Program-made: the position numbers and the translations under genes
The notes under the pieces: generated by a model
What the model was told of the DNA's origin: nothing
What the model saw: only the letters and a program-made list of their open reading frames with translations
The model's database searches: none
Assembly: GCF_014279655.1 (NCBI RefSeq)
Contig: NZ_CP047946.1
Location: 310,001 to 374,000, forward strand
Length of the DNA stretch: 64,000 bases
Reading direction: 5' to 3'
Source: Synechococcus sp. ROS8604
Lineage (GTDB): Bacteria > Cyanobacteriota > Cyanobacteriia > PCC-6307 > Cyanobiaceae
In this document: one piece after another, positions 1 through 64,000 of the stretch
Layout of the letters: each line of letters begins with the position of its first letter
Numbering within the stretch: the first letter of the stretch is position 1

Positions 1-584
1 AGCAGCGCAAAAGCAGCGATTATGTGCTCAAGCGCCTGGTGCCTGCTTTGCGCGCGTGCGGGCTCCGCGTTGAGGTCCAGTCCGGTTGGGTCGATGACTT
101 AGTCGACCTGTTCAACAGCGCCAAGGTTTACCTCTACGACTCCGCTGAGCACTGGCGGGCGGCTGGAGTGAGTGAAGGATTTGGGCTGCCACCGCTGGAG
201 GCGATGGCCTGCGGCTGTGTGGTGTTCAGCAGCCTTAATCACGCCTTAGCCGACACCCTCACTCCAGGAGAGCTGGGCCATCAGATTGGCTGCGGTTCAC
301 TCGACTACGACGTGGACAGGATTGTTGGGGCTGTGGCCGATCCAGCCGCTTGGCGCAGCAGTGCGTCGGTCTTAGATAACTTCTTGGAGGCCTACTCGGA
401 GCCGGTGTTGACCCAGCGCTGGCGGGTGCTGCTGGCGCTCCTCGATCAGTTGCTGCCCAGCCTCAAAGGGGATGGGTTGTTGCAGTCGAGTCCTCTTTGG
501 CGCCTGCGCTTCAGCCGTGTTTGCCGAGTCCTACTGCGGGTGGTCAATCGGTTGCCTGGCTGGCCTGCAGGTCAGAAGCCCTAA
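1..584 (+). CDS. Glycosyltransferase, C-terminal part (5' end outside window)
   Basis: The reading frame is open to the left edge of the window, so only the C-terminal ~193 residues are present. The segment SEGFGLPPLEAMACG is the nucleotide-sugar-binding signature of GT4/GT1-type glycosyltransferases with a GT-B fold, in which the first Glu of EGFGLP contacts the donor sugar. It probably transfers a sugar during surface polysaccharide assembly in the cytoplasm. It leads a same-strand run of an ABC protein and four more glycosyltransferases, which supports an envelope polysaccharide operon. Acceptor and donor cannot be told from sequence. Confidence 0.85.
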   Translation, partial: QRKSSDYVLKRLVPALRACGLRVEVQSGWVDDLVDLFNSAKVYLYDSAEHWRAAGVSEGFGLPPLEAMACGCVVFSSLNHALADTLTPGELGHQIGCGSLDYDVDRIVGAVADPAAWRSSASVLDNFLEAYSEPVLTQRWRVLLALLDQLLPSLKGDGLLQSSPLWRLRFSRVCRVLLRVVNRLPGWPAGQKP

Positions 585-662
585 GGGCTTACACGGTCTA
601 AGGTCCAGACAATTGAAATTGGGACGCCTTGTGAGCAACAAGGCTGGTCTTTGACGGTCTCT

Positions 663-2486
663 ATGCCTCTGCAAAGTCAGACCTGGAACAATCTCAGCGA
701 GCTGCTCCGTGAGCTGCCAAGGCGTCGCGCTCGTCTCTTTGTTTTTGTTCTGTTTGCGTCCTTTTTGCAGGGATTGCTCGACGTTTTTCTTGTCGCTTTG
801 CTGGCTCGCTTGGTCGGGCTGTTGGCTGGAGCCCGTTTAGAGGATTTCCTCCCCGGAATCACGGTATTTGGTGGTGGTTTTCTTGATCAGTCGGGTTGGC
901 TGGTGGTGCTTTTGATTGGATCATTTTGGCTGGCGTCAGGGCTTCGTTTTGCTGTCGCTCTGATGCAGAGCCTTCTGAGCGCCGAAGTTTGGAATGATCT
1001 AGTGAACAAGGTGTATGACAACCTCATGCGCCAAAAATATTCATTTTTTGTTAATCAGCGCACTGCTAATTTATCAGAAAAATTTAATCGTATTCTTAAT
1101 AGCGTGTCCACGGGTGTGATTAGCCCAATTCTTTTAATCGCTGGTAATACGGTCTCGGTTGCATCGTTGTTAATTGGGGTGGTGTTGGTTCTGGGCCTGA
1201 AGGCTTTAGCAGTCTTTGCATTAATGCTTTTTGCCTATGTCATTGCTTCCAAATTGATTACTCCCTACTTGCGGTTGGCGACCAAGCAGCGAATTCGTTA
1301 TGGACGAAGAATTAATTTGTTGCTGATGGAATCATTACGTTCGATGCGGGAGGTTCAGCTGTATTCCGCTGAAAACTATTTCGTCTCTCGTTTTGCTCGC
1401 GATGGTGTGATCGCGAAGCGGTATGACCGCATTGGTCGCTTGCTTCCTGATGTGCCTCGCCTCGTGATCGAGCCCGCGGGAATCACGATTCTGTTCATGG
1501 TTGGCATTATTCCCGCCCTGCTTAATGGAGACCCTCAGGGCATCAAAAATGCCATTCCCGCTCTTTCTGCAGTCTTAGTTGCTCTTCTGAGGATTTCAGG
1601 ACCGCTGCAGTCGATGTTCCGTAGCATCAATCGTCTGCGTGGCGGTCTGCCAGAGATTGCCGACGCGCTCGAGCTCCTCAGCCTCAAGCCTGAGCGCTAT
1701 CTGATTAGTTCTCCAGGAGTTCCCACTCCCGATGGGGTGATGCCTCGTCGTTTCATCCAGCTCCAGTCTGTGAGCTTCGCTTACGCCAAGGACGCAAAGC
1801 ATGTCATTAATGACGTCAACCTTTCGATTCCGATTGGAGCTCGCATTGCCTTGGTGGGTCGTACCGGTAGTGGAAAAACGACCCTGGCCCATCTCTTGCT
1901 TGGTTTGTATCAGCCAACCCAGGGAGAACTGCTTCTTGATGGCATTGAAGTGTCTGATCAGGAGGTGCCTGCTTGGCAGGCCAACTGTGCATTTGTTCCT
2001 CAAACGATTCGCCTGATTGATGGCAGCATTCGTGACAATGTTGCCTTCGGCTGCGATGCTGATGAAATCGACGATGACCAAGTGTGGGCTGCTTTAAAGT
2101 CGGCACAATTTGATGAATATGTGGCCGGGATGACCTACGGCCTTTACACCATGATTGGTGAGAATGGAATCAAGCTTTCCGGTGGCCAGAGGCAGCGTTT
2201 GTCCCTATCACGCGCTTTTTTCAGGGGAGCGAAAGTCTTAGTTCTCGATGAGGCAACGAGTGCTCTCGATAACAAAACGGAGCATGATGTCATGCAGGCT
2301 TTGGATATTGTTGGCCGTCGATGCACGACGATTGTGATTGCTCATCGTCTTTCAACGGTCAAGAAGTGTGATGTGATTTATGAAATGTCCAAGGGTGAGA
2401 TTATCGCCAGCGGTGATTTTCAGCAGCTGAAAGAACGTTCAGCCACATTCCGAGAAATGGCAATGATTGATTCGGTCAAAAACTGA
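663..2486 (+). CDS. ABC transporter, fused permease-ATPase (MsbA/polysaccharide exporter type)
   Basis: A half-transporter of about 607 residues. An N-terminal membrane domain with several hydrophobic helices (roughly residues 25-325) is followed by an ATPase domain. Visible motifs are Walker A GRTGSGKTT near residue 400, signature LSGGQRQRLSLSRA near 505, Walker B VLVLDEATSALD near 528 and the H-loop IVIAHRLST. It would act as a homodimer in the inner membrane, exporting a lipid-linked glycan or a similar lipid. I chose the ATG at 663; a TTG at 651 in the same frame is less likely. The next glycosyltransferase follows directly after its stop, so the two are probably cotranscribed. Confidence 0.88.
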   Translation: MPLQSQTWNNLSELLRELPRRRARLFVFVLFASFLQGLLDVFLVALLARLVGLLAGARLEDFLPGITVFGGGFLDQSGWLVVLLIGSFWLASGLRFAVALMQSLLSAEVWNDLVNKVYDNLMRQKYSFFVNQRTANLSEKFNRILNSVSTGVISPILLIAGNTVSVASLLIGVVLVLGLKALAVFALMLFAYVIASKLITPYLRLATKQRIRYGRRINLLLMESLRSMREVQLYSAENYFVSRFARDGVIAKRYDRIGRLLPDVPRLVIEPAGITILFMVGIIPALLNGDPQGIKNAIPALSAVLVALLRISGPLQSMFRSINRLRGGLPEIADALELLSLKPERYLISSPGVPTPDGVMPRRFIQLQSVSFAYAKDAKHVINDVNLSIPIGARIALVGRTGSGKTTLAHLLLGLYQPTQGELLLDGIEVSDQEVPAWQANCAFVPQTIRLIDGSIRDNVAFGCDADEIDDDQVWAALKSAQFDEYVAGMTYGLYTMIGENGIKLSGGQRQRLSLSRAFFRGAKVLVLDEATSALDNKTEHDVMQALDIVGRRCTTIVIAHRLSTVKKCDVIYEMSKGEIIASGDFQQLKERSATFREMAMIDSVKN

Positions 2487-4706
2487 ATGACGGATTTTGT
2501 TGTGCTGTCCACGGCTGATTGGGACCACCCGCTGTGGACCAATAAGCAACATGTGGCCTGCTCTCTTTCCGAGATCGGTCATCGTGTTCTTTATGTGGAT
2601 TCTTTGGGTGTTCGCGGTCCTCGGGGTGATCGTTCAGATGCCGGCCGAATCCTTCGCCGGCTGAAGCGCGGATTGCGTGGGCCTCGTCAGGTCAGGCCCA
2701 ATCTTTGGGTGATCTCTCCGCTTGTTCTGCCCGGTCAGTCCAGTGGAGTTCTTGGAAGGCTGAATCGCTGGAGTCTTGGCTTGTCACTCTTCGTGGCTGA
2801 TTTGATTCTTGACTTACGCAATCCTTTGCTTTGGACCTTCAACCCCCAAACATGTCGTTACCTAAGTCTGAATAAGTTTCACGCCTCGATCTATCACTGC
2901 GTCGATCGCATTCAGGCTCAACCAGGGATGCCCGCTGATGCGATTGAAAGGGCTGAGCAGGATCTTTGTGGTTCGGCTAATGCAGTCTTCACAACGGCGC
3001 CCCAGCTCCAGCAAACCTTGGCGGAACTCAACGCTGGCACTCATTATTTTGGGAATGTGGCGGATGCCAAGTTTTTTAGTGGCGCGTTGGATTCTGTCGT
3101 ATCCGTGCCAGACGATCTGCCACAGGGATCAGAACCGATCTTGATGTTTGTGGGTGCGATTGATGCCTACAAGCTTGATTTGCCGATGCTTGAGGCACTC
3201 GTTGCCCGGCATCCGGAGTGGAATGTTGTACTGATCGGCCCTGTTGGTGAAACCGATCCCAGTACAGATGTGTCGGGTTTAAAGCGTTTCTCCAACGTCT
3301 ATTTCCTGGGTCCTAAGCCCTATGCGGTCTTGCCTAACTACCTCGCTCAGGCTGATGTGGCTTTGCTGCCGCTGCAGCTCAACGACTACACGCGGCACAT
3401 GTATCCGATGAAATTTTTTGAATACCTGGCGGCGGGTCGTGTCGTTGTGGCCACTGCGATCCCTTCGTTGCAGGATCAAGCCGATGTGGCCCTGTTATGC
3501 CGAGACAATGTCGAGGCTTTTTCAACGGCGATTCGCAGGGCCTTAAACGGCGACAGTCCTGCGTTGGAAATGAGGCTGGAACGGGCTCAGCAGCACACCT
3601 ACTTCGTCCGAACGCAGCGCATGTTGGCAACGTTGCAGCGTCATGGACTGTTGCCTGCGGAGCCATCTCCGCCGCAGGCTCCTCCTTACCACCATGTGCG
3701 ATCGCAATTGAAGTGGTCCTGGCTGAAGGCCCAGGTGTGGTTATCGCTGGTGTTGCTCCTGGACCGCTTTCGAGCGACCTCGCTGTCGAAGCGTTTTTTG
3801 ATGACGATCTTGCGAAACCATCCCCGCAATCTTGCTCTGCTCAGTGGGATGACGCAGCGCTGTTTGCAGGAGGGGGATTATGCCCAGGCCTGTTCCTTGA
3901 TTGAGCGGATTTGGGTAGAGGATGGAAATGCTCAGATCCTGCATCACCTCCTGTTTCGTCGCGGTTCGCGGCCTGGATCACGTGTCGACCAACTCGCGAT
4001 GTTTGATGCGCTTGCAGAGAGTTGCGTGTTGCCAGCTCGTTATGTCGGCTATTGCAGGGTTGTGCGCACCTATCGGGCTATTGATGCCAAGGATGAGCAA
4101 GCATTGCGGCTCGGAGTCTCCGGTCTTTCTGAGATCGTCAATGAATTGGAGCACGACCCCAATACTTATCTTTGCCTTAGGCCCAATCGCGAAAACAGAG
4201 CCAAATTATTGATCTCGGCCCAGCTCACCCGCTTCCGTGCACTGATGGCGCTAGAAGACTGCTCTGGGTTGGAGCGTGCGGCACTTGATTTGATCGCAAG
4301 CGTGGGGCGTTATGACCCTTTTGCGATCGATTGCGAAACGGCTGTGCGGATGACGCGCAACATGTTGCGCAGTCTCACGATTGCTGCAGTGATGGCTTGG
4401 CATGCTGCCGACCCTTTGCGGTATCGCAGAGTTGTGGCGGAGGTGGAGCGATTGCGTGATGCCTGCTACCACAAGCGATTTGAGGCGATTGTTCACTTCA
4501 CGCAGGAAGACCATCGCGCCTTCGCTGATGAGCTTCTTTCCTTGTTAGAGCTGGCCAGTTGGCCGGTTGATGCCCCTGAGCAGCATCCAGGTTTGGAACA
4601 GCTGGTGGATCCAATGCTGCTTGTGTATTTCCCCGATTTACGCCGGCATCGTGCGGAAAAAGCCCGTTGCTTTTTGCAGTCGTTGGGTCCAGTGGCAGGA
4701 GGTTGA
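2487..4706 (+). CDS. Glycosyltransferase with long C-terminal extension
   Basis: 739 residues. The first ~385 form a GT-B glycosyltransferase: an N-terminal domain, then a C-terminal donor domain with LMFVGAIDAYKLDLPMLEAL and MYPMKFFEYLAAGRVVVAT, the usual E-Y-x-A-x-G nucleotide-sugar-binding helix. The remaining ~350 residues are helical and Leu/Ala/Arg-rich, and resemble TPR-like helical hairpins without a clear consensus. A standard family member has about 380 residues, so this is an extended or fused form. It abuts the ABC gene and overlaps the next gene by ATGA at 4706, suggesting translational coupling. Role in surface glycan synthesis is inferred from context. Confidence 0.82.
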   Translation: MTDFVVLSTADWDHPLWTNKQHVACSLSEIGHRVLYVDSLGVRGPRGDRSDAGRILRRLKRGLRGPRQVRPNLWVISPLVLPGQSSGVLGRLNRWSLGLSLFVADLILDLRNPLLWTFNPQTCRYLSLNKFHASIYHCVDRIQAQPGMPADAIERAEQDLCGSANAVFTTAPQLQQTLAELNAGTHYFGNVADAKFFSGALDSVVSVPDDLPQGSEPILMFVGAIDAYKLDLPMLEALVARHPEWNVVLIGPVGETDPSTDVSGLKRFSNVYFLGPKPYAVLPNYLAQADVALLPLQLNDYTRHMYPMKFFEYLAAGRVVVATAIPSLQDQADVALLCRDNVEAFSTAIRRALNGDSPALEMRLERAQQHTYFVRTQRMLATLQRHGLLPAEPSPPQAPPYHHVRSQLKWSWLKAQVWLSLVLLLDRFRATSLSKRFLMTILRNHPRNLALLSGMTQRCLQEGDYAQACSLIERIWVEDGNAQILHHLLFRRGSRPGSRVDQLAMFDALAESCVLPARYVGYCRVVRTYRAIDAKDEQALRLGVSGLSEIVNELEHDPNTYLCLRPNRENRAKLLISAQLTRFRALMALEDCSGLERAALDLIASVGRYDPFAIDCETAVRMTRNMLRSLTIAAVMAWHAADPLRYRRVVAEVERLRDACYHKRFEAIVHFTQEDHRAFADELLSLLELASWPVDAPEQHPGLEQLVDPMLLVYFPDLRRHRAEKARCFLQSLGPVAGG

Positions 4707-5854
4707 TGGCGCCGGTTCGGGTCGCGTTCAGCATCGATTCGCTCAAGCTTGGCGGAGCAGAGAGGGTGTTGCTGCGTTGGGCTGGCTGGTGTCGGGACGC
4801 TGGCTGGGATGTGGTCGTGATCACGCGTCAGTCGCCCGATCGTGATGTCTACCCGCTGCCTCCAGGGGTGCGTCGTTGCTTGGAGCCTTCCTTGCCTGCA
4901 GCATTCGAACGCCTGGGCTGGCTTGCTTTCCCCTTGCGCGTTCTCCAGTTGCGCTCACTGCTCAGGCGTGAACGCTGTCAGCTAGCGGTTGGTGTTACCA
5001 CCCTCCCGGCGGTGAAGCTGCTACTGGCTTGCTATGGGTTGCCGATCCGTTGCGTCGTGTCTGAACGCAATTACCCACCGGCAAAACCACCTCTTTTGCC
5101 ATGGCGCTGGCTTAGGCGTCTCACCTATCCCTGGGCGGACCTGAATCTGGTGCAAACGCAGGTCACTGGCTTTTGGCTGCGCGAGCACTGCGGCGTCCGC
5201 CGTCAACTGCTTTTGCCGAACCCCGTGACTTGGCCTCTTCCAGATCGCGAGCCCGCTGTGGATCCCGACCACTGGCTTGTCCCGGGCGTTCCGCTGCTCC
5301 TGGGGGTGGGGACGAAGGCCAAACAGAAAGGCTTTGACCGTCTCATACCCGTGTTCAGTGCGCTAGCTCAAGAGACCCCCTCCTTGCACTTGGCCTTTGT
5401 GGGCCTGCCTCAAGGCAGCTATCAAGGCGTGGATCAGCAGGCGTGGTTGCGGGACAAGCTCGGTCAAGATTCAGACCTTCAGCAACGCCTTTTGCTTCCA
5501 GGAATGGTCGGAACCATGGCAGCTTGGTATTCAAGGGCAACAGTTTTTGTGCTGCCATCTCGCTTTGAAGGATTTCCCAACGTGCTGCTTGAGGCGATGG
5601 CGGCAGGCTGTGCTTGTGTAGCCAGCGATTGCCTCACGGGGCCAGCTGAGTTGATCGAGCACAACGTCAATGGCGTGTTGTTGCCCGGAGAGGCCTCGGT
5701 CGAGGATTGGGTCATCGCGATTCGGGGGCTGTTGCAGGATCGATCGCGTTGCAAGGCCTTGGGACAAGAGGCGACCAACGTGCGAGAGCGCTTTTCCCCT
5801 GAACGGCTTCGCCATGATTTCCTGGAGGCCCTGGGACCGCTGAGCCATGGATGA
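4706..5854 (+). CDS. Glycosyltransferase family 4
   Basis: 382 residues. The ATG at 4706 overlaps the upstream TGA and places SIDSLKLGGAERVLL, the glycine-rich N-terminal loop of GT4 enzymes, at residues 9-23. The C-terminal half has GVGTKAKQKGFDRLI and PSRFEGFPNVLLEAMAAG, the EGFPN donor-binding signature. It would transfer a hexose from a nucleotide sugar in the cytoplasm. It overlaps the following glycosyltransferase gene by 8 nt. Residues VVSERNYPP are shared with the next protein (VVSERNDPR), so the two are probably paralogues. Confidence 0.88.
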   Translation: MAPVRVAFSIDSLKLGGAERVLLRWAGWCRDAGWDVVVITRQSPDRDVYPLPPGVRRCLEPSLPAAFERLGWLAFPLRVLQLRSLLRRERCQLAVGVTTLPAVKLLLACYGLPIRCVVSERNYPPAKPPLLPWRWLRRLTYPWADLNLVQTQVTGFWLREHCGVRRQLLLPNPVTWPLPDREPAVDPDHWLVPGVPLLLGVGTKAKQKGFDRLIPVFSALAQETPSLHLAFVGLPQGSYQGVDQQAWLRDKLGQDSDLQQRLLLPGMVGTMAAWYSRATVFVLPSRFEGFPNVLLEAMAAGCACVASDCLTGPAELIEHNVNGVLLPGEASVEDWVIAIRGLLQDRSRCKALGQEATNVRERFSPERLRHDFLEALGPLSHG

Positions 5855-7115
5855 TCTCTGGGTCGTGCTTCCCCACCTCGGAGCGGGCGGGGCACAAAAA
5901 GTTGGTTTGTTGGCTGCGGAGCACTTCGCCGCTAAGGGTTTTCGCGTTCGTGTCTTGTCCCTGCGCCATGGCCATCCGGTGAAACACACCGTTCCCGCAG
6001 GAGTGGAAATGTTCGATCTCGGGCCCAATGTTCATCCGTGGTTTCAAGACGTCTCGAATCGATCGTTTGGAGCACGCACCAAAAGATTTGTTTTGGCGCA
6101 AGTGCTCAAAGGTGTGCGCATCATTTTTCTTGTTGCGAGCGCACTCTTTTGGCCATTGATTGTGCGCCACATGCATCCAGCCAAGAACACCTGGGAGACC
6201 CGTTTGCTGCGCCAAGGGATGCCGTGGTTGGCGGGCTACCGCTATCAGCGACTGCGTCAGGTGATGGTGGAGCAGCGTCCCAAACGGGTGTTGGCGTTGC
6301 TCACGAAAACGAACATCCTTTGCTGTGCGGCTGCTTGGGATCAGCCACTGCATTTGGTGGTTTCGGAGCGCAACGATCCCCGTCGCCAGAGTCTTGAGCT
6401 GCTTTGGAGTCGCTTGCGCAAGGTGTATTACCGACGGGCCGATGTGGTGACGGCCAACACCAAGGGGGTAATCGATGCGCTTCAGCTAATGGGTGAGTGG
6501 AAACGCCTGGAGTTGTTGCCCAATCCGCTGCCGGCAACCTTGTCTCGCTCGAGTGTTGGATCCCTTCCGGAACGATCGCATCAGATTTTAGCGGTCGCGC
6601 GTTTGGTCCCTCAAAAAGGATTGGATCTGCTGTTGCAGGCCTTTGCCGCTTTGCCTTTGGACTGCCGCAACGGCTGGAGCATCACCTTGGTGGGTGATGG
6701 TCCAGAGCGACAAGCCTTGGAGCATCAGGCGCTTGAGTTGGGTCTTGTTGAAGCGGTGACCTTTGCTGGATTCCGGTCCGATCCGCTCTCCTTCATGCAG
6801 CGAGCAGCGATTTTTGCGCTCCCATCGCGCTTTGAAGGGATGCCGAATGCCCTGCTCGAGGCGATGGCGGCTGGTCTGCCTTCGGTGGTGAGTGATGCGT
6901 CACCCGGTCCCTTGGAAATGGTGACCAATGAGGAGCATGGTCTTGTCGTCCCAAGGGATGACTGGCGTACTTTTTCCAGGGCGCTCGAGCGGCTGATGTT
7001 GGATGCGGCCTTACGCGATCGTTTAGGTGCTGCCGCACGGGAGAAGCTTTGTTCTCTTGATTGGGGTGTGGTGGAGGCCCATTGGCGCTCGGTTTTGGCG
7101 CTCCCGGAGCGTTAA
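5847..7115 (+). CDS. Glycosyltransferase family 4
   Basis: 422 residues with the GT4 layout: N-terminal loop LPHLGAGGAQKVGLLAAEHF, central VVSERNDPRRQSLELLW, then AVARLVPQKGLDLLLQAF and the donor signature PSRFEGMPNALLEAMAAG. It starts 8 nt inside the previous gene and its TAA overlaps the ATG of the next gene (7115). Similarity to the preceding protein suggests a local duplication. Cytoplasmic, presumably adding one sugar of the same surface glycan. Confidence 0.88.
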   Translation: MDDLWVVLPHLGAGGAQKVGLLAAEHFAAKGFRVRVLSLRHGHPVKHTVPAGVEMFDLGPNVHPWFQDVSNRSFGARTKRFVLAQVLKGVRIIFLVASALFWPLIVRHMHPAKNTWETRLLRQGMPWLAGYRYQRLRQVMVEQRPKRVLALLTKTNILCCAAAWDQPLHLVVSERNDPRRQSLELLWSRLRKVYYRRADVVTANTKGVIDALQLMGEWKRLELLPNPLPATLSRSSVGSLPERSHQILAVARLVPQKGLDLLLQAFAALPLDCRNGWSITLVGDGPERQALEHQALELGLVEAVTFAGFRSDPLSFMQRAAIFALPSRFEGMPNALLEAMAAGLPSVVSDASPGPLEMVTNEEHGLVVPRDDWRTFSRALERLMLDAALRDRLGAAAREKLCSLDWGVVEAHWRSVLALPER

Positions 7116-8266
7116 TGGAGAACCCCATCTCTTCGCAGCCGAGGTTGCTGGTTTTGGCGCCAAGCCGTCGTGCGGTCAGCGAAACGTTTGTAAGAGCCAA
7201 TTTGCAGGGCTTGCCCTTTGATGTAACGGCCTTCTTTGGCGATGAAAGGCCCTTCAACCATCCTTGGCGTTTTGCCTACGGGTTGGCAATTTTGCTCAGC
7301 AAGGCATGCACACGATTGAGATGGCTGCGTCTTGCCAGTTGGCCAGCATCGGTTGTGACGTTTGGCTTGATTCGTTTGTATCGCCCTCAAGCGGTGATGG
7401 TGGAGTTTGGTTTTGAGGCGGTTCGTGTCATGGAGGCGTGCGCTTGGACCGGGATTCCCTTCGTGGTGCATTTCCGAGGGTCCGACGCCTCAGCACGGGA
7501 TCGGCTCGGATTGCTCAAAAGTCGCTATCGGCGCTTGATGAGCCTCGCGGCTGGCGTGATCGTGAAATCTCAGCCCATGGCCCAAACCTTGATGGCGTTA
7601 GGAGCTCGACCGGATCGTTTGCTGATCAGTCCATCTGGAGCAAACCGTGCCTTGTTCAAGGGCAGTGCTCCGGCCATCGCTCCGCCGGTGTTTCTTGCCG
7701 TGGGCCGCTTCGTGGAAAAGAAGGGTCCGTTGCATACCATCCGCGCGTTCTCACTCCTTGAAACTGAAACCCAGCCAAGGGAACAGCGGCCGCAGCTCTG
7801 GATGGTGGGAGAGGGCCCCTTGGTAGAAGAAGCGAAGGTCTTAGTGCAGTCCCTCGAGCTGCAAGACAGGGTGCATTTGTTGGGGTTGCGTAGGCAAGAG
7901 GAGGTGGCGTCTTTGATGCGGGAGGTCCGCGGCTTTGTTCAGCATTCCCTGGTGGCCCCCGATGGCGACAGCGAAGGCAGTCCGGTGGCCGTGATGGAGG
8001 CCCAGCTCAGTGGACTTCCCGTGGTTGCGACCCGTCATGCCGGTATCCCGGAAGTGGTGCTCGAAGGCGAGAGCGGCTTCCTCGTAGATGAGGGAGACGT
8101 TGCTGCCATGGCGGTGGCGATCGCCAAGTTGATCAAGGATCCTGCGCTGGCGGCACGCCTGGGAGACTGTGGACGCAGACGGGTGCTGGAGGGCTTCACC
8201 ATCGACCATCACCTCCGTCAGGTATCAGGCCTTGTGCTGAAGGTGATCGAGGAGTCTTCGTCGTGA
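7115..8266 (+). CDS. Glycosyltransferase family 4 (colanic-acid type)
   Basis: 383 residues. I chose the ATG at 7115 because it overlaps the upstream stop and gives a normal N-terminus. VVHFRGSDAS resembles the H-G-x-D motif of WcaL/AmsK-like enzymes, and AVGRFVEKKGPLHTI, PDGDSEGSPVAVMEAQLSG and GIPEVV are donor-domain motifs of that subgroup. It probably acts late in assembly of an exopolysaccharide or LPS-like glycan. Its stop overlaps the start of the sulfotransferase gene at 8263 by 4 nt. Confidence 0.87.
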   Translation: MENPISSQPRLLVLAPSRRAVSETFVRANLQGLPFDVTAFFGDERPFNHPWRFAYGLAILLSKACTRLRWLRLASWPASVVTFGLIRLYRPQAVMVEFGFEAVRVMEACAWTGIPFVVHFRGSDASARDRLGLLKSRYRRLMSLAAGVIVKSQPMAQTLMALGARPDRLLISPSGANRALFKGSAPAIAPPVFLAVGRFVEKKGPLHTIRAFSLLETETQPREQRPQLWMVGEGPLVEEAKVLVQSLELQDRVHLLGLRRQEEVASLMREVRGFVQHSLVAPDGDSEGSPVAVMEAQLSGLPVVATRHAGIPEVVLEGESGFLVDEGDVAAMAVAIAKLIKDPALAARLGDCGRRRVLEGFTIDHHLRQVSGLVLKVIEESSS

Positions 8267-9123
8267 ACAAGCTCCTGTTGATTCGAGGGCTTGGCCATAG
8301 CGGTACCACCATTTTGGATTTGGCGCTTGGAGCCCATCCCCAGATGGTCGGGCTAGGGGAAGCAGCGCGGATTCTTGAGCGTCCATCTCCCTCGGATGCC
8401 CATCGCGGGCCTGCGCAGTTGCGCGGTGCGTTGCGTTTTAAACGACGTTGCACCTGTGGTGAGATCGCCGCTGAATGCCCGGTTTGGGGGCCGGTTTTGG
8501 CCTGGCTTCCTGAGCATGATCACTGCCCTTTGGCGGTCAAAATGCAGCGACTGATCCACTCGCTTGAAGCGGCTCAAGCTTTGGACTCTTCGGCCACGTC
8601 CTGGGTCATCGATTCCTATCAGGGGGATTTCAGCTTGCCCTTCCAGCAGGACTCGGATCTAGACATCCGCGTGATTCATCTCACCCGTGACCTGCGTTCC
8701 TGGGTTCACTCCCGAGCTCGCTCAGGCCGTGAACGGGGACGTTGGTTTCCTGGCCTGAATCCGATGCTGCGCTGGTGTTGGATGAACGCTCGCCATGAGC
8801 GGCTGCTTCAGAGATGCCCCCATCCGGTGTTGCGCCTGGGATATGAGCAATTAGCACTCGATCCGGAGGGCACTTTGGGTCGGATCTGCACGTGGCTGGG
8901 CCTTGAGATGTCGGAGCAGATGCTTCAGCCAGGACAGTTCAGCACTAGCCATGTGCTTTCTGGGAATCGCATGCGCTTTGATCCCAAGCGCAGTGCGTCC
9001 ATTCGCTACGACGCCAGCTGGATGGCCGCTCCGAGTGGGCTGGCGCAGGCTGCTTTGGTGCTGCCATGGGTGGCTGCACTTAATCGCAGGCTTGTTTATT
9101 CAGCAGCTGCAGAGTCTCGTTAG
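8263..9123 (+). CDS. Sulfotransferase family protein
   Basis: 286 residues. The N-terminal loop IRGLGHSGTTILDLALGAHP matches the 5'-phosphosulfate-binding loop for PAPS, and IRVIHLTRDLRSWVHSRARS matches the 3'-phosphate-binding region (R-D-x-R). A CTCGEIAAECPVW cysteine segment is shared in type with the protein at 17467 (CTCHGLPPEKCPFW), so both belong to one subfamily. It ends the glycosyltransferase operon with a 4-nt overlap, suggesting that it sulfates the operon's glycan. Acceptor unknown. Confidence 0.82.
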   Translation: MNKLLLIRGLGHSGTTILDLALGAHPQMVGLGEAARILERPSPSDAHRGPAQLRGALRFKRRCTCGEIAAECPVWGPVLAWLPEHDHCPLAVKMQRLIHSLEAAQALDSSATSWVIDSYQGDFSLPFQQDSDLDIRVIHLTRDLRSWVHSRARSGRERGRWFPGLNPMLRWCWMNARHERLLQRCPHPVLRLGYEQLALDPEGTLGRICTWLGLEMSEQMLQPGQFSTSHVLSGNRMRFDPKRSASIRYDASWMAAPSGLAQAALVLPWVAALNRRLVYSAAAESR

Positions 9124-9146
9124 GGGCAATTCGATTCTGCTGGTTT

Positions 9147-10352
9147 TTAAAGATGACGAAGGATTCGAGCATATTTTTTATTGGTATTTTCTTGGTAGAG
9201 CAATTGATAGTCAGGCAAGTCAATGCCGTATTGAGTGAGTTTCTTGCCGGTGTCGATATCAGCCAAGAAATCTCCTTTTGATTGACTGTAGGAGCTCCCT
9301 GAGTTAATCCCGTCTTTGATTGTGTATTCTCTAGTGTCAATGTCGTAATACACGAGTCGATTGTACGTTAGTTTTTTCATCTCTTCTGAATTCTTAAACC
9401 ATCCCTTTGAGTAAATCAAGTTCACAACCTCCCCATTTTGTTTGGCTGTTTTTACGATCTCATCGGCTTTGCTATAGGTTTTGCGCCAAGATCGTTGCTT
9501 CCAGGCGATCTCCGTTGCCCGGTGCCGGAATGTGTCTGCTTGTCGGTCTTCTATTCCAAGAACAAGCAGCGTGGCTCCGAGAGCCGCAGCCTGTGTTTGG
9601 CGAATGCTTAGGCGCTTGCTGAACCATGGAACAGCCAGTGATTCCCAGATCATTACCATGTCGATCACTGCAACGAATTGGAGTGGCAGTGTCATGTAGT
9701 TGTTTGCTTCAAGGCCAACTAAGATATAAAGAGAGAAGCCATAGGACAGCGCGGCGAAGTTGAGTCCGTCGAGTGCGTTGGCTTGGGTGCGATAGAAGGT
9801 GAGTAGGTATAGACGGGTCGCACTGAAGCCAATTAAAAAGACAAGTCTGATATCGAGCTTGAGTGTCGAGAAGCCCAAATGTGCGTCGTAGCGCGCCACT
9901 CCGGCAGCGAGGCTGGGAAGGGCGCTCAGCATGACGAACGAAGCAAGAAAGAACGCCGCCAGGCTGCAGATCGCCAGCTCTAACGCATAGGCCCTTGCCC
10001 AATCAGAGAATTTGATTGCGTTCCTGCGAGGATAGTGATTGATTTTGCCGATGCTTCCAAGCGCGATCGTGGTCAGTGCAGGAACAACGGCAAGCAGGAT
10101 GGCAGAGTCCTTGAAAAAGGGGATAAACAATGCAAAAAGAAGAGCAAGCCTTCCATTCTTGAGTTCGCCAGAGTGTTGATAGAGGCAGTATTGATAGATG
10201 TATCCCGCCAAAAGTAAGGTGAGGAGTCGTTCACTGTAGATAAATTGGAAATAGTTATAGGCCGTCGTGCTTGTGAACAGGAATAACAGCGACCCCATTA
10301 AAAAAGTGAATCGCTTAATTTGCTTTTTTTGATGATTTGAACAACTTTGCAT
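9147..10352 (-). CDS. Multi-pass membrane protein, probably 5'-truncated by frameshift
   Basis: 401 residues with a hydrophobic N-terminal two thirds (about seven to eight helices, including FLMGSLLFLFTSTTAYNYF and LELAICSLAAFFLASFVML) and a soluble Lys/Tyr-rich C-terminal tail of ~130 residues. The pattern resembles O-unit or dolichyl-phosphate-type membrane glycosyltransferases, but no diagnostic motif is visible. The first residues, MQSCSNHQ, do not look like a native start. The overlapping frame at 10298-10471 encodes a matching signal-anchor-like segment, and the shift falls at an A7 run (10324-10330). Convergent to the sulfotransferase gene. AT-richer than its neighbours. Confidence 0.55.
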   Translation of the reverse strand: MQSCSNHQKKQIKRFTFLMGSLLFLFTSTTAYNYFQFIYSERLLTLLLAGYIYQYCLYQHSGELKNGRLALLFALFIPFFKDSAILLAVVPALTTIALGSIGKINHYPRRNAIKFSDWARAYALELAICSLAAFFLASFVMLSALPSLAAGVARYDAHLGFSTLKLDIRLVFLIGFSATRLYLLTFYRTQANALDGLNFAALSYGFSLYILVGLEANNYMTLPLQFVAVIDMVMIWESLAVPWFSKRLSIRQTQAAALGATLLVLGIEDRQADTFRHRATEIAWKQRSWRKTYSKADEIVKTAKQNGEVVNLIYSKGWFKNSEEMKKLTYNRLVYYDIDTREYTIKDGINSGSSYSQSKGDFLADIDTGKKLTQYGIDLPDYQLLYQENTNKKYARILRHL

Positions 10353-10471
10353 CCTAGAACGATGGTGATGATCAGCTCAACAGCGCTCACCAGGGACCAA
10401 GCCTTGGTGTAAGGGGTGAACCAGCTAAGGATTGAAGGTCTTGGTGCGAGAGCGGGAAAAACGAAAGTCAT
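10298..10471 (-). CDS. Probable N-terminal fragment of the membrane protein at 9147
   Basis: A 57-residue frame starting MTFVFPALAPRPSIL with one hydrophobic helix, AWSLVSAVELIITIVLGCKV. It overlaps the larger frame by 55 nt. Reading KVVQII and then shifting at the A7 homopolymer into the downstream frame (QIKRFTFLMGSLLF) would give one continuous membrane protein of about 440 residues. Either the gene is a pseudogene, or the homopolymer is phase-variable or mis-sequenced. As a separate gene it would be a single-pass peptide of unknown function. Confidence 0.45.
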   Translation of the reverse strand: MTFVFPALAPRPSILSWFTPYTKAWSLVSAVELIITIVLGCKVVQIIKKSKLSDSLF

Positions 10472-10666
10472 TTCTTCTCATTGTTTCAGTGATAAAGCTT
10501 TGCCTGAAACTGAAATTGTTGAGTAAATGATCGGTGTAAATATCGTCGTGCCAAGTTAGAATCTCTTAAAAAACCAGCTGCTTTCTTGCATCATAATGAT
10601 CACATAGGTGATCAGCGCAATGGATGTGGCCGGGTGATGCTTGATCGAGGTTGCTAATCGAGAAAT

Positions 10667-10954
10667 TCAGGTTTTTGGTGTGATTGCGCTTGATTGTTTT
10701 GAAGATGGACTTCTGCTAATGGATCGAATCAGGATCTCAGTCAGCATCAGCAAAACAGTGATCCATATCCCATGGGAGATGTTGTTGTAGCTGGTAATGA
10801 GTGAACTTTTGGTGGCGATCTGCAGTTGGTCTGGTCCGGTTTGGTTGAACTGAATCCAAAGCGCCAACCCTGTGTCGATGACCAAAGTGATGCCTGAGAT
10901 CCCCCACATCCAGAGGCTCCAGCGTTGTTCGAACACTGTGCTGTTCTCTTTCAT
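10667..10954 (-). CDS. Small hypothetical membrane protein
   Basis: 95 residues with two hydrophobic helices, roughly residues 13-35 (LWMWGISGITLVIDTGLALWI) split into a short turn, and 60-78 (GIWITVLLMLTEILI), ending in a Ser/Lys-rich tail. I do not recognise the family. It lies 3 nt downstream of kdsA on the same strand, so it may be cotranscribed with the KDO genes; that is the only clue to its role. Confidence 0.5.
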   Translation of the reverse strand: MKENSTVFEQRWSLWMWGISGITLVIDTGLALWIQFNQTGPDQLQIATKSSLITSYNNISHGIWITVLLMLTEILIRSISRSPSSKQSSAITPKT

Positions 10955-10957
10955 TTG

Positions 10958-11872
<915 letters not shown>

Positions 11873-11884
11873 TCAGTGAGGTGA

Positions 11885-12595
11885 ATGGGGATGGCGATCG
11901 CACCGATCCCGATTTTTATTGGATACGACGCGCGCGAGCGGGCGGCCACCAATGTGCTCATCGACAGCCTGTATCAGCACAGCTCGATGCCGCTCGCGAT
12001 CACGCCTTTGGTGACGCCGCAACTGGAAGCGCAGGGGTTGTACCGCCGTGAGCGCGACCCCAAGCAGAGTACTGACTTCTCATTCACAAGATTTCTGGTT
12101 CCTCACTTGATGGGCTACCAGGGCTGGGCGCTGTTTATGGACTGCGACATGCTTTGCCGGGCTGATATCAAGGCGCTTTGGGATCAACGCGATGATCGCT
12201 ATGGCGCCATGTGCGTACAGCACGAGCATGTGCCAGGCGAAACCGTGAAATTTCTGGGAGAGGTGCAAAGCGCCTATCCCAAAAAGAATTGGAGCTCCTT
12301 GATGCTGCTGAACTGCAGCCGTTGCAGTCAGCTCAGCGTTGATTACGTCAACACCGCCTCTGGCTTGGAACTGCATCGCTTCCATTGGCTGGAGGGTGAT
12401 CATGAAATCGGTGCCATTCAGGGCGGCTGGAACCATCTCGTGGATGTACAAACGCCACCTGAGACGGAGGAGGCCTCACCCATGCTGCATTGGACCCTTG
12501 GTGGCCCTTGGTTCCGGGAGCAACGCACGATGGGTGGACGCCTGGCGGCTGAATGGTTTGGTGCCCGTGACGACGCCATGAAGCTGTGGGATTGA
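11885..12595 (+). CDS. GT8-like glycosyltransferase
   Basis: 236 residues. IFIGYDARERAATNVLIDSL at the N-terminus and ALFMDCDMLCRADI, with a D-x-D metal/nucleotide-sugar motif, place it in the GT-A/GT8 (LPS galactosyl/glucosyltransferase-like) group. A C-terminal HWTLGGPWF also fits. It sits divergently from kdsA with 27 nt between starts and is followed 4 nt later by kdsB. It may therefore decorate a KDO-containing glycan; substrate not known. Confidence 0.72.
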   Translation: MGMAIAPIPIFIGYDARERAATNVLIDSLYQHSSMPLAITPLVTPQLEAQGLYRRERDPKQSTDFSFTRFLVPHLMGYQGWALFMDCDMLCRADIKALWDQRDDRYGAMCVQHEHVPGETVKFLGEVQSAYPKKNWSSLMLLNCSRCSQLSVDYVNTASGLELHRFHWLEGDHEIGAIQGGWNHLVDVQTPPETEEASPMLHWTLGGPWFREQRTMGGRLAAEWFGARDDAMKLWD

Positions 12596-12599
12596 GCTG

Positions 12600-13424
12600 A
12601 TGAACAACGCTTTGATTCAACGCTCGGTGGTGGCGGTGCCGGCCCGCCTGGCGTCCTCCCGCCTTCCCGACAAGATGTTGGCGGACATCGGCGGCAAGCC
12701 GATGATCCAGAGGGTGCTTGAACGCTGCGCGCAAGCGGAGGAGCCAGCTGCTGTGGTGCTTTGCACAGACAGCGAACGCTTGCGCGATTTGGCTGAGGGC
12801 TGGGGCATCTCCGTGTTGATGACCGCAGAGACCTGCAGTTCGGGCAGCGAGCGGATCGCTTCCGTTGCCGATCAGTTGGTGGCGTTGGCCTGGGGGGAGG
12901 ATGCGGCGCAATGGGATCAGGCGGCGCGTCAGGCGCGCCTGATCTCGACGGCGGTGATCAATGTGCAAGGGGATCAGCCCTTTCTTGACCCTGGGGTGGT
13001 CTCGGCGATGGCCTCCGAGTTTGGGCGCTTGGACCCCGTACCCGCTGTGGTCACGCCGGTGTACCGGCTCAAGCCGGAGACGATTCATAACCCCGCCGTC
13101 GTGAAAACGTTGTTGGCCCATGACGGACGAGCGCTCTATTTTTCCCGTTCCGCCATTCCCCATGTCAGGGATGTTGACCCCTCCGACTGGCATCAGCACA
13201 CGCCCTATTGGGGACATGTGGGGATGTACGGCTTTCGAGGCGATGTTTTGGCGCTCTGGGATCAGCTGCCCGCCTCGCCGCTGGAGAACCTGGAACGGCT
13301 GGAACAGCTGCGCCTGATTGAGGCCGGATACACCATCGCCACCTTTGCTGTGGAAGGAACCTCCCTGTCAGTAGACACCGCGGAGCAGCTTGAGGAAGCG
13401 CGCCTGCTGGCTCGGGCTGCCTAG
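12600..13424 (+). CDS. kdsB: 3-deoxy-manno-octulosonate cytidylyltransferase
   Basis: Activates KDO with CTP to CMP-KDO, the donor for KDO transferases. 274 residues, close to the usual ~250. Key motifs are VVAVPARLASSRLPDKMLAD at the N-terminus (CTP loop R-x-x-S-x-R-L-P-x-K), VINVQGDQPFLDP and LYFSRSAIPH. Its end overlaps the end of the convergent sulfotransferase gene by 4 nt. With kdsA, kdsC and kdsD it completes the KDO pathway in this window. Confidence 0.95.
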   Translation: MNNALIQRSVVAVPARLASSRLPDKMLADIGGKPMIQRVLERCAQAEEPAAVVLCTDSERLRDLAEGWGISVLMTAETCSSGSERIASVADQLVALAWGEDAAQWDQAARQARLISTAVINVQGDQPFLDPGVVSAMASEFGRLDPVPAVVTPVYRLKPETIHNPAVVKTLLAHDGRALYFSRSAIPHVRDVDPSDWHQHTPYWGHVGMYGFRGDVLALWDQLPASPLENLERLEQLRLIEAGYTIATFAVEGTSLSVDTAEQLEEARLLARAA

Positions 13425-14278
13425 GAGCACCAGCGGCTGGTGGTGGGCCAGAGCGTTTCGAAATCCAGCTGAGGCAAGGCCCTGCACACCTGTCTGAAGT
13501 CAGCGGCCTGCTGGCGACCGAGCGCGGCCAGGAGATCGTCGGGGATCGGGTTGGCGGTGGCACTGGCATTCACCTTCTCTTGCCAATCCGGTTCTTGGTA
13601 GGCGATTGCGAGGTACTTGCAAAGCGCTGCGTAGCTCTCTTGTTGGAACAGGGTCTCAAACAATCCGATAAAGCAATCCTCAAGTCCAAAGGCTTGATCG
13701 AGGGCCTCCAGTGTCTGGTTGTAGTTGCTGCGCAGGCCTGGACCATTGTCGACTCTTTTGCGCAGAGCCGCTACCTCCGTTGTGGCATCCCGTTGACCCT
13801 GTTTGCGCAGTTTCATCCGCTGGCTTGAAATGATCCGTTCGATCGGATCGCGCAGCAGAAACACCGGTCGCACGGGGATGCCGCGTTGCTGGAACTGCTG
13901 GTGAATGGCTTGGAATGTTGCAGCGCTCAGCACCGCGTAGGAGGGGGTGATGTCTCCAGTGAGGCAAACCGTTCGGCCTGGTCGGCGGGGACGCCGAAGC
14001 AGCCAGGAGAAATAGTTGTAGTACCGGCGCGGATCGGAGAAAAAGCGTTGACGGCGCCAACTGCGCGGCTGCAGCCAGCTGCGTGGCTGGGTCAGTTGCA
14101 GGTTTAGGTGCCGAAACCGTTCCAGCTTTGGAATCGTGAGCGCGTCATGGATGTGGTACTCCTTCAAAAAGCCAAAGTCGGCATCGCTGCGTCGCTGCAG
14201 TTGCTGATGGAGCCAAGACGTTCCTGCTTTTTGGGCGCCGACTCCGAGAAGAAACACCCCCGGCGTTTGCTCAGTCAT
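13421..14278 (-). CDS. Sulfotransferase family protein
   Basis: 285 residues from the ATG at 14278. FLLGVGAQKAGTSWLHQQLQ is the PAPS 5'-phosphosulfate loop and VFLLRDPIERIISSQRMKLR the 3'-phosphate-binding segment, so this is a carbohydrate-type sulfotransferase domain. The start lies 8 nt inside the end of kdsC, on the same strand, so translation is likely coupled to kdsC-kdsD. This placement suggests sulfation of a KDO-bearing surface glycan; that is inference. Confidence 0.83.
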   Translation of the reverse strand: MTEQTPGVFLLGVGAQKAGTSWLHQQLQRRSDADFGFLKEYHIHDALTIPKLERFRHLNLQLTQPRSWLQPRSWRRQRFFSDPRRYYNYFSWLLRRPRRPGRTVCLTGDITPSYAVLSAATFQAIHQQFQQRGIPVRPVFLLRDPIERIISSQRMKLRKQGQRDATTEVAALRKRVDNGPGLRSNYNQTLEALDQAFGLEDCFIGLFETLFQQESYAALCKYLAIAYQEPDWQEKVNASATANPIPDDLLAALGRQQAADFRQVCRALPQLDFETLWPTTSRWCS

Positions 14279-14834
14279 TTCGATCCCTCCAGCCATTGGA
14301 GCGGAGGACCTCCCAATCGCCTCTGGCCTGGAGGATGCGCTCAGCCAATTCACGAACGGCACCGTGGCCACCGCTGTGATGCAGCACCCCATCGGCCTGC
14401 CGGCGCAGTGGGCGGCAGGCGTCAGCTGGGGCGAGCAGCAAACGAACCCCGGCTCGCACCGCTAAATCGTTGAGATCATCTCCCAGAAAAGCTGTGGTGT
14501 TGGCTGTAACGCCAAGGCGTTGTTGCAGCGCTTCAAGGGCCACCGGTTTGTCCTTGACGCCGACCAAACATTCGCAAATGCCGAGCTGCTTGGCTCTCAC
14601 TTCCGTTGCTCCGCCTTGGCCGCCACTGAGGAAGGCCAGCTTCACGCCAACGCTTTGCAGCAGGCGTAAGCCCAGTCCATCGCGCACGTCAAAACGTTTT
14701 TGCAGTTGCCCCTGCCCGTCAAACCAAAGCCCCCCGTCGGTCATCACTCCATCCACATCCAGCACCAGCAATTCAAGATTTTGGAGGGCTTGGCGTTGCC
14801 GTTGCCACTGCCATTCACGCAGGAGCTGTCTCAT
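14271..14834 (-). CDS. kdsC: KDO-8-phosphate phosphatase (HAD family)
   Basis: 187 residues from the ATG at 14834, whose codon overlaps the kdsD stop (ATGA). HAD motif I is LLVLDVDGVMTDG, with the nucleophile and acid Asp residues, motif II is LAFLSGGQGG, and motif IV is TTAFLGDDLNDL. It hydrolyses KDO-8-P to KDO and phosphate, probably as a tetramer in the cytoplasm. Size matches stand-alone KdsC (~185). A longer reading to 15122 in the same frame is antisense-like and is not used. Confidence 0.93.
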   Translation of the reverse strand: MRQLLREWQWQRQRQALQNLELLVLDVDGVMTDGGLWFDGQGQLQKRFDVRDGLGLRLLQSVGVKLAFLSGGQGGATEVRAKQLGICECLVGVKDKPVALEALQQRLGVTANTTAFLGDDLNDLAVRAGVRLLLAPADACRPLRRQADGVLHHSGGHGAVRELAERILQARGDWEVLRSNGWRDRND

Positions 14835-15838
14835 GCAAGCCCCGCCTGCACCAGGTCGTGCAGGCGCAGCAACCCTTCGAATTCGCCGTTGGCATTCACC
14901 ACCGGCATCACCGAAATCGGTTTGCGCCGGTTGTGTTCCATTTTCTGAATCGCTTCCACGGCCAGCATCTCTGCCCTCACGGTGATCGGATCCGTGGTCA
15001 TCAGATCCTCTGCCGTGAGTAGGGCCCAATGGTCGGCATCGTGTGAGCGCAGGCCACGACGCAGATCTCCATCGGTGATCAAACCCAGTAAGCGCTTTGG
15101 GGCGTCTGGGTCTTCCACCCAACCACTGCCGATGGCCCCTTGCGTGAGCTTGCCAATCACCTCTGGCAGCGTCGTCTTCGCTTGCAAGGGAGGCAGGTCT
15201 GCGGCAGGCAGCATCAGGTCGGCCACCGTCATCGTCAGTTGTTTGCCGAGCGATCCAGCCGGGTGATTAAAAGCGAAATCGGCCGGAGAAATTCCACGCC
15301 GTTCCATCCAAACGGCGGCGAGGGCATCACCGATCGCCATGGCAACGGCCGTACTCGCGGTTGGTGCAAGGTTGAGCGGACAGATTTCCCGATCCACAAA
15401 GGCTTCAAGTGTGACGTCACTGCCCCTGCCCAGGGAGGAGTCGGCTTGGCCCACCAACGCAATTCTTGCCGTGCCTCGCCGTTTGAGATGGGGCAGCAGG
15501 TCAAGCAATTCGCTGGTTTCACCGCTGTTGGAAAGGAGCAGGCAGACATCGTCTGAGGCCACCACTCCGAGATCGCCATGGAGGGCATCCAGGGGATTGA
15601 GATAGAGAGCCATCAAGCCGATCGAAGAAAAAGTAGCTGCAATTTTTCGCGCCACGATTCCGCTTTTGCCCACTCCCGTGATCACCAGCTTGGCCTTGCG
15701 GTCGGCACAACGCTCCAGCAAGCCAAGCGCTCTCTCCACGTCCTCACTGCTGAGTCGGGCAGCCGCTTCGGCGATCGCTGCCGCCTCTTCCTGCAAGCAG
15801 CGTGTGAGTGCGGACAAGCAGTTCAGGCTCAGATGCAT
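14831..15838 (-). CDS. kdsD: Arabinose-5-phosphate isomerase
   Basis: 335 residues: an N-terminal SIS domain with VITGVGKSGIVARKIAATFS and LLLSNSGETSELLDLLPHLK, then two CBS domains (roughly residues 210-330) with LITDGDLRRGL and VVNANGEFEGLLRLHDLV. It interconverts ribulose-5-P and arabinose-5-P, supplying KdsA. The length is that of KdsD/KpsF/GutQ proteins. First gene of a minus-strand kdsD-kdsC-sulfotransferase unit, divergent from the O-antigen-ligase-like gene. Confidence 0.93.
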   Translation of the reverse strand: MHLSLNCLSALTRCLQEEAAAIAEAAARLSSEDVERALGLLERCADRKAKLVITGVGKSGIVARKIAATFSSIGLMALYLNPLDALHGDLGVVASDDVCLLLSNSGETSELLDLLPHLKRRGTARIALVGQADSSLGRGSDVTLEAFVDREICPLNLAPTASTAVAMAIGDALAAVWMERRGISPADFAFNHPAGSLGKQLTMTVADLMLPAADLPPLQAKTTLPEVIGKLTQGAIGSGWVEDPDAPKRLLGLITDGDLRRGLRSHDADHWALLTAEDLMTTDPITVRAEMLAVEAIQKMEHNRRKPISVMPVVNANGEFEGLLRLHDLVQAGLA

Positions 15839-15888
15839 CCATTCTTGTGCATGTAGGGATCTGTCAGGCTCAGTTCAACGGAACAGGG

Positions 15889-17115
15889 ATGGACTCTTTG
15901 TTGGTTGAGCGTTTGAGGGCTGCCGTGCTCTGGCTGGATGCCTTGATTCCTCTTTCCCTGCTGGGGTTTGCGTTCGAACGCAACGCTGATCCCACCGTCA
16001 CGGTTTGGATCCTGGTGCTGTGGTGCGGCCTCAAATTGGCCACCCGTCTTGCCAAGACACCGTTGTATGGCGTGTTGATTGGTGTGTTGCTGGTCAGCCT
16101 GAGTGCTCTGTTCCATCCCCTCACGATTTCGGCGCCAACCGATCTGATTTTGGTCTTACTCGCTTGTGCTGCTGGTCTTCAGCAGACACCTCGGCAATGG
16201 CGGATTGCCTTTTGGTGTCTGTTGGCAATTGTCCTGGTGTGCCTTCCTTTTGTGGAATGGGATCGCTTTAACGGCAACCTTGAGCTGATTCCTTTTGCTC
16301 CACTGCGCGACTGGCTTCCTCAAGAGGCGATCCGGATTCAGAGGATCACGATCAATCGATCGGCCTATCTGTTTGGCCTATTCAGCTTGATTGGGTATTC
16401 CCTTTGGCGGTTTGAACGGCGCCCTGGCCTGCGCAGGCTGGCTGCAGTTTTGGCTTCCCTCAGCTTTGTCTTGGCGTTCGCCACCGGCTCGCGGGCGGCC
16501 TTTGCTTACCCGGTCTTGGCTGTGTTGTTTACCGAAGCCTTCTGGAGGTACCGCCACGTCGTGGCGCGCTATGCACGGGTGCTTGCCGCCTCCCTCCTAG
16601 TGGGCGGCTTGTGTTTCAACGTGCTGTTGTATTGGCCCTCAGGCCCGATTGCCAAGGGGGATCCCAGTGATGTGGGTCGGGCCGAAGTGGCGCAGTGTTT
16701 TGTCTCGGAATCGGTCCGCTCCTGGCAGGATTTTTTTGGGGGGCAAGGCTACGACCGCGTCTCCGATCGTTGTGCCCAGAAGGTGTTTCTGCCTAACAGC
16801 AACAAAGGGATTCCCCACTCGCACAATGCTTTCCTCCAGGTCTTGGCGGATCAGGGCGTTGTGGCTGTTTTGCTGATGGTCTTGGTGCTGTGGGCGGGGT
16901 TGACGCGGCTTTTTTCCAGCCTTGGCCGCGTGGCCCCTGTGTTGTCCTTCGTGGGATTGAGTTGCTGGTTGTTCATGCTGGCGGCGGCTTTGGTTGAATC
17001 CACTTTGTTGAAGACGGTGTTGCAACAAGTGATGACTGGATATCTGTTGGCAATTCCTTGGTGGATGGCGTCTGCTTCCAGTCCTTCAGTGAGTTCACAT
17101 CCCAGCAGCGATTGA
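15889..17115 (+). CDS. O-antigen-ligase-like membrane protein
   Basis: 408 residues with about ten predicted membrane helices (for example LVLLACAAGLQQ, VLASLSFVLAFATGSRAAFAYP, VVAVLLMVLVLWAGLTRLF) and a larger soluble loop near residues 260-310 containing PHSHNAFLQVLADQG. The H-x-H-N motif and the loop position match the Wzy_C/WaaL ligase family, which joins a glycan from an undecaprenyl carrier to a lipid acceptor in the periplasm. The ATG at 15889 follows ACAGGG; the upstream in-frame extension is unlikely. Its site next to the KDO genes supports an LPS-like envelope role. A Wzy polymerase is the alternative. Confidence 0.72.
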   Translation: MDSLLVERLRAAVLWLDALIPLSLLGFAFERNADPTVTVWILVLWCGLKLATRLAKTPLYGVLIGVLLVSLSALFHPLTISAPTDLILVLLACAAGLQQTPRQWRIAFWCLLAIVLVCLPFVEWDRFNGNLELIPFAPLRDWLPQEAIRIQRITINRSAYLFGLFSLIGYSLWRFERRPGLRRLAAVLASLSFVLAFATGSRAAFAYPVLAVLFTEAFWRYRHVVARYARVLAASLLVGGLCFNVLLYWPSGPIAKGDPSDVGRAEVAQCFVSESVRSWQDFFGGQGYDRVSDRCAQKVFLPNSNKGIPHSHNAFLQVLADQGVVAVLLMVLVLWAGLTRLFSSLGRVAPVLSFVGLSCWLFMLAAALVESTLLKTVLQQVMTGYLLAIPWWMASASSPSVSSHPSSD

Positions 17116-17466
17116 TCACTCAAAAGGCTTACCTCTTTGAATCATCTTGCTGAAAACTGATTCCCGGATGAATCGTTCTGATTGAGGAGTTGATTGTTCG
17201 TTAATTATTGGCGTGAAAGCGTAAAGTGATTGCAGCTGATTGATGGCCACTGGCCGCTATCTCAATGTGCGTCTGAAGCTGGACAGGCGAGTGTGTTTTG
17301 CGGCAAACAGAGATTGCTAAATTATATTGACTCCCAGCCCAAGCTCTTGTCTTTGCTTGCTATTGCCTGGGATGGATTTAGCAAGGTTGGAATTAGGGTG
17401 GTGACTGTGAATGATTGGTGATATCGGAGAATCTATGCGATTAATAATGTTAAGTAGTAGCATGAA
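17116..17466 (+). other. Non-coding gap
   Basis: 351 nt, AT-richer than the flanks. A 63-codon frame at 17230-17421 has no ribosome site or recognisable composition, and I do not call it. I see no RNA gene, terminator hairpin or repeat here. It probably holds the promoter of the sulfotransferase gene at 17467. Confidence 0.5.
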
Positions 17467-18339
17467 ATGATTAGTAGCATGAATCGTTTGAGGCCAACAA
17501 TCGCTTACATCACGAGTCGCCCGCATAGTGGGTCGACTCTTTTGGCTTTGTTGATGAATGCTCATAGCAAGGTCATCAGCGTGGGCGAGCTAAAGCAGCT
17601 GCTCCACCATCAAACATGCACTTGTCATGGCTTGCCGCCAGAAAAATGTCCGTTTTGGAGTCAAGTGGATGCTCGTGTTTATGAATCAGTAGGGCTTCAT
17701 CTGTATGAGTTGGATTTAATAGATGGTGATGATGATGCGAAATTTCTTCGTGATAACGAAGCTTTATATATGGCATTGGCATTGGTGAGTGGGTGTTCTA
17801 TTATTGTAGACTCTTCAAAAACACTCCGTCGTTTGAAGCGGCTGAGGAAGGCGATAGGTGACGGCGCTCAATTCGATTTGATCCCCATTAATCTGCGTCG
17901 TGGGGCTTTCGGGACGCTCAATAGTGTTCGCCGCAAAGGAAGGGATCTGAGTGCCCCCATCGATGGCTATTGCAAGTCCTTTTTTGAAACTCGCAAGCAG
18001 CTTAAAAATGTGCACCATGTAGATATACAATATGAATATTTAGCCCGAAACCCGCGTCGAGAGCTGGCTCGAGTGATGGGTGAGATGGGACTTGTTTTTG
18101 AGGAGTCGCAGCTGCAATGGCGCAACGCTGTGATCCGCGATGTGGGAGGGAACCGAATGCGGCAAGGTTCTTCGGATCTGATCCGCTTGGATGAGTCTTG
18201 GCGTCGAGAGCTGAATTGGCGGCTCAAGCTCAGAATCTTGATTCAAACGCTGCCTGTGCGATTGAGAAGCCGTTTGCTCTTCAGGCTATGGAGACGATGG
18301 CTCAAGCCTGTGAAGGACACCCCTAAGCTCAATCCATGA
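17467..18339 (+). CDS. Sulfotransferase family protein
   Basis: 290 residues. YITSRPHSGSTLLALLMNAH is the PAPS-loop region and CTCHGLPPEKCPFW the cysteine segment shared in type with the protein at 8263. IVDSSKTLRRLK and FDLIPINLRRGAFGTLNSVR correspond to the 3'-phosphate-binding part, but the usual R-D-P is replaced, so substrate binding may differ. Codon use is AT-richer in the first half. It overlaps the helicase gene by 4 nt, which probably reflects tight packing rather than a shared function. Several ATG/GTG starts near 17467 are possible (17479 also ATG). Confidence 0.72.
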   Translation: MISSMNRLRPTIAYITSRPHSGSTLLALLMNAHSKVISVGELKQLLHHQTCTCHGLPPEKCPFWSQVDARVYESVGLHLYELDLIDGDDDAKFLRDNEALYMALALVSGCSIIVDSSKTLRRLKRLRKAIGDGAQFDLIPINLRRGAFGTLNSVRRKGRDLSAPIDGYCKSFFETRKQLKNVHHVDIQYEYLARNPRRELARVMGEMGLVFEESQLQWRNAVIRDVGGNRMRQGSSDLIRLDESWRRELNWRLKLRILIQTLPVRLRSRLLFRLWRRWLKPVKDTPKLNP

Positions 18340-20747
18340 GCTTTTTAGCCGGTCTGAATGACGCCCAAAAGCGGGCGGTTGATCACCACGAAGGCCCTCT
18401 CCTTGTGGTCGCTGGAGCGGGGAGCGGCAAGACCCGGGCGCTAACCCATCGCATTGCCCATTTAATTGGTGAGCATGGGGCCGATCCAGCCCAGATCTTG
18501 GCGGTGACCTTCACCAATAAGGCCGCCCGCGAGATGAAAGAGCGGTTGGAGCTGCTTCTGGCGCAACGCTTAGCCCAGAGTCAATTCGGCCAACCCTGGA
18601 GCACGCTCCCACCGGTGGAGCAGCGTCAGCTGCGCACGCGTATTTATCGCGAGGTCACGAAAGAGCTATGGATCGGCACATTTCATGCCTTGTTTGCTCG
18701 GATGCTTCGCTTTGATATTGATAAATTTAAGGATCCAGAAGGCCTCACTTGGACGAAGCAATTCTCCATTTATGACGAGGCGGATGCTCAGAGTTTGGTG
18801 AAGGAGATTGTGACCCAGGAGTTGCAGCTTGATCCAAAACGCTTTGAGCCCAAAAAAGTACGTTGGGCGATTGGCAATGCCAAAAATCAAGGCTGGTCAC
18901 CCGACGATTTAGAAGCCAACGCCGAAGGACAGCGGGGCAAGCTCAGCGCCGATGTGTATAGGCGTTATCGCAAAGCATTGGCTGCCAATAATGCCCTGGA
19001 TTTTGATGATCTTCTCCTCCTTCCTGTGCAGTTGCTTCAGCAGAATGAGCAAGTGCGCGGGTATTGGTATCGCCGGTTTCGGCATGTGCTAGTTGATGAA
19101 TATCAAGACACGAATCGCACCCAGTATGAGTTAATTAAGCTACTGGTAACGGATGGGAAAGAGCCGCAAACAGTGGATAATTGGTCAGGCCGATCGGTGT
19201 TTGTGGTGGGTGATGCAGATCAGAGTATTTACAGCTTCCGTGCCGCAGATTTCACCATTTTAATGGGGTTTCAGGACGATTTTGGTGATAAGGCTCCTGA
19301 CGATGTCACCCGCACAATGGTGAAATTAGAAGAGAATTATCGTTCCACCGCCACCATTTTAGAGGCTGCGAATGCCCTGATTTCCAATAACAGCGAGCGG
19401 ATCGATAAGGTGCTGCGTCCCACGCGTGGTGAGGGTGAATTGATTTCACTCACCCGTTGTGATGACGAAATCGCTGAAGCGGAAGCGGTGGTGCATCGGA
19501 TGCGAATGATGGAGGCCGCCAATCCAGATCTCAGCTGGAAAGATATGGCCGTGCTGTATCGCACCAATGCCCAGTCCCGAGCGATCGAAGAATCCCTGGT
19601 GCGCTGGCGCATTCCTTATGTGGTGGTTGGGGGCTTGCGTTTCTACGACCGTCGCGAGATCAAAGACCTGTTGGGCTACCTACGCCTGCTCATTAATCCA
19701 GCCGACACCGTCAGCTTGCTGCGGGTGATCAATGTGCCCAAGCGCGGGATTGGTAAAACCACCATTCAGCGCTTAACCGACGCTGCTAATCAGCTGGGGA
19801 TCCCGCTGTGGGATGTGGTCAGCGATCCCGAGGCGGTGCGTTCCCTGGGAGGCCGTTCCGCCAGAGGGCTGCTTCAGTTCTGTGAATTGATCAACAGCCT
19901 GAAGGAACGCATTCATGCGGCAACTCCATCCGAACTGATTCAAGAGGTGATGGAGAAAAGCGGCTATGTCAGCGAGTTGATCGCCGACGGTTCCGATGAG
20001 GCCGAGGAGCGCCGCCGCAATCTGCAGGAGTTGGTGAATGCGGGTCTTCAATATCAGGAAGAAAATGATGAGGGAGACCTCGAGGGATTTCTGGCCTCCG
20101 CCGCGCTCGCCAGTGATGCGGATAGCAAGGACACGGCGGCCGACAGGGTCACTTTGATGACGTTGCACAGCAGTAAGGGACTCGAATTTCCAGTGGTTTG
20201 CCTGGTTGGCTTGGAGCAGGGCTTGTTCCCGAGCTATCGCTCCCTCGATGATCCGGCATCGCTCGAAGAGGAGCGCCGGCTTTGTTATGTCGGCATCACC
20301 CGGGCCAAAGAGCGTTTATTCATCTCCCACGCCAGTGAGAGGCGCTTGTGGGGCGGCATGCGCGAGCCAGCCATGCCCAGCGTGTTTCTGTCTGAATTGC
20401 CGGAAGGTCTCGTGCAGGGCGATGTCCCTCAAAGCGGGGGAGCGGCGCTGCGCCGTGAGCAGCGCCTCGAGCGACTCACCCGTGTTGACCGCCAAGATTC
20501 CCAACGGGTGGCTTCCGGTGGGGCAACCGGAGCGCCCGCCAATGCCGTGCGTCGCCGCCAGGCCGGACCATCCCCAGGGAAAAGCTGGAGTGTGGGCGAT
20601 CAGGTGATTCATGCCAGCTTTGGTGTTGGGGAGATCACCCACACCTTTGGCAGCGGTGAAAAGGTGTCGATTGCCGTGAAATTTGCGGGCATGGGGCCGA
20701 AAATTCTCGACCCGCGCTTGGCACCTATTGAGCCTGCTGGAGGCTGA
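18336..20747 (+). CDS. pcrA: UvrD/PcrA-type superfamily 1 DNA helicase
   Basis: 803 residues, normal for PcrA/UvrD. Motif Ia region and Walker A LLVVAGAGSGKTRALTHRIA lie at residues ~24-43, VTFTNKAAREMKERL follows, then motif II VLVDEYQDTNRTQYEL, motif III VVGDADQSIYSFRAA and motifs V/VI VTLMTLHSSKGLEFPVV and RRLCYVGITRAKERL. The C-terminal ~60 residues form the small PcrA_C-type domain. It unwinds DNA with 3'-5' polarity in repair and in clearing proteins from DNA. The downstream cca gene starts 5 nt after its stop. Confidence 0.94.
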   Translation: MSFLAGLNDAQKRAVDHHEGPLLVVAGAGSGKTRALTHRIAHLIGEHGADPAQILAVTFTNKAAREMKERLELLLAQRLAQSQFGQPWSTLPPVEQRQLRTRIYREVTKELWIGTFHALFARMLRFDIDKFKDPEGLTWTKQFSIYDEADAQSLVKEIVTQELQLDPKRFEPKKVRWAIGNAKNQGWSPDDLEANAEGQRGKLSADVYRRYRKALAANNALDFDDLLLLPVQLLQQNEQVRGYWYRRFRHVLVDEYQDTNRTQYELIKLLVTDGKEPQTVDNWSGRSVFVVGDADQSIYSFRAADFTILMGFQDDFGDKAPDDVTRTMVKLEENYRSTATILEAANALISNNSERIDKVLRPTRGEGELISLTRCDDEIAEAEAVVHRMRMMEAANPDLSWKDMAVLYRTNAQSRAIEESLVRWRIPYVVVGGLRFYDRREIKDLLGYLRLLINPADTVSLLRVINVPKRGIGKTTIQRLTDAANQLGIPLWDVVSDPEAVRSLGGRSARGLLQFCELINSLKERIHAATPSELIQEVMEKSGYVSELIADGSDEAEERRRNLQELVNAGLQYQEENDEGDLEGFLASAALASDADSKDTAADRVTLMTLHSSKGLEFPVVCLVGLEQGLFPSYRSLDDPASLEEERRLCYVGITRAKERLFISHASERRLWGGMREPAMPSVFLSELPEGLVQGDVPQSGGAALRREQRLERLTRVDRQDSQRVASGGATGAPANAVRRRQAGPSPGKSWSVGDQVIHASFGVGEITHTFGSGEKVSIAVKFAGMGPKILDPRLAPIEPAGG

Positions 20748-20751
20748 GCGG

Positions 20752-21987
20752 GTGGAGCGTCCAGGCCTTCCTGTCCAGCTCTTGCCGGCACTTCAGGCCA
20801 GCGCATCAGCCGCTGGAGTCACCCGTTTAGCCCTCGTGGGCGGCGCTGTGCGTGATGCCTTGCTGCACGATCAGCACGGAGATCCATGGCGAACGTTGCC
20901 GGATTTGGATTTGGTGATCGAGGGGTCGGCCTCGGAGTTTGCGGCGGCTCTTGAGCAGGACTATGGAGATCAGCGGGTCAAGGACGTTCGCATCCACACG
21001 GCCTACGGCACAGCGGAGCTGTCCTTCGATGGCGTGCTGATCGATCTCGCTGCGGCCAGGCAAGAGCATTACCCGGCTCCGGGCGAAAACCCAGTGGTCG
21101 AGAGCGGCTCCTTGGAGCGAGATCTGGAGCGTCGGGATTTCACGGTGAATGCGATGGCCTTGGAGCTACCGCTGTCTGGCCATGGTGAGCCCTTGCTCTT
21201 GGACCAGCACGGCGGCCAGGGCCATCTTGAGCGCCGTGAACTTGCCTTCTTGCACGCCTCCAGCGTGACCGATGACCCCACGCGCGTGGTGCGTGCCGGC
21301 CGTTATGTCGCGCGCTTGGCGTTTGTCTTGGCAGCAGAGGCTCAGCAGCAGATCGATCAAACGCTGGAGGCCTGGCCATGGTCATGGACCCATGGGGATC
21401 CGCCGGCTGCGGCTCCCCCCGCCCTCGCTACGCGGCTGCGGATGGAATTGGAGCTGCTGTTTGACCAAGAACCATGGCTAGCGGCCCTTGAAGCTCTCCA
21501 CTCCTGGGGTGCCCTGAGGTTGCTGGACCCTGCCCTCCAGACTGATTCTCGTTTGATTCGGCGTTTGCTTCAGGCCCAGCGGCTGCAGCTGCCGTTGTTG
21601 CTAGCGCTTGTGGCGGGAGCCGCTGATCCACTGGCGTTGGCGGCTCGGCTGCAATTGCCCCAGCAACAGCAGCGCTGGTTGCAGCAGATGCAGGCGCTCA
21701 GCGCTTGGCTGCCAGCCAACGCGTGCGAGGTCGCCTCGGCTGGCTGGACGGCGGAGGAATGGTGTGATGCCTTGGAGCAGCAGGCCTGGGGTGCGGAAGC
21801 GGTGGCGTTGCTGGTGAGTCAGAACCCGGCGCAGAAAAGACCGTTGTTGCGCTGGTGGGGGCGCTGGCGCCATTGCACCTCTCCACTCTCCGCTAAAGAT
21901 CTGTTGGCCCAGGGTTGGCAGCCGGGCCCAGCGCTCGGAGCGGAATTGCAGCGCTTGCGCCGGCAGCGTCTGCGCGCGATGCGCTGA
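20752..21987 (+). CDS. cca: CCA tRNA nucleotidyltransferase / poly(A) polymerase family
   Basis: 411 residues from the GTG at 20752, just after the pcrA stop. ALVGGAVRDALL is the nucleotide-binding loop and LPDLDLVIEGSASEF gives the catalytic D-x-D of class II nucleotidyltransferases. LERRDFTVNAMALEL and DDPTRVVRAGRYVARL are the conserved neck motifs. It adds C, CC or A to tRNA 3' ends; some cyanobacteria split this between two enzymes, so it may be CC- or A-adding only. The last 95 nt overlap the convergent selD-fusion gene. Confidence 0.9.
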   Translation: MERPGLPVQLLPALQASASAAGVTRLALVGGAVRDALLHDQHGDPWRTLPDLDLVIEGSASEFAAALEQDYGDQRVKDVRIHTAYGTAELSFDGVLIDLAAARQEHYPAPGENPVVESGSLERDLERRDFTVNAMALELPLSGHGEPLLLDQHGGQGHLERRELAFLHASSVTDDPTRVVRAGRYVARLAFVLAAEAQQQIDQTLEAWPWSWTHGDPPAAAPPALATRLRMELELLFDQEPWLAALEALHSWGALRLLDPALQTDSRLIRRLLQAQRLQLPLLLALVAGAADPLALAARLQLPQQQQRWLQQMQALSAWLPANACEVASAGWTAEEWCDALEQQAWGAEAVALLVSQNPAQKRPLLRWWGRWRHCTSPLSAKDLLAQGWQPGPALGAELQRLRRQRLRAMR

Positions 21988-24076
21988 CCACACCAATGCG
22001 ATGCCACGGCGTGTTGTTGGCTTGAAGCAAGGCGTTCGCCATGGATTCGGAACAGCCCAGCAGCAGAGGTCCGCAGGTTTGGGGATCCACAAGCAGTTCG
22101 AGCATGGCCTGATCGTCCTCGGGAGCGCCGCCGCTGCCTGCGCGAGCAAGGATCACTTTCGCTGGTTGGTCCTGCGTGGGATCGAGCAACGACCAGGCCC
22201 TGCGGTTGGCTGGCGCCAAGCTGCTCGCGTACTTCTTTTTCAAGAGCTTTAAGGCTCCAGGCAAGGCCGGAATGGCGCTCGCATCGAGCACCACTTGCAA
22301 CTGGTGGTGGCTGGCCTGGAGCATTTCACCGAGATGGCCCAGCAGCCCAAAACCAGTCACATCGGTGCAGCTCAGGAGCGTCTCGGGTTCAAGGCTGATC
22401 AGCGTCTGCAGCTGCTCAACGATGGGGTGCTGGCTCGTCCCCATCTGCGCCAAGGCATGGTCGAGATCCTCTGGTTGGGCGGCACCGGCCATGGCCGCGG
22501 CAAACAGCACGCCAGTTCCGAGGGGGCGTGAGAGCAGCAGCTGGTCCCCTGCCCGCAGTCCCCCTTTCGTCCAGGGCCGAGCGGGACGTTTTCCATTCAC
22601 GCTCAGGCTGACTTGCAGCCCGAGCGATAGCGGGGTGGGGGCCTCTGAGCGAGCCTCTAAGGTATGCCCCCCAATCAATTGGGCCCCTTGGGGCTCGAAG
22701 GCAGAACGCAGTCCCGAGAGGGTTTGGCTCAGCAGCTCCCGCTGCAGCGCAGCTGCTGTCTTGGGCAGGGTGATCACGGCCATCGCGGAAGCCACGCTGG
22801 TGCCACAGGCCCAGAGGTCAGAGCTGGCGTGCAAGGCGGTGAGCCGGCCATTGAGCCATGGATCACTGATCAAGGCAGGGAAGCCGTCCACGCTTTGCAG
22901 CCAGTCGTTGCCAAGGCTGGCGGCGTCTTCTGGCGCCGTGCCAAGCGATTTCAGCCCTGCTGCTTCCAGGGCTGCTTCCAGGGGGGCGGCGGGGAGCTTG
23001 GCCGCGCAGCCCCGGCAATCCATCGCTTTGGACTCCATGGCGGGAGCTTGATCAAACCGCTTCATGAACTGGCGGTCGATGCGTTGTTTCCAGCGCCAAA
23101 TCAAGGGGTGGGGACCGATTTGAATCCCTCCCCACAGGGCCCAGGCTTGGGGGCAGCCCTCTGGATTCACCCCGCCCAGCAGTTGCAAGGCCCGGCGTTG
23201 AGGCCGCCATTGACGTAATCGATCCCCTTCACTGGCGGCACGGAGATTGTGCGCCAAGGTGGCAGCAGCGCGAACGGCCCATACGCCAGAGGGGGGGCGG
23301 GGTTGCTCGTTGATCACCGCGCAGTCTCCGGCTGCAAAAATCGCTGGTTGTCCCAGCACCTGAAGGCTGGCCAGAGTGCGAACCCGGCCGCTGTCTGGGC
23401 AACAGGGCAAGCCGCTGGAGCTCAGCCATTCAGGGGCTTGGCTTCCCGTGCAGCGCAGCCCTGGCCCGGAGGGGTTGAGAGCCGTGCTCGGCAGCACGTC
23501 AATCTTGAGCTGGCTGAGGCTGGAGAGCAGCTGGCTCGGTACCGTTTCGGGCCTATGGAGGAGTTGCAGCCTGCGCTTGGGCCAGCGCTGCCGCAACGCC
23601 ATGGCCACCTCCATGGCTGCCAGGCCGCTGCCCAGGAGTTGGAATGGAGGGGAGGCCGGGCCCTGGGCCGAGTCCAGCGCTTCCAGGGCTGGTTTCAGAG
23701 GCTTGATCGCAAGCAGAGGACCTGGATGTGTGCCGCCTCCGACGTTGATGCTGAGTTGGCTGAAGCTCAGGGCGGGCCGGTCTCGCAATTGCAGCTGCTG
23801 TTGGCTCACGTCCACACCGGTGATCTCGGCGATCACCAGCGAAACGCCGGCCCGATCGCAGAGGCGGCGGAGGTCAATGGCGATCTCAGAGCGTTTGTAA
23901 TGGCCGGCGATCAGGCCGGGAATCATCCCGGAATACAGAGTTGAGCTCTGCTGATTCACCAAGGTGATCAATCCAGCCGGTCGCCGTTGCGGATGCATGC
24001 ACCAAGTGAGAAGCACCAGGGCGTGGCTGTGCCCACCACCCGCCAACACGAGATGCTGAGGGCTGGTCAGCGGCAT
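21893..24076 (-). CDS. selD: Fused FAD-dependent oxidoreductase - selenide, water dikinase
   Basis: 727 residues. Residues ~1-350 are an NDH-2-like FAD/NAD(P) oxidoreductase (LVLAGGGHSHALVLLTWCM at the start, IFAAGDCAV for FAD ribityl binding). Residues ~370-700 are SelD: CRGCAAKLP carries the catalytic Cys and Lys, then GNDWLQSVDGFPALISDPWL, VTGFGLLGHLGEML and DPQTCGPLLLG. SelD makes selenophosphate from selenide and ATP; the fused domain may supply reduced selenium or pass electrons (inference). The Sec/Cys position is Cys. I use the ATG at 24076, 10 nt inside the end of galE. Confidence 0.9.
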   Translation of the reverse strand: MPLTSPQHLVLAGGGHSHALVLLTWCMHPQRRPAGLITLVNQQSSTLYSGMIPGLIAGHYKRSEIAIDLRRLCDRAGVSLVIAEITGVDVSQQQLQLRDRPALSFSQLSINVGGGTHPGPLLAIKPLKPALEALDSAQGPASPPFQLLGSGLAAMEVAMALRQRWPKRRLQLLHRPETVPSQLLSSLSQLKIDVLPSTALNPSGPGLRCTGSQAPEWLSSSGLPCCPDSGRVRTLASLQVLGQPAIFAAGDCAVINEQPRPPSGVWAVRAAATLAHNLRAASEGDRLRQWRPQRRALQLLGGVNPEGCPQAWALWGGIQIGPHPLIWRWKQRIDRQFMKRFDQAPAMESKAMDCRGCAAKLPAAPLEAALEAAGLKSLGTAPEDAASLGNDWLQSVDGFPALISDPWLNGRLTALHASSDLWACGTSVASAMAVITLPKTAAALQRELLSQTLSGLRSAFEPQGAQLIGGHTLEARSEAPTPLSLGLQVSLSVNGKRPARPWTKGGLRAGDQLLLSRPLGTGVLFAAAMAGAAQPEDLDHALAQMGTSQHPIVEQLQTLISLEPETLLSCTDVTGFGLLGHLGEMLQASHHQLQVVLDASAIPALPGALKLLKKKYASSLAPANRRAWSLLDPTQDQPAKVILARAGSGGAPEDDQAMLELLVDPQTCGPLLLGCSESMANALLQANNTPWHRIGVVSASRADAAGASAAIPLRALGPAANPGPTDL

Positions 24077-25182
24077 CCATCTCCATAGCCATTCGGATTG
24101 GCCTGTTGCCAAGCCCAGCCATCCCGGCAGATCTCGGCGAGCGAGCGTTGCGTCCGCCAATGGAGCTGTTGGGCTGCTAGGGCTGGATTGGCCACGGTGA
24201 TCGCGGCATCGCCAGGACGCCGGGGCGCGATGCGATAGGGGATCGCTCGCTGGCTGGCCGCTTCCATGGCCTTCACCACATCCAGTACGCTCGCTCCCTG
24301 CCCGCTCCCCAGATTGAGGGTGAGCAATTGGGGATCAGCACTGAGAAGGGAATGCAGCGCTTCTCGATGACCTTCGGCGAGGTCCATCACGTGGATGTAG
24401 TCGCGCACTCCGGTTCCATCCGGCGTCGGCCAGTCATCACCAAACACGGTGAGTTCCGGCCGGCGGCCCACGGCCACCTGCGTGATGAATGGGAACAGAT
24501 TGTTGGGGATGCCGTTCGGGTCTTCGCCAATTCGGCCACTGGGATGGGCGCCTACGGGATTGAAGTAGCGCAACCGGGCGATCCGCCAGCCAGCGCCGCT
24601 GGCTTGGATCGGTTCCGCTGCACCGCTGCAGCCGGCTAGATCGGCGAGAAGCTCTTCCACGGCGTGTTTGCTGGCGCCGTAGGGATTGATTGGTTGGATC
24701 GGGGCCGTTTCCGGAATCGGTACTTGATCGGGGTAGCCGTAAAGGGTGGCGCTACTGCTGAACACCATGGTGCGGCAGTTGTGCTGGTCCATTGCGCTGA
24801 GCAGGCGCTGCGTGCCCACAACGTTCACATCCCAATAGCGCAAAGGCTGTTGAACCGATTCACCGACAGCCTTGAGTCCCGCGAAATGAATCACCGCGTC
24901 AATCGGTTGGCCGCAAGCTTTGGCGCTTGCAAAGAGTGCATCCAGGCATGGGGCGTCCCTGATGTCTCCCTCGACCAGGGTGAATGTGTCAGGTGCCTTG
25001 ATCAGGGTTGGTTGATCACGCTGCAAGCGAGTGCCTGCGAGTTCGGCGACCCGCTTAAGGGCAACGGCTGAGCTGTTGCTGAAATCGTCCAGCACCAACA
25101 ACTGATGACCCGCTTCTAGCAGCACGAGACAGGTATGGCTGCCGATGAAGCCGGCTCCGCCCGTAATCAGCAGCTGGGCCAT
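24067..25182 (-). CDS. galE: UDP-glucose 4-epimerase
   Basis: 371 residues from the ATG at 25182. [20 protein letters not shown] is the NAD-binding GxxGxxG loop, [12 protein letters not shown] has the catalytic Ser region and [14 protein letters not shown] the Y-x-x-x-K catalytic pair, with [14 protein letters not shown] near the C-terminus. It interconverts UDP-glucose and UDP-galactose, supplying surface-glycan enzymes in this region. Divergent from hisS with 90 nt between the chosen starts; overlaps selD by 10 nt. Confidence 0.94.
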
Positions 25183-25272
25183 TGGTCCATCCCTATCTCC
25201 AAGCATTCTGAGGGGGATAGGGCCCATTCAAGTTGTGAAACGGCAGACTGCCTTTGGAATGGTGATGGCGCT

Positions 25273-26559
25273 GTGAGTCAGCTGCAGACGTTGCGCGGAA
25301 TGGTTGATCTGCTGCCGGAGCAGACAAGACGTTGGCAGGCCGTGGAGTCGGTGGCGCGCGAACACTTTCGTTGCGCAGGCTTAGACGAAATTCGTACCCC
25401 GTTGCTCGAATTCACGGACCTGTTTGCGCGGGGCATTGGTGAGGCCACCGATGTGGTGGGCAAGGAGATGTACACCTTTGTGGATCGTGGTGACCGCTCT
25501 TGCACCCTGCGCCCTGAAGGTACCGCCTCTGTGGTGAGAGCAACCTTGCAGCATGGCTTGCTGAGCCAGGGGCCTCAGCGGCTGTGGTACGGGGGTCCGA
25601 TGTTCCGTTATGAACGTCCTCAGGCCGGCCGTCAGCGCCAGTTTCACCAGATCGGCGTGGAATTCCTCGGGGCCAGCAGCCCCCGTAGTGATGCTGAGGT
25701 GATTGCTCTGGCCTGGGACCTACTTTCTGCTTTAGGGATTCAAGGTCTCAAGCTCGAGATCAACAGCCTCGGCACTCCTGAGGATCGTCAGCGCTTTCGC
25801 GCTGAGCTGGTGGGCTGGCTCGAGCAGCGCGTTGAACAGTTAGATCCAGACTCCCAGGAGCGCCTCAGCACCAACCCCCTGCGCATTCTTGACAGCAAAA
25901 ACAAGGGCACCCAGCTGCTATTGAACGAGGCTCCAACATTGTTAGGAGCCCTCAGCGAGGAGAGCATCCATCGCTTTGATGAGGTGCGCGCCCTGCTGAC
26001 CGCGCTGCAGATTCCCTATCAACTCAATCCCCGCTTGGTGCGCGGTCTCGATTACTACGGGCACACCGCCTTTGAAATCACCAGCGATCAACTCGGTGCC
26101 CAGGCCACGGTCTGTGGCGGTGGTCGTTACGACGGCCTGATCCAGCAGTTGGGTGGCCCCGCCACGCCGGCAATCGGCTGGGCCTTAGGGATGGAGCGCC
26201 TGTTGCTGGTGATCGCCGCCGCTGCGCAAGCCGATCCCGGTGGACCTGCCGCCCGGCTCACAGCAACCTCAGCACCGCTGGTGTATCTCATCAATCGCGG
26301 CGAGCAGGCGGAGCCTCAAGCGTTGACCTTGGCCCGGAAATTACGGGCGGCAGGCCTCGCTGTTGAGTTGGATGGCTCGAGCGCGGCGTTCGGCAAGCAG
26401 TTCAAGCGTGCTGATCGCTCAGGGGCGCCATGGGCTGTGGTGCTTGGCGATGAAGAGGCGCTGGCAGGCCAGTTGCGGCTGAAGTCCTTGCGGGGTGAGG
26501 CTGAGGAACAGCAACTCAGCTGGGAGGACGCCCTGTCTTACCTGACCAAACAGCGATAA
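25273..26559 (+). CDS. hisS: Histidyl-tRNA synthetase
   Basis: 428 residues, typical length. The start is the GTG at 25273, giving [17 protein letters not shown]; upstream ATGs are out of frame. Class II motif 2 is [20 protein letters not shown], the histidine-specific motif is [15 protein letters not shown], and motif 3 is [13 protein letters not shown]. The C-terminal anticodon-binding domain follows from about residue 335. It charges tRNA-His. Confidence 0.95.
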
Positions 26560-26595
26560 CCTGCCGAGATCAAAGACGGCGCCATAGCTTCCCCG

Positions 26596-28035
26596 ATGAG
26601 CAGCAATCCTCCGATTCGATCGATTTGCTGTATCGGCGCTGGCTATGTGGGTGGACCCACGATGGCCGTGATCGCCGATCGTTGCCCGGATGTGAAGATC
26701 ACGGTTGTGGACATCAATCAGGACCGGATTGATGCCTGGAACAACAGCGATCTTTCTAAGTTGCCTGTCTATGAGCCAGGCCTCGATGCGGTGGTGGAGC
26801 GGGCGCGCGGCCGCAATTTGTTTTTCTCCACGGCGGTGGAGGACACGATTGCCACGGCAGACATGGTGTTCATCTCCGTGAACACACCCACCAAGACCAA
26901 GGGATTGGGAGCAGGGCAGGCCAGTGATCTGCGCTGGGTGGAAGCCTGCGCGCGCACGGTGGCGAAGGCTGCTGTGGGCCACACGATTGTGGTGGAGAAA
27001 AGCACCCTTCCTGTCCGCACGGCGGAAGCCGTTAAGGCGATTTTGGGGGCCGTTGATTCAGCCTCGGAGCCGAAAACTTTTTCGGTGCTGTCTAATCCCG
27101 AATTTTTGGCAGAGGGGACGGCGATTCGCGATCTGGCAAGCCCTGATCGCGTCTTGATCGGTGGAGAAAACGTTGAGGCGATCGATGCTTTGGCAGAGAT
27201 TTACAAACAGTGGGTGCCTGAAGAGAAGATTCTGCGCACCAATTTGTGGAGTAGCGAGCTGTCCAAGCTCACCGCCAACGCCTTTCTGGCGCAGAGAATT
27301 AGCTCGATCAATTCGGTTGCGGCTCTGTGTGAGGCCACCGGTGCGGATGTGCGCGAGGTGGCGAAGGCGATCGGCACCGATAGCCGCATTGGACCCAAAT
27401 TTCTGAGTGCAGGCCCTGGTTTTGGTGGCAGCTGTTTCCAGAAAGACATCCTCAATTTGGTCTATCTCTGCCGTCACTTCGGCTTGCCGGATGTGGCCGA
27501 CTATTGGGAGAGCGTGGTTCTTCTCAATACTTGGCAACAGCACCGGATCGCCCGCCTGGTGGTGCAGAAATTGTTTGGCACGGTCACGGGCAAACGCTTG
27601 GCGATTTTGGGCTTTGCGTTTAAGGCTGATACCAACGACACACGCGAGGCCCCAGCGATCCGCATTTGCAGCGATCTTCTGGAAGAGGGGGCCCAGCTGG
27701 CCATTCATGACCCGAAGGTGGATCCGGAACAGATCAGCCGCGATTTAAAGCTGATTGCAAGCAGCGAACCGCAGGCGGATGCCGGACCAACGCGTGGCGC
27801 CTTAAGCGGGGAGGCCACCTGGTGGCCCAGCACTGATGTTGCTTCAGCGCTGCAGGGTGCTGATGCCGTGCTGATTCTTACGGAGTGGCAGCAGTACCGG
27901 GAGCTGGATTGGACAACCTTGGCACCTCTGATGCGCAAACCAGCGTGGGTGTTTGATGCTCGCGGGGTTGTCGACCCGAAACAAGTTGAATCTGCAGGTC
28001 TGAATGTTTGGCGTGTTGGCGAGGGTGAGGCGTGA
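26596..28035 (+). CDS. ugd: UDP-glucose 6-dehydrogenase
   Basis: 479 residues. ICCIGAGYVGGPTMAVIADR binds NAD, VEKSTLPVRTAEAV and LSNPEFLAEGTAIRDL follow, and GPGFGGSCFQKDILNLVYLC contains the catalytic Cys. LGFAFKADTNDTREAPAIRI is the C-terminal UDP-binding part. The form resembles the animal and plant type rather than the shorter bacterial one. It oxidises UDP-glucose to UDP-glucuronate in the cytoplasm and is followed, with a 4-nt overlap, by an epimerase that would use this product. Confidence 0.94.
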   Translation: MSSNPPIRSICCIGAGYVGGPTMAVIADRCPDVKITVVDINQDRIDAWNNSDLSKLPVYEPGLDAVVERARGRNLFFSTAVEDTIATADMVFISVNTPTKTKGLGAGQASDLRWVEACARTVAKAAVGHTIVVEKSTLPVRTAEAVKAILGAVDSASEPKTFSVLSNPEFLAEGTAIRDLASPDRVLIGGENVEAIDALAEIYKQWVPEEKILRTNLWSSELSKLTANAFLAQRISSINSVAALCEATGADVREVAKAIGTDSRIGPKFLSAGPGFGGSCFQKDILNLVYLCRHFGLPDVADYWESVVLLNTWQQHRIARLVVQKLFGTVTGKRLAILGFAFKADTNDTREAPAIRICSDLLEEGAQLAIHDPKVDPEQISRDLKLIASSEPQADAGPTRGALSGEATWWPSTDVASALQGADAVLILTEWQQYRELDWTTLAPLMRKPAWVFDARGVVDPKQVESAGLNVWRVGEGEA

Positions 28036-29084
28036 GCCCGTTGTCGTCTCAGTTATCAACACGACCGATTCTGGTCACAGGTGCGTCTGGCTTCATTGGA
28101 GCCGCGTTGTGCGAGCGACTGCTCCAACGCGGCGATCGTGTGATCGGCATTGACAATCTCAATGATTACTACGACCCAGCCCTGAAGCAGGCACGCCTTG
28201 CTCGCATCGAGGCGCTGGCCGTGCCAACCGCTGGAGCTTGGCGTTTCCAGCGGCTGGCCTTGGAGGACGGCGAAGCCTTGCTCAAGCTGTTTGCGAAAGA
28301 GCAACCGCGCGTGGTGGTGAATCTTGCCGCTCAGGCGGGTGTTCGCTACTCGCTGGAAAATCCAGCTGCCTACATCCAGAGCAATTTGGTGGGTTTTGGC
28401 CACATTCTTGAAGGCTGTCGACATCACGGCGTTGAGAATTTGGTCTATGCCTCGAGCAGTTCGGTGTATGGCGGCAATCGCAATTTGCCGTTCCACGAAC
28501 AGCAAGCGGTGAATCACCCCGTGAGTCTCTATGCGGCCAGCAAGAAAGCCAATGAATTAATGGCACACACCTACAGCCATCTGTATGGGTTGCCAGCCAC
28601 TGGCTTGCGCTTTTTTACGGTCTACGGCCCATGGGGCAGGCCGGATATGGCTCCAATGTTGTTTGCGAAAGCGATTTTGGCGGGCGAAGCGATCAAGGTG
28701 TTCAATCACGGCAAAATGCAGCGTGATTTCACCTATATCGACGACATCGTGGAGGGCGTGTTGCGCTGCTGCGACAAGCCAGCTACGTCGAATCCTGACT
28801 TTGATCCGATGCAGCCTGACCCGGCCACTGCCGCTGCCCCCCATCGCGTGTTCAATATCGGCAACAGTCAGCCCACCGAACTGCTGCGTTTTATTGAGGT
28901 GATGGAGCAGGCGTTGGGCAGGGAAGCGATCAAGGATTTTCAGCCGATGCAGCCCGGTGATGTGGTGGCCACGGCTGCAAACACGGAGGCTTTAGAAGCT
29001 TGGGTTGGCTTTAAGCCTTCAACCCCGATTGAAGAAGGCATCCAACGATTTGCTGATTGGTATCAGCATTTTTATCAACCGTAA
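28032..29084 (+). CDS. UDP-glucuronate 4-epimerase-like NAD-dependent epimerase
   Basis: 350 residues from a GTG overlapping the ugd stop (GTGA). ILVTGASGFIGAALCERLLQ is the NAD loop, DNLNDYYDPALKQARL is characteristic of the CapI/LpsL/GAE subgroup, and VYASSSSVYGGN with YAASKKANELMAH gives the Ser/Tyr/Lys triad. It would convert UDP-glucuronate to UDP-galacturonate for acidic surface polysaccharides. The pairing with ugd supports this strongly. Confidence 0.9.
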   Translation: MSPLSSQLSTRPILVTGASGFIGAALCERLLQRGDRVIGIDNLNDYYDPALKQARLARIEALAVPTAGAWRFQRLALEDGEALLKLFAKEQPRVVVNLAAQAGVRYSLENPAAYIQSNLVGFGHILEGCRHHGVENLVYASSSSVYGGNRNLPFHEQQAVNHPVSLYAASKKANELMAHTYSHLYGLPATGLRFFTVYGPWGRPDMAPMLFAKAILAGEAIKVFNHGKMQRDFTYIDDIVEGVLRCCDKPATSNPDFDPMQPDPATAAAPHRVFNIGNSQPTELLRFIEVMEQALGREAIKDFQPMQPGDVVATAANTEALEAWVGFKPSTPIEEGIQRFADWYQHFYQP

Positions 29085-29527
29085 AAGCGTTTCCCATCCA
29101 CCCGTTTTTGTTGGTGCCTGCGGGCTTGCTTGCGGGTGTATTCGCTCACGGTTGGATTGGCCACGCTGGGGTCAACATGGGCCACCTGCTCCCAAAGATG
29201 CTGGGGCGCCCAGCGCACGCTGTATTGATCAGGGGAATGTTTGATGATGTGGCACCAATGGTTGCTGCCGCATTGTTCGCAGAACAACTCCTCAAGCCAC
29301 TCGTTGCTCAACACAAACACTGGATAGGCCTTGATCACGAGTCGTGCCGTTTTGGCCTTCATGCCCCGTTGCCGCAACGCTTCTGCGCTCAATAAATGCA
29401 AAAAATATTTTTTTCCGTTGCCCCGCAGAATTTGGTCCTGGTGGACCGGGCAAACAAGTTGCCTGACTTTCGGTCGCCTGTTGCGACGGGACTCCATTTT
29501 CTGCCCGTGATCGGCTGAACAGGACAT
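29075..29527 (-). CDS. Conserved hypothetical protein, Cys-containing
   Basis: 150 residues, or 140 from the ATG at 29497 (MESRRNRRPKVRQLVCPVHQ). Four cysteines, in LVCPVHQ and LFCEQCGSNHWCHI, could form a metal site. The region TARLVIKAYPVFVLSNEWLE precedes the second cysteine group. The C-terminus is basic (KQARRHQQKRVDG). I believe it is a cyanobacterial family of unknown function. Its end overlaps the end of the convergent epimerase gene by 10 nt. Confidence 0.65.
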   Translation of the reverse strand: MSCSADHGQKMESRRNRRPKVRQLVCPVHQDQILRGNGKKYFLHLLSAEALRQRGMKAKTARLVIKAYPVFVLSNEWLEELFCEQCGSNHWCHIIKHSPDQYSVRWAPQHLWEQVAHVDPSVANPTVSEYTRKQARRHQQKRVDGKRFYG

Positions 29528-29681
29528 TCCGTAACAGCCTTTTCTGTTAGTACTTCAACTGTATAAGAGGATCAGCGCCAGGTTGTGTTATTTCGCACCT
29601 TTTGCTCGATCAGAACCATGCATCAAATTAGTTGGCCTCGTCTTTTCCTGACGGCGTGATGCCTTGATGGTTGGTTTCCAA

Positions 29682-29713
29682 TAAAAAATCCCATCCACAG
29701 CAGTGAATGGGAA
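29682..29713 (-). terminator. Rho-independent terminator after psbEFLJ
   Basis: Read on the minus strand: CCCAT pairs with ATGGG (29707-29711 with 29690-29694), followed after one mismatch by three more pairs around a 4-nt loop, then a run of six T. It lies about 30 nt downstream of the psbJ stop, so it should end the psbE-F-L-J transcript. Confidence 0.8.
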
Positions 29714-29739
29714 GCAATGAAGTCAATGTTGAATGGTGG

Positions 29740-29940
29740 TTAGGCAGAACCAACGCCCACATAGGAGCCGTAAAAGAACAAGCCCACAACAAAGATCACT
29801 GCCATGCCCCCTGCTGTGGCAACAAGCCAGAGGGGAAGGGTGCCTTCAGTCCAGCGTGACTTCCAGGCAACTGCTGGTCGGCCATCGGGGAGACGATCTG
29901 GGATACGACCATCAGGCAGATTAGATTTCTTGCCGCTCAT
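29740..29940 (-). CDS. psbJ: Photosystem II protein J
   Basis: 66 residues with one membrane helix ([21 protein letters not shown]) and the conserved end [10 protein letters not shown]. Longer than plant PsbJ (~40) because of an N-terminal extension rich in basic residues and prolines, usual for marine picocyanobacteria. Small thylakoid subunit near cytochrome b559 that affects electron flow from QA and plastoquinone exchange. Last gene of psbEFLJ. Confidence 0.96.
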
Positions 29941-29951
29941 GATTCAGTCCT

Positions 29952-30071
29952 TCAGTTGAAGAAGTAGCTGGAGAAAAGGATTCCAGTCGTAAAAACAATC
30001 AGCAGCCCTAGGTAAAGGCTGGTGCGGTTGAGTTCAACCGGGAGATTGTTCGGGTTGGGATTGCGCTCCAT
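29952..30071 (-). CDS. psbL: Photosystem II protein L
   Basis: 39 residues beginning [20 protein letters not shown] and ending FSSYFFN, an almost invariant protein. One helix ([12 protein letters not shown]). It lies at the PSII monomer interface and is needed for QA function. Starts 11 nt after the end of psbF on the minus strand reading order, within psbEFLJ. Confidence 0.97.
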
Positions 30072-30089
30072 GGAGATTTCGTTGGGTGA

Positions 30090-30227
30090 TTAGCGGCGAA
30101 TAAACTGCATCGCAGCTAGGGCACCCAAGAAAAAGACTGTGGGAACACCCAAGGTGTGCAAAGCAAGCCAACGCACCGTAAAGATTGGGTAATTGCGAGG
30201 CGTTGAGGTGGCGGGAGTCTGTGTCAT
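30090..30227 (-). CDS. psbF: Cytochrome b559 subunit beta
   Basis: 45 residues: [20 protein letters not shown] at the start, then [20 protein letters not shown]. The His in LALHTLG is the axial haem ligand shared with PsbE. Single membrane helix. Its start follows the psbE stop by 3 nt. Confidence 0.98.
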
Positions 30228-30230
30228 GGC

Positions 30231-30479
30231 TTATTTCAAGCGCAGGTCGAGTTCAGATTTGCCCTCATAACGCTGGCTCACAACGGGAGCTTTGCTCTCA
30301 GAGGCTTGGAAATAAGCATCTGGACGAGGTGTGCCGAAGGCGTCGTAAGCGAGGCCTGTGGACACAAACAAGAAACCTGCCAAGAAAATGGATGGCAAGG
30401 TGATGGCATGAATCACCCAGTAACGAATACTGGTGATGATTTCAAAAAACGGGCGTTCCCCGGTGGAGCCGGCAGCCAT
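30231..30479 (-). CDS. psbE: Cytochrome b559 subunit alpha
   Basis: 82 residues, standard size. [20 protein letters not shown] carries the axial haem His, followed by [19 protein letters not shown] and a lumenal tail with [12 protein letters not shown]. Core PSII reaction-centre subunit needed for assembly and photoprotection. First gene of psbEFLJ, 109 nt after ycf48 on the same strand; the promoter may lie in that gap or upstream of rubA. Confidence 0.98.
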
Positions 30480-30588
30480 AGCGTCGGGCGTATCAGCTGA
30501 TTGATCTTAGGGCAGCTGCCCCAAACTCGCGCTGCTCAAACCGCACTGGTTACAGAGCGTTGTCAGAGCAGCTCTCGAATCCCGTGGA

Positions 30589-31599
30589 TCAGCTGGTCGC
30601 CGACCAACGCAGAAGGTTTCCGCGTTCGCCGAGAAGGAAGGCATGGAACTGATTGCCACTGTGATCGAACACGAAACGGTTGAAATTCGTGGGGGTCTGA
30701 TTGGCTTCAGGATCCCGCTCCCAGCTATCGCCGTTGTCACGACTCACCAGCAAGGTTCCATTGCCGCCACCTGCCCAAATCGCACCGTCATCGGACCAGG
30801 CCATGTCCATGTAGCCGTAGCCATTGGTGATCGGGATGATCGCCTTGCTCCAGTTCTCGTTGTCAACGTCGTCTTCGTTGAAACGAATCTGAGCGCCTCG
30901 AGCCACCATCCAAAGCTTTCCATCGGGTTGGTAGCCGATGCTTTGCAGTCGCTGACTGCTCACTCGCTGGTGGACCTGCCAGACGTCTTGCCCAGGGGCC
31001 CATCCGGCATAGAAGTTGCCCAGGCTGCTCACGCTCACATACCCCCCCCCAGGGCCGCGGCGTAGATCGCGAATCGCCCCTGCGGCATCACTCACTTCCG
31101 CTTCCCAACTTCCGCCTCCGTCACTGGTGCGATACACAGCGCCAACATTGTTGGCTAGTTCGGCTGTGTTGGGTCCAAGCGCCGTAATCAAGTAGGGCTC
31201 GCCGGGAAGTTTCGTGTCAAGGAAGAGCCTGGTCCAATTGTTGCCACCATCGCTGGTGTGCATCAGCAAACCAGGCTGACCGGCAATCCAGCCATCGTCA
31301 CCGTCGAAGGCAATGCTGATGAGGCGAAAATTCTCTTCTTCTGGAAGATCCAAGCTGCGTTCATTCCAACTGGCGCCGCCATCATTGGTCTCAAGAATCA
31401 GTCTGTTGCTGCCTACCAGAAATCCGTGATCGGCGTTCGTGAAGGCCACATCCAGAGGATTTCCCTGGGTGTTGAGGTCGATGGCTTGCCAGGGGCTGGA
31501 CTGTGCCATCGGTAATCGCGTGGTGACACACCCGCCGAGACCGAGGCCGATGCAGGCCACCAAGACAAGGTTGAAGAGAGGGGTAAGCAGTTGCTTCAT
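30589..31599 (-). CDS. ycf48: Photosystem II assembly factor Ycf48 (HCF136)
   Basis: 336 residues. The N-terminus has a hydrophobic stretch ending in a lipobox-like GLGLGGC, so it is likely a lipid-anchored lumenal protein. Repeated WxxxD/NDGGxSW blades, for example LETNDGGASWNE, MHTSDGGNNWTR, YRTSDGGGSWEA and LVSRDNGDSWERD, make a seven-bladed propeller. It binds the D1 precursor and helps reaction-centre assembly. The rubA-ycf48-psbEFLJ order is a conserved cyanobacterial arrangement. Confidence 0.96.
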   Translation of the reverse strand: MKQLLTPLFNLVLVACIGLGLGGCVTTRLPMAQSSPWQAIDLNTQGNPLDVAFTNADHGFLVGSNRLILETNDGGASWNERSLDLPEEENFRLISIAFDGDDGWIAGQPGLLMHTSDGGNNWTRLFLDTKLPGEPYLITALGPNTAELANNVGAVYRTSDGGGSWEAEVSDAAGAIRDLRRGPGGGYVSVSSLGNFYAGWAPGQDVWQVHQRVSSQRLQSIGYQPDGKLWMVARGAQIRFNEDDVDNENWSKAIIPITNGYGYMDMAWSDDGAIWAGGGNGTLLVSRDNGDSWERDPEANQTPTNFNRFVFDHSGNQFHAFLLGERGNLLRWSATS

Positions 31600-31616
31600 T
31601 GGGATCAGAGGGGGTC

Positions 31617-32063
31617 TCAGCGCAGGGAATAGAGGGAGAGGAAAAATGCAAAGCCGAGGGCTAGCCCGCCAAAAATCAGTACATTTTTTTGGCCAGGAGT
31701 GAGGCGGTTAACTCCAAGACCGAAATTAAGGTTCTCTTCAAAGCCACTGGCCTTGGAGCGAGGCCCGATATCGGTAAAGGCTCCGACCCTGCTGCGGCAC
31801 ACCGGACAACGGAAGCCGATCGGGTCGAGATCTTCAAAAGCCGTGCCGACAGCGATCCCGAGCTTCTTAACCCCTTCATCGGGGTCGTAGACGTAACCAC
31901 AGCTTCGGCATTCGAACCGGTGCGTGCGTGGGTCGGTTGGTTCGCTTTCCTTGCTGGCAGGAGCCTCGTCTTCCGTCGCCATGGCTTCAGGCGCCAGAGA
32001 CACCTCTGCAGGGGGGTCAACTTCTGCGGGAACTTCCGCTGATGGGCTGATCTCGTCGCTCAC
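31617..32063 (-). CDS. rubA: Membrane-anchored rubredoxin
   Basis: 148 residues from the GTG at 32063. An acidic, Pro/Ala-rich N-terminal third precedes the rubredoxin domain with two C-x-x-C pairs, FECRSCGYVYDPDEG and GFRCPVCRSRVGAF, which bind one iron. A C-terminal helix (VLIFGGLALGFAFFLSLYSL) anchors it in the thylakoid. It is required for photosystem assembly in cyanobacteria. Divergent from ndhC across a 100-nt gap that must hold both promoters. Confidence 0.94.
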   Translation of the reverse strand: MSDEISPSAEVPAEVDPPAEVSLAPEAMATEDEAPASKESEPTDPRTHRFECRSCGYVYDPDEGVKKLGIAVGTAFEDLDPIGFRCPVCRSRVGAFTDIGPRSKASGFEENLNFGLGVNRLTPGQKNVLIFGGLALGFAFFLSLYSLR

Positions 32064-32163
32064 CGCTCCTCTTCCAGGTGACAAGACTCTATCGGCGTTG
32101 GGACGTTGAACGACAGAGGTGGTCTGCGAATGCCAGACTGAGTTCCACAAAGGGGCTGCCTCA

Positions 32164-32526
32164 ATGTTTGTGCTGCCGGGTTACGACGCATTCCTGGGGT
32201 TCCTGCTGATTGCAGCAGCGGTGCCGGTGTTGGCGTTGGTGACCAACAAGCTGTTGGCTCCTCGCAGCCAGGGTGGAGAGCGTGAACTCACTTACGAATC
32301 CGGGATGGAGCCGATCGGTGGAGCTTGGATTCAGTTCAATATCCGCTACTACATGTTTGCGCTTGTTTTTGTCATCTTCGATGTCGAGACGGTCTTCCTC
32401 TATCCCTGGGCTGTGGCATTCCACCGCTTGGGATTGTTGGCATTCATCGAAGCCCTCGTTTTTATTACCATCCTGCTCGTGGCATTGGCCTATGCATGGC
32501 GCAAAGGCGCCCTCGAGTGGAGCTGA
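32164..32526 (+). CDS. ndhC: NAD(P)H-quinone oxidoreductase subunit 3
   Basis: 120 residues, the standard length, with three helices. [20 protein letters not shown] and the acidic [13 protein letters not shown] are the conserved NdhC segments. Thylakoid NDH-1 membrane subunit involved in cyclic electron flow and respiration. The ATG at 32164 gives the normal N-terminus ([10 protein letters not shown]). First of ndhC-K-J. Confidence 0.97.
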
Positions 32527-32529
32527 TTG

Positions 32530-33309
32530 ATGACCAACCCCATCACCATGACGTCAACCGGCGATAGCCCTTCGATTCAGTCCCTTCGCGACCTTCGTGA
32601 AGCAAGTTGTGGGCCCGTTGGTGGTGCTGCAGACGGGTCGCCCACGGTCACCAATGACCTCAGTGAAAACATCATCCTGACGAGCCTGGATGACTTGCAC
32701 AATTGGGCTCGTCTCAGCAGCCTTTGGCCCCTGCTGTACGGAACGGCCTGTTGCTTTATCGAGTTTGCTGCTCTACTCGGTTCGCGTTTCGACTTTGACC
32801 GCTTCGGACTGGTGCCTCGCAGCTCGCCCAGGCAAGCCGATCTATTGATCGTTGCTGGCACCGTCACGATGAAAATGGGTCCAGCCTTGGTTCGTCTCTA
32901 CGAACAGATGCCGGAACCGAAATATGTCATCGCGATGGGAGCTTGCACGATTACGGGGGGCATGTTCAGCGCTGACTCCACCACCGCTGTTCGTGGCGTC
33001 GACAAATTGATCCCGGTGGATCTTTATTTGCCCGGATGTCCACCACGCCCGGAAGCAATTTTTGATGCGGTGATCAAGCTGCGCAAAAAAGTTGGGAATG
33101 AGTCGATCAGTGATCGCCTCCAGCTCAAACAAACCCACCGCTATTGCACTGTGGATCACGCGATGGTTCCGGTTGAACCGATCGTGAATGGTTCCTACTT
33201 GCGTGCTGATACGCAGGTTGCAGCCCTGGCCGCTGGAGCAGGCATTCCGATGGCTGCCCCAGAGCAAACTGAATCCGCTGAGCCCGTCTCCTCCGGTACG
33301 TCCTCATGA
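32530..33309 (+). CDS. ndhK: NAD(P)H-quinone oxidoreductase subunit K
   Basis: 259 residues. [16 protein letters not shown] has the paired cysteines, and [11 protein letters not shown] and [13 protein letters not shown] the other two ligands of iron-sulfur cluster N2. Peripheral subunit of NDH-1. N- and C-terminal ends are longer than in E. coli NuoB, as usual in cyanobacteria. Starts 3 nt after ndhC and overlaps ndhJ by 4 nt. Confidence 0.97.
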
Positions 33310-33857
33310 GTCCTAACTCTCCCGAGAAGCAGTCAGCTGCAGAGGTTCCTGTTGCTGCATCTCCTCAGCCGGGGCCTGTGAGCCTATGGCTGAACAAGCA
33401 AGGCTTCGAGCATGAGGCCCTAGACGCCGACCATCTCGGGATCGAGCAAATTGGCGTTGAGGCTCTCTTTCTGCAAGTCATCGCTGCTGCCTTGAAAAGC
33501 AATGGTTTTGATTATTTGCAGTGTCAGGGCGGATATGACGAGGGCCCTGGCGAAAGGCTTGTCTGCTTCTATCACTTTGTGGCGATGGCTGAGCTCATCG
33601 ATGGCAAGAGAGACACCCTGCGTGAAGTGCGTTTGAAGGTGTTCTTGTCTCGGGAAGGAGAACCGAGTCTTCCAAGCCTTTACGGGCTGTTTCGTGGTGC
33701 GGATTGGCAGGAGCGTGAAACCTTCGACATGTTTGGCATCCATTTCGAAGGCCATCCCCATCCCAAGCGTTTACTCATGCCTGAAGACTGGACCGGTTGG
33801 CCGCTTCGCAAGGATTATGTGCAACCCGATTTTTATGAGATGCAAGACGCTTACTAA
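33306..33857 (+). CDS. ndhJ: NAD(P)H-quinone oxidoreductase subunit J
   Basis: 183 residues. The 30-kDa-subunit signature is [20 protein letters not shown], followed by [17 protein letters not shown] at the end. Peripheral arm subunit of NDH-1 next to NdhK and NdhH. Its TAA is immediately followed by the stop codon of the convergent yvcK-like gene. Confidence 0.97.
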
Positions 33858-35258
33858 TTAAGCGTTTTGATTGTCACGCTTATGCCGTCTGTAAAAGCGC
33901 ATGACGGCTAAGGCGAGACTGCGGGGATCGTGGTGGAGCGTTGCGGTGGGACGGCTCCCTTGAAGGGGGGCTTGCATGACGTCAAATCCTTCTTGTTGCA
34001 ACTGCCTGCTGTCGCAGATCACGGGTTCTGCGCCCAACTGGCGATAGTGAGCCAAAAGGTCAGATTCCCCGATTTCCTCCTGAGCAAGCACGCAGTCGAA
34101 TAAGCGTTTGCTCACACCGAGCGAAGCCAATTGCGCTTCGATGGCGTGAAGGTGACCACTCACATCCAACCCATCCGTTTCTCCTGGTTGAGTCATCAGG
34201 TTGCAGATGTAAAGCCTGGGCGCGCGGCTGCGTTGAATCGCAGTGACCAATTCAGGCACGAGCAAATTCGGGAGAAGGGAGGTGTAGAGACTTCCTGGTC
34301 CCAGCAAGATCAAATCGGCATGGGCAATAGCTTCCAGGGCTCTGGGCAACGCCGGTGGCTTTTCTGGCAGGCATCCCATCCGCACAATCGGACTACGAGC
34401 CTTGCCGATCGCCGATTCCCCCTCAATGCGGGTGCCGTCCTCCAGTTCAGCCCAGAGACGGACATCGGCATTGGTGGCAGGGACCACCTGGCCCTGAACG
34501 GCAAGGACGCGACTTGAGGCTGTGATCGCTGTTTCCAAGCTCCCAGTAATGGCGCTGAGGGCGGAAAGAAAGAGATTGCCAAAGCTATGGCCTTCCAGGC
34601 CGCTGCCGGCCGAGAAGCGGTATTGGAACAGGCGGGTGAGCAAGGGCTCTTCGGTGGAGAGCGCTGCAAGGCAGTTGCGGATGTCGCCTGGAGGCAACAC
34701 ACCGAGTTCGCGACGCAGCACGCCACTGCTGCCTCCGTCATCGGCAACGGTCACGATCGCAGTGATGTGGCTGCTGTAGCGCTTCAGCCCACTCAGCAGG
34801 GTTGATAAGCCTGTCCCACCACCAATCGCCACGATGCTGGGGCCTCGATTGAGGCGACTTTTGGCCCGCAGTGCATCCACCAACACCGTGTCTTTTTCCG
34901 GCGCTAAGGCCTGTTGGATGGAGCCAAAACTCTGGCTCTGCCCCCAGAGCAGCAGCCCAATGCCCAGCAGAAGAACGAGAGGGCCCGTGATCGCTCCCGG
35001 TAGCACCCTTGTGATCCAGCCAAGGGCTTCTTGGATCGCCCAGAGCATCCAATAGATTGGTTGCAGGTCTGCCCAAACGGCAGCTCCTAACAGGGCTAAG
35101 ACCAATCCAAGCCCTGATGTGAATAGCCAACGCTTCACCACCAGGCCGGGTTGCAACCAGCTCATCGCTCTGCGGGAGCGCAGCATCAGATCGCGCTGCC
35201 GCTCCGCCTGCATGGCTCGGACGCGCTGACGATTTCCGCGGCGTGGAGGGCTGGTCAA
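33858..35258 (-). CDS. YvcK/CofD-like protein (gluconeogenesis factor family)
   Basis: 466 residues. Two membrane helices near residues 45-65 and 85-110 precede the CofD-like domain. VAIGGGTGLSTLLSGLKRYS, VTVADDGGSSGVLRRELGVL and PPGDIRNCLAAL are the nucleotide-sugar-binding motifs, and LLGPGSLYTSLLPNLLVPEL is the conserved C-terminal block. YvcK binds UDP-GlcNAc-type ligands and controls cell-wall and carbon metabolism in Bacillus; the membrane-anchored form is the cyanobacterial type. The exact role here is unproven. Confidence 0.86.
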   Translation of the reverse strand: MTSPPRRGNRQRVRAMQAERQRDLMLRSRRAMSWLQPGLVVKRWLFTSGLGLVLALLGAAVWADLQPIYWMLWAIQEALGWITRVLPGAITGPLVLLLGIGLLLWGQSQSFGSIQQALAPEKDTVLVDALRAKSRLNRGPSIVAIGGGTGLSTLLSGLKRYSSHITAIVTVADDGGSSGVLRRELGVLPPGDIRNCLAALSTEEPLLTRLFQYRFSAGSGLEGHSFGNLFLSALSAITGSLETAITASSRVLAVQGQVVPATNADVRLWAELEDGTRIEGESAIGKARSPIVRMGCLPEKPPALPRALEAIAHADLILLGPGSLYTSLLPNLLVPELVTAIQRSRAPRLYICNLMTQPGETDGLDVSGHLHAIEAQLASLGVSKRLFDCVLAQEEIGESDLLAHYRQLGAEPVICDSRQLQQEGFDVMQAPLQGSRPTATLHHDPRSLALAVMRFYRRHKRDNQNA

Positions 35259-35353
35259 AAGGAATCAGATGCGATGGCGTCAAATCCATCGGTATGGGTG
35301 AACTGTACGGAAGTTGACCCTGATGACCATCCTTATACGGCAATCCAGGCAGG

Positions 35354-36181
35354 ATGAGTCAACGTTCAGCCTTCAGCCCTTTGGTTAACGCGCGGGATTC
35401 CTCGTTCAAACCCGTTGTCGAGATGCGAGATCTCACGATGCAATGGGGTTCCCACCCGGTGCTGGACGGGGTGAATCTGTTGATGAAACCAGGAGAACGC
35501 ATCGCGGTGGTCGGCCCGTCAGGAGCAGGGAAATCCACGGTCTTGCGCTTGTTGGCTGGTTTGCAAGTGCCCACATCCGGTGAACTGAGGTTGTTTGGCG
35601 AACCTCAGCCCTACCTGCGCCTCGATCAGCGCCGCCCGCCGGATGTTCGGCTGGTGTTCCAGAACCCAGCACTGCTGGCCTCCTTAACGGTGGAGGAAAA
35701 TGTGGGCTTCCTCTTGAACCGGCTTGGACGGATGGGGCCGGCCCAGATTCGTGAGCGCGTCATGGCCTGCTTGGAGGCTGTGGGTTTGTATGAAGTCGCC
35801 CATCAATATCCCGGCGAGCTCAGCGGAGGGATGCAGAAGCGAGTGAGCTTTGCTCGCGCCTTGATCGACGATCCAGATCGCGATGAAGCCGCGATGCCTC
35901 TCTTGCTCTACGACGAGCCCACAGCGGGCCTGGACCCAGTCGCAGCGACGAGGATTGAAGATTTGATTGTGAAAACCACCACCGTGGCGCAGGGGTGTTC
36001 GGTGGTGGTCAGCCATGTGCACAGCACCATTGAACGCACGGCGAAGCGCATCGTGATGCTCTACGGCGGCCGCTTCCAATGGGACGGAACCGTGGACGAT
36101 TACCGAACAACCGATAATCCCTACGTGGTTCAGTTCAGGACGGGTAACCTGCGCGGACCGATGCAGCCTGCTGAGCACTGA
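35354..36181 (+). CDS. ABC transporter ATP-binding protein, MlaF-like lipid transport
   Basis: 275 residues. Walker A VVGPSGAGKSTVLRLLAGLQ, Q-loop LVFQNPALLASLTVEENVGF, signature GELSGGMQKRVSFARALIDD and Walker B LLLYDEPTAGLDPV are all present; the GGMQKR form is typical of MlaF/TGD3. Drives retrograde or inter-membrane lipid movement. It is followed 3 nt later by the MCE-domain gene; the permease (MlaE/TGD1-like) is not in this window, as is usual in cyanobacteria. Confidence 0.92.
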   Translation: MSQRSAFSPLVNARDSSFKPVVEMRDLTMQWGSHPVLDGVNLLMKPGERIAVVGPSGAGKSTVLRLLAGLQVPTSGELRLFGEPQPYLRLDQRRPPDVRLVFQNPALLASLTVEENVGFLLNRLGRMGPAQIRERVMACLEAVGLYEVAHQYPGELSGGMQKRVSFARALIDDPDRDEAAMPLLLYDEPTAGLDPVAATRIEDLIVKTTTVAQGCSVVVSHVHSTIERTAKRIVMLYGGRFQWDGTVDDYRTTDNPYVVQFRTGNLRGPMQPAEH

Positions 36182-36184
36182 ATT

Positions 36185-37078
36185 ATGCGTAGGAGCGTAC
36201 GTGAGGGGATGGTTGGATTTTCAGTGATTGCCGCGGTGGTTGCCTTTGCCGGCACCATGCTTTGGCTACGGGGTGAGCGGGCTTTCTCGAAGACCTGGAG
36301 TGTGACGGCCGATTTTGAGGATGCAGGCGGATTGGCGGTTCGCTCCCCTGTGACCTATCGGGGAATCATGGTGGGCAATGTGTCGGACATCAAGGTGACG
36401 CCCCAGGCGGTCAGGGTGTCGATCCAGATTTCTGAGGATGATCTCCAGCTAACCCTTCCTGTTCAAGCCACCGTGGCTTCAGCATCTTTGTTGGGTGGGG
36501 ATTCCCAGGTGGCCCTCAGCAGTCTTGGCCCGCCCCTGAAGAAGGATGCACCGATGCCTAAATCTGCACGCTGTAAGGGCCAGGGGGTTTTGTGTGAGGG
36601 CGCGACGATTCAAGGCAGCGAAGCTCCCAGCATCGCAACCATTACCAACTCACTCCAAGAGATTTTGGAACAGGTCAAGAAGGAAGACCTGGTTCCCAAA
36701 TTGGTGGGATCGACCCAACAATTCGATGCCACGTTGACAGATATTCAAAAGCTTTCAAATCAACTCACCATTGATTTAGCGAGGGCTGCGCCCACGATTT
36801 CCAACCTCAATGAAGCCACGGCTCAGGCCGCCAGTGCCAGCCGTCATATCAACAACGTGGTGAGCGCTTTCGACAATCCCACAACGATGACGGACCTCAA
36901 GCAAACGGTGAGCAATGCTCGATCGTTGACGGCAACCTTTGATGAGGTGGGTGGTGATGTTGAGAAACTCACGGCAGACCCCCAATTCATGGCGGCTGTG
37001 CGCAGCGTCACGATTGGTTTAGGGCAGTTTTTCAACGAGCTCTATCCCGCCAGCACCCCGGATGTCACCAAGCCTTAA
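36185..37078 (+). CDS. MCE-domain lipid-binding protein (MlaD/TGD2-like)
   Basis: 297 residues. One N-terminal helix (VIAAVVAFAGTMLWLRG) anchors it. The MCE domain (residues ~40-120) shows GGLAVRSPVTYRGIMVGNV and ends in a LLGGDSQVAL loop. The C-terminal part is a predicted helical coiled region rich in Thr, Asn and Ala. It would carry lipids across the periplasm with the ATPase encoded just upstream. Ends 11 nt before the convergent chlD gene. Confidence 0.92.
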   Translation: MRRSVREGMVGFSVIAAVVAFAGTMLWLRGERAFSKTWSVTADFEDAGGLAVRSPVTYRGIMVGNVSDIKVTPQAVRVSIQISEDDLQLTLPVQATVASASLLGGDSQVALSSLGPPLKKDAPMPKSARCKGQGVLCEGATIQGSEAPSIATITNSLQEILEQVKKEDLVPKLVGSTQQFDATLTDIQKLSNQLTIDLARAAPTISNLNEATAQAASASRHINNVVSAFDNPTTMTDLKQTVSNARSLTATFDEVGGDVEKLTADPQFMAAVRSVTIGLGQFFNELYPASTPDVTKP

Positions 37079-37089
37079 ACCGCACTGAC

Positions 37090-39159
37090 TTAAACCGTGT
37101 TCAGAGCATCCATGGCCACGGCAGCAATCGCCTGATCGCTCGCTTTTGGCAGCTGGACATATTTGCCCCCAGCGGCCTCGGCGAGATCTTTGCCCATGCC
37201 GCTCCCGATGAATTTGCGCTCAGTGTCGATCACCAACAGTTTGAGGCCAAGCATGCGATAGCGCGTGGCAACATCCAGCACTTCTTGCTTTAAGTCGGGC
37301 TTGTCCTCTCCCTCCAGTATCGGTTGACCAAGAGAGGTGCTGAGGGGAACATTGCCTCGCCCATCCGTGATCGCGACCACCACCACTTGGCCGAGATCTC
37401 CTGTTGCTAGGGCGTTGGCACCAACCCGTGCGGCTTGGGTAAGGCCGTGGGCGAGCGGTGAGCCACCGCCGCAGGGCATGGATTCCAGGCGTCGCCGTGC
37501 GGCCGTAATCGAGCGGGTAGGAGGCAGCAGCACTTCGGCTTGATCGCCTCGGAAGGGGATCAGTGCCACCTCATCTCGGTTTTCGTAGGCCTCGGTTAGT
37601 AGTCGAATCACGGCACCTTTGGCGCTCTGCATCCGGTTCAGAGCCATCGAACCACTGGCGTCCACCAGAAAGATCACCAGGGCACCGGCCTGACGTTGGA
37701 GCAACTTGGCGCGCAGATCTGATTCTTCCACGATCACGACGCGGTCAGGCTGCCGCGCTCGGCGCGCTTTTTGATAAGGAGCGGCAGCGCGCAAGGTGGC
37801 ATCAACGGCGATGCGGCGCACCGGGCCGCGGGGCAGCATCGGTTTCACATAGCGGCCGCGGCTGTCACTGAGCACAACGGAGCGGCTGCCGCTATTGCCG
37901 CTTTTGCTCTTGGCGGCGTTGAACAGCAGCAGATCGGGATCAATCGCCACGGCTTCTGGGTCGAGCATGAACTCTTCCGGCACCGACGGTGGCGCCTGCT
38001 CCTCAGGGGAGTCATCCTCATCACTGTTGTCTTCACTCTCCTGCTCCTCACTGTCCGGCTCGTCCTCGTCTCCGGAGCCCTCAGGTGGCGGCTGTTGGTC
38101 TTCAGGTGGCTGTTGTTCCTGGGGTGGTGGTGGTTCCATCTGTTGATCAGGTGGGGGTACTTGCGATGCGCGTGGGGCGATCACCAAGGCAACGGCCACT
38201 TGTAAGTCTTCGGCTTCCACCTGGTCGCGCCCGCTGAGGGCGGCATGGGCTTTGGCGGCACGTACGGCATAGAGCTCGGAGCGATGCCCTTCCACGCCAC
38301 CGCGAATCGCCTCTGTCACCAGATATTCGATCTGTTCGCTGCTGACCTTCACATCCGGTAGCCACTGCCGCGCCAGCAGCAGTTGGGTGGCGAGCGCATC
38401 GGTTTCTTCGCTCCACTGCTCTGAGAAGCTCCTGCTGCACTGACCGTGAGCCAGCACCGCGTTGGTGATCTCCACCCGTTGCTCGGTGCTCACGATTTGA
38501 TTGGCGGACAAGACGATCGCAAAGCGATCCAGCAGGTGATCTCGAATCGCCCCTTCTTCGGGGTTGTATGTGGCAATCAGCAGGGGCCGGCAGGGGTGGC
38601 TCAGGCTGAGCCCCTCCCGTTCCACCTGGTTTTCGCCACTGCCAACGGCGGCGAGAAGAAGATTGATGATCCCGTCGTCGAGCAGGTTCAGCTCATCCAC
38701 GTAGAGCACGCCGCGGTGTGCTTCTGCAAGTAATCCCGGCTGGAAAACGGGCGAACCACTGGCCAAGGAGGCGGTGACATCAACGGAGCCCACCAGGCGA
38801 TCTTCCGTAACGCCCAGGGGGATTTGGATGAACGGGGCTGGAATCACCGTTGTGGGTGGAGCTTGTGGCCGTTCGCCCCAATCCTGGGGATGCTGTGGAT
38901 CGAGGTTGCGTCCCGGCAGCTTCGTGTCTTCAGCTGCCTCTTGGTCAACGATGTCGATGGGAGGAAGCAGAGCATGCAAGCCTCGAGCCAGCACCGACTT
39001 TCCCGTTCCGCGCCCGCCAGCAATGATCACGCCGCCTAAGCCTGGATCCACCGCAGCCAGCAGGAGTGCCAATTTGAGGGTTCCATGGCCTGTTACAGCT
39101 GCCAGTGGGAAGGCACGAGTGGCCTGGTCGTCCTTCACCGCTACACCAGTTGCAACCAT
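37090..39159 (-). CDS. chlD: Magnesium chelatase subunit D
   Basis: About 689 residues. N-terminal AAA+ domain ([39 protein letters not shown]), then a Pro/Gln/Glu/Asp-rich linker near residues 335-390, then a von Willebrand A domain with the MIDAS motif [20 protein letters not shown]. It works with ChlI and ChlH to insert Mg into protoporphyrin IX, the first chlorophyll-specific step. The ATG at 39159 is the likely start (a GTG lies two codons upstream). Divergent from folK with 38 nt between starts. Confidence 0.96.
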
Positions 39160-39197
39160 TAACACTCTCAGCCCTTCCGTGCCCCCCAGTCTCGCTG

Positions 39198-39683
39198 ATG
39201 CCCTTTATCAGTGACGCTTCTGTTGCGGTGGCTCTGGGTGCGAACCGACCCAGTGTGGTGGGGACACCACGCGAGACTTTTGTAGTAGTGCGGCCTTTAC
39301 TGGAGGATCTGTTGGCAGGCTGGGCCGCTCAAGCCCTTTGCTGTTCCTGGTCACAGCTGTTGAAGACCAAGCCCGTTGGACCGGTCGAGCAGCCTGATTA
39401 TCTCAATGCGGTTGTGATTGTGAAGGGACTCACGCTTGCGCCCTCCGCAACGTTGGCCTTGGATTTGTTGCAGCGGTTGCACGGGCTTGAACGGCGCTTC
39501 GGTCGTGAGCGGTCGTTGGAGCAGCGCTGGGGCCCCCGCAGCCTCGATCTTGATCTTTTGTTTTGGGGTGAATTGCGCCTTGAGCACCCTGACCTGATCC
39601 TTCCCCATCCACGGATGCATCTACGCAGCTTTGTAATGGAGCCGCTGCTTCAGGCGATGAATGGGGCAGCGGAGTGGACTTAA
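39198..39683 (+). CDS. folK: 2-amino-4-hydroxy-6-hydroxymethyldihydropteridine pyrophosphokinase
   Basis: 161 residues, normal length. [14 protein letters not shown] at the start, [20 protein letters not shown], then [20 protein letters not shown] and [15 protein letters not shown] are the HPPK motifs, with the two Asp of the D-x-D for Mg-ATP. It transfers pyrophosphate from ATP in folate synthesis. Its stop codon TAA (39681-39683) coincides with the TTAA target duplication of the adjacent insertion sequence. A second, partial folK end lies at 44575-44787. Confidence 0.95.
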
Positions 39684-39938
39684 GGAGACTCTGGGAAACC
39701 CAGGTGATCCACGCGACAATGGTGCTGTGATCGCAGGCCCGGACTGGGTTGATGGGTGGAAAGCAGCTCGGCTTCTCGGACTATGAGCTGACTACGGCCA
39801 AAAAGCAGACCAAGCGGGAGAAGTTTCTCTCTGATATGGAGTTGGTGGTGCCATGGCAGGCGTTGATCGCCTTGATCGAGCCCCATTACCCCAAAGCCAG
39901 CAAGAAAGGCGGACGGCCTCCCTATTCCTTGGCCACGT

Positions 39939-39962
39939 AGCCGCAGGCTTCTGCGCAGCAGT
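39939..39962 (-). repeat. 24-nt repeat, copy 1 (inverted relative to copies 2 and 3)
   Basis: Lies where the transposase frame breaks and supplies the TAG. Contains CTTCTGCGCAGCAGT. Compared with the reverse complement of copy 2 it matches at 21 of 24 positions, and of copy 3 at 20 of 24. A typical family member reads PPYPLATMLRIH here, so this piece looks inserted between the Thr and Leu codons. Confidence 0.7.
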
Positions 39963-40151
39963 TGCTGCGGATCCATCTTCTGCAGCATTGGTATTCCCTC
40001 AGCGACCCGGCGATGGAAGAGGCCCTGATCGAGGTACCCACCATGCGCCGCTTTGCGGGCATCGATCTGATCAGCAATCGGATCCCCGATGAGACCACGA
40101 TCCTGACCTTCCGGCATCTGCTGGAGAAGCACAACCTTGGCGAGCAGATCT

Positions 40152-40175
40152 ACTGCTGCGCAGAAGACTTCGTCT
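40152..40175 (+). repeat. 24-nt repeat, copy 2
   Basis: In-frame segment between GEQI and YETVKAHL in the transposase gene; it encodes the extra residues CCAEDFV. Begins ACTGCTGCGCAGAAG. Matches copy 3 at 21 of 24 positions in the same orientation. Confidence 0.7.
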
Positions 40176-40334
40176 ATGAGACCGTCAAAGCCCACCTCAG
40201 CGAACGTGGGATGAAGATGCGCCAAGGCACAATCGTGGATGCCACCTTGATTGCTGCTCCCAGCTCGACCAAGAACAAGGAGGGGAAGCGTGATCCAGAG
40301 ATGCACCAGACCAAGAAGGGCAACCAGTGGTATC

Positions 40335-40358
40335 ACTGCTTCGCAGAAGGCTTCGCCT
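40335..40358 (+). repeat. 24-nt repeat, copy 3
   Basis: In-frame segment between NQWY and YGMKVHAG, encoding the extra residues HCFAEGFA. Begins ACTGCTTCGCAGAAG and contains GCTTCGC twice, 12 nt apart. A diverged relative sharing AGACG.AGTC with the inverted copies may start at 40680, at the later frame break. Confidence 0.7.
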
Positions 40359-41030
40359 ACGGAATGAAAGTCCACGCAGGCGTGGACAAGGACTCCGGCC
40401 TGATCCATTCGGTGGTGGTTACGGCTGCCAATGTTCACGACCTCACCCCAGCTGCTGAGCTGCTGCATGGCGATGAGGAGGTGGTGTACGGCGACGCTGG
40501 CTACCAGGGCATCGCCAAACGACCCGAGATGTCAGGTGCTGCAGCGGAATTCAGAGTGGCGATGCGACCTGGTAAGCGGCGAGCGCTTCCCGATACACCA
40601 GACGGGAAGCTGCAAGATCTGATCGAGACTGCCAAAGCTCATATCCGCGCCAAGGTTGAGCATCCGTTCCGGGTGATCTAGACGCAGTCGACCGGAGGTG
40701 GTAGCAGCAGTTTGGCTTTCAGAAAACCCGGCTACGTGGCCTATCCCTACCGAGGACGCAGGCCAAGCGTGGCGGAGCCACTAGAACCGCTGCAAGCTCA
40801 GTGTGCTGGCAGCGTTGACGAATTTGTTCCTCGGACGGCGTCGGTTGCTGATAGCAGCATGAGCATGGAGATGGTGCTCCCAAGCACCTCAATTCAGGAT
40901 CAAATGCCAGTCAGACGATGTCGAAAGTGAGCCGAAAGAGCCAACACGACCTGGCCTCAGGTTCAAATCAAGACAAGACGAGAGATTTCCGATCTCCGTT
41001 GGCTCTCAACCCCCGTTGCCCAGAGATTCC

Positions 41031-41939
41031 TTAAGTGCCGCTTATCTGATAACGGCATCGGGTGAGGATGCTGGCAAATGCCTCTTCAAGCTGCACGAGC
41101 TGTTCAGCAGTGAGCTCCTCTTTCCCTTCACCGCTGCGGCCGGAGCGGAAGAAGCGTTCACAGCCATCGGGGCGTTCGGAGAAGCCTCCTTCCTTCTCCT
41201 CCTTGGCCTGCAGCGTCTGAAAGCTGGTGTTGCGTACTGCCTCGGTAATGAGCTCAGGCTCTTCTGGCAATTCCAGAAAGCGGGCCAGCCGGCTGAATTG
41301 GAGTTGCGGCTCGGCAAGGAGATCCTCGTAGCGAAGCATCAGTATGGGGATCTGCTCTTGATCAAGCCAGCTGTGCACATGGTTGGCCCAGGTGCCCATG
41401 AACTGGCGCACCTGTTGGGCGCCCCGTTTGGTGGAGCGAAAGAGGCCGGCCTGCTCATCCAGCAGAAAGGCCACACAACGCTCAAGAGGCCAGGAGAAGT
41501 AATGGCTGAGCGACACGGCCACATCGGCGGGATGACGCATCACCACCACCGCACCGCGGCAGCCTTCCACTGGCACCACCGGGCGAACTCCGGAATCTGG
41601 GCTCACAAAGGCGTCATGCACCTTGTGATAGCGAAGGCATTCGGAATAAAGCGCCTGCTGATGTCCTGCCCTGCCGCGAACTTTGTCGAGCTCGGCCCAA
41701 CTCAGATCGCTGCTGTCGATCCCCAGTTGATCATCCAGCCAGTGGCGGCTGCTCACGATCGAGCCAGTGGCCAGGTCGCCGTTGAGGCGCAGCTCCTGCT
41801 CCTCCTGTTGGGCCGCTGCTGTGGCTTCTGCGCTGTTGAGGCCGGCAAGGCGGCGCAGCTCGGTGATGAACACCCGGCACCAGGTGTTGCCGGATTTCGG
41901 GTAACTGGCCAAGTACCAGTAGGGCTCAGACGCGCTCAT
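41031..41939 (-). CDS. Sulfotransferase, candidate lasso-peptide tailoring enzyme
   Basis: 302 residues. WYLASYPKSGNTWCRVFITE is the canonical PAPS 5' loop of cytosolic-type sulfotransferases, AVVVMRHPADVAVSLSHYF the 3'-phosphate region. It overlaps the kinase gene (41936) by 4 nt, so the two are one operon. The stop TAA is shared with the IS target duplication. Sulfotransferases occur in some lasso-peptide clusters, and the gene context suggests it acts there; a role in surface glycans is the alternative. Copy 2 of the module has no such gene. Confidence 0.8.
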   Translation of the reverse strand: MSASEPYWYLASYPKSGNTWCRVFITELRRLAGLNSAEATAAAQQEEQELRLNGDLATGSIVSSRHWLDDQLGIDSSDLSWAELDKVRGRAGHQQALYSECLRYHKVHDAFVSPDSGVRPVVPVEGCRGAVVVMRHPADVAVSLSHYFSWPLERCVAFLLDEQAGLFRSTKRGAQQVRQFMGTWANHVHSWLDQEQIPILMLRYEDLLAEPQLQFSRLARFLELPEEPELITEAVRNTSFQTLQAKEEKEGGFSERPDGCERFFRSGRSGEGKEELTAEQLVQLEEAFASILTRCRYQISGT

Positions 41940-42919
41940 TTCGTTTGCTCTTCAGTTGTCTGGGCTTCTGCCGCGGCGCTGAGCAGAGATTGCCCCTTCA
42001 GCCAGGTCTGCATCGCTGCGATCCCCCTGGGCGTGGGCAACGTGGCGAGAGGCGCTTCCTGCAGCCGCCGCGCCAGGGCCATGAAGTTTGCACCCTCCTG
42101 ACCAAGACCACGCACGAAACGCCGCCGGAAGGCCTGATTGCGCAGGCACAGCGCTGCCTGCTTTTGGCTGCTGATGCGGGTGATACGGCTGTCGTCCGGG
42201 TCGTTGCTGTCCCGGCGTTGCTGCCGGATCAGGTAAAGAGCTCTAAGCAGGCAGGGCTGCACGGCGCGCTCGATCGCCTCACCCAGCAGCAAGTATTTCT
42301 GCATGCCCTGGCGGATCGGCGGCAGCGCCTCCGGATCGAGCCCGAAGGCTTTGGCTGCGTCATGCCAGAGCTTGATCCGCGGAATGCCTGGCAATACCTG
42401 GCCATCAGGCGTGATTGATACCAGATCATCGGCCAGAAGCCGCCAGCCCTGCTGCATCAGCGCATAGGCAAGGGTGGATTTGCCCGCACCGGAGTGGCCC
42501 ATGCACACGATGGCTTCGCCGTCGCGTTCCAGGGCATTGCCGTGCAACACAAGCATGCCTCGTTGAATCATGAGGGCGCCAACGGCGGAACCCAGCAGGA
42601 AAGTGCGCAGGTCTTGATCGCTGACGCTCAAATCAGCCCGTTGCCAAGCGATCTGCTCTGCGTTGCTGATTCGGAAGCGTCCGATGCCTTCCACCTTGAG
42701 GCGTAGATCGCCGCGGGTCATCTGCAGAAACGGCGTGTCGTGGGACCCACCCGCCAGCTTTGGCCAGCGCTGCGGATCCTCTTCCCGGATTGTGATGCTT
42801 GCGCTGGGAGCTGCCTCAGCGGCGTCGAGTTCCGCTTGCGGCAGCTCCGGAATCAGCAGCCCCTCGGAAGCCCAGTGGAGAGCGAATGCGTGGTAAAAGT
42901 TGCTCCCCTTGGTGCTCAT
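41936..42919 (-). CDS. HPr-kinase-like protein, lasso-peptide kinase type (copy 1)
   Basis: 327 residues from the ATG at 42919. GMLVLHGNALERDGEAIVCM leads into the P-loop GHSGAGKSTLAYALMQQGWR and then LLADDLVSITPDG, the HprK/P catalytic fold. Full HprK has an extra N-terminal domain that is missing here, as in the kinases that phosphorylate the C-terminal Ser of paeninodin-type lasso peptides. Both candidate precursors in this locus end in Ser. Start codons of this gene and the divergent nucleotidyltransferase are only 8 nt apart. GC-rich, unlike copy 2. Confidence 0.82.
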   Translation of the reverse strand: MSTKGSNFYHAFALHWASEGLLIPELPQAELDAAEAAPSASITIREEDPQRWPKLAGGSHDTPFLQMTRGDLRLKVEGIGRFRISNAEQIAWQRADLSVSDQDLRTFLLGSAVGALMIQRGMLVLHGNALERDGEAIVCMGHSGAGKSTLAYALMQQGWRLLADDLVSITPDGQVLPGIPRIKLWHDAAKAFGLDPEALPPIRQGMQKYLLLGEAIERAVQPCLLRALYLIRQQRRDSNDPDDSRITRISSQKQAALCLRNQAFRRRFVRGLGQEGANFMALARRLQEAPLATLPTPRGIAAMQTWLKGQSLLSAAAEAQTTEEQTK

Positions 42920-42927
42920 GATTGTGA

Positions 42928-44181
42928 ATGAGAGCAACAATGTTCCCACCATGTTCGCCTGTGTACCCACCGGCTCTGGTCACACCTATTGCAAGTGAAA
43001 CGCTGGCGGCTGTTCGAGCACTGACTGCATGGGTGCTGCAGCGTGAACGGGCCACTGAGGTCGGATCTGTGCCGCCTCCTGCGTCAGAAGCACTGCGCGA
43101 GCAGCTTGCGGCCTTGCCGCCAGCAGCGCTGTTCCAAGGAATCCAAAGACACCGCCTGCACTTGTTCCTGCAGGGGGATCCTGCTGTGGGCGATCTGCTG
43201 CCAGGCCTACAAGCGGAGCTCCAGCGAGCAGCACGCCGCGAAGTGATGGCAGCCCTTGCCCTGGCCAGCCTCACCCGGGAAATGGCCGTGTTGTTTGCAG
43301 AAGCAGGCATCCCTTTGCTGGTGATCAAAGGCATCCCTCTGGCCTTGCAAACCACCGGTTCAATCACGGCCCGCGGCCGAGGCGACTGCGATCTGTTTGT
43401 GGATCCCTCTCAGGTGGGTGCGGCGATCGCCTTGCTGCAATCAGTGGGCTTTGGGTTGAGTTACGGCGCTAGTTGCGTGGGAGATGACTCCGCAAGGGGG
43501 CGTTACAGCCGCTTTGTGTCGATCGAAATCTCCTTACACAGGGATGTTCATAACCATCGCCAGTGGATCGATCTGCACTGGCATGCAACGTGGGCTCGCG
43601 GGGTATTACCGCGGTTTCAGGAGCTCTGGCAGCGCGGAGAAGAGCTGCCAATCAATAGACAGTTGGTCAGAACACTGTCGCGCCGCGATGCCTTGGTGCA
43701 TGCCTGCTGCCATGCGGCGGTGGATCGCTACATGGCCCTGCGCAATTTGGTGGACATCGATCGGTTCGAGCGGGCGCTCCCCCCTGCTCAGCTGGTTGAA
43801 CTGAGCCGCCTGCGCACGGTGCGAAAGAGCTGGCAGGCTATGGACGATGCGTTCAAGGAAAAAAGCGCTTCGTGGCGTTTCGGCAGAGCTAATGCAGTAC
43901 GCCTTAAAGCTCAGAGAGCACAACAGCAGCCTTGGCGCAGCTTGGGTGATGGTGGATGGACTGTGACGAATCGCCTGCGGTACTTCGCTCACATGGTGAA
44001 TCTCAGCCACCACCCATTACATGTTTTTTCAACGCTGATTCGCCAACTCATAACCCCAGTGGATTTAATTGATCCGCAAACGGGTGACATGCGTTCTATC
44101 CGTCAGGTGGTGTTGAGGCGTGCCGGAAAACTACGGCGCCGGCTTGAGGCTCAAGCCGAATCACCTGATCGGCCTGATTGA
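42928..44181 (+). CDS. Nucleotidyltransferase family protein (NTP_transf_5 type), copy 1
   Basis: 417 residues. IPLLVIKGIPLALQTTGSIT and ARGRGDCDLFVDPSQVGAAI show the G-R-G-D-x-D-L catalytic motif of the uncharacterised nucleotidyltransferase family often found with lasso-peptide kinases. HWHATWARGVLPRF and RDALVHACCHAAVDRY follow. The ATG at 42940 or a later codon may be the real start given the 8-nt divergent gap. Convergent with the ABC remnant, whose end it overlaps by 86 nt; copy 2 has the same geometry. Confidence 0.8.
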   Translation: MRATMFPPCSPVYPPALVTPIASETLAAVRALTAWVLQRERATEVGSVPPPASEALREQLAALPPAALFQGIQRHRLHLFLQGDPAVGDLLPGLQAELQRAARREVMAALALASLTREMAVLFAEAGIPLLVIKGIPLALQTTGSITARGRGDCDLFVDPSQVGAAIALLQSVGFGLSYGASCVGDDSARGRYSRFVSIEISLHRDVHNHRQWIDLHWHATWARGVLPRFQELWQRGEELPINRQLVRTLSRRDALVHACCHAAVDRYMALRNLVDIDRFERALPPAQLVELSRLRTVRKSWQAMDDAFKEKSASWRFGRANAVRLKAQRAQQQPWRSLGDGGWTVTNRLRYFAHMVNLSHHPLHVFSTLIRQLITPVDLIDPQTGDMRSIRQVVLRRAGKLRRRLEAQAESPDRPD

Positions 44182-44371
44182 TCAGCTCCGGGTCATGAGT
44201 GCTCACGAGCACCAGTCGCTCACCAACACGCTCTCGAATCACGCTGCGCACCTGATCTGCCGCTGTGGCGTCCAGAAACGCCGTGGGTTCATCGAGCACG
44301 TCCACAGGCAAGTCCCGCAGCCAAGCGCGCAGCAAGCCGAGGCGGTGGATTTCGACGCTGCAGACTCTCAA
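44096..44371 (-). pseudogene. Remnant of lasso-type ABC transporter (copy 1), C-terminal end only
   Basis: About 85 residues matching the last ~90 of the intact transporter at 47040: EIHRLGLLRAWLRDLPVDVL, DEPTAFLDATAADQ and VLVSTHDPELINQADQVI, i.e. Walker B and H-loop. The homology stops just inside the signature motif (expected SGGEIHRLG, present CSVEIHRLG), so everything upstream was deleted at about 44360. Cannot function. Confidence 0.88.
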
Positions 44372-44425
44372 GACCGTAAGGCCTTTGCTGCAGGGTGTTA
44401 TTAAAGTCAGGGTCCAATCCTTTGC

Positions 44426-44457
44426 CGGAGAGAACCAAAGCTCTCCGCTGCTTTTTT
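44426..44457 (+). terminator. Rho-independent terminator
   Basis: Perfect 7-bp stem CGGAGAG/CTCTCCG (44426-44432 with 44441-44447), 8-nt loop, then CTGC and six T. It would stop rightward transcription from the copy-1 nucleotidyltransferase gene. It lies in the junction between the two modules. Confidence 0.72.
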
Positions 44458-44574
44458 CCTGGTCTGCGTCCCATCACACAGCACCTATGGGGGGACCAGT
44501 TGGTCAGCCGCCTTATGTCATGCAGTGTTATTGGTGAAGGGGGATCGTGATCTCACCAGGCATTGAGCAGGCTT

Positions 44575-44787
44575 TGGTTATTGCATGAACTTCAAAAGCT
44601 GGAGAGCTGTTTTGGACGGGACCGCACACGAGAGGATCGTTGGGGACCAAGATCTTTGGATCTTGATTTGTTGTTTTGGAGTGACTTTCGCTTTGATCAA
44701 GCCCTTTTGACTTTACCCCACCCACGATTGCATTTGCGTTCTTTTGTGCTTGAACCACTTTTAGAGGCAATGAGAATATTCATTTGA
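44575..44787 (+). pseudogene. Orphan 3' end of a second folK
   Basis: Encodes [40 protein letters not shown] and PHPRLHLRSFVLEPLLEAM, the last ~65 residues of HPPK. The protein is clearly similar to the folK product at 39198, but the DNA is much AT-richer, so it is not a recent copy of that gene. It has no N-terminal half. It immediately precedes the AT-rich module copy 2, as intact folK precedes copy 1. Confidence 0.9.
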
Positions 44788-44971
44788 AATAACTAATGTT
44801 ATGGTTTGGTTTAAGTAATATCTTCGGGGATCAAGGATTATTTTTCCTGCTGCTGACGGAGTTTAGAATGTGCGTTTAGGGGTTAAGGATTTGAAAATCA
44901 TTCGTTGACCTTCCTCAGGGTTAATCGTTGGCTTTTGGGAGGACATTTTGGGAGCACAGTGTTGCGCTAGA

Positions 44972-45906
44972 TCACACCAGTAGATTTTGATTTTTGAGCC
45001 ACTTTTGCATAATTTGAATATCGCCTGGTACTCCCAGGATGGATATAGGTGACTGCTTTAAAATCTTGCTTGATGTCATAAAGTTTGCGCCCTCTTGCCC
45101 CAGTCCTTTAACAAAATTTGGCCTAAATGACTGGTTATGCAAATGGATAGCCATGATTTTCTCGCTTGAAATTTGTGAGATTACGCCTTGGTCATTCTGA
45201 TTCCGCCGTTCAATCAAGTACATGGCTTCAAGTGGTACAGTCTTACTTATGTATCGTAAATTTTTTTTTGAACTAAAAACTTGTCAACTCCAGTCATGAC
45301 AGTCTTTAGTTGACTTGGATTAAGATTAAAAGCGCAAACAGCATCCCTCCAGAGCTTGATCCTCGGCACACCGGGAAGAATCAAGCCGGTCGGGGTTACA
45401 GCAACTAAATCGTCAGCTAATAAATTCCAACCTTGCTGCATCAATGCATACGCCAATGTCGATTTGCCTGCTCCTGAATAACCCATGCAAACAATTGCAC
45501 GATTATGTTTTTCAAGAGCATTACCATGTAAAACAAGAATTCCGCGCTGAATCAAGGCAGCGCCCAATGCGGAACCAAGCATGTACGTTCGAATGGTTTG
45601 GTTGGTGACATTAGAACGCAAGCGACACCAGCTGATTCGGTCTCCGTTAGTGACTCGAAAGCTAATCATGTTAGGAATTGTGAGTCTTAACTCACCTGGC
45701 CTCATCTGAAGATTGGCGGTGTCGGCAAAGATCGGCGTGAGTTCAGGCCAATTTGATTGTTCATCTTGAACAATATTGATTGAACCAGAATAATTATTTT
45801 GCATCTCACTTTTGGCAACAGGTAATTCTGGAATCTTCATGCCTGAAGATATCAACAAGATTCCGAACGCTTCGTAAAAAAAGACGGGTTGTGAGCCAAG
45901 AACCAT
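44972..45906 (-). pseudogene. HPr-kinase-like protein, lasso-peptide kinase type (copy 2), frameshifted
   Basis: Two frames joined at an A9 run (45261-45269 on the plus strand as T). The first (from 45906) has ILVLHGNALEKHNRAIVCM, the P-loop GYSGAGKSTLAYALMQQGWN and LLADDLVAVTPTG. The second (44972-45223) has FVKGLGQEGANFM, as in copy 1 (FVRGLGQEGANFM). One extra A would restore a single protein of about 310 residues. It is therefore a recent pseudogene, a phase-variable gene or a sequencing error. AT-rich. Confidence 0.85.
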
Positions 45907-46015
45907 TGATGGAAAAGGATTACAATTGACGAAGCAACAAAGTGCGTATGATTAGTTTAGCGAGTCATAAGGCAGCAAAGGCACTCGTTGACCGGTCGAG
46001 TCTCAGTTCATTGCT

Positions 46016-47098
46016 GTGGTAAGGCAAGTGCCTTTGTTAGAACTTTTGGCTGCGATCTGGCGACATCGATTACAGATTTTACTTGCAGGTGATCAAGAAA
46101 TTGGAATATTGTTCCCAAAACTTAAATATTTATTAAAAGAAATGGCTCATCAAGAGATTCTTGCTGCTCTAGCCCTTTCAAGTTTAACGAGAGGAATCGC
46201 AGAAGTGTTTGAGAATGCTGGGGTCCCTATGCTCGTGCTCAAGGGGGTCGCATTAAGCAAACAAACTACAGGATCTTTAACAGCCAGAGGGCGAGGAGAT
46301 CTTGATCTGTGGGTGAAAAGCAATCAGGTTGGTGAAGTAATTGCTTTGCTGAAGCATCAGGGTTTTCAGCTCACAGCAGGGGCTAGTTGTGTAGGTGATA
46401 CCAATTTTCATGGCTCTTATTCAGGTTTTGTGTGCATAGAAATATCAATGTTTCGCAACCAAGGTCAACAGACACAGTTCATTGATCTTCATTGGCATCC
46501 CTCACATATCAGAGGGATCTTTCCTCCTTTTGATGCAGTATGGAATCAAAGGGAGAAATTTTATATCAATGAGCAGCAGATTTTCACCCTACCGCTGAAC
46601 TTGTCTTTTATAAATTCTTGTTGTCACGCTAGCAGCGACTGTTGGAGGTCGTTGCGTGACTTGGTTGATGTTGTACGCCTGGGAAGGTGGTGTACGATTC
46701 CTCAACTAACGCCTTGGTCTGCTTTTAGACCAGTACTAAAGACATGTTGTGTGGCGTCTGAATTAACTGAATCATCGCTTTTGAACGCAATAGCTTGCGA
46801 TCCATCTGCGCGAAGTAGAAGAGTTGCTCTTCATGATGCAATGGATGCTCAGTTAAGACCATGCCGATCAACAGTAAGAGGGAGAAAATGGATTTGCCAG
46901 CGTGTAAAAACCCTTTTTCGGAAGCTTAATAGCTATTACCATCCTGAGCATTTTTTCTCAACCCTTTTTTATAGTATAATTACGTCACCAGTATTGTTGG
47001 ATCGTAAGTCTGGTAGATATTATTCATTCCTCCAGATTTTTATGAATAGACTTGATTTATTGATGTATCATCTTGGTTGTCGCGATAGGAACTCATAG
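46016..47098 (+). CDS. Nucleotidyltransferase family protein (NTP_transf_5 type), copy 2
   Basis: 360 residues. VPMLVLKGVALSKQTTGSLT and ARGRGDLDLWVKSNQVGEVI match copy 1, as does FIDLHWHPSHIRGIFPPFDA. The GTG start gives a protein about 60 residues shorter at the N-terminus than copy 1, with alignment beginning at RHRLQILLAGD, so the 5' end may be lost. A short frame at 45948 (MISLASHKAAK) may be a leftover. Its end overlaps the convergent ABC gene by 59 nt. Confidence 0.75.
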   Translation: MVRQVPLLELLAAIWRHRLQILLAGDQEIGILFPKLKYLLKEMAHQEILAALALSSLTRGIAEVFENAGVPMLVLKGVALSKQTTGSLTARGRGDLDLWVKSNQVGEVIALLKHQGFQLTAGASCVGDTNFHGSYSGFVCIEISMFRNQGQQTQFIDLHWHPSHIRGIFPPFDAVWNQREKFYINEQQIFTLPLNLSFINSCCHASSDCWRSLRDLVDVVRLGRWCTIPQLTPWSAFRPVLKTCCVASELTESSLLNAIACDPSARSRRVALHDAMDAQLRPCRSTVRGRKWICQRVKTLFRKLNSYYHPEHFFSTLFYSIITSPVLLDRKSGRYYSFLQIFMNRLDLLMYHLGCRDRNS

Positions 47099-48788
47099 CA
47101 TTTGGTCGGTAATCATCAGTTAAGGCTATTACGTGATCAGCCATCTTGATAATGTGAGGATCATGAGTACTAACTAAGATTAATTTACGTTTAACTCTTC
47201 TCGAAATGATTGATCTCACGATAACAGATGATTCTTCATCAAGAAAGGCCGTAGGTTCATCCAGTATTTCAATGGATTGGTTCCGTAGCCAAGTTCGTAT
47301 TAATCCAAGTCTGTGAATTTCGCCGCCCGAGAATGAAACTTGTGTGAGTGGTAAAGGTTCATCTAAACCATGGGCACGTTCAGCAATGTGCAAGAGTTGA
47401 AGCTCAGATAGCCAATGTTTAATGCTTTTCGACTCTATATTGTGTCCCATCGTGAGATTTTCACGTAAACTTGCCTCAAACAAGACTGAGTTTTGTGGAG
47501 AATATGCGATGTGTCGTCTAATTATCTGTGCACCAATAGAACCCTTTAGATTTATATTGTTGACTTTAGAGCAAACTTTCCAAGAACTGGTATGTTCCGA
47601 AAGCAGACCACAGAATTGATCAATTAAAGTTGTTTTTCCAATCCCAGAAGGTCCGGTTACTACAGTTAGTTGGCCTAATAATAATGGGATAGAAAGATGA
47701 GATGTTTCTGTTTTGTCTTCTGACCAGATTAAGGACGTCCAATGAATTGGTGTAAATAAGTCCTCATCTCTTTGTTCAATGTCTGTTTTTCCAGGAATGA
47801 GGGCAATACTGCGAGTCAATAATTTTCTGCGCCTATGAAGCTCTGAGTAGGCTGGTAACCAACTTAGGCAAATGCGATATGATCTGATGAGGCTGCTGAA
47901 TGATGTGGCAGTTCGATAACCAAACAATAATGTTGTAGCAATAATAGAAGAATCAAGATCTTGTCGAATCCAGGCAAGCCAGCCTCCCATCACCAAAATC
48001 ACCAATGAGTCTCGCCAAGCTGTAAAAAGAGATTGCCGTTTGATCATTATTTGTTGCACTTTACGGTAGTTTGATATGTCATTAATAAAGCGCTTTTTAA
48101 TCCAATCCTCTGCTCCAGCTGCGCGAATGGCTTTAAGATTATGCAGAGCATCACCTACTGTTCGTTGAAGATTACTATTGAGTTGAGTAGAGGTATAGCC
48201 GAGACTCCAACTCTCTGAACGTTGCAATAAGGCTGCTATACTTGTTGAGACAAACGCTAGCAAAAGAGGAACTGCATTCTCTTGATTAATCAACAAAATA
48301 CTTGCCGCATAAAGAATTAGTGATATAAAGTGGCGAATTGTACTAACCGCCTGATTAAGAGCGCCTACTGAAGTATCGATCTCATCCATAAGAAGCGACA
48401 TTAATTCACCTCTTCCAATTTGATTGAGTCCGGAGGTTGAAGATTTTAAAACAAGTGATAGCACTTGTTTTTTTAGTCGATCAGAGAATTCAAAAATTAA
48501 ATTTTGTTGTTTAATTGATGTATAAGCTTGCAAAAGGGTGCGGAATAGTATTAATAAAGACAAGCAAAAAAATGCCTGTCGCAATGAAATATCAATTGAT
48601 AAACTCTGAAAATGTTTAGAGTTATTGCTGAAAAGAATAGATATCCCTAACCCAATACTGACAATTTCAATTAATGACTTCAAGAAAGCGATAAAACCTA
48701 TCAATAAAATATATTTATGTCCAGCCTCGTGAAACAGACGTAAAATTAAAAAAAATAGGATTTTAATTTTAACATGAATTTTTGACAA
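47040..48788 (-). CDS. ABC transporter, candidate lasso-peptide exporter
   Basis: 582 residues. A membrane domain (residues ~10-300, about six helices) is followed by an ATPase domain: Walker A VTGPSGIGKTTLIDQF near 379, Q-loop AYSPQNSVLFEASLRENL, signature SFSGGEIHRLGLIRTWLR near 486, Walker B IEILDEPTAFLDEE near 508, and H-loop LILVSTHDPHI. The gene lies directly downstream of both precursor genes on the same strand, with only 67 nt to the nearer one, the usual position of the D (export/immunity) gene. AT-rich and intact, in contrast to the copy-1 remnant. Confidence 0.85.
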   Translation of the reverse strand: MSKIHVKIKILFFLILRLFHEAGHKYILLIGFIAFLKSLIEIVSIGLGISILFSNNSKHFQSLSIDISLRQAFFCLSLLILFRTLLQAYTSIKQQNLIFEFSDRLKKQVLSLVLKSSTSGLNQIGRGELMSLLMDEIDTSVGALNQAVSTIRHFISLILYAASILLINQENAVPLLLAFVSTSIAALLQRSESWSLGYTSTQLNSNLQRTVGDALHNLKAIRAAGAEDWIKKRFINDISNYRKVQQIMIKRQSLFTAWRDSLVILVMGGWLAWIRQDLDSSIIATTLLFGYRTATSFSSLIRSYRICLSWLPAYSELHRRRKLLTRSIALIPGKTDIEQRDEDLFTPIHWTSLIWSEDKTETSHLSIPLLLGQLTVVTGPSGIGKTTLIDQFCGLLSEHTSSWKVCSKVNNINLKGSIGAQIIRRHIAYSPQNSVLFEASLRENLTMGHNIESKSIKHWLSELQLLHIAERAHGLDEPLPLTQVSFSGGEIHRLGLIRTWLRNQSIEILDEPTAFLDEESSVIVRSIISRRVKRKLILVSTHDPHIIKMADHVIALTDDYRPNAMSSYRDNQDDTSINQVYS

Positions 48789-48855
48789 TATTTATTTCTC
48801 TTTAAATGTTAAACTTGACAGTGCTAACTTTAGCAGAGGTCGAATTGCTAACCTG

Positions 48856-49020
48856 TTACGAAGCGGGGTCGACATTTGATCTATCAGTCATACCCATTTC
48901 ATCCTTATTGTTATTTGCACCCGATTCAGTTTCTTGAAAAGAAATAATTTCAATTTCAGGGGTTTGCCATTCGAGCTTCAAAGGATGATGCGTATTCTTG
49001 TTCATGTATTTGAGGTTCAT
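48856..49020 (-). CDS. Candidate lasso-peptide precursor 1
   Basis: 54 residues from the ATG at 49020 (preceded by TAAGG) or 49 from the ATG at 49005. The leader ends WQTPEIEIISFQETE, which fits the lasso pattern Y/W-x-x-P-x-L/I, and has Thr at -2. The core would begin Ser-Gly: ring segment SGANNNKDE, so Ser1 could close on Glu9 (or Asp8), and tail MGMTDRSNVDPAS. From W to the core the spacing equals that of the paeninodin leader. The C-terminal Ser is the residue phosphorylated in that family. Precursor 2 shares the leader and most of the core. If cleavage is one residue later, Gly1 closes on Glu8. Confidence 0.85.
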   Translation of the reverse strand: MNLKYMNKNTHHPLKLEWQTPEIEIISFQETESGANNNKDEMGMTDRSNVDPAS

Positions 49021-49405
49021 GACCTTAGGATTTTAACATTAACGTCATAGTGCCTTGCTGTCAAGTCATCCATTACTCCAAGGCCAATAAAGTCCTCACA
49101 GGAGCTGAGGTCACTTACTTGCAACTCGGCCTCTTAATCGCTTTAATTGAAAAACCGAAACATCAGCATCTTTAAAAGAACTGGTGGATCTATCCGATTT
49201 GCGGTCAGCATTGTTATATAATACTTGCATGTACGTATAATTAATGCAAAAAAAGATTCATCCTATCTTAGGGCTTTTCAACTATTTGTTTCTCGCACAA
49301 GAAATCTCGCAGACCCATAGTAAAGATGTGCTATTCAGAATTAGTTGAATCTAAATCCAGATGCTATCAAATGTTGATATTTGATATTATTTTTTTGTCC
49401 TAATT
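49021..49405 (-). other. Gap between the two precursor genes
   Basis: 385 nt, AT-rich. The only frame of note is a 39-codon one (49111-49230, minus) starting MQVLYNNADRKSDRS. It has a vague resemblance to the precursor tails but no leader motif, and I do not call it. The promoter of precursor 1 is probably here. Confidence 0.4.
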
Positions 49406-49555
49406 TCAAGAGGCAGGCACATCTGATCTATCAGTCATACCCATTTCTGCTCTATTGTTAAATGCACCCGATTCAGTTTCTTGAAAAGAAATAATTTCAA
49501 TTTCAGGGGCCTGCAATTCGAGTTTCGAGGGTTTGTCAAGTTTCGCGTTCATCAT
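49406..49555 (-). CDS. Candidate lasso-peptide precursor 2
   Basis: 49 residues from 49555, or 48 from the second ATG. Leader LQAPEIEIISFQETE (the aromatic residue is Leu here), then core starting Ser-Gly: ring segment SGAFNNRAE with Glu at position 9 and no Asp8, and tail MGMTDRSDVPAS. Glu9 is thus the only acceptor common to both precursors. The C-terminal Ser is conserved. Differences from precursor 1 are concentrated in the ring (N4F, K7R, D8A) and near the end, as expected for paralogous lasso cores under diversification. Confidence 0.85.
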   Translation of the reverse strand: MMNAKLDKPSKLELQAPEIEIISFQETESGAFNNRAEMGMTDRSDVPAS

Positions 49556-49682
49556 TTTTCTTTACACCCTATCACCACAATGCCTTGCTCTCAAGTCGTA
49601 ACTTGCAGTTAGCAAATACGATTTGATGGCAATGGCTCACATAAAAAGATTTTATTTCGTTCGTAGGTGCGGATAGTGATCT

Positions 49683-49997
49683 TCATGTGTAATTGATTGA
49701 GTTGCATTCAAGATTATTAGGCAAAATCTGAATGGCTGCTGGTTTTTGATTAGTTACTTCTAATTGTTGCAGTCTCATGAGTGTCCATTGCAAATGGCGA
49801 TTGTCTGTGGGTGAGGCTTTCAAGACCTTATTATGTGATACATCTGTTGTGTTTGTTCCGATAATCTTCAGTGTTTGGCGATTTTTGATGATGATTTGAA
49901 GGCATATTGCCTCATCAACCCAGTATTTAAGATTAATGTGTACTGCCTGCATCATCTTGGCTTGCAAGAAATTACCTGTAGACTTTGCGATCGTCAA
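49683..49997 (-). CDS. Hypothetical protein in the lasso locus
   Basis: Up to 104 residues from a TTG, or 90 from the ATG pair (MMQAVHINLKYWVDEAICLQ). No family recognised. I compared it by eye with the B1 (RRE/PqqD-like) and B2 (transglutaminase-like) proteins expected in lasso clusters and saw neither the RRE pattern nor the Cys-His-Asp triad with H-A-W. It lies upstream of precursor 2 on the same strand. May be non-coding. Confidence 0.3.
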   Translation of the reverse strand: MTIAKSTGNFLQAKMMQAVHINLKYWVDEAICLQIIIKNRQTLKIIGTNTTDVSHNKVLKASPTDNRHLQWTLMRLQQLEVTNQKPAAIQILPNNLECNSINYT

Positions 49998-50226
49998 GTC
50001 TTGTAAATATATTTAACGGATAACTTTCAAACCTGGAATGCGTTGCCACACTGATTTTTCAGAGAATGTACTTTCATTCTTCGCTAGATCTTTGGTTTTA
50101 TTCACTCGTTTGCTTCGTAAGCAGTAAGGCAACGACCTATCCACTCCCTAAACCATGCATTGGTATAGATAAGGCAGTTCGAATGGAAAGAGCTCTTTGT
50201 TATCTATAGCTCTCACTACGCCCTAT

Positions 50227-50850
50227 TCATGCCAATCTGATTCTTCTTGTTATATTTACAGCCAATGTCAATAACTCTTCAAACTTTTCTTCTGCATAAT
50301 CTGAATTAGACCAGACAAAGTCATCTCTATTCTCCGGATCTAGAACACGGGCGCGCATCTGACTGTTGTGAACATTTGCTGGGGTAACGACGGTTCTGCG
50401 CTCGAAGCGTGATCTCCATCAATGTAGATACTGTTCTCGTATCCTTAATGATTAACATTTTTTTTCACCCCACGATCATTAAGATCCTGCCGCAGGTCGC
50501 TTGGGATGGCCTTCCATTCGTTGGGCTAATTCGCTTCCTTGATGATTTTATTTCCAGATCGAGTATTTCTCTGCGTAGGAACAGGACCAAGAGTGACATC
50601 AATCATCTGAGCACCTTGGGCTCGCAGACTCTGCGCTCGAAGTTGCTGTTCAAAACAATTGAAATGTTCTTTAATAATGCAGGCATTGCCAAACAGTTCA
50701 CGAAACAATCAGATGGTTGTTGCATCTGGAATTGCGTTCGCCACACCAAGGATGATGAATTCCTCGAAAGGCCGCCTGTTGTAGACTAGGAATTCAAGCT
50801 CAGCATCATTGTGGTTAAAAAGCTGCTTCTACACAAACATTTGCGCCCCA
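50227..50850 (-). pseudogene. Relic of an IS5-type transposase, heavily decayed
   Basis: Read on the minus strand, pieces in several frames give an IS5-type protein: KQLFNHNDAELEFLVYNRRP, then FEEFIILGVANAIPDATTI, a TGA in place of the expected Trp, then LFRELFGNACIIKEHFNCFE, AQGAQMIDVTLGPVPTQRNT, and finally VVTPANVHNSQMRARVLDPE. At least three stops and two frame changes interrupt it. The 5' end may reach 51040 but is unreadable. A different IS from the two others in the island. Confidence 0.8.
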
Positions 50851-51104
50851 GCGGAGCATTCCTTGTCTTACTTCCCTTGCGTTTTCGCTTAGAGTTTATC
50901 CCTGTTCATGCAGTGACTGAAATGTTTTCCCACGGAATAAACTGGAGAGAGTCGTCAATACAGATTTTTCGCGTGAATCTTTTAGATCCTCTGCTGTTCA
51001 TCCAAGAATTCACTGTCTCCTGCTTTGAAAAACGCACCGACTCTAAATTTAGCTACTAATTTTAAATAGATAGTCGCGTTTATGAATTCTCTGTGGCGTA
51101 TTTA

Positions 51105-52085
51105 TTAAGCCAACCCTTCATTTATTGTCCAATTCGCAGTGATTACATCTAAAATGTTTGCGGTATTGGCGAATGCGTTATCTTCAAACATTGTTTCATA
51201 TCCCAAGTCTTCAAGGACGCCTAAAGTTGTTTTCGATAAAAGATTGGTCGAATCTAGTGTACGAGTCATGATCTCATTACGGGGAAGTGCTAAATTATTT
51301 TGTTCCCAATGCATACCATTGTCCGGATTGATAAGGAGATCGAATTCTTCGCTATAAACACCTTGTGCAATGCCTTCTTGGTAGGCCTTTTGCCCATGCA
51401 GGCCTGTATAGATATTTGAATCATCTACAAGGGAATATGCTTTTCTATTCGCACTATGAAAACCAATTGTGTGAATCATCTCATGAAGAAAGAGATCGTC
51501 AAGTAATTCTTTCTCTGCCATCGTGTTTACATCCGCGGAATCGATTGCAATTAGTCCTTTAGAAGGCATGCGTGAGCTGCCTCTGGAATCAATAATTTGC
51601 GACCAACCTTTTCCTCTGCCTTCATCATCTATTGCTTGAAGGCTTAGTTCTATATTTATATCATCAATGAAGTTACCTCTGTATTTGGTATCTTTAATGT
51701 CTCCCACAATTAATGTAGATATTAATTCAGCCATTGAAATAGCCTGAAATCTGTATTCATCCGTCCACCCTTCGCCAGAAAATAAGAGATCGATATTGAA
51801 TCCACCTTCAACCCCTGATGTGTAGTCATAGGCTATTGGTTCTCTGTTATTGGTTGTTTTATCTTTGGGAAATGAATTCGGATTATCTATTACGATGATG
51901 CTTTCTTCTGATAATGCATCGATTGGATCAGAGACTGAATCATTGTAAATTAATTGTTGTTCATTGCTCCCGTCAGAGATGCCTGTGTTGGATTCATCTG
52001 GAAATCCCGATAAGACATGATCGGATGAATAATTATAGGTGTGATCTAGGGAGTTTTCGAGCAGAGGTGCGGTGAAATAAATCAT
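51105..52085 (-). CDS. Putative secreted metzincin-type metalloprotease
   Basis: 326 residues. HEMIHTIGFH near residue 203 is the zinc motif H-E-x-x-H-x-x-G-x-H of metzincins, and NEIMTRTLD about 70 residues later supplies the Met-turn. Overall spacing recalls leishmanolysin-like (M8) or M10 proteins of cyanobacteria. The N-terminal ~90 residues are Ser/Asp-rich and low-complexity, with no standard signal peptide, so non-classical (type I) export is possible. Its role in the lasso locus is not known. Leader removal is normally done by a cysteine-type B2, so it is not an obvious substitute. Confidence 0.65.
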   Translation of the reverse strand: MIYFTAPLLENSLDHTYNYSSDHVLSGFPDESNTGISDGSNEQQLIYNDSVSDPIDALSEESIIVIDNPNSFPKDKTTNNREPIAYDYTSGVEGGFNIDLLFSGEGWTDEYRFQAISMAELISTLIVGDIKDTKYRGNFIDDINIELSLQAIDDEGRGKGWSQIIDSRGSSRMPSKGLIAIDSADVNTMAEKELLDDLFLHEMIHTIGFHSANRKAYSLVDDSNIYTGLHGQKAYQEGIAQGVYSEEFDLLINPDNGMHWEQNNLALPRNEIMTRTLDSTNLLSKTTLGVLEDLGYETMFEDNAFANTANILDVITANWTINEGLA

Positions 52086-52493
52086 TTTATTGTTTTGGTT
52101 ATTCCAATTTTATACACACTCTTTTGTTTGCAATTTTAGGGGGTGATTTGGTTTTGGTGAGAAATGAATGAGATGTTCGTAAGGTGAATCTGGACAAACG
52201 GGGTTTAGCGGCGGTAGTGAGCAGAAATGGGAGACCTTTGGCCGTGAATTACCTCTGAGGCCGTTTTCTGAGCACTGTTGCTTGTTGATCTCCTGTTCAA
52301 CCACTTTGGGCTGGTTTTGAGGCTGAATCGAGGTGCTCAGAGAGACCAAGCACCTGGTCAGGCTGTTGCGAGTAATTGGCGTCGGGCCTGGAATAGGTTC
52401 GACAGTGCCGCAAGCACGTTGATTTTGCTGCGGTTCTAGTGGCTAAGCCATGCTCGACCTTGGGTCGAGGTAAGGGTCGTAGTCAGCTCGTAG
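52086..52493 (+). other. Non-coding gap left of the second IS
   Basis: A Pro-rich 79-codon frame (52110-52349, minus) lacks a ribosome site and recognised features, and is not called. Just before the IS, GTAGTCAG occurs twice in tandem (CGTAGTCAGCTCGTAGTCAG). No promoter or RNA gene seen. Confidence 0.4.
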
Positions 52494-52494
52494 T

Positions 52495-54239
52495 CAGGGT
52501 CTTCTGAATAAAGCCAGATCATTTGCGCCCCAATGGATCTGAGCAATTTCTGGCGGTAAAATGTACGCAAACGGGTCCATTTGCGCCCAAAAGCCGCCCG
52601 GAGTTTTCCACATGTATCGGCGCGAGCATCGTCATCAGCTCTCGTTCAAGGATTTCTTCCTGCCATTTGGTGGACAACTCTCAGGTGACAATCGCTGGAT
52701 CAAGCTGGCTTAGCTGATCCTGTGGGACGCGCTGGAGGCCGACTATGCGGCGCAATTTTGCAAGGGCTTTGGAGCACCGGCAAAACCCTTTCGAATGGCA
52801 CTGGTTGCATTGATCATCAAGGCCCGTCTCGGGCTCACGGATGAAGAACTGGTCGAGCAGATCAAGGAAAACCCATACTTCCAGTTCTTCATCGGCCTGG
52901 AAGCATTCCAGTATTCGGCGCCGTTCGATTCATCGATGATGGTCTATTTCCGCAAGCGCCTACCGGAAGCCGTTGTGAATGACTGCAATGAACGAATTGT
53001 GCGCCATGGCCCGAAAGTGATTCGCTCATCCGATTTCCAGGGCCCAGGCGATATCAATGGCAGTGGTGGTGGATCGACCAGTTCTGCAGGCCAGCCAAAA
53101 TCATCCTCGCAGAAGCAGCCTAATCAGGGATCACTTTTGATCGATGCCACCTGCGCGCCTGTAGATATCCGTCATCCAACAGATCTATCACTGCTCAATG
53201 AAGCGAGGGAGGCGACTGAGATTCTGATTGATGCGATGCATCCTCAGGTCAGAGAAAGCTTTGGCCATAAGCCGCGTACGCACCGCAAACAGGCGAGGCG
53301 GCAGTTTCTTGCTGTTGAGAAGAAAAAGAGACCCCGTATCAACAAGATACGCAAGGCCATCAAGCAGCAGCTTGGCTACCTCAAGCGGAATCTGGCGAGC
53401 ATCGACAGCCTGATCGCTTGTGGTGGATGCCTTCTGGCCGCCGGACGGCATATCTATCAGAAGTTGCTGGTGATCAGCGAGCTGGTCCGCCAGCAGACAA
53501 TTCTCTATCACGCAGACAGTAGAAGCATCCCTGATCGCATCGTCAGTCTCGGCCAGGCCCATATCAGGCCGATTGTTCGTGGGAAAGCTCGTTGCAATGT
53601 TGAGTTTGGAGCCCTAGCCCAAAGGGCTTCCGGTTACGGTAGATCTCAATCTCTGTCAGCAGCGAGGGATTCACTTTTCTCGATCGCCTGAGTTATGACC
53701 CCTACAACGAAGGAGAAGACCTCAAGGCTCAAGCAATGGCCTATCGCCGCCGTCACGGTCATTACCCGGAAGTGATCTGTGCTGACCAGATCTCGCGCCA
53801 ATCGAGCTTTCTGTCAGCGTCATGGAATCCGTTGAAGCGGCCCGCCTCTGGGACGGCCGAAGAACGATCCTTAGTTGGTAGCCGCCGAGAAGCAGCAGTT
53901 CATCGATGACCAGCGCCAAAGGAATGCCGTTGAAGGCAAGATTGGACAAGGCAAGCGGCGCTTTGGATTGGGTCTGATCCGTGAGAAGCTCGCCATCACC
54001 CAGGGTTCAATGATTGCACTGAATGTGCTGGTGATGAACCTCGAGAAGCTGCTGGAGCTTCTTTATCTCTTTTGTGCACTCTGCTGGCAACTCATGGTCT
54101 CTGCTGCACGGGCTTTGAGCTCCAACAACAGAGGGCTGAGTTATCAGGTGAACGGGGCTTGAGCATCGCTCAATTGCTGCTCAGGCCAGTTCGTTCTGCT
54201 TCATCTCTCCTGTAACTCACTTTCTCAGGAAGCCCTAGT
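52495..54239 (+). mobile_element. Second IS5/IS1182-type insertion sequence, degenerate
   Basis: About 1.75 kb. Left end near 52495 reads AGGGTCTTCTGAATAAAG inward; the right end, read inward from 54236, is AGGGCTTCCTGAGAAAGT, an imperfect inverted repeat (12 of 18). No certain target duplication. Contains one broken transposase gene. Confidence 0.65.
52612..54162 (+). pseudogene. IS5/IS1182-type (DUF772) transposase, disrupted
   Basis: Begins MYRREHRHQLSFKDFFLPF. A TAG at 52711 replaces a probable Glu codon, then the frame continues with FQYSAPFDSSMMVYFRKRLP (DUF772) and LLIDATCAPVDIRHPTDLSL. After RCNVEFGA near 53614 an extra ~27 nt, containing AGCCCAAAGGGCT, shifts the frame. The expected SISVSSEGFTFLDRLSYDPYN resumes downstream in another frame. 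Near 53793 about 8 nt are missing (CADQI...RANRAFCQRHG), and another TAG replaces a codon near 53873. The tail RQRNAVEGKIGQGKRRFGLG is intact. Not functional. Confidence 0.85.
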
Positions 54240-54779
54240 CAGAGATGCCGAGCTGCTTGCCATCCATTGCAGACGGGCTTGATTCCCAGGGTCTCCTTCG
54301 CTTCCCTTAACTTTAATAGTCAATAATATTATGATCTAAAGTAAAATTTTCATTGCCATTTGTATAATGCATTGCCTGCTAAACTTTTTTGGTTCTGATA
54401 CTTTTGTTCAAATTTCATTGAATAGCATTAGAGGCTTTGCCTTGCTTTTGGCCGTTGTACAGAGCTGTTTGTTTTTCCGCGAATAGTAATCTTAAAATTT
54501 TTCATCAAGGCGATAGGATCACTTTTTTCTTCATCGAACGATAGACGATTGAGTTATATAGTGATTTATTGATGGTTTTTTGTCCGTATTGTCTATTTTG
54601 CGCGATTGATTTGACTTGCCGTGTTTGGGGTTTTAGCGATCGGAAGGATATTGATTGGTAGTGTTGCATTTATCAAGTGGCTTTGTCATATCAAGACTGA
54701 AGCGCAATTAAGAGGGTGAACAATGCTCTTGACCATGAGTCAAAGGGTCGTTATGATTTAATTATAAGGTCTTTTTATT
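54240..54779 (+). other. Non-coding AT-rich gap upstream of the cyclase gene
   Basis: 540 nt, strongly AT-rich, no frame of more than about 30 codons, no RNA gene seen. A stop at 54765 lies in the cyclase frame. TAAGG (54765-54769) could be the ribosome site for the TTG at 54780. Confidence 0.45.
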
Positions 54780-56342
54780 TTGTTTGTTCCAACGAAAGAT
54801 CCGTGTCCACTCCCCCCTGGCATCTATCATACTGATGCATGGAACCGTAGGCCGTTATTTATAGTAAACAATTTGCTTGTTGATTGCTGGGAGGAAGCCT
54901 ATGCGTTACACGGTGAGCCTTGTCTCGACGATGTTAATCCTGCCTATGTAAAGTCGTTGATTACTCATGAGTCCAATGCTAATGTCTCACCTTATAAGCT
55001 AATTAAGCGTATTCCACGCTCGCATTTTGTTCTGAATTCTGATGATAAGGATATTTGTTGTTACTCAACTCCCCCCTTTCGGAGTGGCAGTGGCCTTCCT
55101 AGGATGCATGAAAAAGAACTTTATGAGTATATTCGTTTAACTGTTGTTAATAGTATTAGAGGCCAATTGGGATGCGATGCTTCAAACATAGCTTGTGAAC
55201 ATAGTAGTGGCTTGGATTCAAATGCCATCATGGGATGTATTGTTAATGGAATAGGAATTGCCCCTGACAAGATTCATACTATTACATGGATGGAATCTGT
55301 TGATGATATATACATGCCTCCTATGCGTCAAAATTTTGATTTAATTGATCGTCAATGTCACGAAATTGTGAGTCGCGTTCCGTATTGCTCCTCTTTTAAT
55401 TTTAATGGACTATGTAATCAAGATCTGAAAATATTTGGGTGTCCGCCTCAGCATGTTTCTTCTTTTGAGGAGCTGAAGTTGCTTAATGCTAATCATTGTT
55501 CTGTGTTTTTTAGTGGCTTTGGTGGTGATCAAGCACTGAGTCATCATGGTAGGAATGTAGGTACAGACTTAGCAACATTTCATTCATTGAAGGCCTTCCA
55601 TCAATGGATGGGTGCTCAATGCTTTCCTTTAAGGCATTTTCTATCTCGATTTCTGGCTTCGAAAAATAGATATTGGGCGAGGTCCCGTACGCTCCGACTT
55701 GATTCAAAAACATATTCATCTTTTGAAGATCTTTTGGTTGATTCCTTAACCTCAAGCGGGCGTAATTGGTTGGGTCCTGTCTCTGCAAGAGCTTACCCTT
55801 GGGAGCTTGATTCTTATTCCCCCTTGAAAATATCGTTAGAAAATCGTATTTTAGCAGATTGGATTGCAGTTCGAATGGAGGAAGAATTTCGAGCAGCTGC
55901 GTATTTCAATATTCATAAGGTTTTCCCGTTTTTAAATGAGCAAGTTGTTTCTACATTGCTTAATCAAGAGGCATTGCTGTTCCGTGATTCTGTTAAGACA
56001 GGGAATGGCCGACTCGTTCATCGAAGAGCCTTTGCCCCATATTTACCATTATGTCTGGATGATTTACCAGATAAGCTTAGGCCGTTTTCGCCAGAAGTGC
56101 GTGATATAATTGATAACGAGCCTGCTCTTAATATAAAAGAGTCGTGTTTGTTTTTCTTGGGACTGTCTGAATTGCACCCTCAAGTTTACCGTTATTGGGA
56201 TGTCGACATGATTAAAACCAGTGTCGATCCGTTTCTTCATTCTGGTAAAGCGACTTATCTTCAATCTAGGGATATCTTTAATTGTCTGCGTACTATTAAT
56301 GTTTTAAGTAATTGGTGGAAAAAGCTTGATGATCGCGGTTAA
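54780..56342 (+). CDS. Asparagine-synthase-like protein, candidate lasso-peptide cyclase
   Basis: 520 residues. PYKLIKRIPRSHFVLNSDD is the end of the glutaminase-like N-domain, and CEHSSGLDSNAIMGCIVNGI contains the ATP-pyrophosphatase motif S-x-G-L-D-S of asparagine synthetase B and lasso C proteins. FSGFGGDQALSHHG (FSG-x-G-G-D) is a second active-site loop. C proteins adenylate the ring Asp/Glu and close the macrolactam. The N-terminus is odd: the only start is TTG, no nucleophilic Cys2 is present (as in lasso cyclases), and ~60-80 residues of the usual N-domain seem missing, so 5' truncation is possible. It is on the plus strand, opposite to the precursors and exporter. Confidence 0.72.
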   Translation: MFVPTKDPCPLPPGIYHTDAWNRRPLFIVNNLLVDCWEEAYALHGEPCLDDVNPAYVKSLITHESNANVSPYKLIKRIPRSHFVLNSDDKDICCYSTPPFRSGSGLPRMHEKELYEYIRLTVVNSIRGQLGCDASNIACEHSSGLDSNAIMGCIVNGIGIAPDKIHTITWMESVDDIYMPPMRQNFDLIDRQCHEIVSRVPYCSSFNFNGLCNQDLKIFGCPPQHVSSFEELKLLNANHCSVFFSGFGGDQALSHHGRNVGTDLATFHSLKAFHQWMGAQCFPLRHFLSRFLASKNRYWARSRTLRLDSKTYSSFEDLLVDSLTSSGRNWLGPVSARAYPWELDSYSPLKISLENRILADWIAVRMEEEFRAAAYFNIHKVFPFLNEQVVSTLLNQEALLFRDSVKTGNGRLVHRRAFAPYLPLCLDDLPDKLRPFSPEVRDIIDNEPALNIKESCLFFLGLSELHPQVYRYWDVDMIKTSVDPFLHSGKATYLQSRDIFNCLRTINVLSNWWKKLDDRG

Positions 56343-57039
56343 CCCTTGAGTCAAAATTTAGCGGATCGATTGGTTTTCGAGTTTTCCCATTGGTTCTTAT
56401 CTGTTGTGTTGCATGACTGTCGTCAATCCGAATGATTTCCTTCGGTCTTGTTGATTCAATGCTTTCTTAAACTATTTTAAGGCTGTCGTTTTAAGGAGTT
56501 TTCGTTCGAATGAGGTAACCCTTGGTTGATACCCTTTCCTGACTCACATGCTTCTTTTTGATTCAACGAACATAGGGCCTGTATGGACGTTCGTTAGATT
56601 TATTTGCAGGACTAATCGCTCTTGTAAAGCAGTTAAGAGTCTATTTCGCAATATTGTTCCCGATCTAGCTTTAGGTGATGCAATGATTGTTTATATTCAG
56701 GCGTCTTCTGTTCTGCCTTTGGCACAGAATATTCATCTGAGGTGAATGTGTGATTTTGATGCTTGAGGAGGTCTTGGCTTTGCTTCGATTGGATTGTCAT
56801 GCATTATGGGTTGTTTTTTGAGTCGATCAAAATGGAGTTTTAGTGCCATGAATTTGTGCTTTAAGTGGTGACAGGATTGTATTGCTGAGAATTTAAGATC
56901 TTGTATATTTTGGGTTTTCTTTCTTTGTTGATTCAATTTGGCTGCGGAGTTGCTCTCTAGTCTAATGCTTGATCGACTAGCTGAAACTTACTTTTTGTGT
57001 GCCCTCCGCCATGCTTAGTTTATTGATTTCACGTGATCG
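56343..57039 (+). other. Non-coding gap at the right edge of the island
   Basis: 697 nt, AT-rich up to about 56950, then the base composition returns to that of the core genome. A 65-codon frame at 56548-56745 (MLLFDSTNIGPVWTF) sits where B1/B2 genes would be expected after a cyclase, but shows no recognisable motif and no ribosome site. No tRNA gene or clear attachment site seen. Confidence 0.4.
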
Positions 57040-57600
57040 ATGGAACTTCTTCCACCTTTGGAACCATCACAGTGTCTTGAGACCCTCGAGACCATGGATG
57101 CGTGCAAGATTCGTTTCGAGCGCAATCGCATCCGCTTGCCGATGGGGGTGGAAGGAACCTTTGGGATCATTCGCCACCCCGGGGCTTCCTTGGCGGTTCC
57201 GATCACCGCTGACGGCCAGGTGGTGATTTTGCGCCAATACCGTTTTGCAGTGCAGGCCCGTCTCCTTGAGTTTCCTGCAGGCACCCTTGAAGAGGGAGAA
57301 GATCCTTTGGAATCGATGCAGCGAGAGCTTGCAGAAGAAGCTGGATATAGCGCTGCCCGTTGGGATTCACTCGGGCCGATGTTGCCTTGTCCTGGCTACT
57401 CCGACGAGGTGATTCATTGCTTTCTGGCGCGGGAGCTCACGCGTTTGGACCATCCACCAGCTGGCGATGAGGATGAGGATCTGGAGGTGATCTTGATGCC
57501 TCCGTCCGAGCTGGATGCCCGTCTGGCGTCCGGTGCTGAATGGCTGGATGGCAAGAGCGTCACCGCCTGGTTCCGTGCCAAGCAACTGCTGGGTCTCTGA
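57040..57600 (+). CDS. NUDIX hydrolase, ADP-ribose pyrophosphatase type
   Basis: 186 residues. The NUDIX box is complete: GTLEEGEDPLESMQRELAEE followed by AG. VVILRQYRFAVQARLLEFPA upstream of the box is typical of NudF-like ADP-sugar pyrophosphatases. Cytoplasmic, hydrolysing ADP-ribose or related nucleotides. First core gene right of the island. Its TGA overlaps the photolyase ATG at 57600. Confidence 0.9.
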   Translation: MELLPPLEPSQCLETLETMDACKIRFERNRIRLPMGVEGTFGIIRHPGASLAVPITADGQVVILRQYRFAVQARLLEFPAGTLEEGEDPLESMQRELAEEAGYSAARWDSLGPMLPCPGYSDEVIHCFLARELTRLDHPPAGDEDEDLEVILMPPSELDARLASGAEWLDGKSVTAWFRAKQLLGL

Positions 57601-59078
57601 TGGGAGCGTCTCGCGTTTTGTTTTGGCATCGCCGCGACCTGCGCTTGGCCGACAATCTCGGCCTGCAGGCGGCTGTGGCAATCAGTCCAGCGGTAACGGG
57701 CGTGTATGTGCTGGACCCAGCGCTGATTCACCCCCCGGAGTCGCTGCCACCGATGGCTCCGGCCCGCCTTTGGTTCCTTGTGGAAACCCTGCGCGAACTC
57801 CAGCAACGCTGGCGAGACGTGGGAAGCCGTTTGCTGGTGGTGGCTGGCGACCCGGTGCAGGTGATGCCGCGGCTAGCGTCTTTGCTTGAGGCGCCTTCGG
57901 TGGTGTGGAGCCGGGACGTGGAGCCCTACTCCAGGGAGCGTGACCGTCAGGTGGCCAAAGCCTTGCAAGCCGATGGGCGCAAGGTGCTGGTGGATTGGGA
58001 TCAGCTCCTGCTGGCACCGGACCTGATCAAAACGGGTGGTGGTGACCCTTACCGGGTGTTTGGCCCTTTTCTGCGCAATTGGCGCGGTCAGGTGGAGCGC
58101 AGCCAGCCCAGAAGCGCGGAGGTTCCCATCGCGTTGATCGATTTGGAGGCCGAGTCACTAGAAGACCTTCTTGGCGGTGAGGGGGCTCTCGGCCGTTTGT
58201 GCGCGGAGGGTCAGCGGCAGCTGGAGCAGCTGCAGGTGGAACATGGTTTTCGAGGCACGGATCTCTGCCCGAGCCGCCCAGGAGAGGCGGCGGCTGCGAG
58301 GCAGTTGGCCACGTTTGCTGATCGTGCGTTGCTGGCCTATGAACCCGATCGCAATTTCCCGGGGATTCCCGGCACCTCTTATCTGAGTGCGGGCCTGAGC
58401 GTGGGCACGCTGAGTCCACGACAGGCCTGGTGTGCTGCCCAAGGGGCCAAGGAGATGGCCCGCAGCGATGAGCAGCGGCAGGCGATCACGGTGTGGGAAC
58501 AGGAACTCTGCTGGCGTGAGTTTTACCAGCAGGCCCTATTCCATTTCCCTGAACTGGCAGATGGTCCTTACCGTGAGCAATGGCGGCGTTTCCCTTGGGA
58601 AAACAACCGCGACTGGTTTGAGGCCTGGAAGGAAGGACAAACAGGGATGCCGATCATCGATGCGGCGATGCGACAGCTCAATCAAAGCGGCTGGATGCAC
58701 AATCGTTGCCGCATGATCGTGGCCTCATTCCTTGTGAAGGATTTGATCTGTGATTGGCGCTGGGGCGAACGCGCCTTCATGGAGCTTGAGGTGGATGGAG
58801 ATTTGGCTGCCAACAATGGCGGCTGGCAATGGAGCGCGAGCAGTGGCATGGATCCAAAACCTTTGCGGATCTTCAATCCAGCCACTCAGGCTTCAAAATT
58901 TGACGCCGAAGGCGAGTACATCCGCCAATGGGTGCCGGAATTGCGGCATGTGAACACCAAGGATTTGATCAGTGGAGAGATCGCTGCTTTAGAGCGCAGG
59001 GGCTATCCGGAGCTGCTGATTGATCACAAGGTGCAGCAGGCCAAGTTCAAAGCCCTTTACGCCACCATTCGCTCTTGA
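57600..59078 (+). CDS. phrA: Deoxyribodipyrimidine photolyase (class I)
   Basis: 492 residues from the ATG at 57600. N-terminal antenna-chromophore domain starts SRVLFWHRRDLRLADNLGLQ. The FAD-binding C-terminal domain shows WEQELCWREFYQQ, NQSGWMHNRCRMIVASFLVK and ANNGGWQWSASSGMDPKPLR, including the Trp chain and Asn contacting FAD. It repairs cyclobutane pyrimidine dimers using blue light. The PhrA type in cyanobacteria uses 8-HDF or MTHF as antenna; not resolvable here. Confidence 0.93.
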   Translation: MGASRVLFWHRRDLRLADNLGLQAAVAISPAVTGVYVLDPALIHPPESLPPMAPARLWFLVETLRELQQRWRDVGSRLLVVAGDPVQVMPRLASLLEAPSVVWSRDVEPYSRERDRQVAKALQADGRKVLVDWDQLLLAPDLIKTGGGDPYRVFGPFLRNWRGQVERSQPRSAEVPIALIDLEAESLEDLLGGEGALGRLCAEGQRQLEQLQVEHGFRGTDLCPSRPGEAAAARQLATFADRALLAYEPDRNFPGIPGTSYLSAGLSVGTLSPRQAWCAAQGAKEMARSDEQRQAITVWEQELCWREFYQQALFHFPELADGPYREQWRRFPWENNRDWFEAWKEGQTGMPIIDAAMRQLNQSGWMHNRCRMIVASFLVKDLICDWRWGERAFMELEVDGDLAANNGGWQWSASSGMDPKPLRIFNPATQASKFDAEGEYIRQWVPELRHVNTKDLISGEIAALERRGYPELLIDHKVQQAKFKALYATIRS

Positions 59079-60271
59079 GTCTGAGCAACAAGTTGCTGGC
59101 GCAACACCGTGATCACCCGTTCCTGTTGCTCGGAGGTTAATTCCGGGAAAATGGGCAGGCTGAGCACCTCGCTGCACAGTTGATCCGTGATTGGAAGGTT
59201 GCCGTCAGCCTGAGCTTGGTCTTCGTAGGCCGGCTGGCGATGGATCGGGATGGGGTAATAAATGATCGTATTCACCCCTTGCTCTTGGAGGCTTTGCTTG
59301 AGCCATTCACGGCAACGACTGGGGGGCAAACCAAAATGGCTGGCTGATTCGGAGCAGGTTCCGCCGCAAGACGGCTGCTGCTCGGGGCAAAGACGCACGC
59401 GCACTACAAACTGATTCCAACCATGCCCCACGCTTGCATCAGTGGCGGAAGCGGGGAGTTGGACGCCGGGGAGGTCTTTGAGCGCTTCGAGGTAGCGCTG
59501 GGCAATCGCTGCGCGCTTCTCAACCCAGCCGCTGAGGTAAGGCAGCTTCACGTTGAGAACGGCGGCCTGAATGGAATCCAGGCGACTGTTGTAGCCCAAG
59601 GCGGTGTGGAGATAGCGGCGGGGCATGCCGTGCACGGCGAGTTCACGCATGCGTTGGGCAAGATCATCGTCCTGGCAGGTCATGGCGCCGCCATCGCCTG
59701 CAGCTCCGAGATTTTTCGTGGGAAAAAAGCTGAAGCACCCCACATCGCCCCAACTGCCAACAGGCTTGGCGTTCCAGCTGGCGCCGGTGGCCTGCGCGCA
59801 GTCCTCCACCACCTTGAGCCCATGGCGCTGGGCGATGTCCATCAGGCGGGCCATATCCACCGGACGACCAAACAGGTGGACGGGGATGAGCGCTTTGGTG
59901 GCGGGTGTGATCGCGGCTTCAATCAGATTGAGGTCGATCAGATAGGTCACAGGGTCCACGTCCACGAAGACGGGCGTTGCGCCCACGGCACTGATCGCTT
60001 CAGCGGTTGCAAAGAAGCTGAAGGATGCGGTGATCACCTCATCGCCAGAGCCGATGCCAAGGCCTCGTAACGCCAGGACCAAGGCATCTGTCCCGCTGTT
60101 GCAACCCACGGCATGGCGACAGTTCACGCTTGCTGCAAACGCGTCCTCAAATGTTTTGATCTCGGTGCCACCGATGTATTGCCCACTTCGCAACACCCGC
60201 AAGACGGCATCATCGAGCTCCGATCCGAGGTCGGCAAGCTGATCTGTGAGGCTGAACGGAGGCACCTGCAT
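59057..60271 (-). CDS. DegT/DnrJ/EryC1/StrS-family sugar aminotransferase
   Basis: 404 residues from the ATG at 60271. AVGCNSGTDALVLALRGLGI and DEVITASFSFFATAEAI bind PLP phosphate, VEDCAQATGA has the PLP-contacting Asp, and FSFFPTKNLGAAGDGGAMTC holds the Schiff-base Lys. Such enzymes aminate keto-sugars for surface glycans, or act as regulators. It follows the thioredoxin-fold gene by about 10 nt on the same strand and overlaps the end of phrA by 22 nt (convergent). Confidence 0.9.
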   Translation of the reverse strand: MQVPPFSLTDQLADLGSELDDAVLRVLRSGQYIGGTEIKTFEDAFAASVNCRHAVGCNSGTDALVLALRGLGIGSGDEVITASFSFFATAEAISAVGATPVFVDVDPVTYLIDLNLIEAAITPATKALIPVHLFGRPVDMARLMDIAQRHGLKVVEDCAQATGASWNAKPVGSWGDVGCFSFFPTKNLGAAGDGGAMTCQDDDLAQRMRELAVHGMPRRYLHTALGYNSRLDSIQAAVLNVKLPYLSGWVEKRAAIAQRYLEALKDLPGVQLPASATDASVGHGWNQFVVRVRLCPEQQPSCGGTCSESASHFGLPPSRCREWLKQSLQEQGVNTIIYYPIPIHRQPAYEDQAQADGNLPITDQLCSEVLSLPIFPELTSEQQERVITVLRQQLVAQTQERMVA

Positions 60272-60281
60272 GGCGGGCACC

Positions 60282-60899
60282 TTAAGTCGACTGACCGAAC
60301 CATGGCGGTTCTTGGCCCGGGTTCCACTTGATGTTGCAGCCCACTGAAGGCAGCTGCGTCTCGCTCACAGGGGTTCCAGCCAAGATGTTTTTAAGGGCAG
60401 CCCGTAGATCAGCTCCGTCGAGAGGTTGATGATTCCCTGGTCGACTCGCATCCAGTTGGCCTCGATAGCGGAGGGTTTGGGTGCCATCGACATCGGGTGC
60501 GAAGGCATAGAACTCAGGCGTGCAGGCGCCACGGAGGTCTTTGGCCAGCGTTTGCTGCTCATCGAGGAGATAGGGGAAGCGCCAACCCTGCTGTTCGGCC
60601 TGTTGTCGCAACCCATCACGACCGTCTTGCGGATGGGTGGTGAGGCTATTGCTGGAGATGGCGAGCAGGGTGATGGTGTCTCCGAAATCCGCCTCCAAAC
60701 GGGTGATCTCTGGCTCCACGTGTTTCACGAAGGGGCAATGAGCACAGATCAGCATCACCAACAAAGGCTGTCTGGGCAGGTCCCGGCTCCTCACCAGGTC
60801 ATCCCGCGAGGACCAGGGCGCATGACCCGACACCAAGGGCAGTGAAAATTGAGGCAGAGGATGCTGAAGAGGCAGCATCGTGGATGGCGTCAGAACCAT
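60282..60899 (-). CDS. Thioredoxin-fold / peroxiredoxin-like protein
   Basis: 205 residues. LLVMLICAHCPFVKHVEPEI carries a C-x-x-C at the end of the first strand, typical of the AhpC-TSA/redoxin subfamily that includes cyanobacterial thioredoxin-family proteins, and GACTPEFYAFAP is the cis-Pro loop. SVGCNIKWNPG at the end is a further conserved segment. Possible role in redox signalling or peroxide reduction. The ATG at 60878 is an alternative start. Confidence 0.85.
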   Translation of the reverse strand: MVLTPSTMLPLQHPLPQFSLPLVSGHAPWSSRDDLVRSRDLPRQPLLVMLICAHCPFVKHVEPEITRLEADFGDTITLLAISSNSLTTHPQDGRDGLRQQAEQQGWRFPYLLDEQQTLAKDLRGACTPEFYAFAPDVDGTQTLRYRGQLDASRPGNHQPLDGADLRAALKNILAGTPVSETQLPSVGCNIKWNPGQEPPWFGQST

Positions 60900-60969
60900 G
60901 GCGTTGAGCGATGGTGGATGTTGCCATCCTGGGCCGGTCAGAATGGCCTGTCAAAAGAGGATCGAGTTG

Positions 60970-61473
60970 ATGGTGCGGGTGCTGACAATGGTGGTCATGG
61001 CAGGACTGTTGAGCGCCTGCACGCAGAAGAAAGCAACCACCTGGAAAGTGTTTCCTCTCCAGCGCCATACACCCCACGACGGACTCGCTGTTGTCAGTCA
61101 ACCCGATGGCTATGGGGTTCATCTCTACCTGGAGACCGACACCAGCGATACCGCCGTGTGTTCACCGCGTTGGCTGCCAGACCCGGCGCGATTGTTCAAT
61201 GGCAACGGAACGGCTCCGTTTAGTTCGGGATTGGCGCCTCGCTCAGAGTTCCTTGCCGCAGTGAATCGAAGAGAGGTTCGCAACACCCTGAAGCAAGAGC
61301 TCGAGGCGCTGTGCAAGCTTCGAGCTCCTCAGGCGCGTTGGCAATGGCTGGAACCACCGCTGAAGGCATCAGAGCTGACGCCGGTGAGTCTGCCAGCCTT
61401 GGAATACCCAGACCTTCTCATCGACCCTGCTGAGGAAAAAGAACGTGAGGACAAGCTTTTAAAGGAAAACTAA
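60970..61473 (+). CDS. Putative lipoprotein, conserved hypothetical
   Basis: 167 residues from the ATG at 60970. MVVMAGLLSAC is a lipobox, so the mature protein should be lipid-anchored after the signal sequence. The rest, with TWKVFPLQRHTPHDGLAVVS and two further Cys, matches no family I know. The C-terminus is highly charged (AEEKEREDKLLKEN). Divergent from the thioredoxin-fold gene. Confidence 0.65.
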   Translation: MVRVLTMVVMAGLLSACTQKKATTWKVFPLQRHTPHDGLAVVSQPDGYGVHLYLETDTSDTAVCSPRWLPDPARLFNGNGTAPFSSGLAPRSEFLAAVNRREVRNTLKQELEALCKLRAPQARWQWLEPPLKASELTPVSLPALEYPDLLIDPAEEKEREDKLLKEN

Positions 61474-61483
61474 TGAAGGAGAA

Positions 61484-61912
61484 CTAAAACCCCCCCCAGA
61501 CCACCGCTTCCGCCTCTCGCCAGTAGCGGCTGAAGCGCCCCAGCCTCGGTGGTTTGGCTAGCGAGACAAACGGATCGGGATCAAGCATCCAGAGGGGCAG
61601 CTCCCGATCAATGGCCGCAGCGATGCGTTGCAGGCGGGGATCCACCACGGCGCTGGTGACCACAGCATCGGCTCCGTGGCGCTCGGCAAAGCGCAGCACT
61701 TCACTTGCAACATCACCTCGGCGCAGGGTGAGCGGCAGGCTTAAGGCGGATTCGTACAAAAATCCGATGCGTTTGCGGCTGATGCCCTGCTCTTGAATCC
61801 AGGCGTCGTCGAACACGAACAGACCTGGTGCGTCGGGATAGTCCTGAAGGGCTGGGTTGGCTGGTCCCAGGGCTTCTTCATGCACCCAGAGGATTGGTTT
61901 TCGGGGGTCCAT
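61484..61912 (-). CDS. Small Rossmann-type protein resembling the photolyase N-domain
   Basis: 142 residues from the ATG at 61912. ILWVHEEALGPANPALQDYP and GLFVFDDAWIQEQGISRKRI recall the antenna-domain start of photolyases (here W-V-H-E-E instead of W-F-R-R-D). RHGADAVVTSAVVDPRLQRI fits the a/b fold. It overlaps by 1 nt the stop of a FAD-domain protein gene, so the two together look like a photolyase whose domains are separate and in reverse gene order. No experimental function is known to me. Confidence 0.68.
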   Translation of the reverse strand: MDPRKPILWVHEEALGPANPALQDYPDAPGLFVFDDAWIQEQGISRKRIGFLYESALSLPLTLRRGDVASEVLRFAERHGADAVVTSAVVDPRLQRIAAAIDRELPLWMLDPDPFVSLAKPPRLGRFSRYWREAEAVVWGGF

Positions 61913-62871
61913 CAAAATCGCTGGGTGCTGGGGCGTGAATTGGGGCGTTGACTCGGCTTTTGGTTCGACTTTTGGCCCGAACGGCTGCTGGATCGCGAGG
62001 ATCGCCGAGCGCTCCCCTCTCGGATGGCTGGCTGAACCTTGAAGAGCTGCTTCTCTAACTGCTCGTAACTGCCATCAAAGGGGCAGGAATCGTGGCTTGG
62101 ACAGTCCTGGCAATACCGCCCATTGCTGTAGCGCGCCAGATTTTGACGATTAAAGAAATAGGGCTTGTGACTGAAGCAGCTGGCCACCCACTGCCAGCTG
62201 AGGTGGTTGCTGGCGGGGTCGCCATCCAGCAGGTGTTCGAGGAACCAGTCAGCCCCTGCACGCCAGTGCACCCGTCTCCAATGCACGAGGTAGGCCGCCA
62301 TCCACATCCGCGCGTGGTTGTGGAGCCATCCGTGGCTCACCAGTTCGTTCCTGAAACCGTCGATGCAGGCCAGTTGTGTGCGTCCTTCGCGGACGTCATC
62401 GGGAAGAGCTTGCTGATACTCAGCGGCGGCAAAGCCGGTTTTGTGCTCTTCCTGATCGTCATGAATGCGATCGCCGAGATCAAGCCACATCCGCTGCCAG
62501 AAATCACGCCATCCCAGCTCGTTAATCATTTTTCCGCCGTCATCCCTCCCTTGGTTGTTCTGTTTCAGCTGTGAGAAGACAGCATCTCGGACCTCCGCAA
62601 GCGTGAGAATTCCGTGGCGGATGTAGGGCGATAGGCGTGTGACAGCGCCATTGAGGTGGTTGCGACTGCGGCCGTAGCGCTTGGCATCGACCGCAGCGAG
62701 CTGCCGGTTAGCAGCAGCGCGACCGCCTTCGATCGGACTCAGCTCCCCAGAGGCGTTTGGAAATTCTTGCGATAACAGCGAATTCAGCGCCGAGCGCTCG
62801 TTGAGATCTCGGGGAAGATCTGTGGATTCGCTCGGCCAACTGAGCGGCGCAGCGTGCGGCAGCCTGGACAC
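61912..62871 (-). CDS. Photolyase/cryptochrome FAD-binding domain protein
   Basis: 319 residues. It lacks the N-terminal antenna domain. RLSPYIRHGILTLAEVRDAV, ELGWRDFWQRMWLDLGDRI, SHGWLHNHARMWMAAYLVHW and ASNHLSWQWVASCFSHKPYF are the FAD-domain blocks. YCQDCPSHDSCPF gives four cysteines that could bind an iron-sulfur cluster, as in FeS-BCP photolyases, though the placement should be checked. The C-terminal ~40 residues are Ser/Arg/Gln-rich and low-complexity. Cotranscribed with the small Rossmann protein. Confidence 0.82.
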   Translation of the reverse strand: MSRLPHAAPLSWPSESTDLPRDLNERSALNSLLSQEFPNASGELSPIEGGRAAANRQLAAVDAKRYGRSRNHLNGAVTRLSPYIRHGILTLAEVRDAVFSQLKQNNQGRDDGGKMINELGWRDFWQRMWLDLGDRIHDDQEEHKTGFAAAEYQQALPDDVREGRTQLACIDGFRNELVSHGWLHNHARMWMAAYLVHWRRVHWRAGADWFLEHLLDGDPASNHLSWQWVASCFSHKPYFFNRQNLARYSNGRYCQDCPSHDSCPFDGSYEQLEKQLFKVQPAIREGSARRSSRSSSRSGQKSNQKPSQRPNSRPSTQRF

Positions 62872-62980
62872 CGGTGCATGTCAAACAACACCACACCATG
62901 CTGTCGATGTGTCGTTGTGAGCGTGAGTGCCCCGGCATGGGAGAGAATCGCTCGAATCAACCACTCCGGGATGCGGCCTG

Positions 62981-63763
62981 ATGCTTCTTGATCTCACTGG
63001 TAAGAAGATCCTTGTTACTGGCATCGCCAACAATCGCTCCATTGCCTGGGGCATCGCCCAGCAGCTCAAGGCGGCTGGAGCCGGGCTCGGGATCACTTAT
63101 TTGCCTGATGAGAAGGGCCGATTTGAAACCAAGGTGCGTGAGCTCACGGCTCCATTAGCGCCCTCGTTGTTTTTGCCTCTGAATGTTCAGGATGCCGCTC
63201 AGATGGAGACGGTGTTTGCTGAAATCAAAGACAAGTGGGGGCAGCTCGATGGCCTCGTGCACTGTTTGGCGTTTGCAGGAAAGGAAGAATTGGTTGGCGA
63301 CTTCAGCGCCACCACGGCCGAGGGGTTTGCGCGTGCTTTAGAGATCAGCGCCTATTCCCTTGCCCCTCTGTGTCGTCACGCCAAGCCATTGTTTAGCGAG
63401 AAAGCCGGTGTGGTGACCTTGACCTACCTCGGTGCTGAGCGGGCGATCCCCAATTACAACGTGATGGGTGTGGCCAAGGCGGCTCTGGAAGCCTCCGTTC
63501 GCTATCTCTCCGCTGAACTTGGACCCGAAAAGCAGGTGCGCGTGAATGCGATCAGTGCTGGCCCGATCCGCACGCTGGCGAGCTCTGCGATCGGAGGGAT
63601 CCTCGACATGATCCACAACGTGGAGGAAAAGGCACCCCTGCGCCGCACGGTCACTCAGAACGAAGTGGGGAACACGGCTGCGTTCCTGCTCAGTGATTTG
63701 TCGAGCGGAATTTCTGGCCAAACGATCTATGTGGATGCTGGTTACTGCATCAACGGCATGTGA
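62981..63763 (+). CDS. fabI: Enoyl-[acyl-carrier-protein] reductase (NADH)
   Basis: 260 residues from the ATG at 62981 (MLLDLTGKKILVTGIANNRS). SIAWGIAQQLKAAGAGLGIT binds NAD, and YNVMGVAKAALEASVRYLSA holds the catalytic Tyr-(x)6-Lys; INRI/ISAGPIRTLA is the conserved substrate loop. Last reductive step of fatty-acid elongation. Preceded by a short gap with a possible promoter. Confidence 0.95.
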   Translation: MLLDLTGKKILVTGIANNRSIAWGIAQQLKAAGAGLGITYLPDEKGRFETKVRELTAPLAPSLFLPLNVQDAAQMETVFAEIKDKWGQLDGLVHCLAFAGKEELVGDFSATTAEGFARALEISAYSLAPLCRHAKPLFSEKAGVVTLTYLGAERAIPNYNVMGVAKAALEASVRYLSAELGPEKQVRVNAISAGPIRTLASSAIGGILDMIHNVEEKAPLRRTVTQNEVGNTAAFLLSDLSSGISGQTIYVDAGYCINGM

Positions 63764-63810
63764 TTCGGCCGCGCGGATGTCTTGATTACCTGCAGCTCTC
63801 CTGGTGGTTG

Positions 63811-64000
63811 ATGAAACGCCAGGGGAGGAGCTTGCTGCTTGCAACGTTGCTTTGTGCGATCAGTCTCCCTTTAAACGAGATAATTTCTACGGCGCTGCTT
63901 CCAGAAGCTCTTGTTCAGGTTCTTGGTCTGCTTCTCAGCCTTTTTCTTGGTTTTCGCTACAGCCAGGCCTACAACCGCTGGTTAGAAGCACGGGTGTTAT
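63811..64000 (+). CDS. Bestrophin-like channel protein, N-terminal part (runs off window)
   Basis: 63 residues visible from the ATG at 63811. A first helix (SLLLATLLCAISLPL), a second (ALVQVLGLLLSLFLGFRYS), then QAYNRWLEARVL, which matches the bestrophin/RFP-TM signature F-R-x-x-x-A-Y-x-R-W-x-E-A-R. The cyanobacterial homologues are anion (chloride or bicarbonate) channels. The frame is open for about 15 codons upstream, so the start may be earlier. Confidence 0.75.
   Translation, partial: MKRQGRSLLLATLLCAISLPLNEIISTALLPEALVQVLGLLLSLFLGFRYSQAYNRWLEARVL

Follow-up and report, generated by a model that had tools for sequence, protein, structure and literature searches.

A probable paeninodin-type lasso-peptide pathway divided between two genomic islands in the picocyanobacterium Synechococcus sp. 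ROS8604

Paeninodin from Paenibacillus dendritiformis and its kinase-bearing relatives have discrete B1 and B2 proteins, a cyclase, an exporter, an HPr-type kinase and a C-terminal Ser, all of which recur in the system considered here, according to the accounts in PMC8498205, PMC9266682 and PMC5067487. In two of these accounts the linear precursor is phosphorylated at its C-terminal Ser by kinases of the paeninodin type, and such nucleotidyltransferases put a hexose on that phosphate (PMC8498205, PMC9266682). Pseudomycoidin, from Bacillus pseudomycoides, is treated there as a case in which a kinase and a nucleotidyltransferase serve the C-terminal Ser (PMC8498205, PMC9266682), a likeness that is predicted from genes on our side; unlike it, our system has two nucleotidyltransferase genes, a sulfotransferase and a split locus. 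B1, B2, C, D, a kinase and a nucleotidyltransferase are also shared with the Bsf cluster of Bradymonas sediminis as described in PMC10368454, where Tyr(-17), Pro(-14), Ile(-2) and a phosphorylated Ser3 contrast with the W/L(-15), Pro(-12), Thr(-2) and Ala3 found here. The Lpp RiPPs of Bacillota have an RRE, an HPr-type kinase, an NTP transferase and an exporter in common with our locus, and in the account of PMC13381572 an SpI peptidase instead of B2 and cyclase. A putative sulfotransferase gene at lasso clusters of Firmicutes is mentioned in PMC8498205, citing Zhu 2016, in a passage that states no function for it; here, the gene lies directly next to the kinase and is found again in six related clusters. 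Cyanobacterial lasso peptides are mentioned in general terms in PMC8600333. The sequence-only reading of the DNA analysed here knew of no described lasso peptide from marine Synechococcus, and the open-licence literature that we searched likewise gave none, for Prochlorococcus as well. Marine picocyanobacteria are known for lanthipeptides (prochlorosins).

In our analysis of a 64,000-nucleotide stretch of the genome of Synechococcus sp. ROS8604 (hereafter the window), two small genes, precA and precB, very probably encode precursors of a paeninodin-type lasso peptide that would be produced in trans by genes on two islands with 30 kb between them. A paeninodin-type lasso cluster is what the sequence-only reading had proposed, and peptide and cyclase loci of relatives, the cyclase model and fold, and the kinase motif support it. 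The neighbours it had named, an ABC exporter, a kinase, nucleotidyltransferases and an asparagine-synthase-like protein, are all present (Table 1). While the kind of pathway is known, what is new is a split, mosaic, sulfotransferase-bearing and probably multiply tailored version of it in a picocyanobacterium. It differs from paeninodin in its two islands, its distant sequences, its sulfotransferase and its picocyanobacterial host.

Table 1. Features of the predicted pathway; positions are those of the window unless preceded by C1
Feature	Position	Strand	Remarks
Predicted precursor A (precA)	49406..49555	(-)	leader MMNAKLDKPSKLELQAPEIEIISFQETE, predicted core SGAFNNRAEMGMTDRSDVPAS
Predicted precursor B (precB)	48856..49020	(-)	leader ...LKLEWQTPEIEIISFQETE, predicted core SGANNNKDEMGMTDRSNVDPAS; NF033524 E 0.0077
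ABC exporter (D)	47040..48788	(-)	67 bp downstream of precB, same strand; 46% identity to L080/L081 cluster exporters
GC-rich ABC exporter fragment	44096..44404	(-)	78-79% identity over 67 residues to the sister strains' lone exporters; 55% to that at 47040
Predicted lasso cyclase (C), asparagine-synthase-like	54780..56342	(+)	TTG start assumed; SSGLDS motif retained; 520 residues
HPr-type kinase 1, intact	41936..42970	(-)	62% GC; 69% identity to L080/L081 kinases
Kinase 2, broken (stop and frame change)	44972..45906	(-)	42% GC
Nucleotidyltransferase 1	42928..44181	(+)	PF14907
Nucleotidyltransferase 2	46016..47098	(+)	PF14907; 42% GC
Sulfotransferase	41031..41939	(-)	PF00685; 80% identity to L081 sulfotransferase
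First island	39683..57040	(.)	between folK and NUDIX gene
B1, PqqD-like leader-binding protein (predicted)	C1:397082-397351	minus	PF05402
B2, transglutaminase-like leader peptidase (predicted)	C1:396678-397085	minus	PF13471

The two paralogous ORFs are present at the positions that had been claimed, on the minus strand, and the length given for them, about 49 codons, agrees with precA (49) and with precB counted from an internal ATG (49; 54 from the first ATG). They are 76% identical on alignment and have PEIEIISFQETESGA in identical form. The leader element reads KLEW-QTP-EI in precB and KLEL-QAP-EI in precA, so that the motif Y/W-x-x-P-x-L/I ascribed to both leaders holds for precB (W-x-x-P-x-I) but only incompletely for precA, in which Leu replaces the aromatic residue. 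The Thr at -2 and the core layout, a Ser-Gly start, Glu as ninth residue and Ser as the last, were found in both as described; the combination of lasso leader and core residue 1 with Asp/Glu at 7-9 is thus complete in precB and present in precA with the Leu substitution. The similarity to lasso precursors expected of the leaders in a profile search was found in precB, weakly (NF033524, 15.9 bits against a cut-off of 27; the best curated profile for precB is lasso_PadeA_fam), and not in precA, which has no match in Pfam or NCBIfam. Between the two genes, synonymous differences by the Nei-Gojobori method amount to 10.3 at 29.0 sites and nonsynonymous ones to 16.7 at 118.0 sites, which indicates selection on the protein, the number of sites being small. 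A pattern scan of the window matched 2 of 1262 stop-to-stop frames, exactly precA and precB, with a pattern that was built from these two and their relatives and so is not independent of them; in 100 first-order Markov sequences of window length the same pattern gave 41 matches, 4 of them with a C-terminal Ser.

Direct searches for further copies gave little. Among the 31 genomes of the genus, only the own genome matched, together with a hit in G009 (E 0.47) that has internal stops, and a two-row precursor alignment run against 400 genomes of the family gave 33 matches at E <= 1, none of them trustworthy outside the own genome. The best foreign match of the family search (E 0.0068) sits inside a 325-residue frame and was taken as chance. 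This search is insensitive, since the peptides of the relatives also failed to surface in it. Phage records searched with the precursor region gave no match. That no relative came up at a trustworthy E-value, that the genes are short and that precA matches no family model would all be expected if precA and precB were chance ORFs in intergenic DNA. We think this extremely unlikely, because the two genes form a paralogous pair that shares conserved motifs and lies next to an exporter, and because the same layout is found beside cyclases elsewhere.

The genome as a whole has one cyclase gene, and 7 of the 400 family genomes scanned carry one, with no other genome of the genus among the seven. The predicted cyclase matches the lasso-cyclase model NF033535 at E 3.5e-8 and 32.5 bits, far below the cut-off of 525, and the cyclases of loci L071, L075 and L076 likewise stay below that cut-off. 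Its match to Pfam Asn_synthase has an E-value of 0.065, while homologues are above the cut-off of that model (L071, E 2.1e-8; L076, E 2.8e-11), and the motif SSG-x-DSNA is invariant in all eight aligned cyclases. When the cyclase profile was compared with solved structures the sole match was an Asn synthetase (E 0.39). The structure model (pLDDT 71) has TsnB9 and carbapenam, beta-lactam and asparagine synthetases as its nearest folds (TM 0.39-0.56), which suggests that, as modelled, the protein folds like asparagine and beta-lactam synthetases.

Within the window, neither B1 nor B2 was found. When the complete genome, a single contig of 2.88 Mb, was searched in six frames, there was a single B2-type match (C1:396732-396923, E 8.3e-7, above the Pfam cut-off) and there were four PqqD matches, the best of which (C1:397100-397291, E 1.9e-16, above the cut-off) adjoins B2. 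The pair lies on the same chromosome 30 kb past the end of the cyclase gene (366342), and its distance to precA and precB is about 37 kb. The predicted B1 has lasso_PqqD_Bac as its top NCBIfam model (E 6.8e-16), and its best solved relatives are a lasso PqqD chaperone and TbiB1 (E 1.1e-5 for the latter). For B2 the comparison with solved structures gave nothing of note; its Cys75 and His110 are invariant in nine of nine aligned B2 sequences. The curated NCBIfam cut-offs, which are thresholds for naming and not for mechanism, are reached by neither B1 (58.2 against 80 bits) nor B2 (24 against 33 bits), nor by precB and the cyclase. The biosynthetic genes do not form one cluster, B1 and B2 standing apart from cyclase and precursors, and the sequence-only reading had not included this distant pair. 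As the leader-binding and leader-cleaving enzymes are unlinked from the precursors and the cyclase, a pathway of this sort would escape cluster-based mining.

A contig scan with the cyclase alignment identified seven loci, L080-L086, in Synechococcus UW140, in Cyanobium and Lac Pavin MAGs and in Prochlorococcus sp. AG-347-M18, and the cyclase of the window is homologous to theirs and to that of L076 (G273, 1.7 Mb). Two of them, L082 and L083, are short fragments that contain B1, B2, a cyclase gene and a SET-like gene. The six others (L080, L081, L084, L085, L086 and L076) all have cyclase, exporter, HPr-type kinase and sulfotransferase, and in five of them (L076, L080, L081, L084, L085) B1 and B2 lie beside the cyclase; for L086, whose 13.2 kb start with a truncated kinase at the end of a contig, there was no match to B1 or B2. 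A similar small peptide is encoded in five of these six clusters. It lies beside the sulfotransferase in L081, between sulfotransferase and cyclase in L086 and between sulfotransferase and B1 in L076, and a profile search added peptides in L080 (E 0.0005) and L085 (E 5.9, core SGVYPTNNESINSLTGHS); in L084 the profile found none. The profile was an ungapped block of 12 peptides, to which the spacing of the new L080 and L085 matches leans, and the earlier patterns allowed variable spacing. A loose leader pattern applied to whole loci gave too many chance matches, and narrower searches and the profile were used instead. The peptides at 1339-1491 of L086, from a Prochlorococcus single-cell genome, and at 7991-8206 of L076 are lasso precursor candidates, the latter with Ile at -2, like the Bsf precursor. 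Homologues consistently found without any cyclase had been named as evidence that would speak against a lasso peptide; instead, the peptides share a locus with a homologous cyclase in L076, L081, L086 and L080, and weakly in L085.

A set of 14 peptides was compared, which includes those of L067-L070 and L063-L065 (loci of Cyanobiaceae that match B2 but not the cyclase of the window) and leaves out those of L060 and L062 for their different leader spacing. Position -15 is W or L and position -12 is Pro in every one of the 14, and the residue at -2 is Thr in 12, Ile in one and Ser in one, that of L085. Glu/Asp stands at core position 8 or 9 in 13, the exception being L080, and a C-terminal Ser is present in 11; the peptides of L063-L065 end in Pro, and kinase matches at these loci are only distant. 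The L080 peptide (19963-20196) has a good leader, no Glu/Asp at core 7-9 and its first acidic residue at 12; either its ring is unusual or its core starts elsewhere.

These loci also bear on the alternative of a non-lasso RiPP, in which RRE, HPr-type kinase, nucleotidyltransferase and exporter act on a peptide that stays linear, in the manner of the Lpp family from Bacillota, and the cyclase is unrelated to precA and precB. Such a gene set, with an SpI peptidase, is among those described in PMC13381572, kinase-sulfotransferase-PqqD sets that lack B2 and cyclase occur in the same genome, and the exporter family stands alone in sister strains. However, B2 and a cyclase, whose absence marks the Lpp type, are both in the genome; peptide, B1, B2 and cyclase lie in one locus in L076, L081 and L085; and the cores have Ser1/Gly1 and Glu9. 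We therefore regard a linear product as very unlikely and take precA and precB as lasso precursors in what follows.

The kinase that had been reported close to the precursors exists in two copies, the nearer of which is broken, and it is the GC-rich one that is intact. The latter has the motif LHG...GHSGAGKST...ADD, that is, the His...Lys...Asp-Asp which PMC9266682 and PMC10368454 describe for lasso kinases, and matches HPr kinases among solved structures (E 0.0003). An HPr-type kinase motif and a C-terminal Ser in both cores, the features that define the paeninodin type, are therefore found together. Core position 3 is Ala in precA and precB, so that a Ser3 target like that of BsfK is absent and a C-terminal Ser target like that of PadeK is present. 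The sulfotransferase, a gene that the sequence-only reading did not mention, is the neighbour of the kinase both in the window and at each of ten more kinase loci inspected in the genus (eight in seven other genomes and two in the same genome, none of them beside a cyclase match). This pairing at ten loci without a cyclase suggests a general module that is not specific to lasso peptides. In the present setting the sulfotransferase offers a candidate for a new lasso modification that can be tested.

An exporter homologue was found in 14 of the 30 other genomes of the genus, and in all 11 genomes inspected a lone exporter lies between folK and the NUDIX gene (for example L103 6232-7965; L117-L126). 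The sister strains with a lone exporter have no matches to lasso cyclase or B2. The exporter beside precB was considered as the native gene of this site and rejected, being AT-rich and nearer to the L080/L081 exporters (46%) than to the lone ones (40-42%). The GC-rich fragment resembles the lone exporters (78-79%) and is therefore read as the native remnant. Because sister strains have a member of this family as a lone gene at this very position, export of the peptide by the exporter beside precB is presumptive.

The borders of both islands are visible in comparison with sister strains. The distance between folK and the NUDIX gene is 17.4 kb here and 41-86 bp in sisters G024, G012, G007 and G003, and one ABC exporter lies between the two genes in sister G023, so that the first site is empty in four of five sisters. 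The second island fills 5.8 kb between a Gfo/Idh gene and a GH-like gene, where the gap is <=20 bp in five of five sisters, and it contains B1, B2, a SET-like gene and a gene (L002:8410-9225) which we take to be dioxygenase-like from its HxD...H pattern. The last of these has no Pfam match of note; the sole sequence lead for the SET-like gene is SETD6 (E 0.14), and its structure model has a pLDDT of 40. The precursors, exporter, cyclase, kinase 2, nucleotidyltransferase 2, B1, B2 and the SET-like and dioxygenase-like genes have 37-42% GC, and the sulfotransferase, kinase 1 and nucleotidyltransferase 1 have 59-62%, as compared with 55% for the window and 55-60% for the two genes that border the second island. 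The gene order in L080 and L083 is B1-B2-cyclase-SET-like, and on the second island it is B1-B2-SET-like, with the cyclase missing. The Gfo/Idh and GH-like genes are adjacent in L080 and L082 too, where the lasso cluster lies a few kilobases further. The GC-rich tailoring genes are close to those of L080/L081 (kinase 69%, sulfotransferase 78-80% identity). We infer that one AT-rich cluster was later split and was joined by a GC-rich tailoring set like that of L080/L081.

Several smaller features of the islands were also observed. The folK gene (39105-39683) is 53% identical to folK of the nearest sisters, whose neighbouring genes are 92-94% identical, and a second, 3' folK fragment lies inside the first island (44515-44775). 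Transposase-like frames are present on both islands (window 39962-40681 and 52795-53691; L002 7566-8030), the last being 65% identical to the first over 89 residues; such frames may have moved pieces of the islands. A further gene of the first island, at 51105-52085, matches Peptidase_M8 weakly (E 0.011) and contains the HExxH-like sequence HEMIH.

The separation of B1 and B2 from the cyclase, the broken kinase 2, the exporter and folK fragments and the transposase fragments on both islands could also mean that the pathway is decaying, that is, that precA and precB are true lasso precursors whose cluster has been broken by insertions and whose product is no longer made. This is a tenable possibility that we think fairly unlikely, as the genes for both precursors, B1, B2, the cyclase, the exporter, kinase 1 and the sulfotransferase all have open frames and retain their motifs, and the precursors differ less per nonsynonymous site than per synonymous site. 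If the paeninodin-type pathway is expressed and works in trans, B1 would bind the leader via the KLE-(W/L)-x-x-P-x-I element and the intact kinase would phosphorylate the C-terminal Ser of the linear precursor; nucleotidyltransferase and sulfotransferase might attach further groups. Cleavage by B2 would fall between leader and core, two residues past Thr(-2). The cyclase would activate Glu9 and close a ring between it and the Ser1 amino group, with the tail threaded through, and the ABC exporter would release the product. The calculated monoisotopic masses of the lasso forms are 2193.953 for core A and 2290.954 for core B, those of the linear forms being larger by 18.011; a phosphate would add 79.966 and a sulfate 79.957.

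The three further PqqD genes of the genome, in L078 (G000:C1:1150000-1168000, 6861-11042) and L079 (G000:C1:2428000-2447000, 6038-15723), occur with an HPr-type kinase and a sulfotransferase and without a B2 or cyclase match. We speculate that picocyanobacteria have a mobile, mix-and-match decorating module of kinase, sulfotransferase and PqqD-like binders, used here for an in-trans, two-island lasso peptide with phosphate (or phospho-sugar) and sulfate, and elsewhere in the genome for variable C-terminal tails of beta-rich surface proteins; as a whole we consider this proposal unlikely. Beta-rich proteins, two of 326-328 residues and one shorter frame, are encoded beside the PqqD genes of L078 and L079. 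They end in a lasso-leader-like KKKKWENPTINALTA[ST]PKNRDVRVHD followed by differing Cys-containing tails, perhaps the conserved leader and variable core of another RiPP system.
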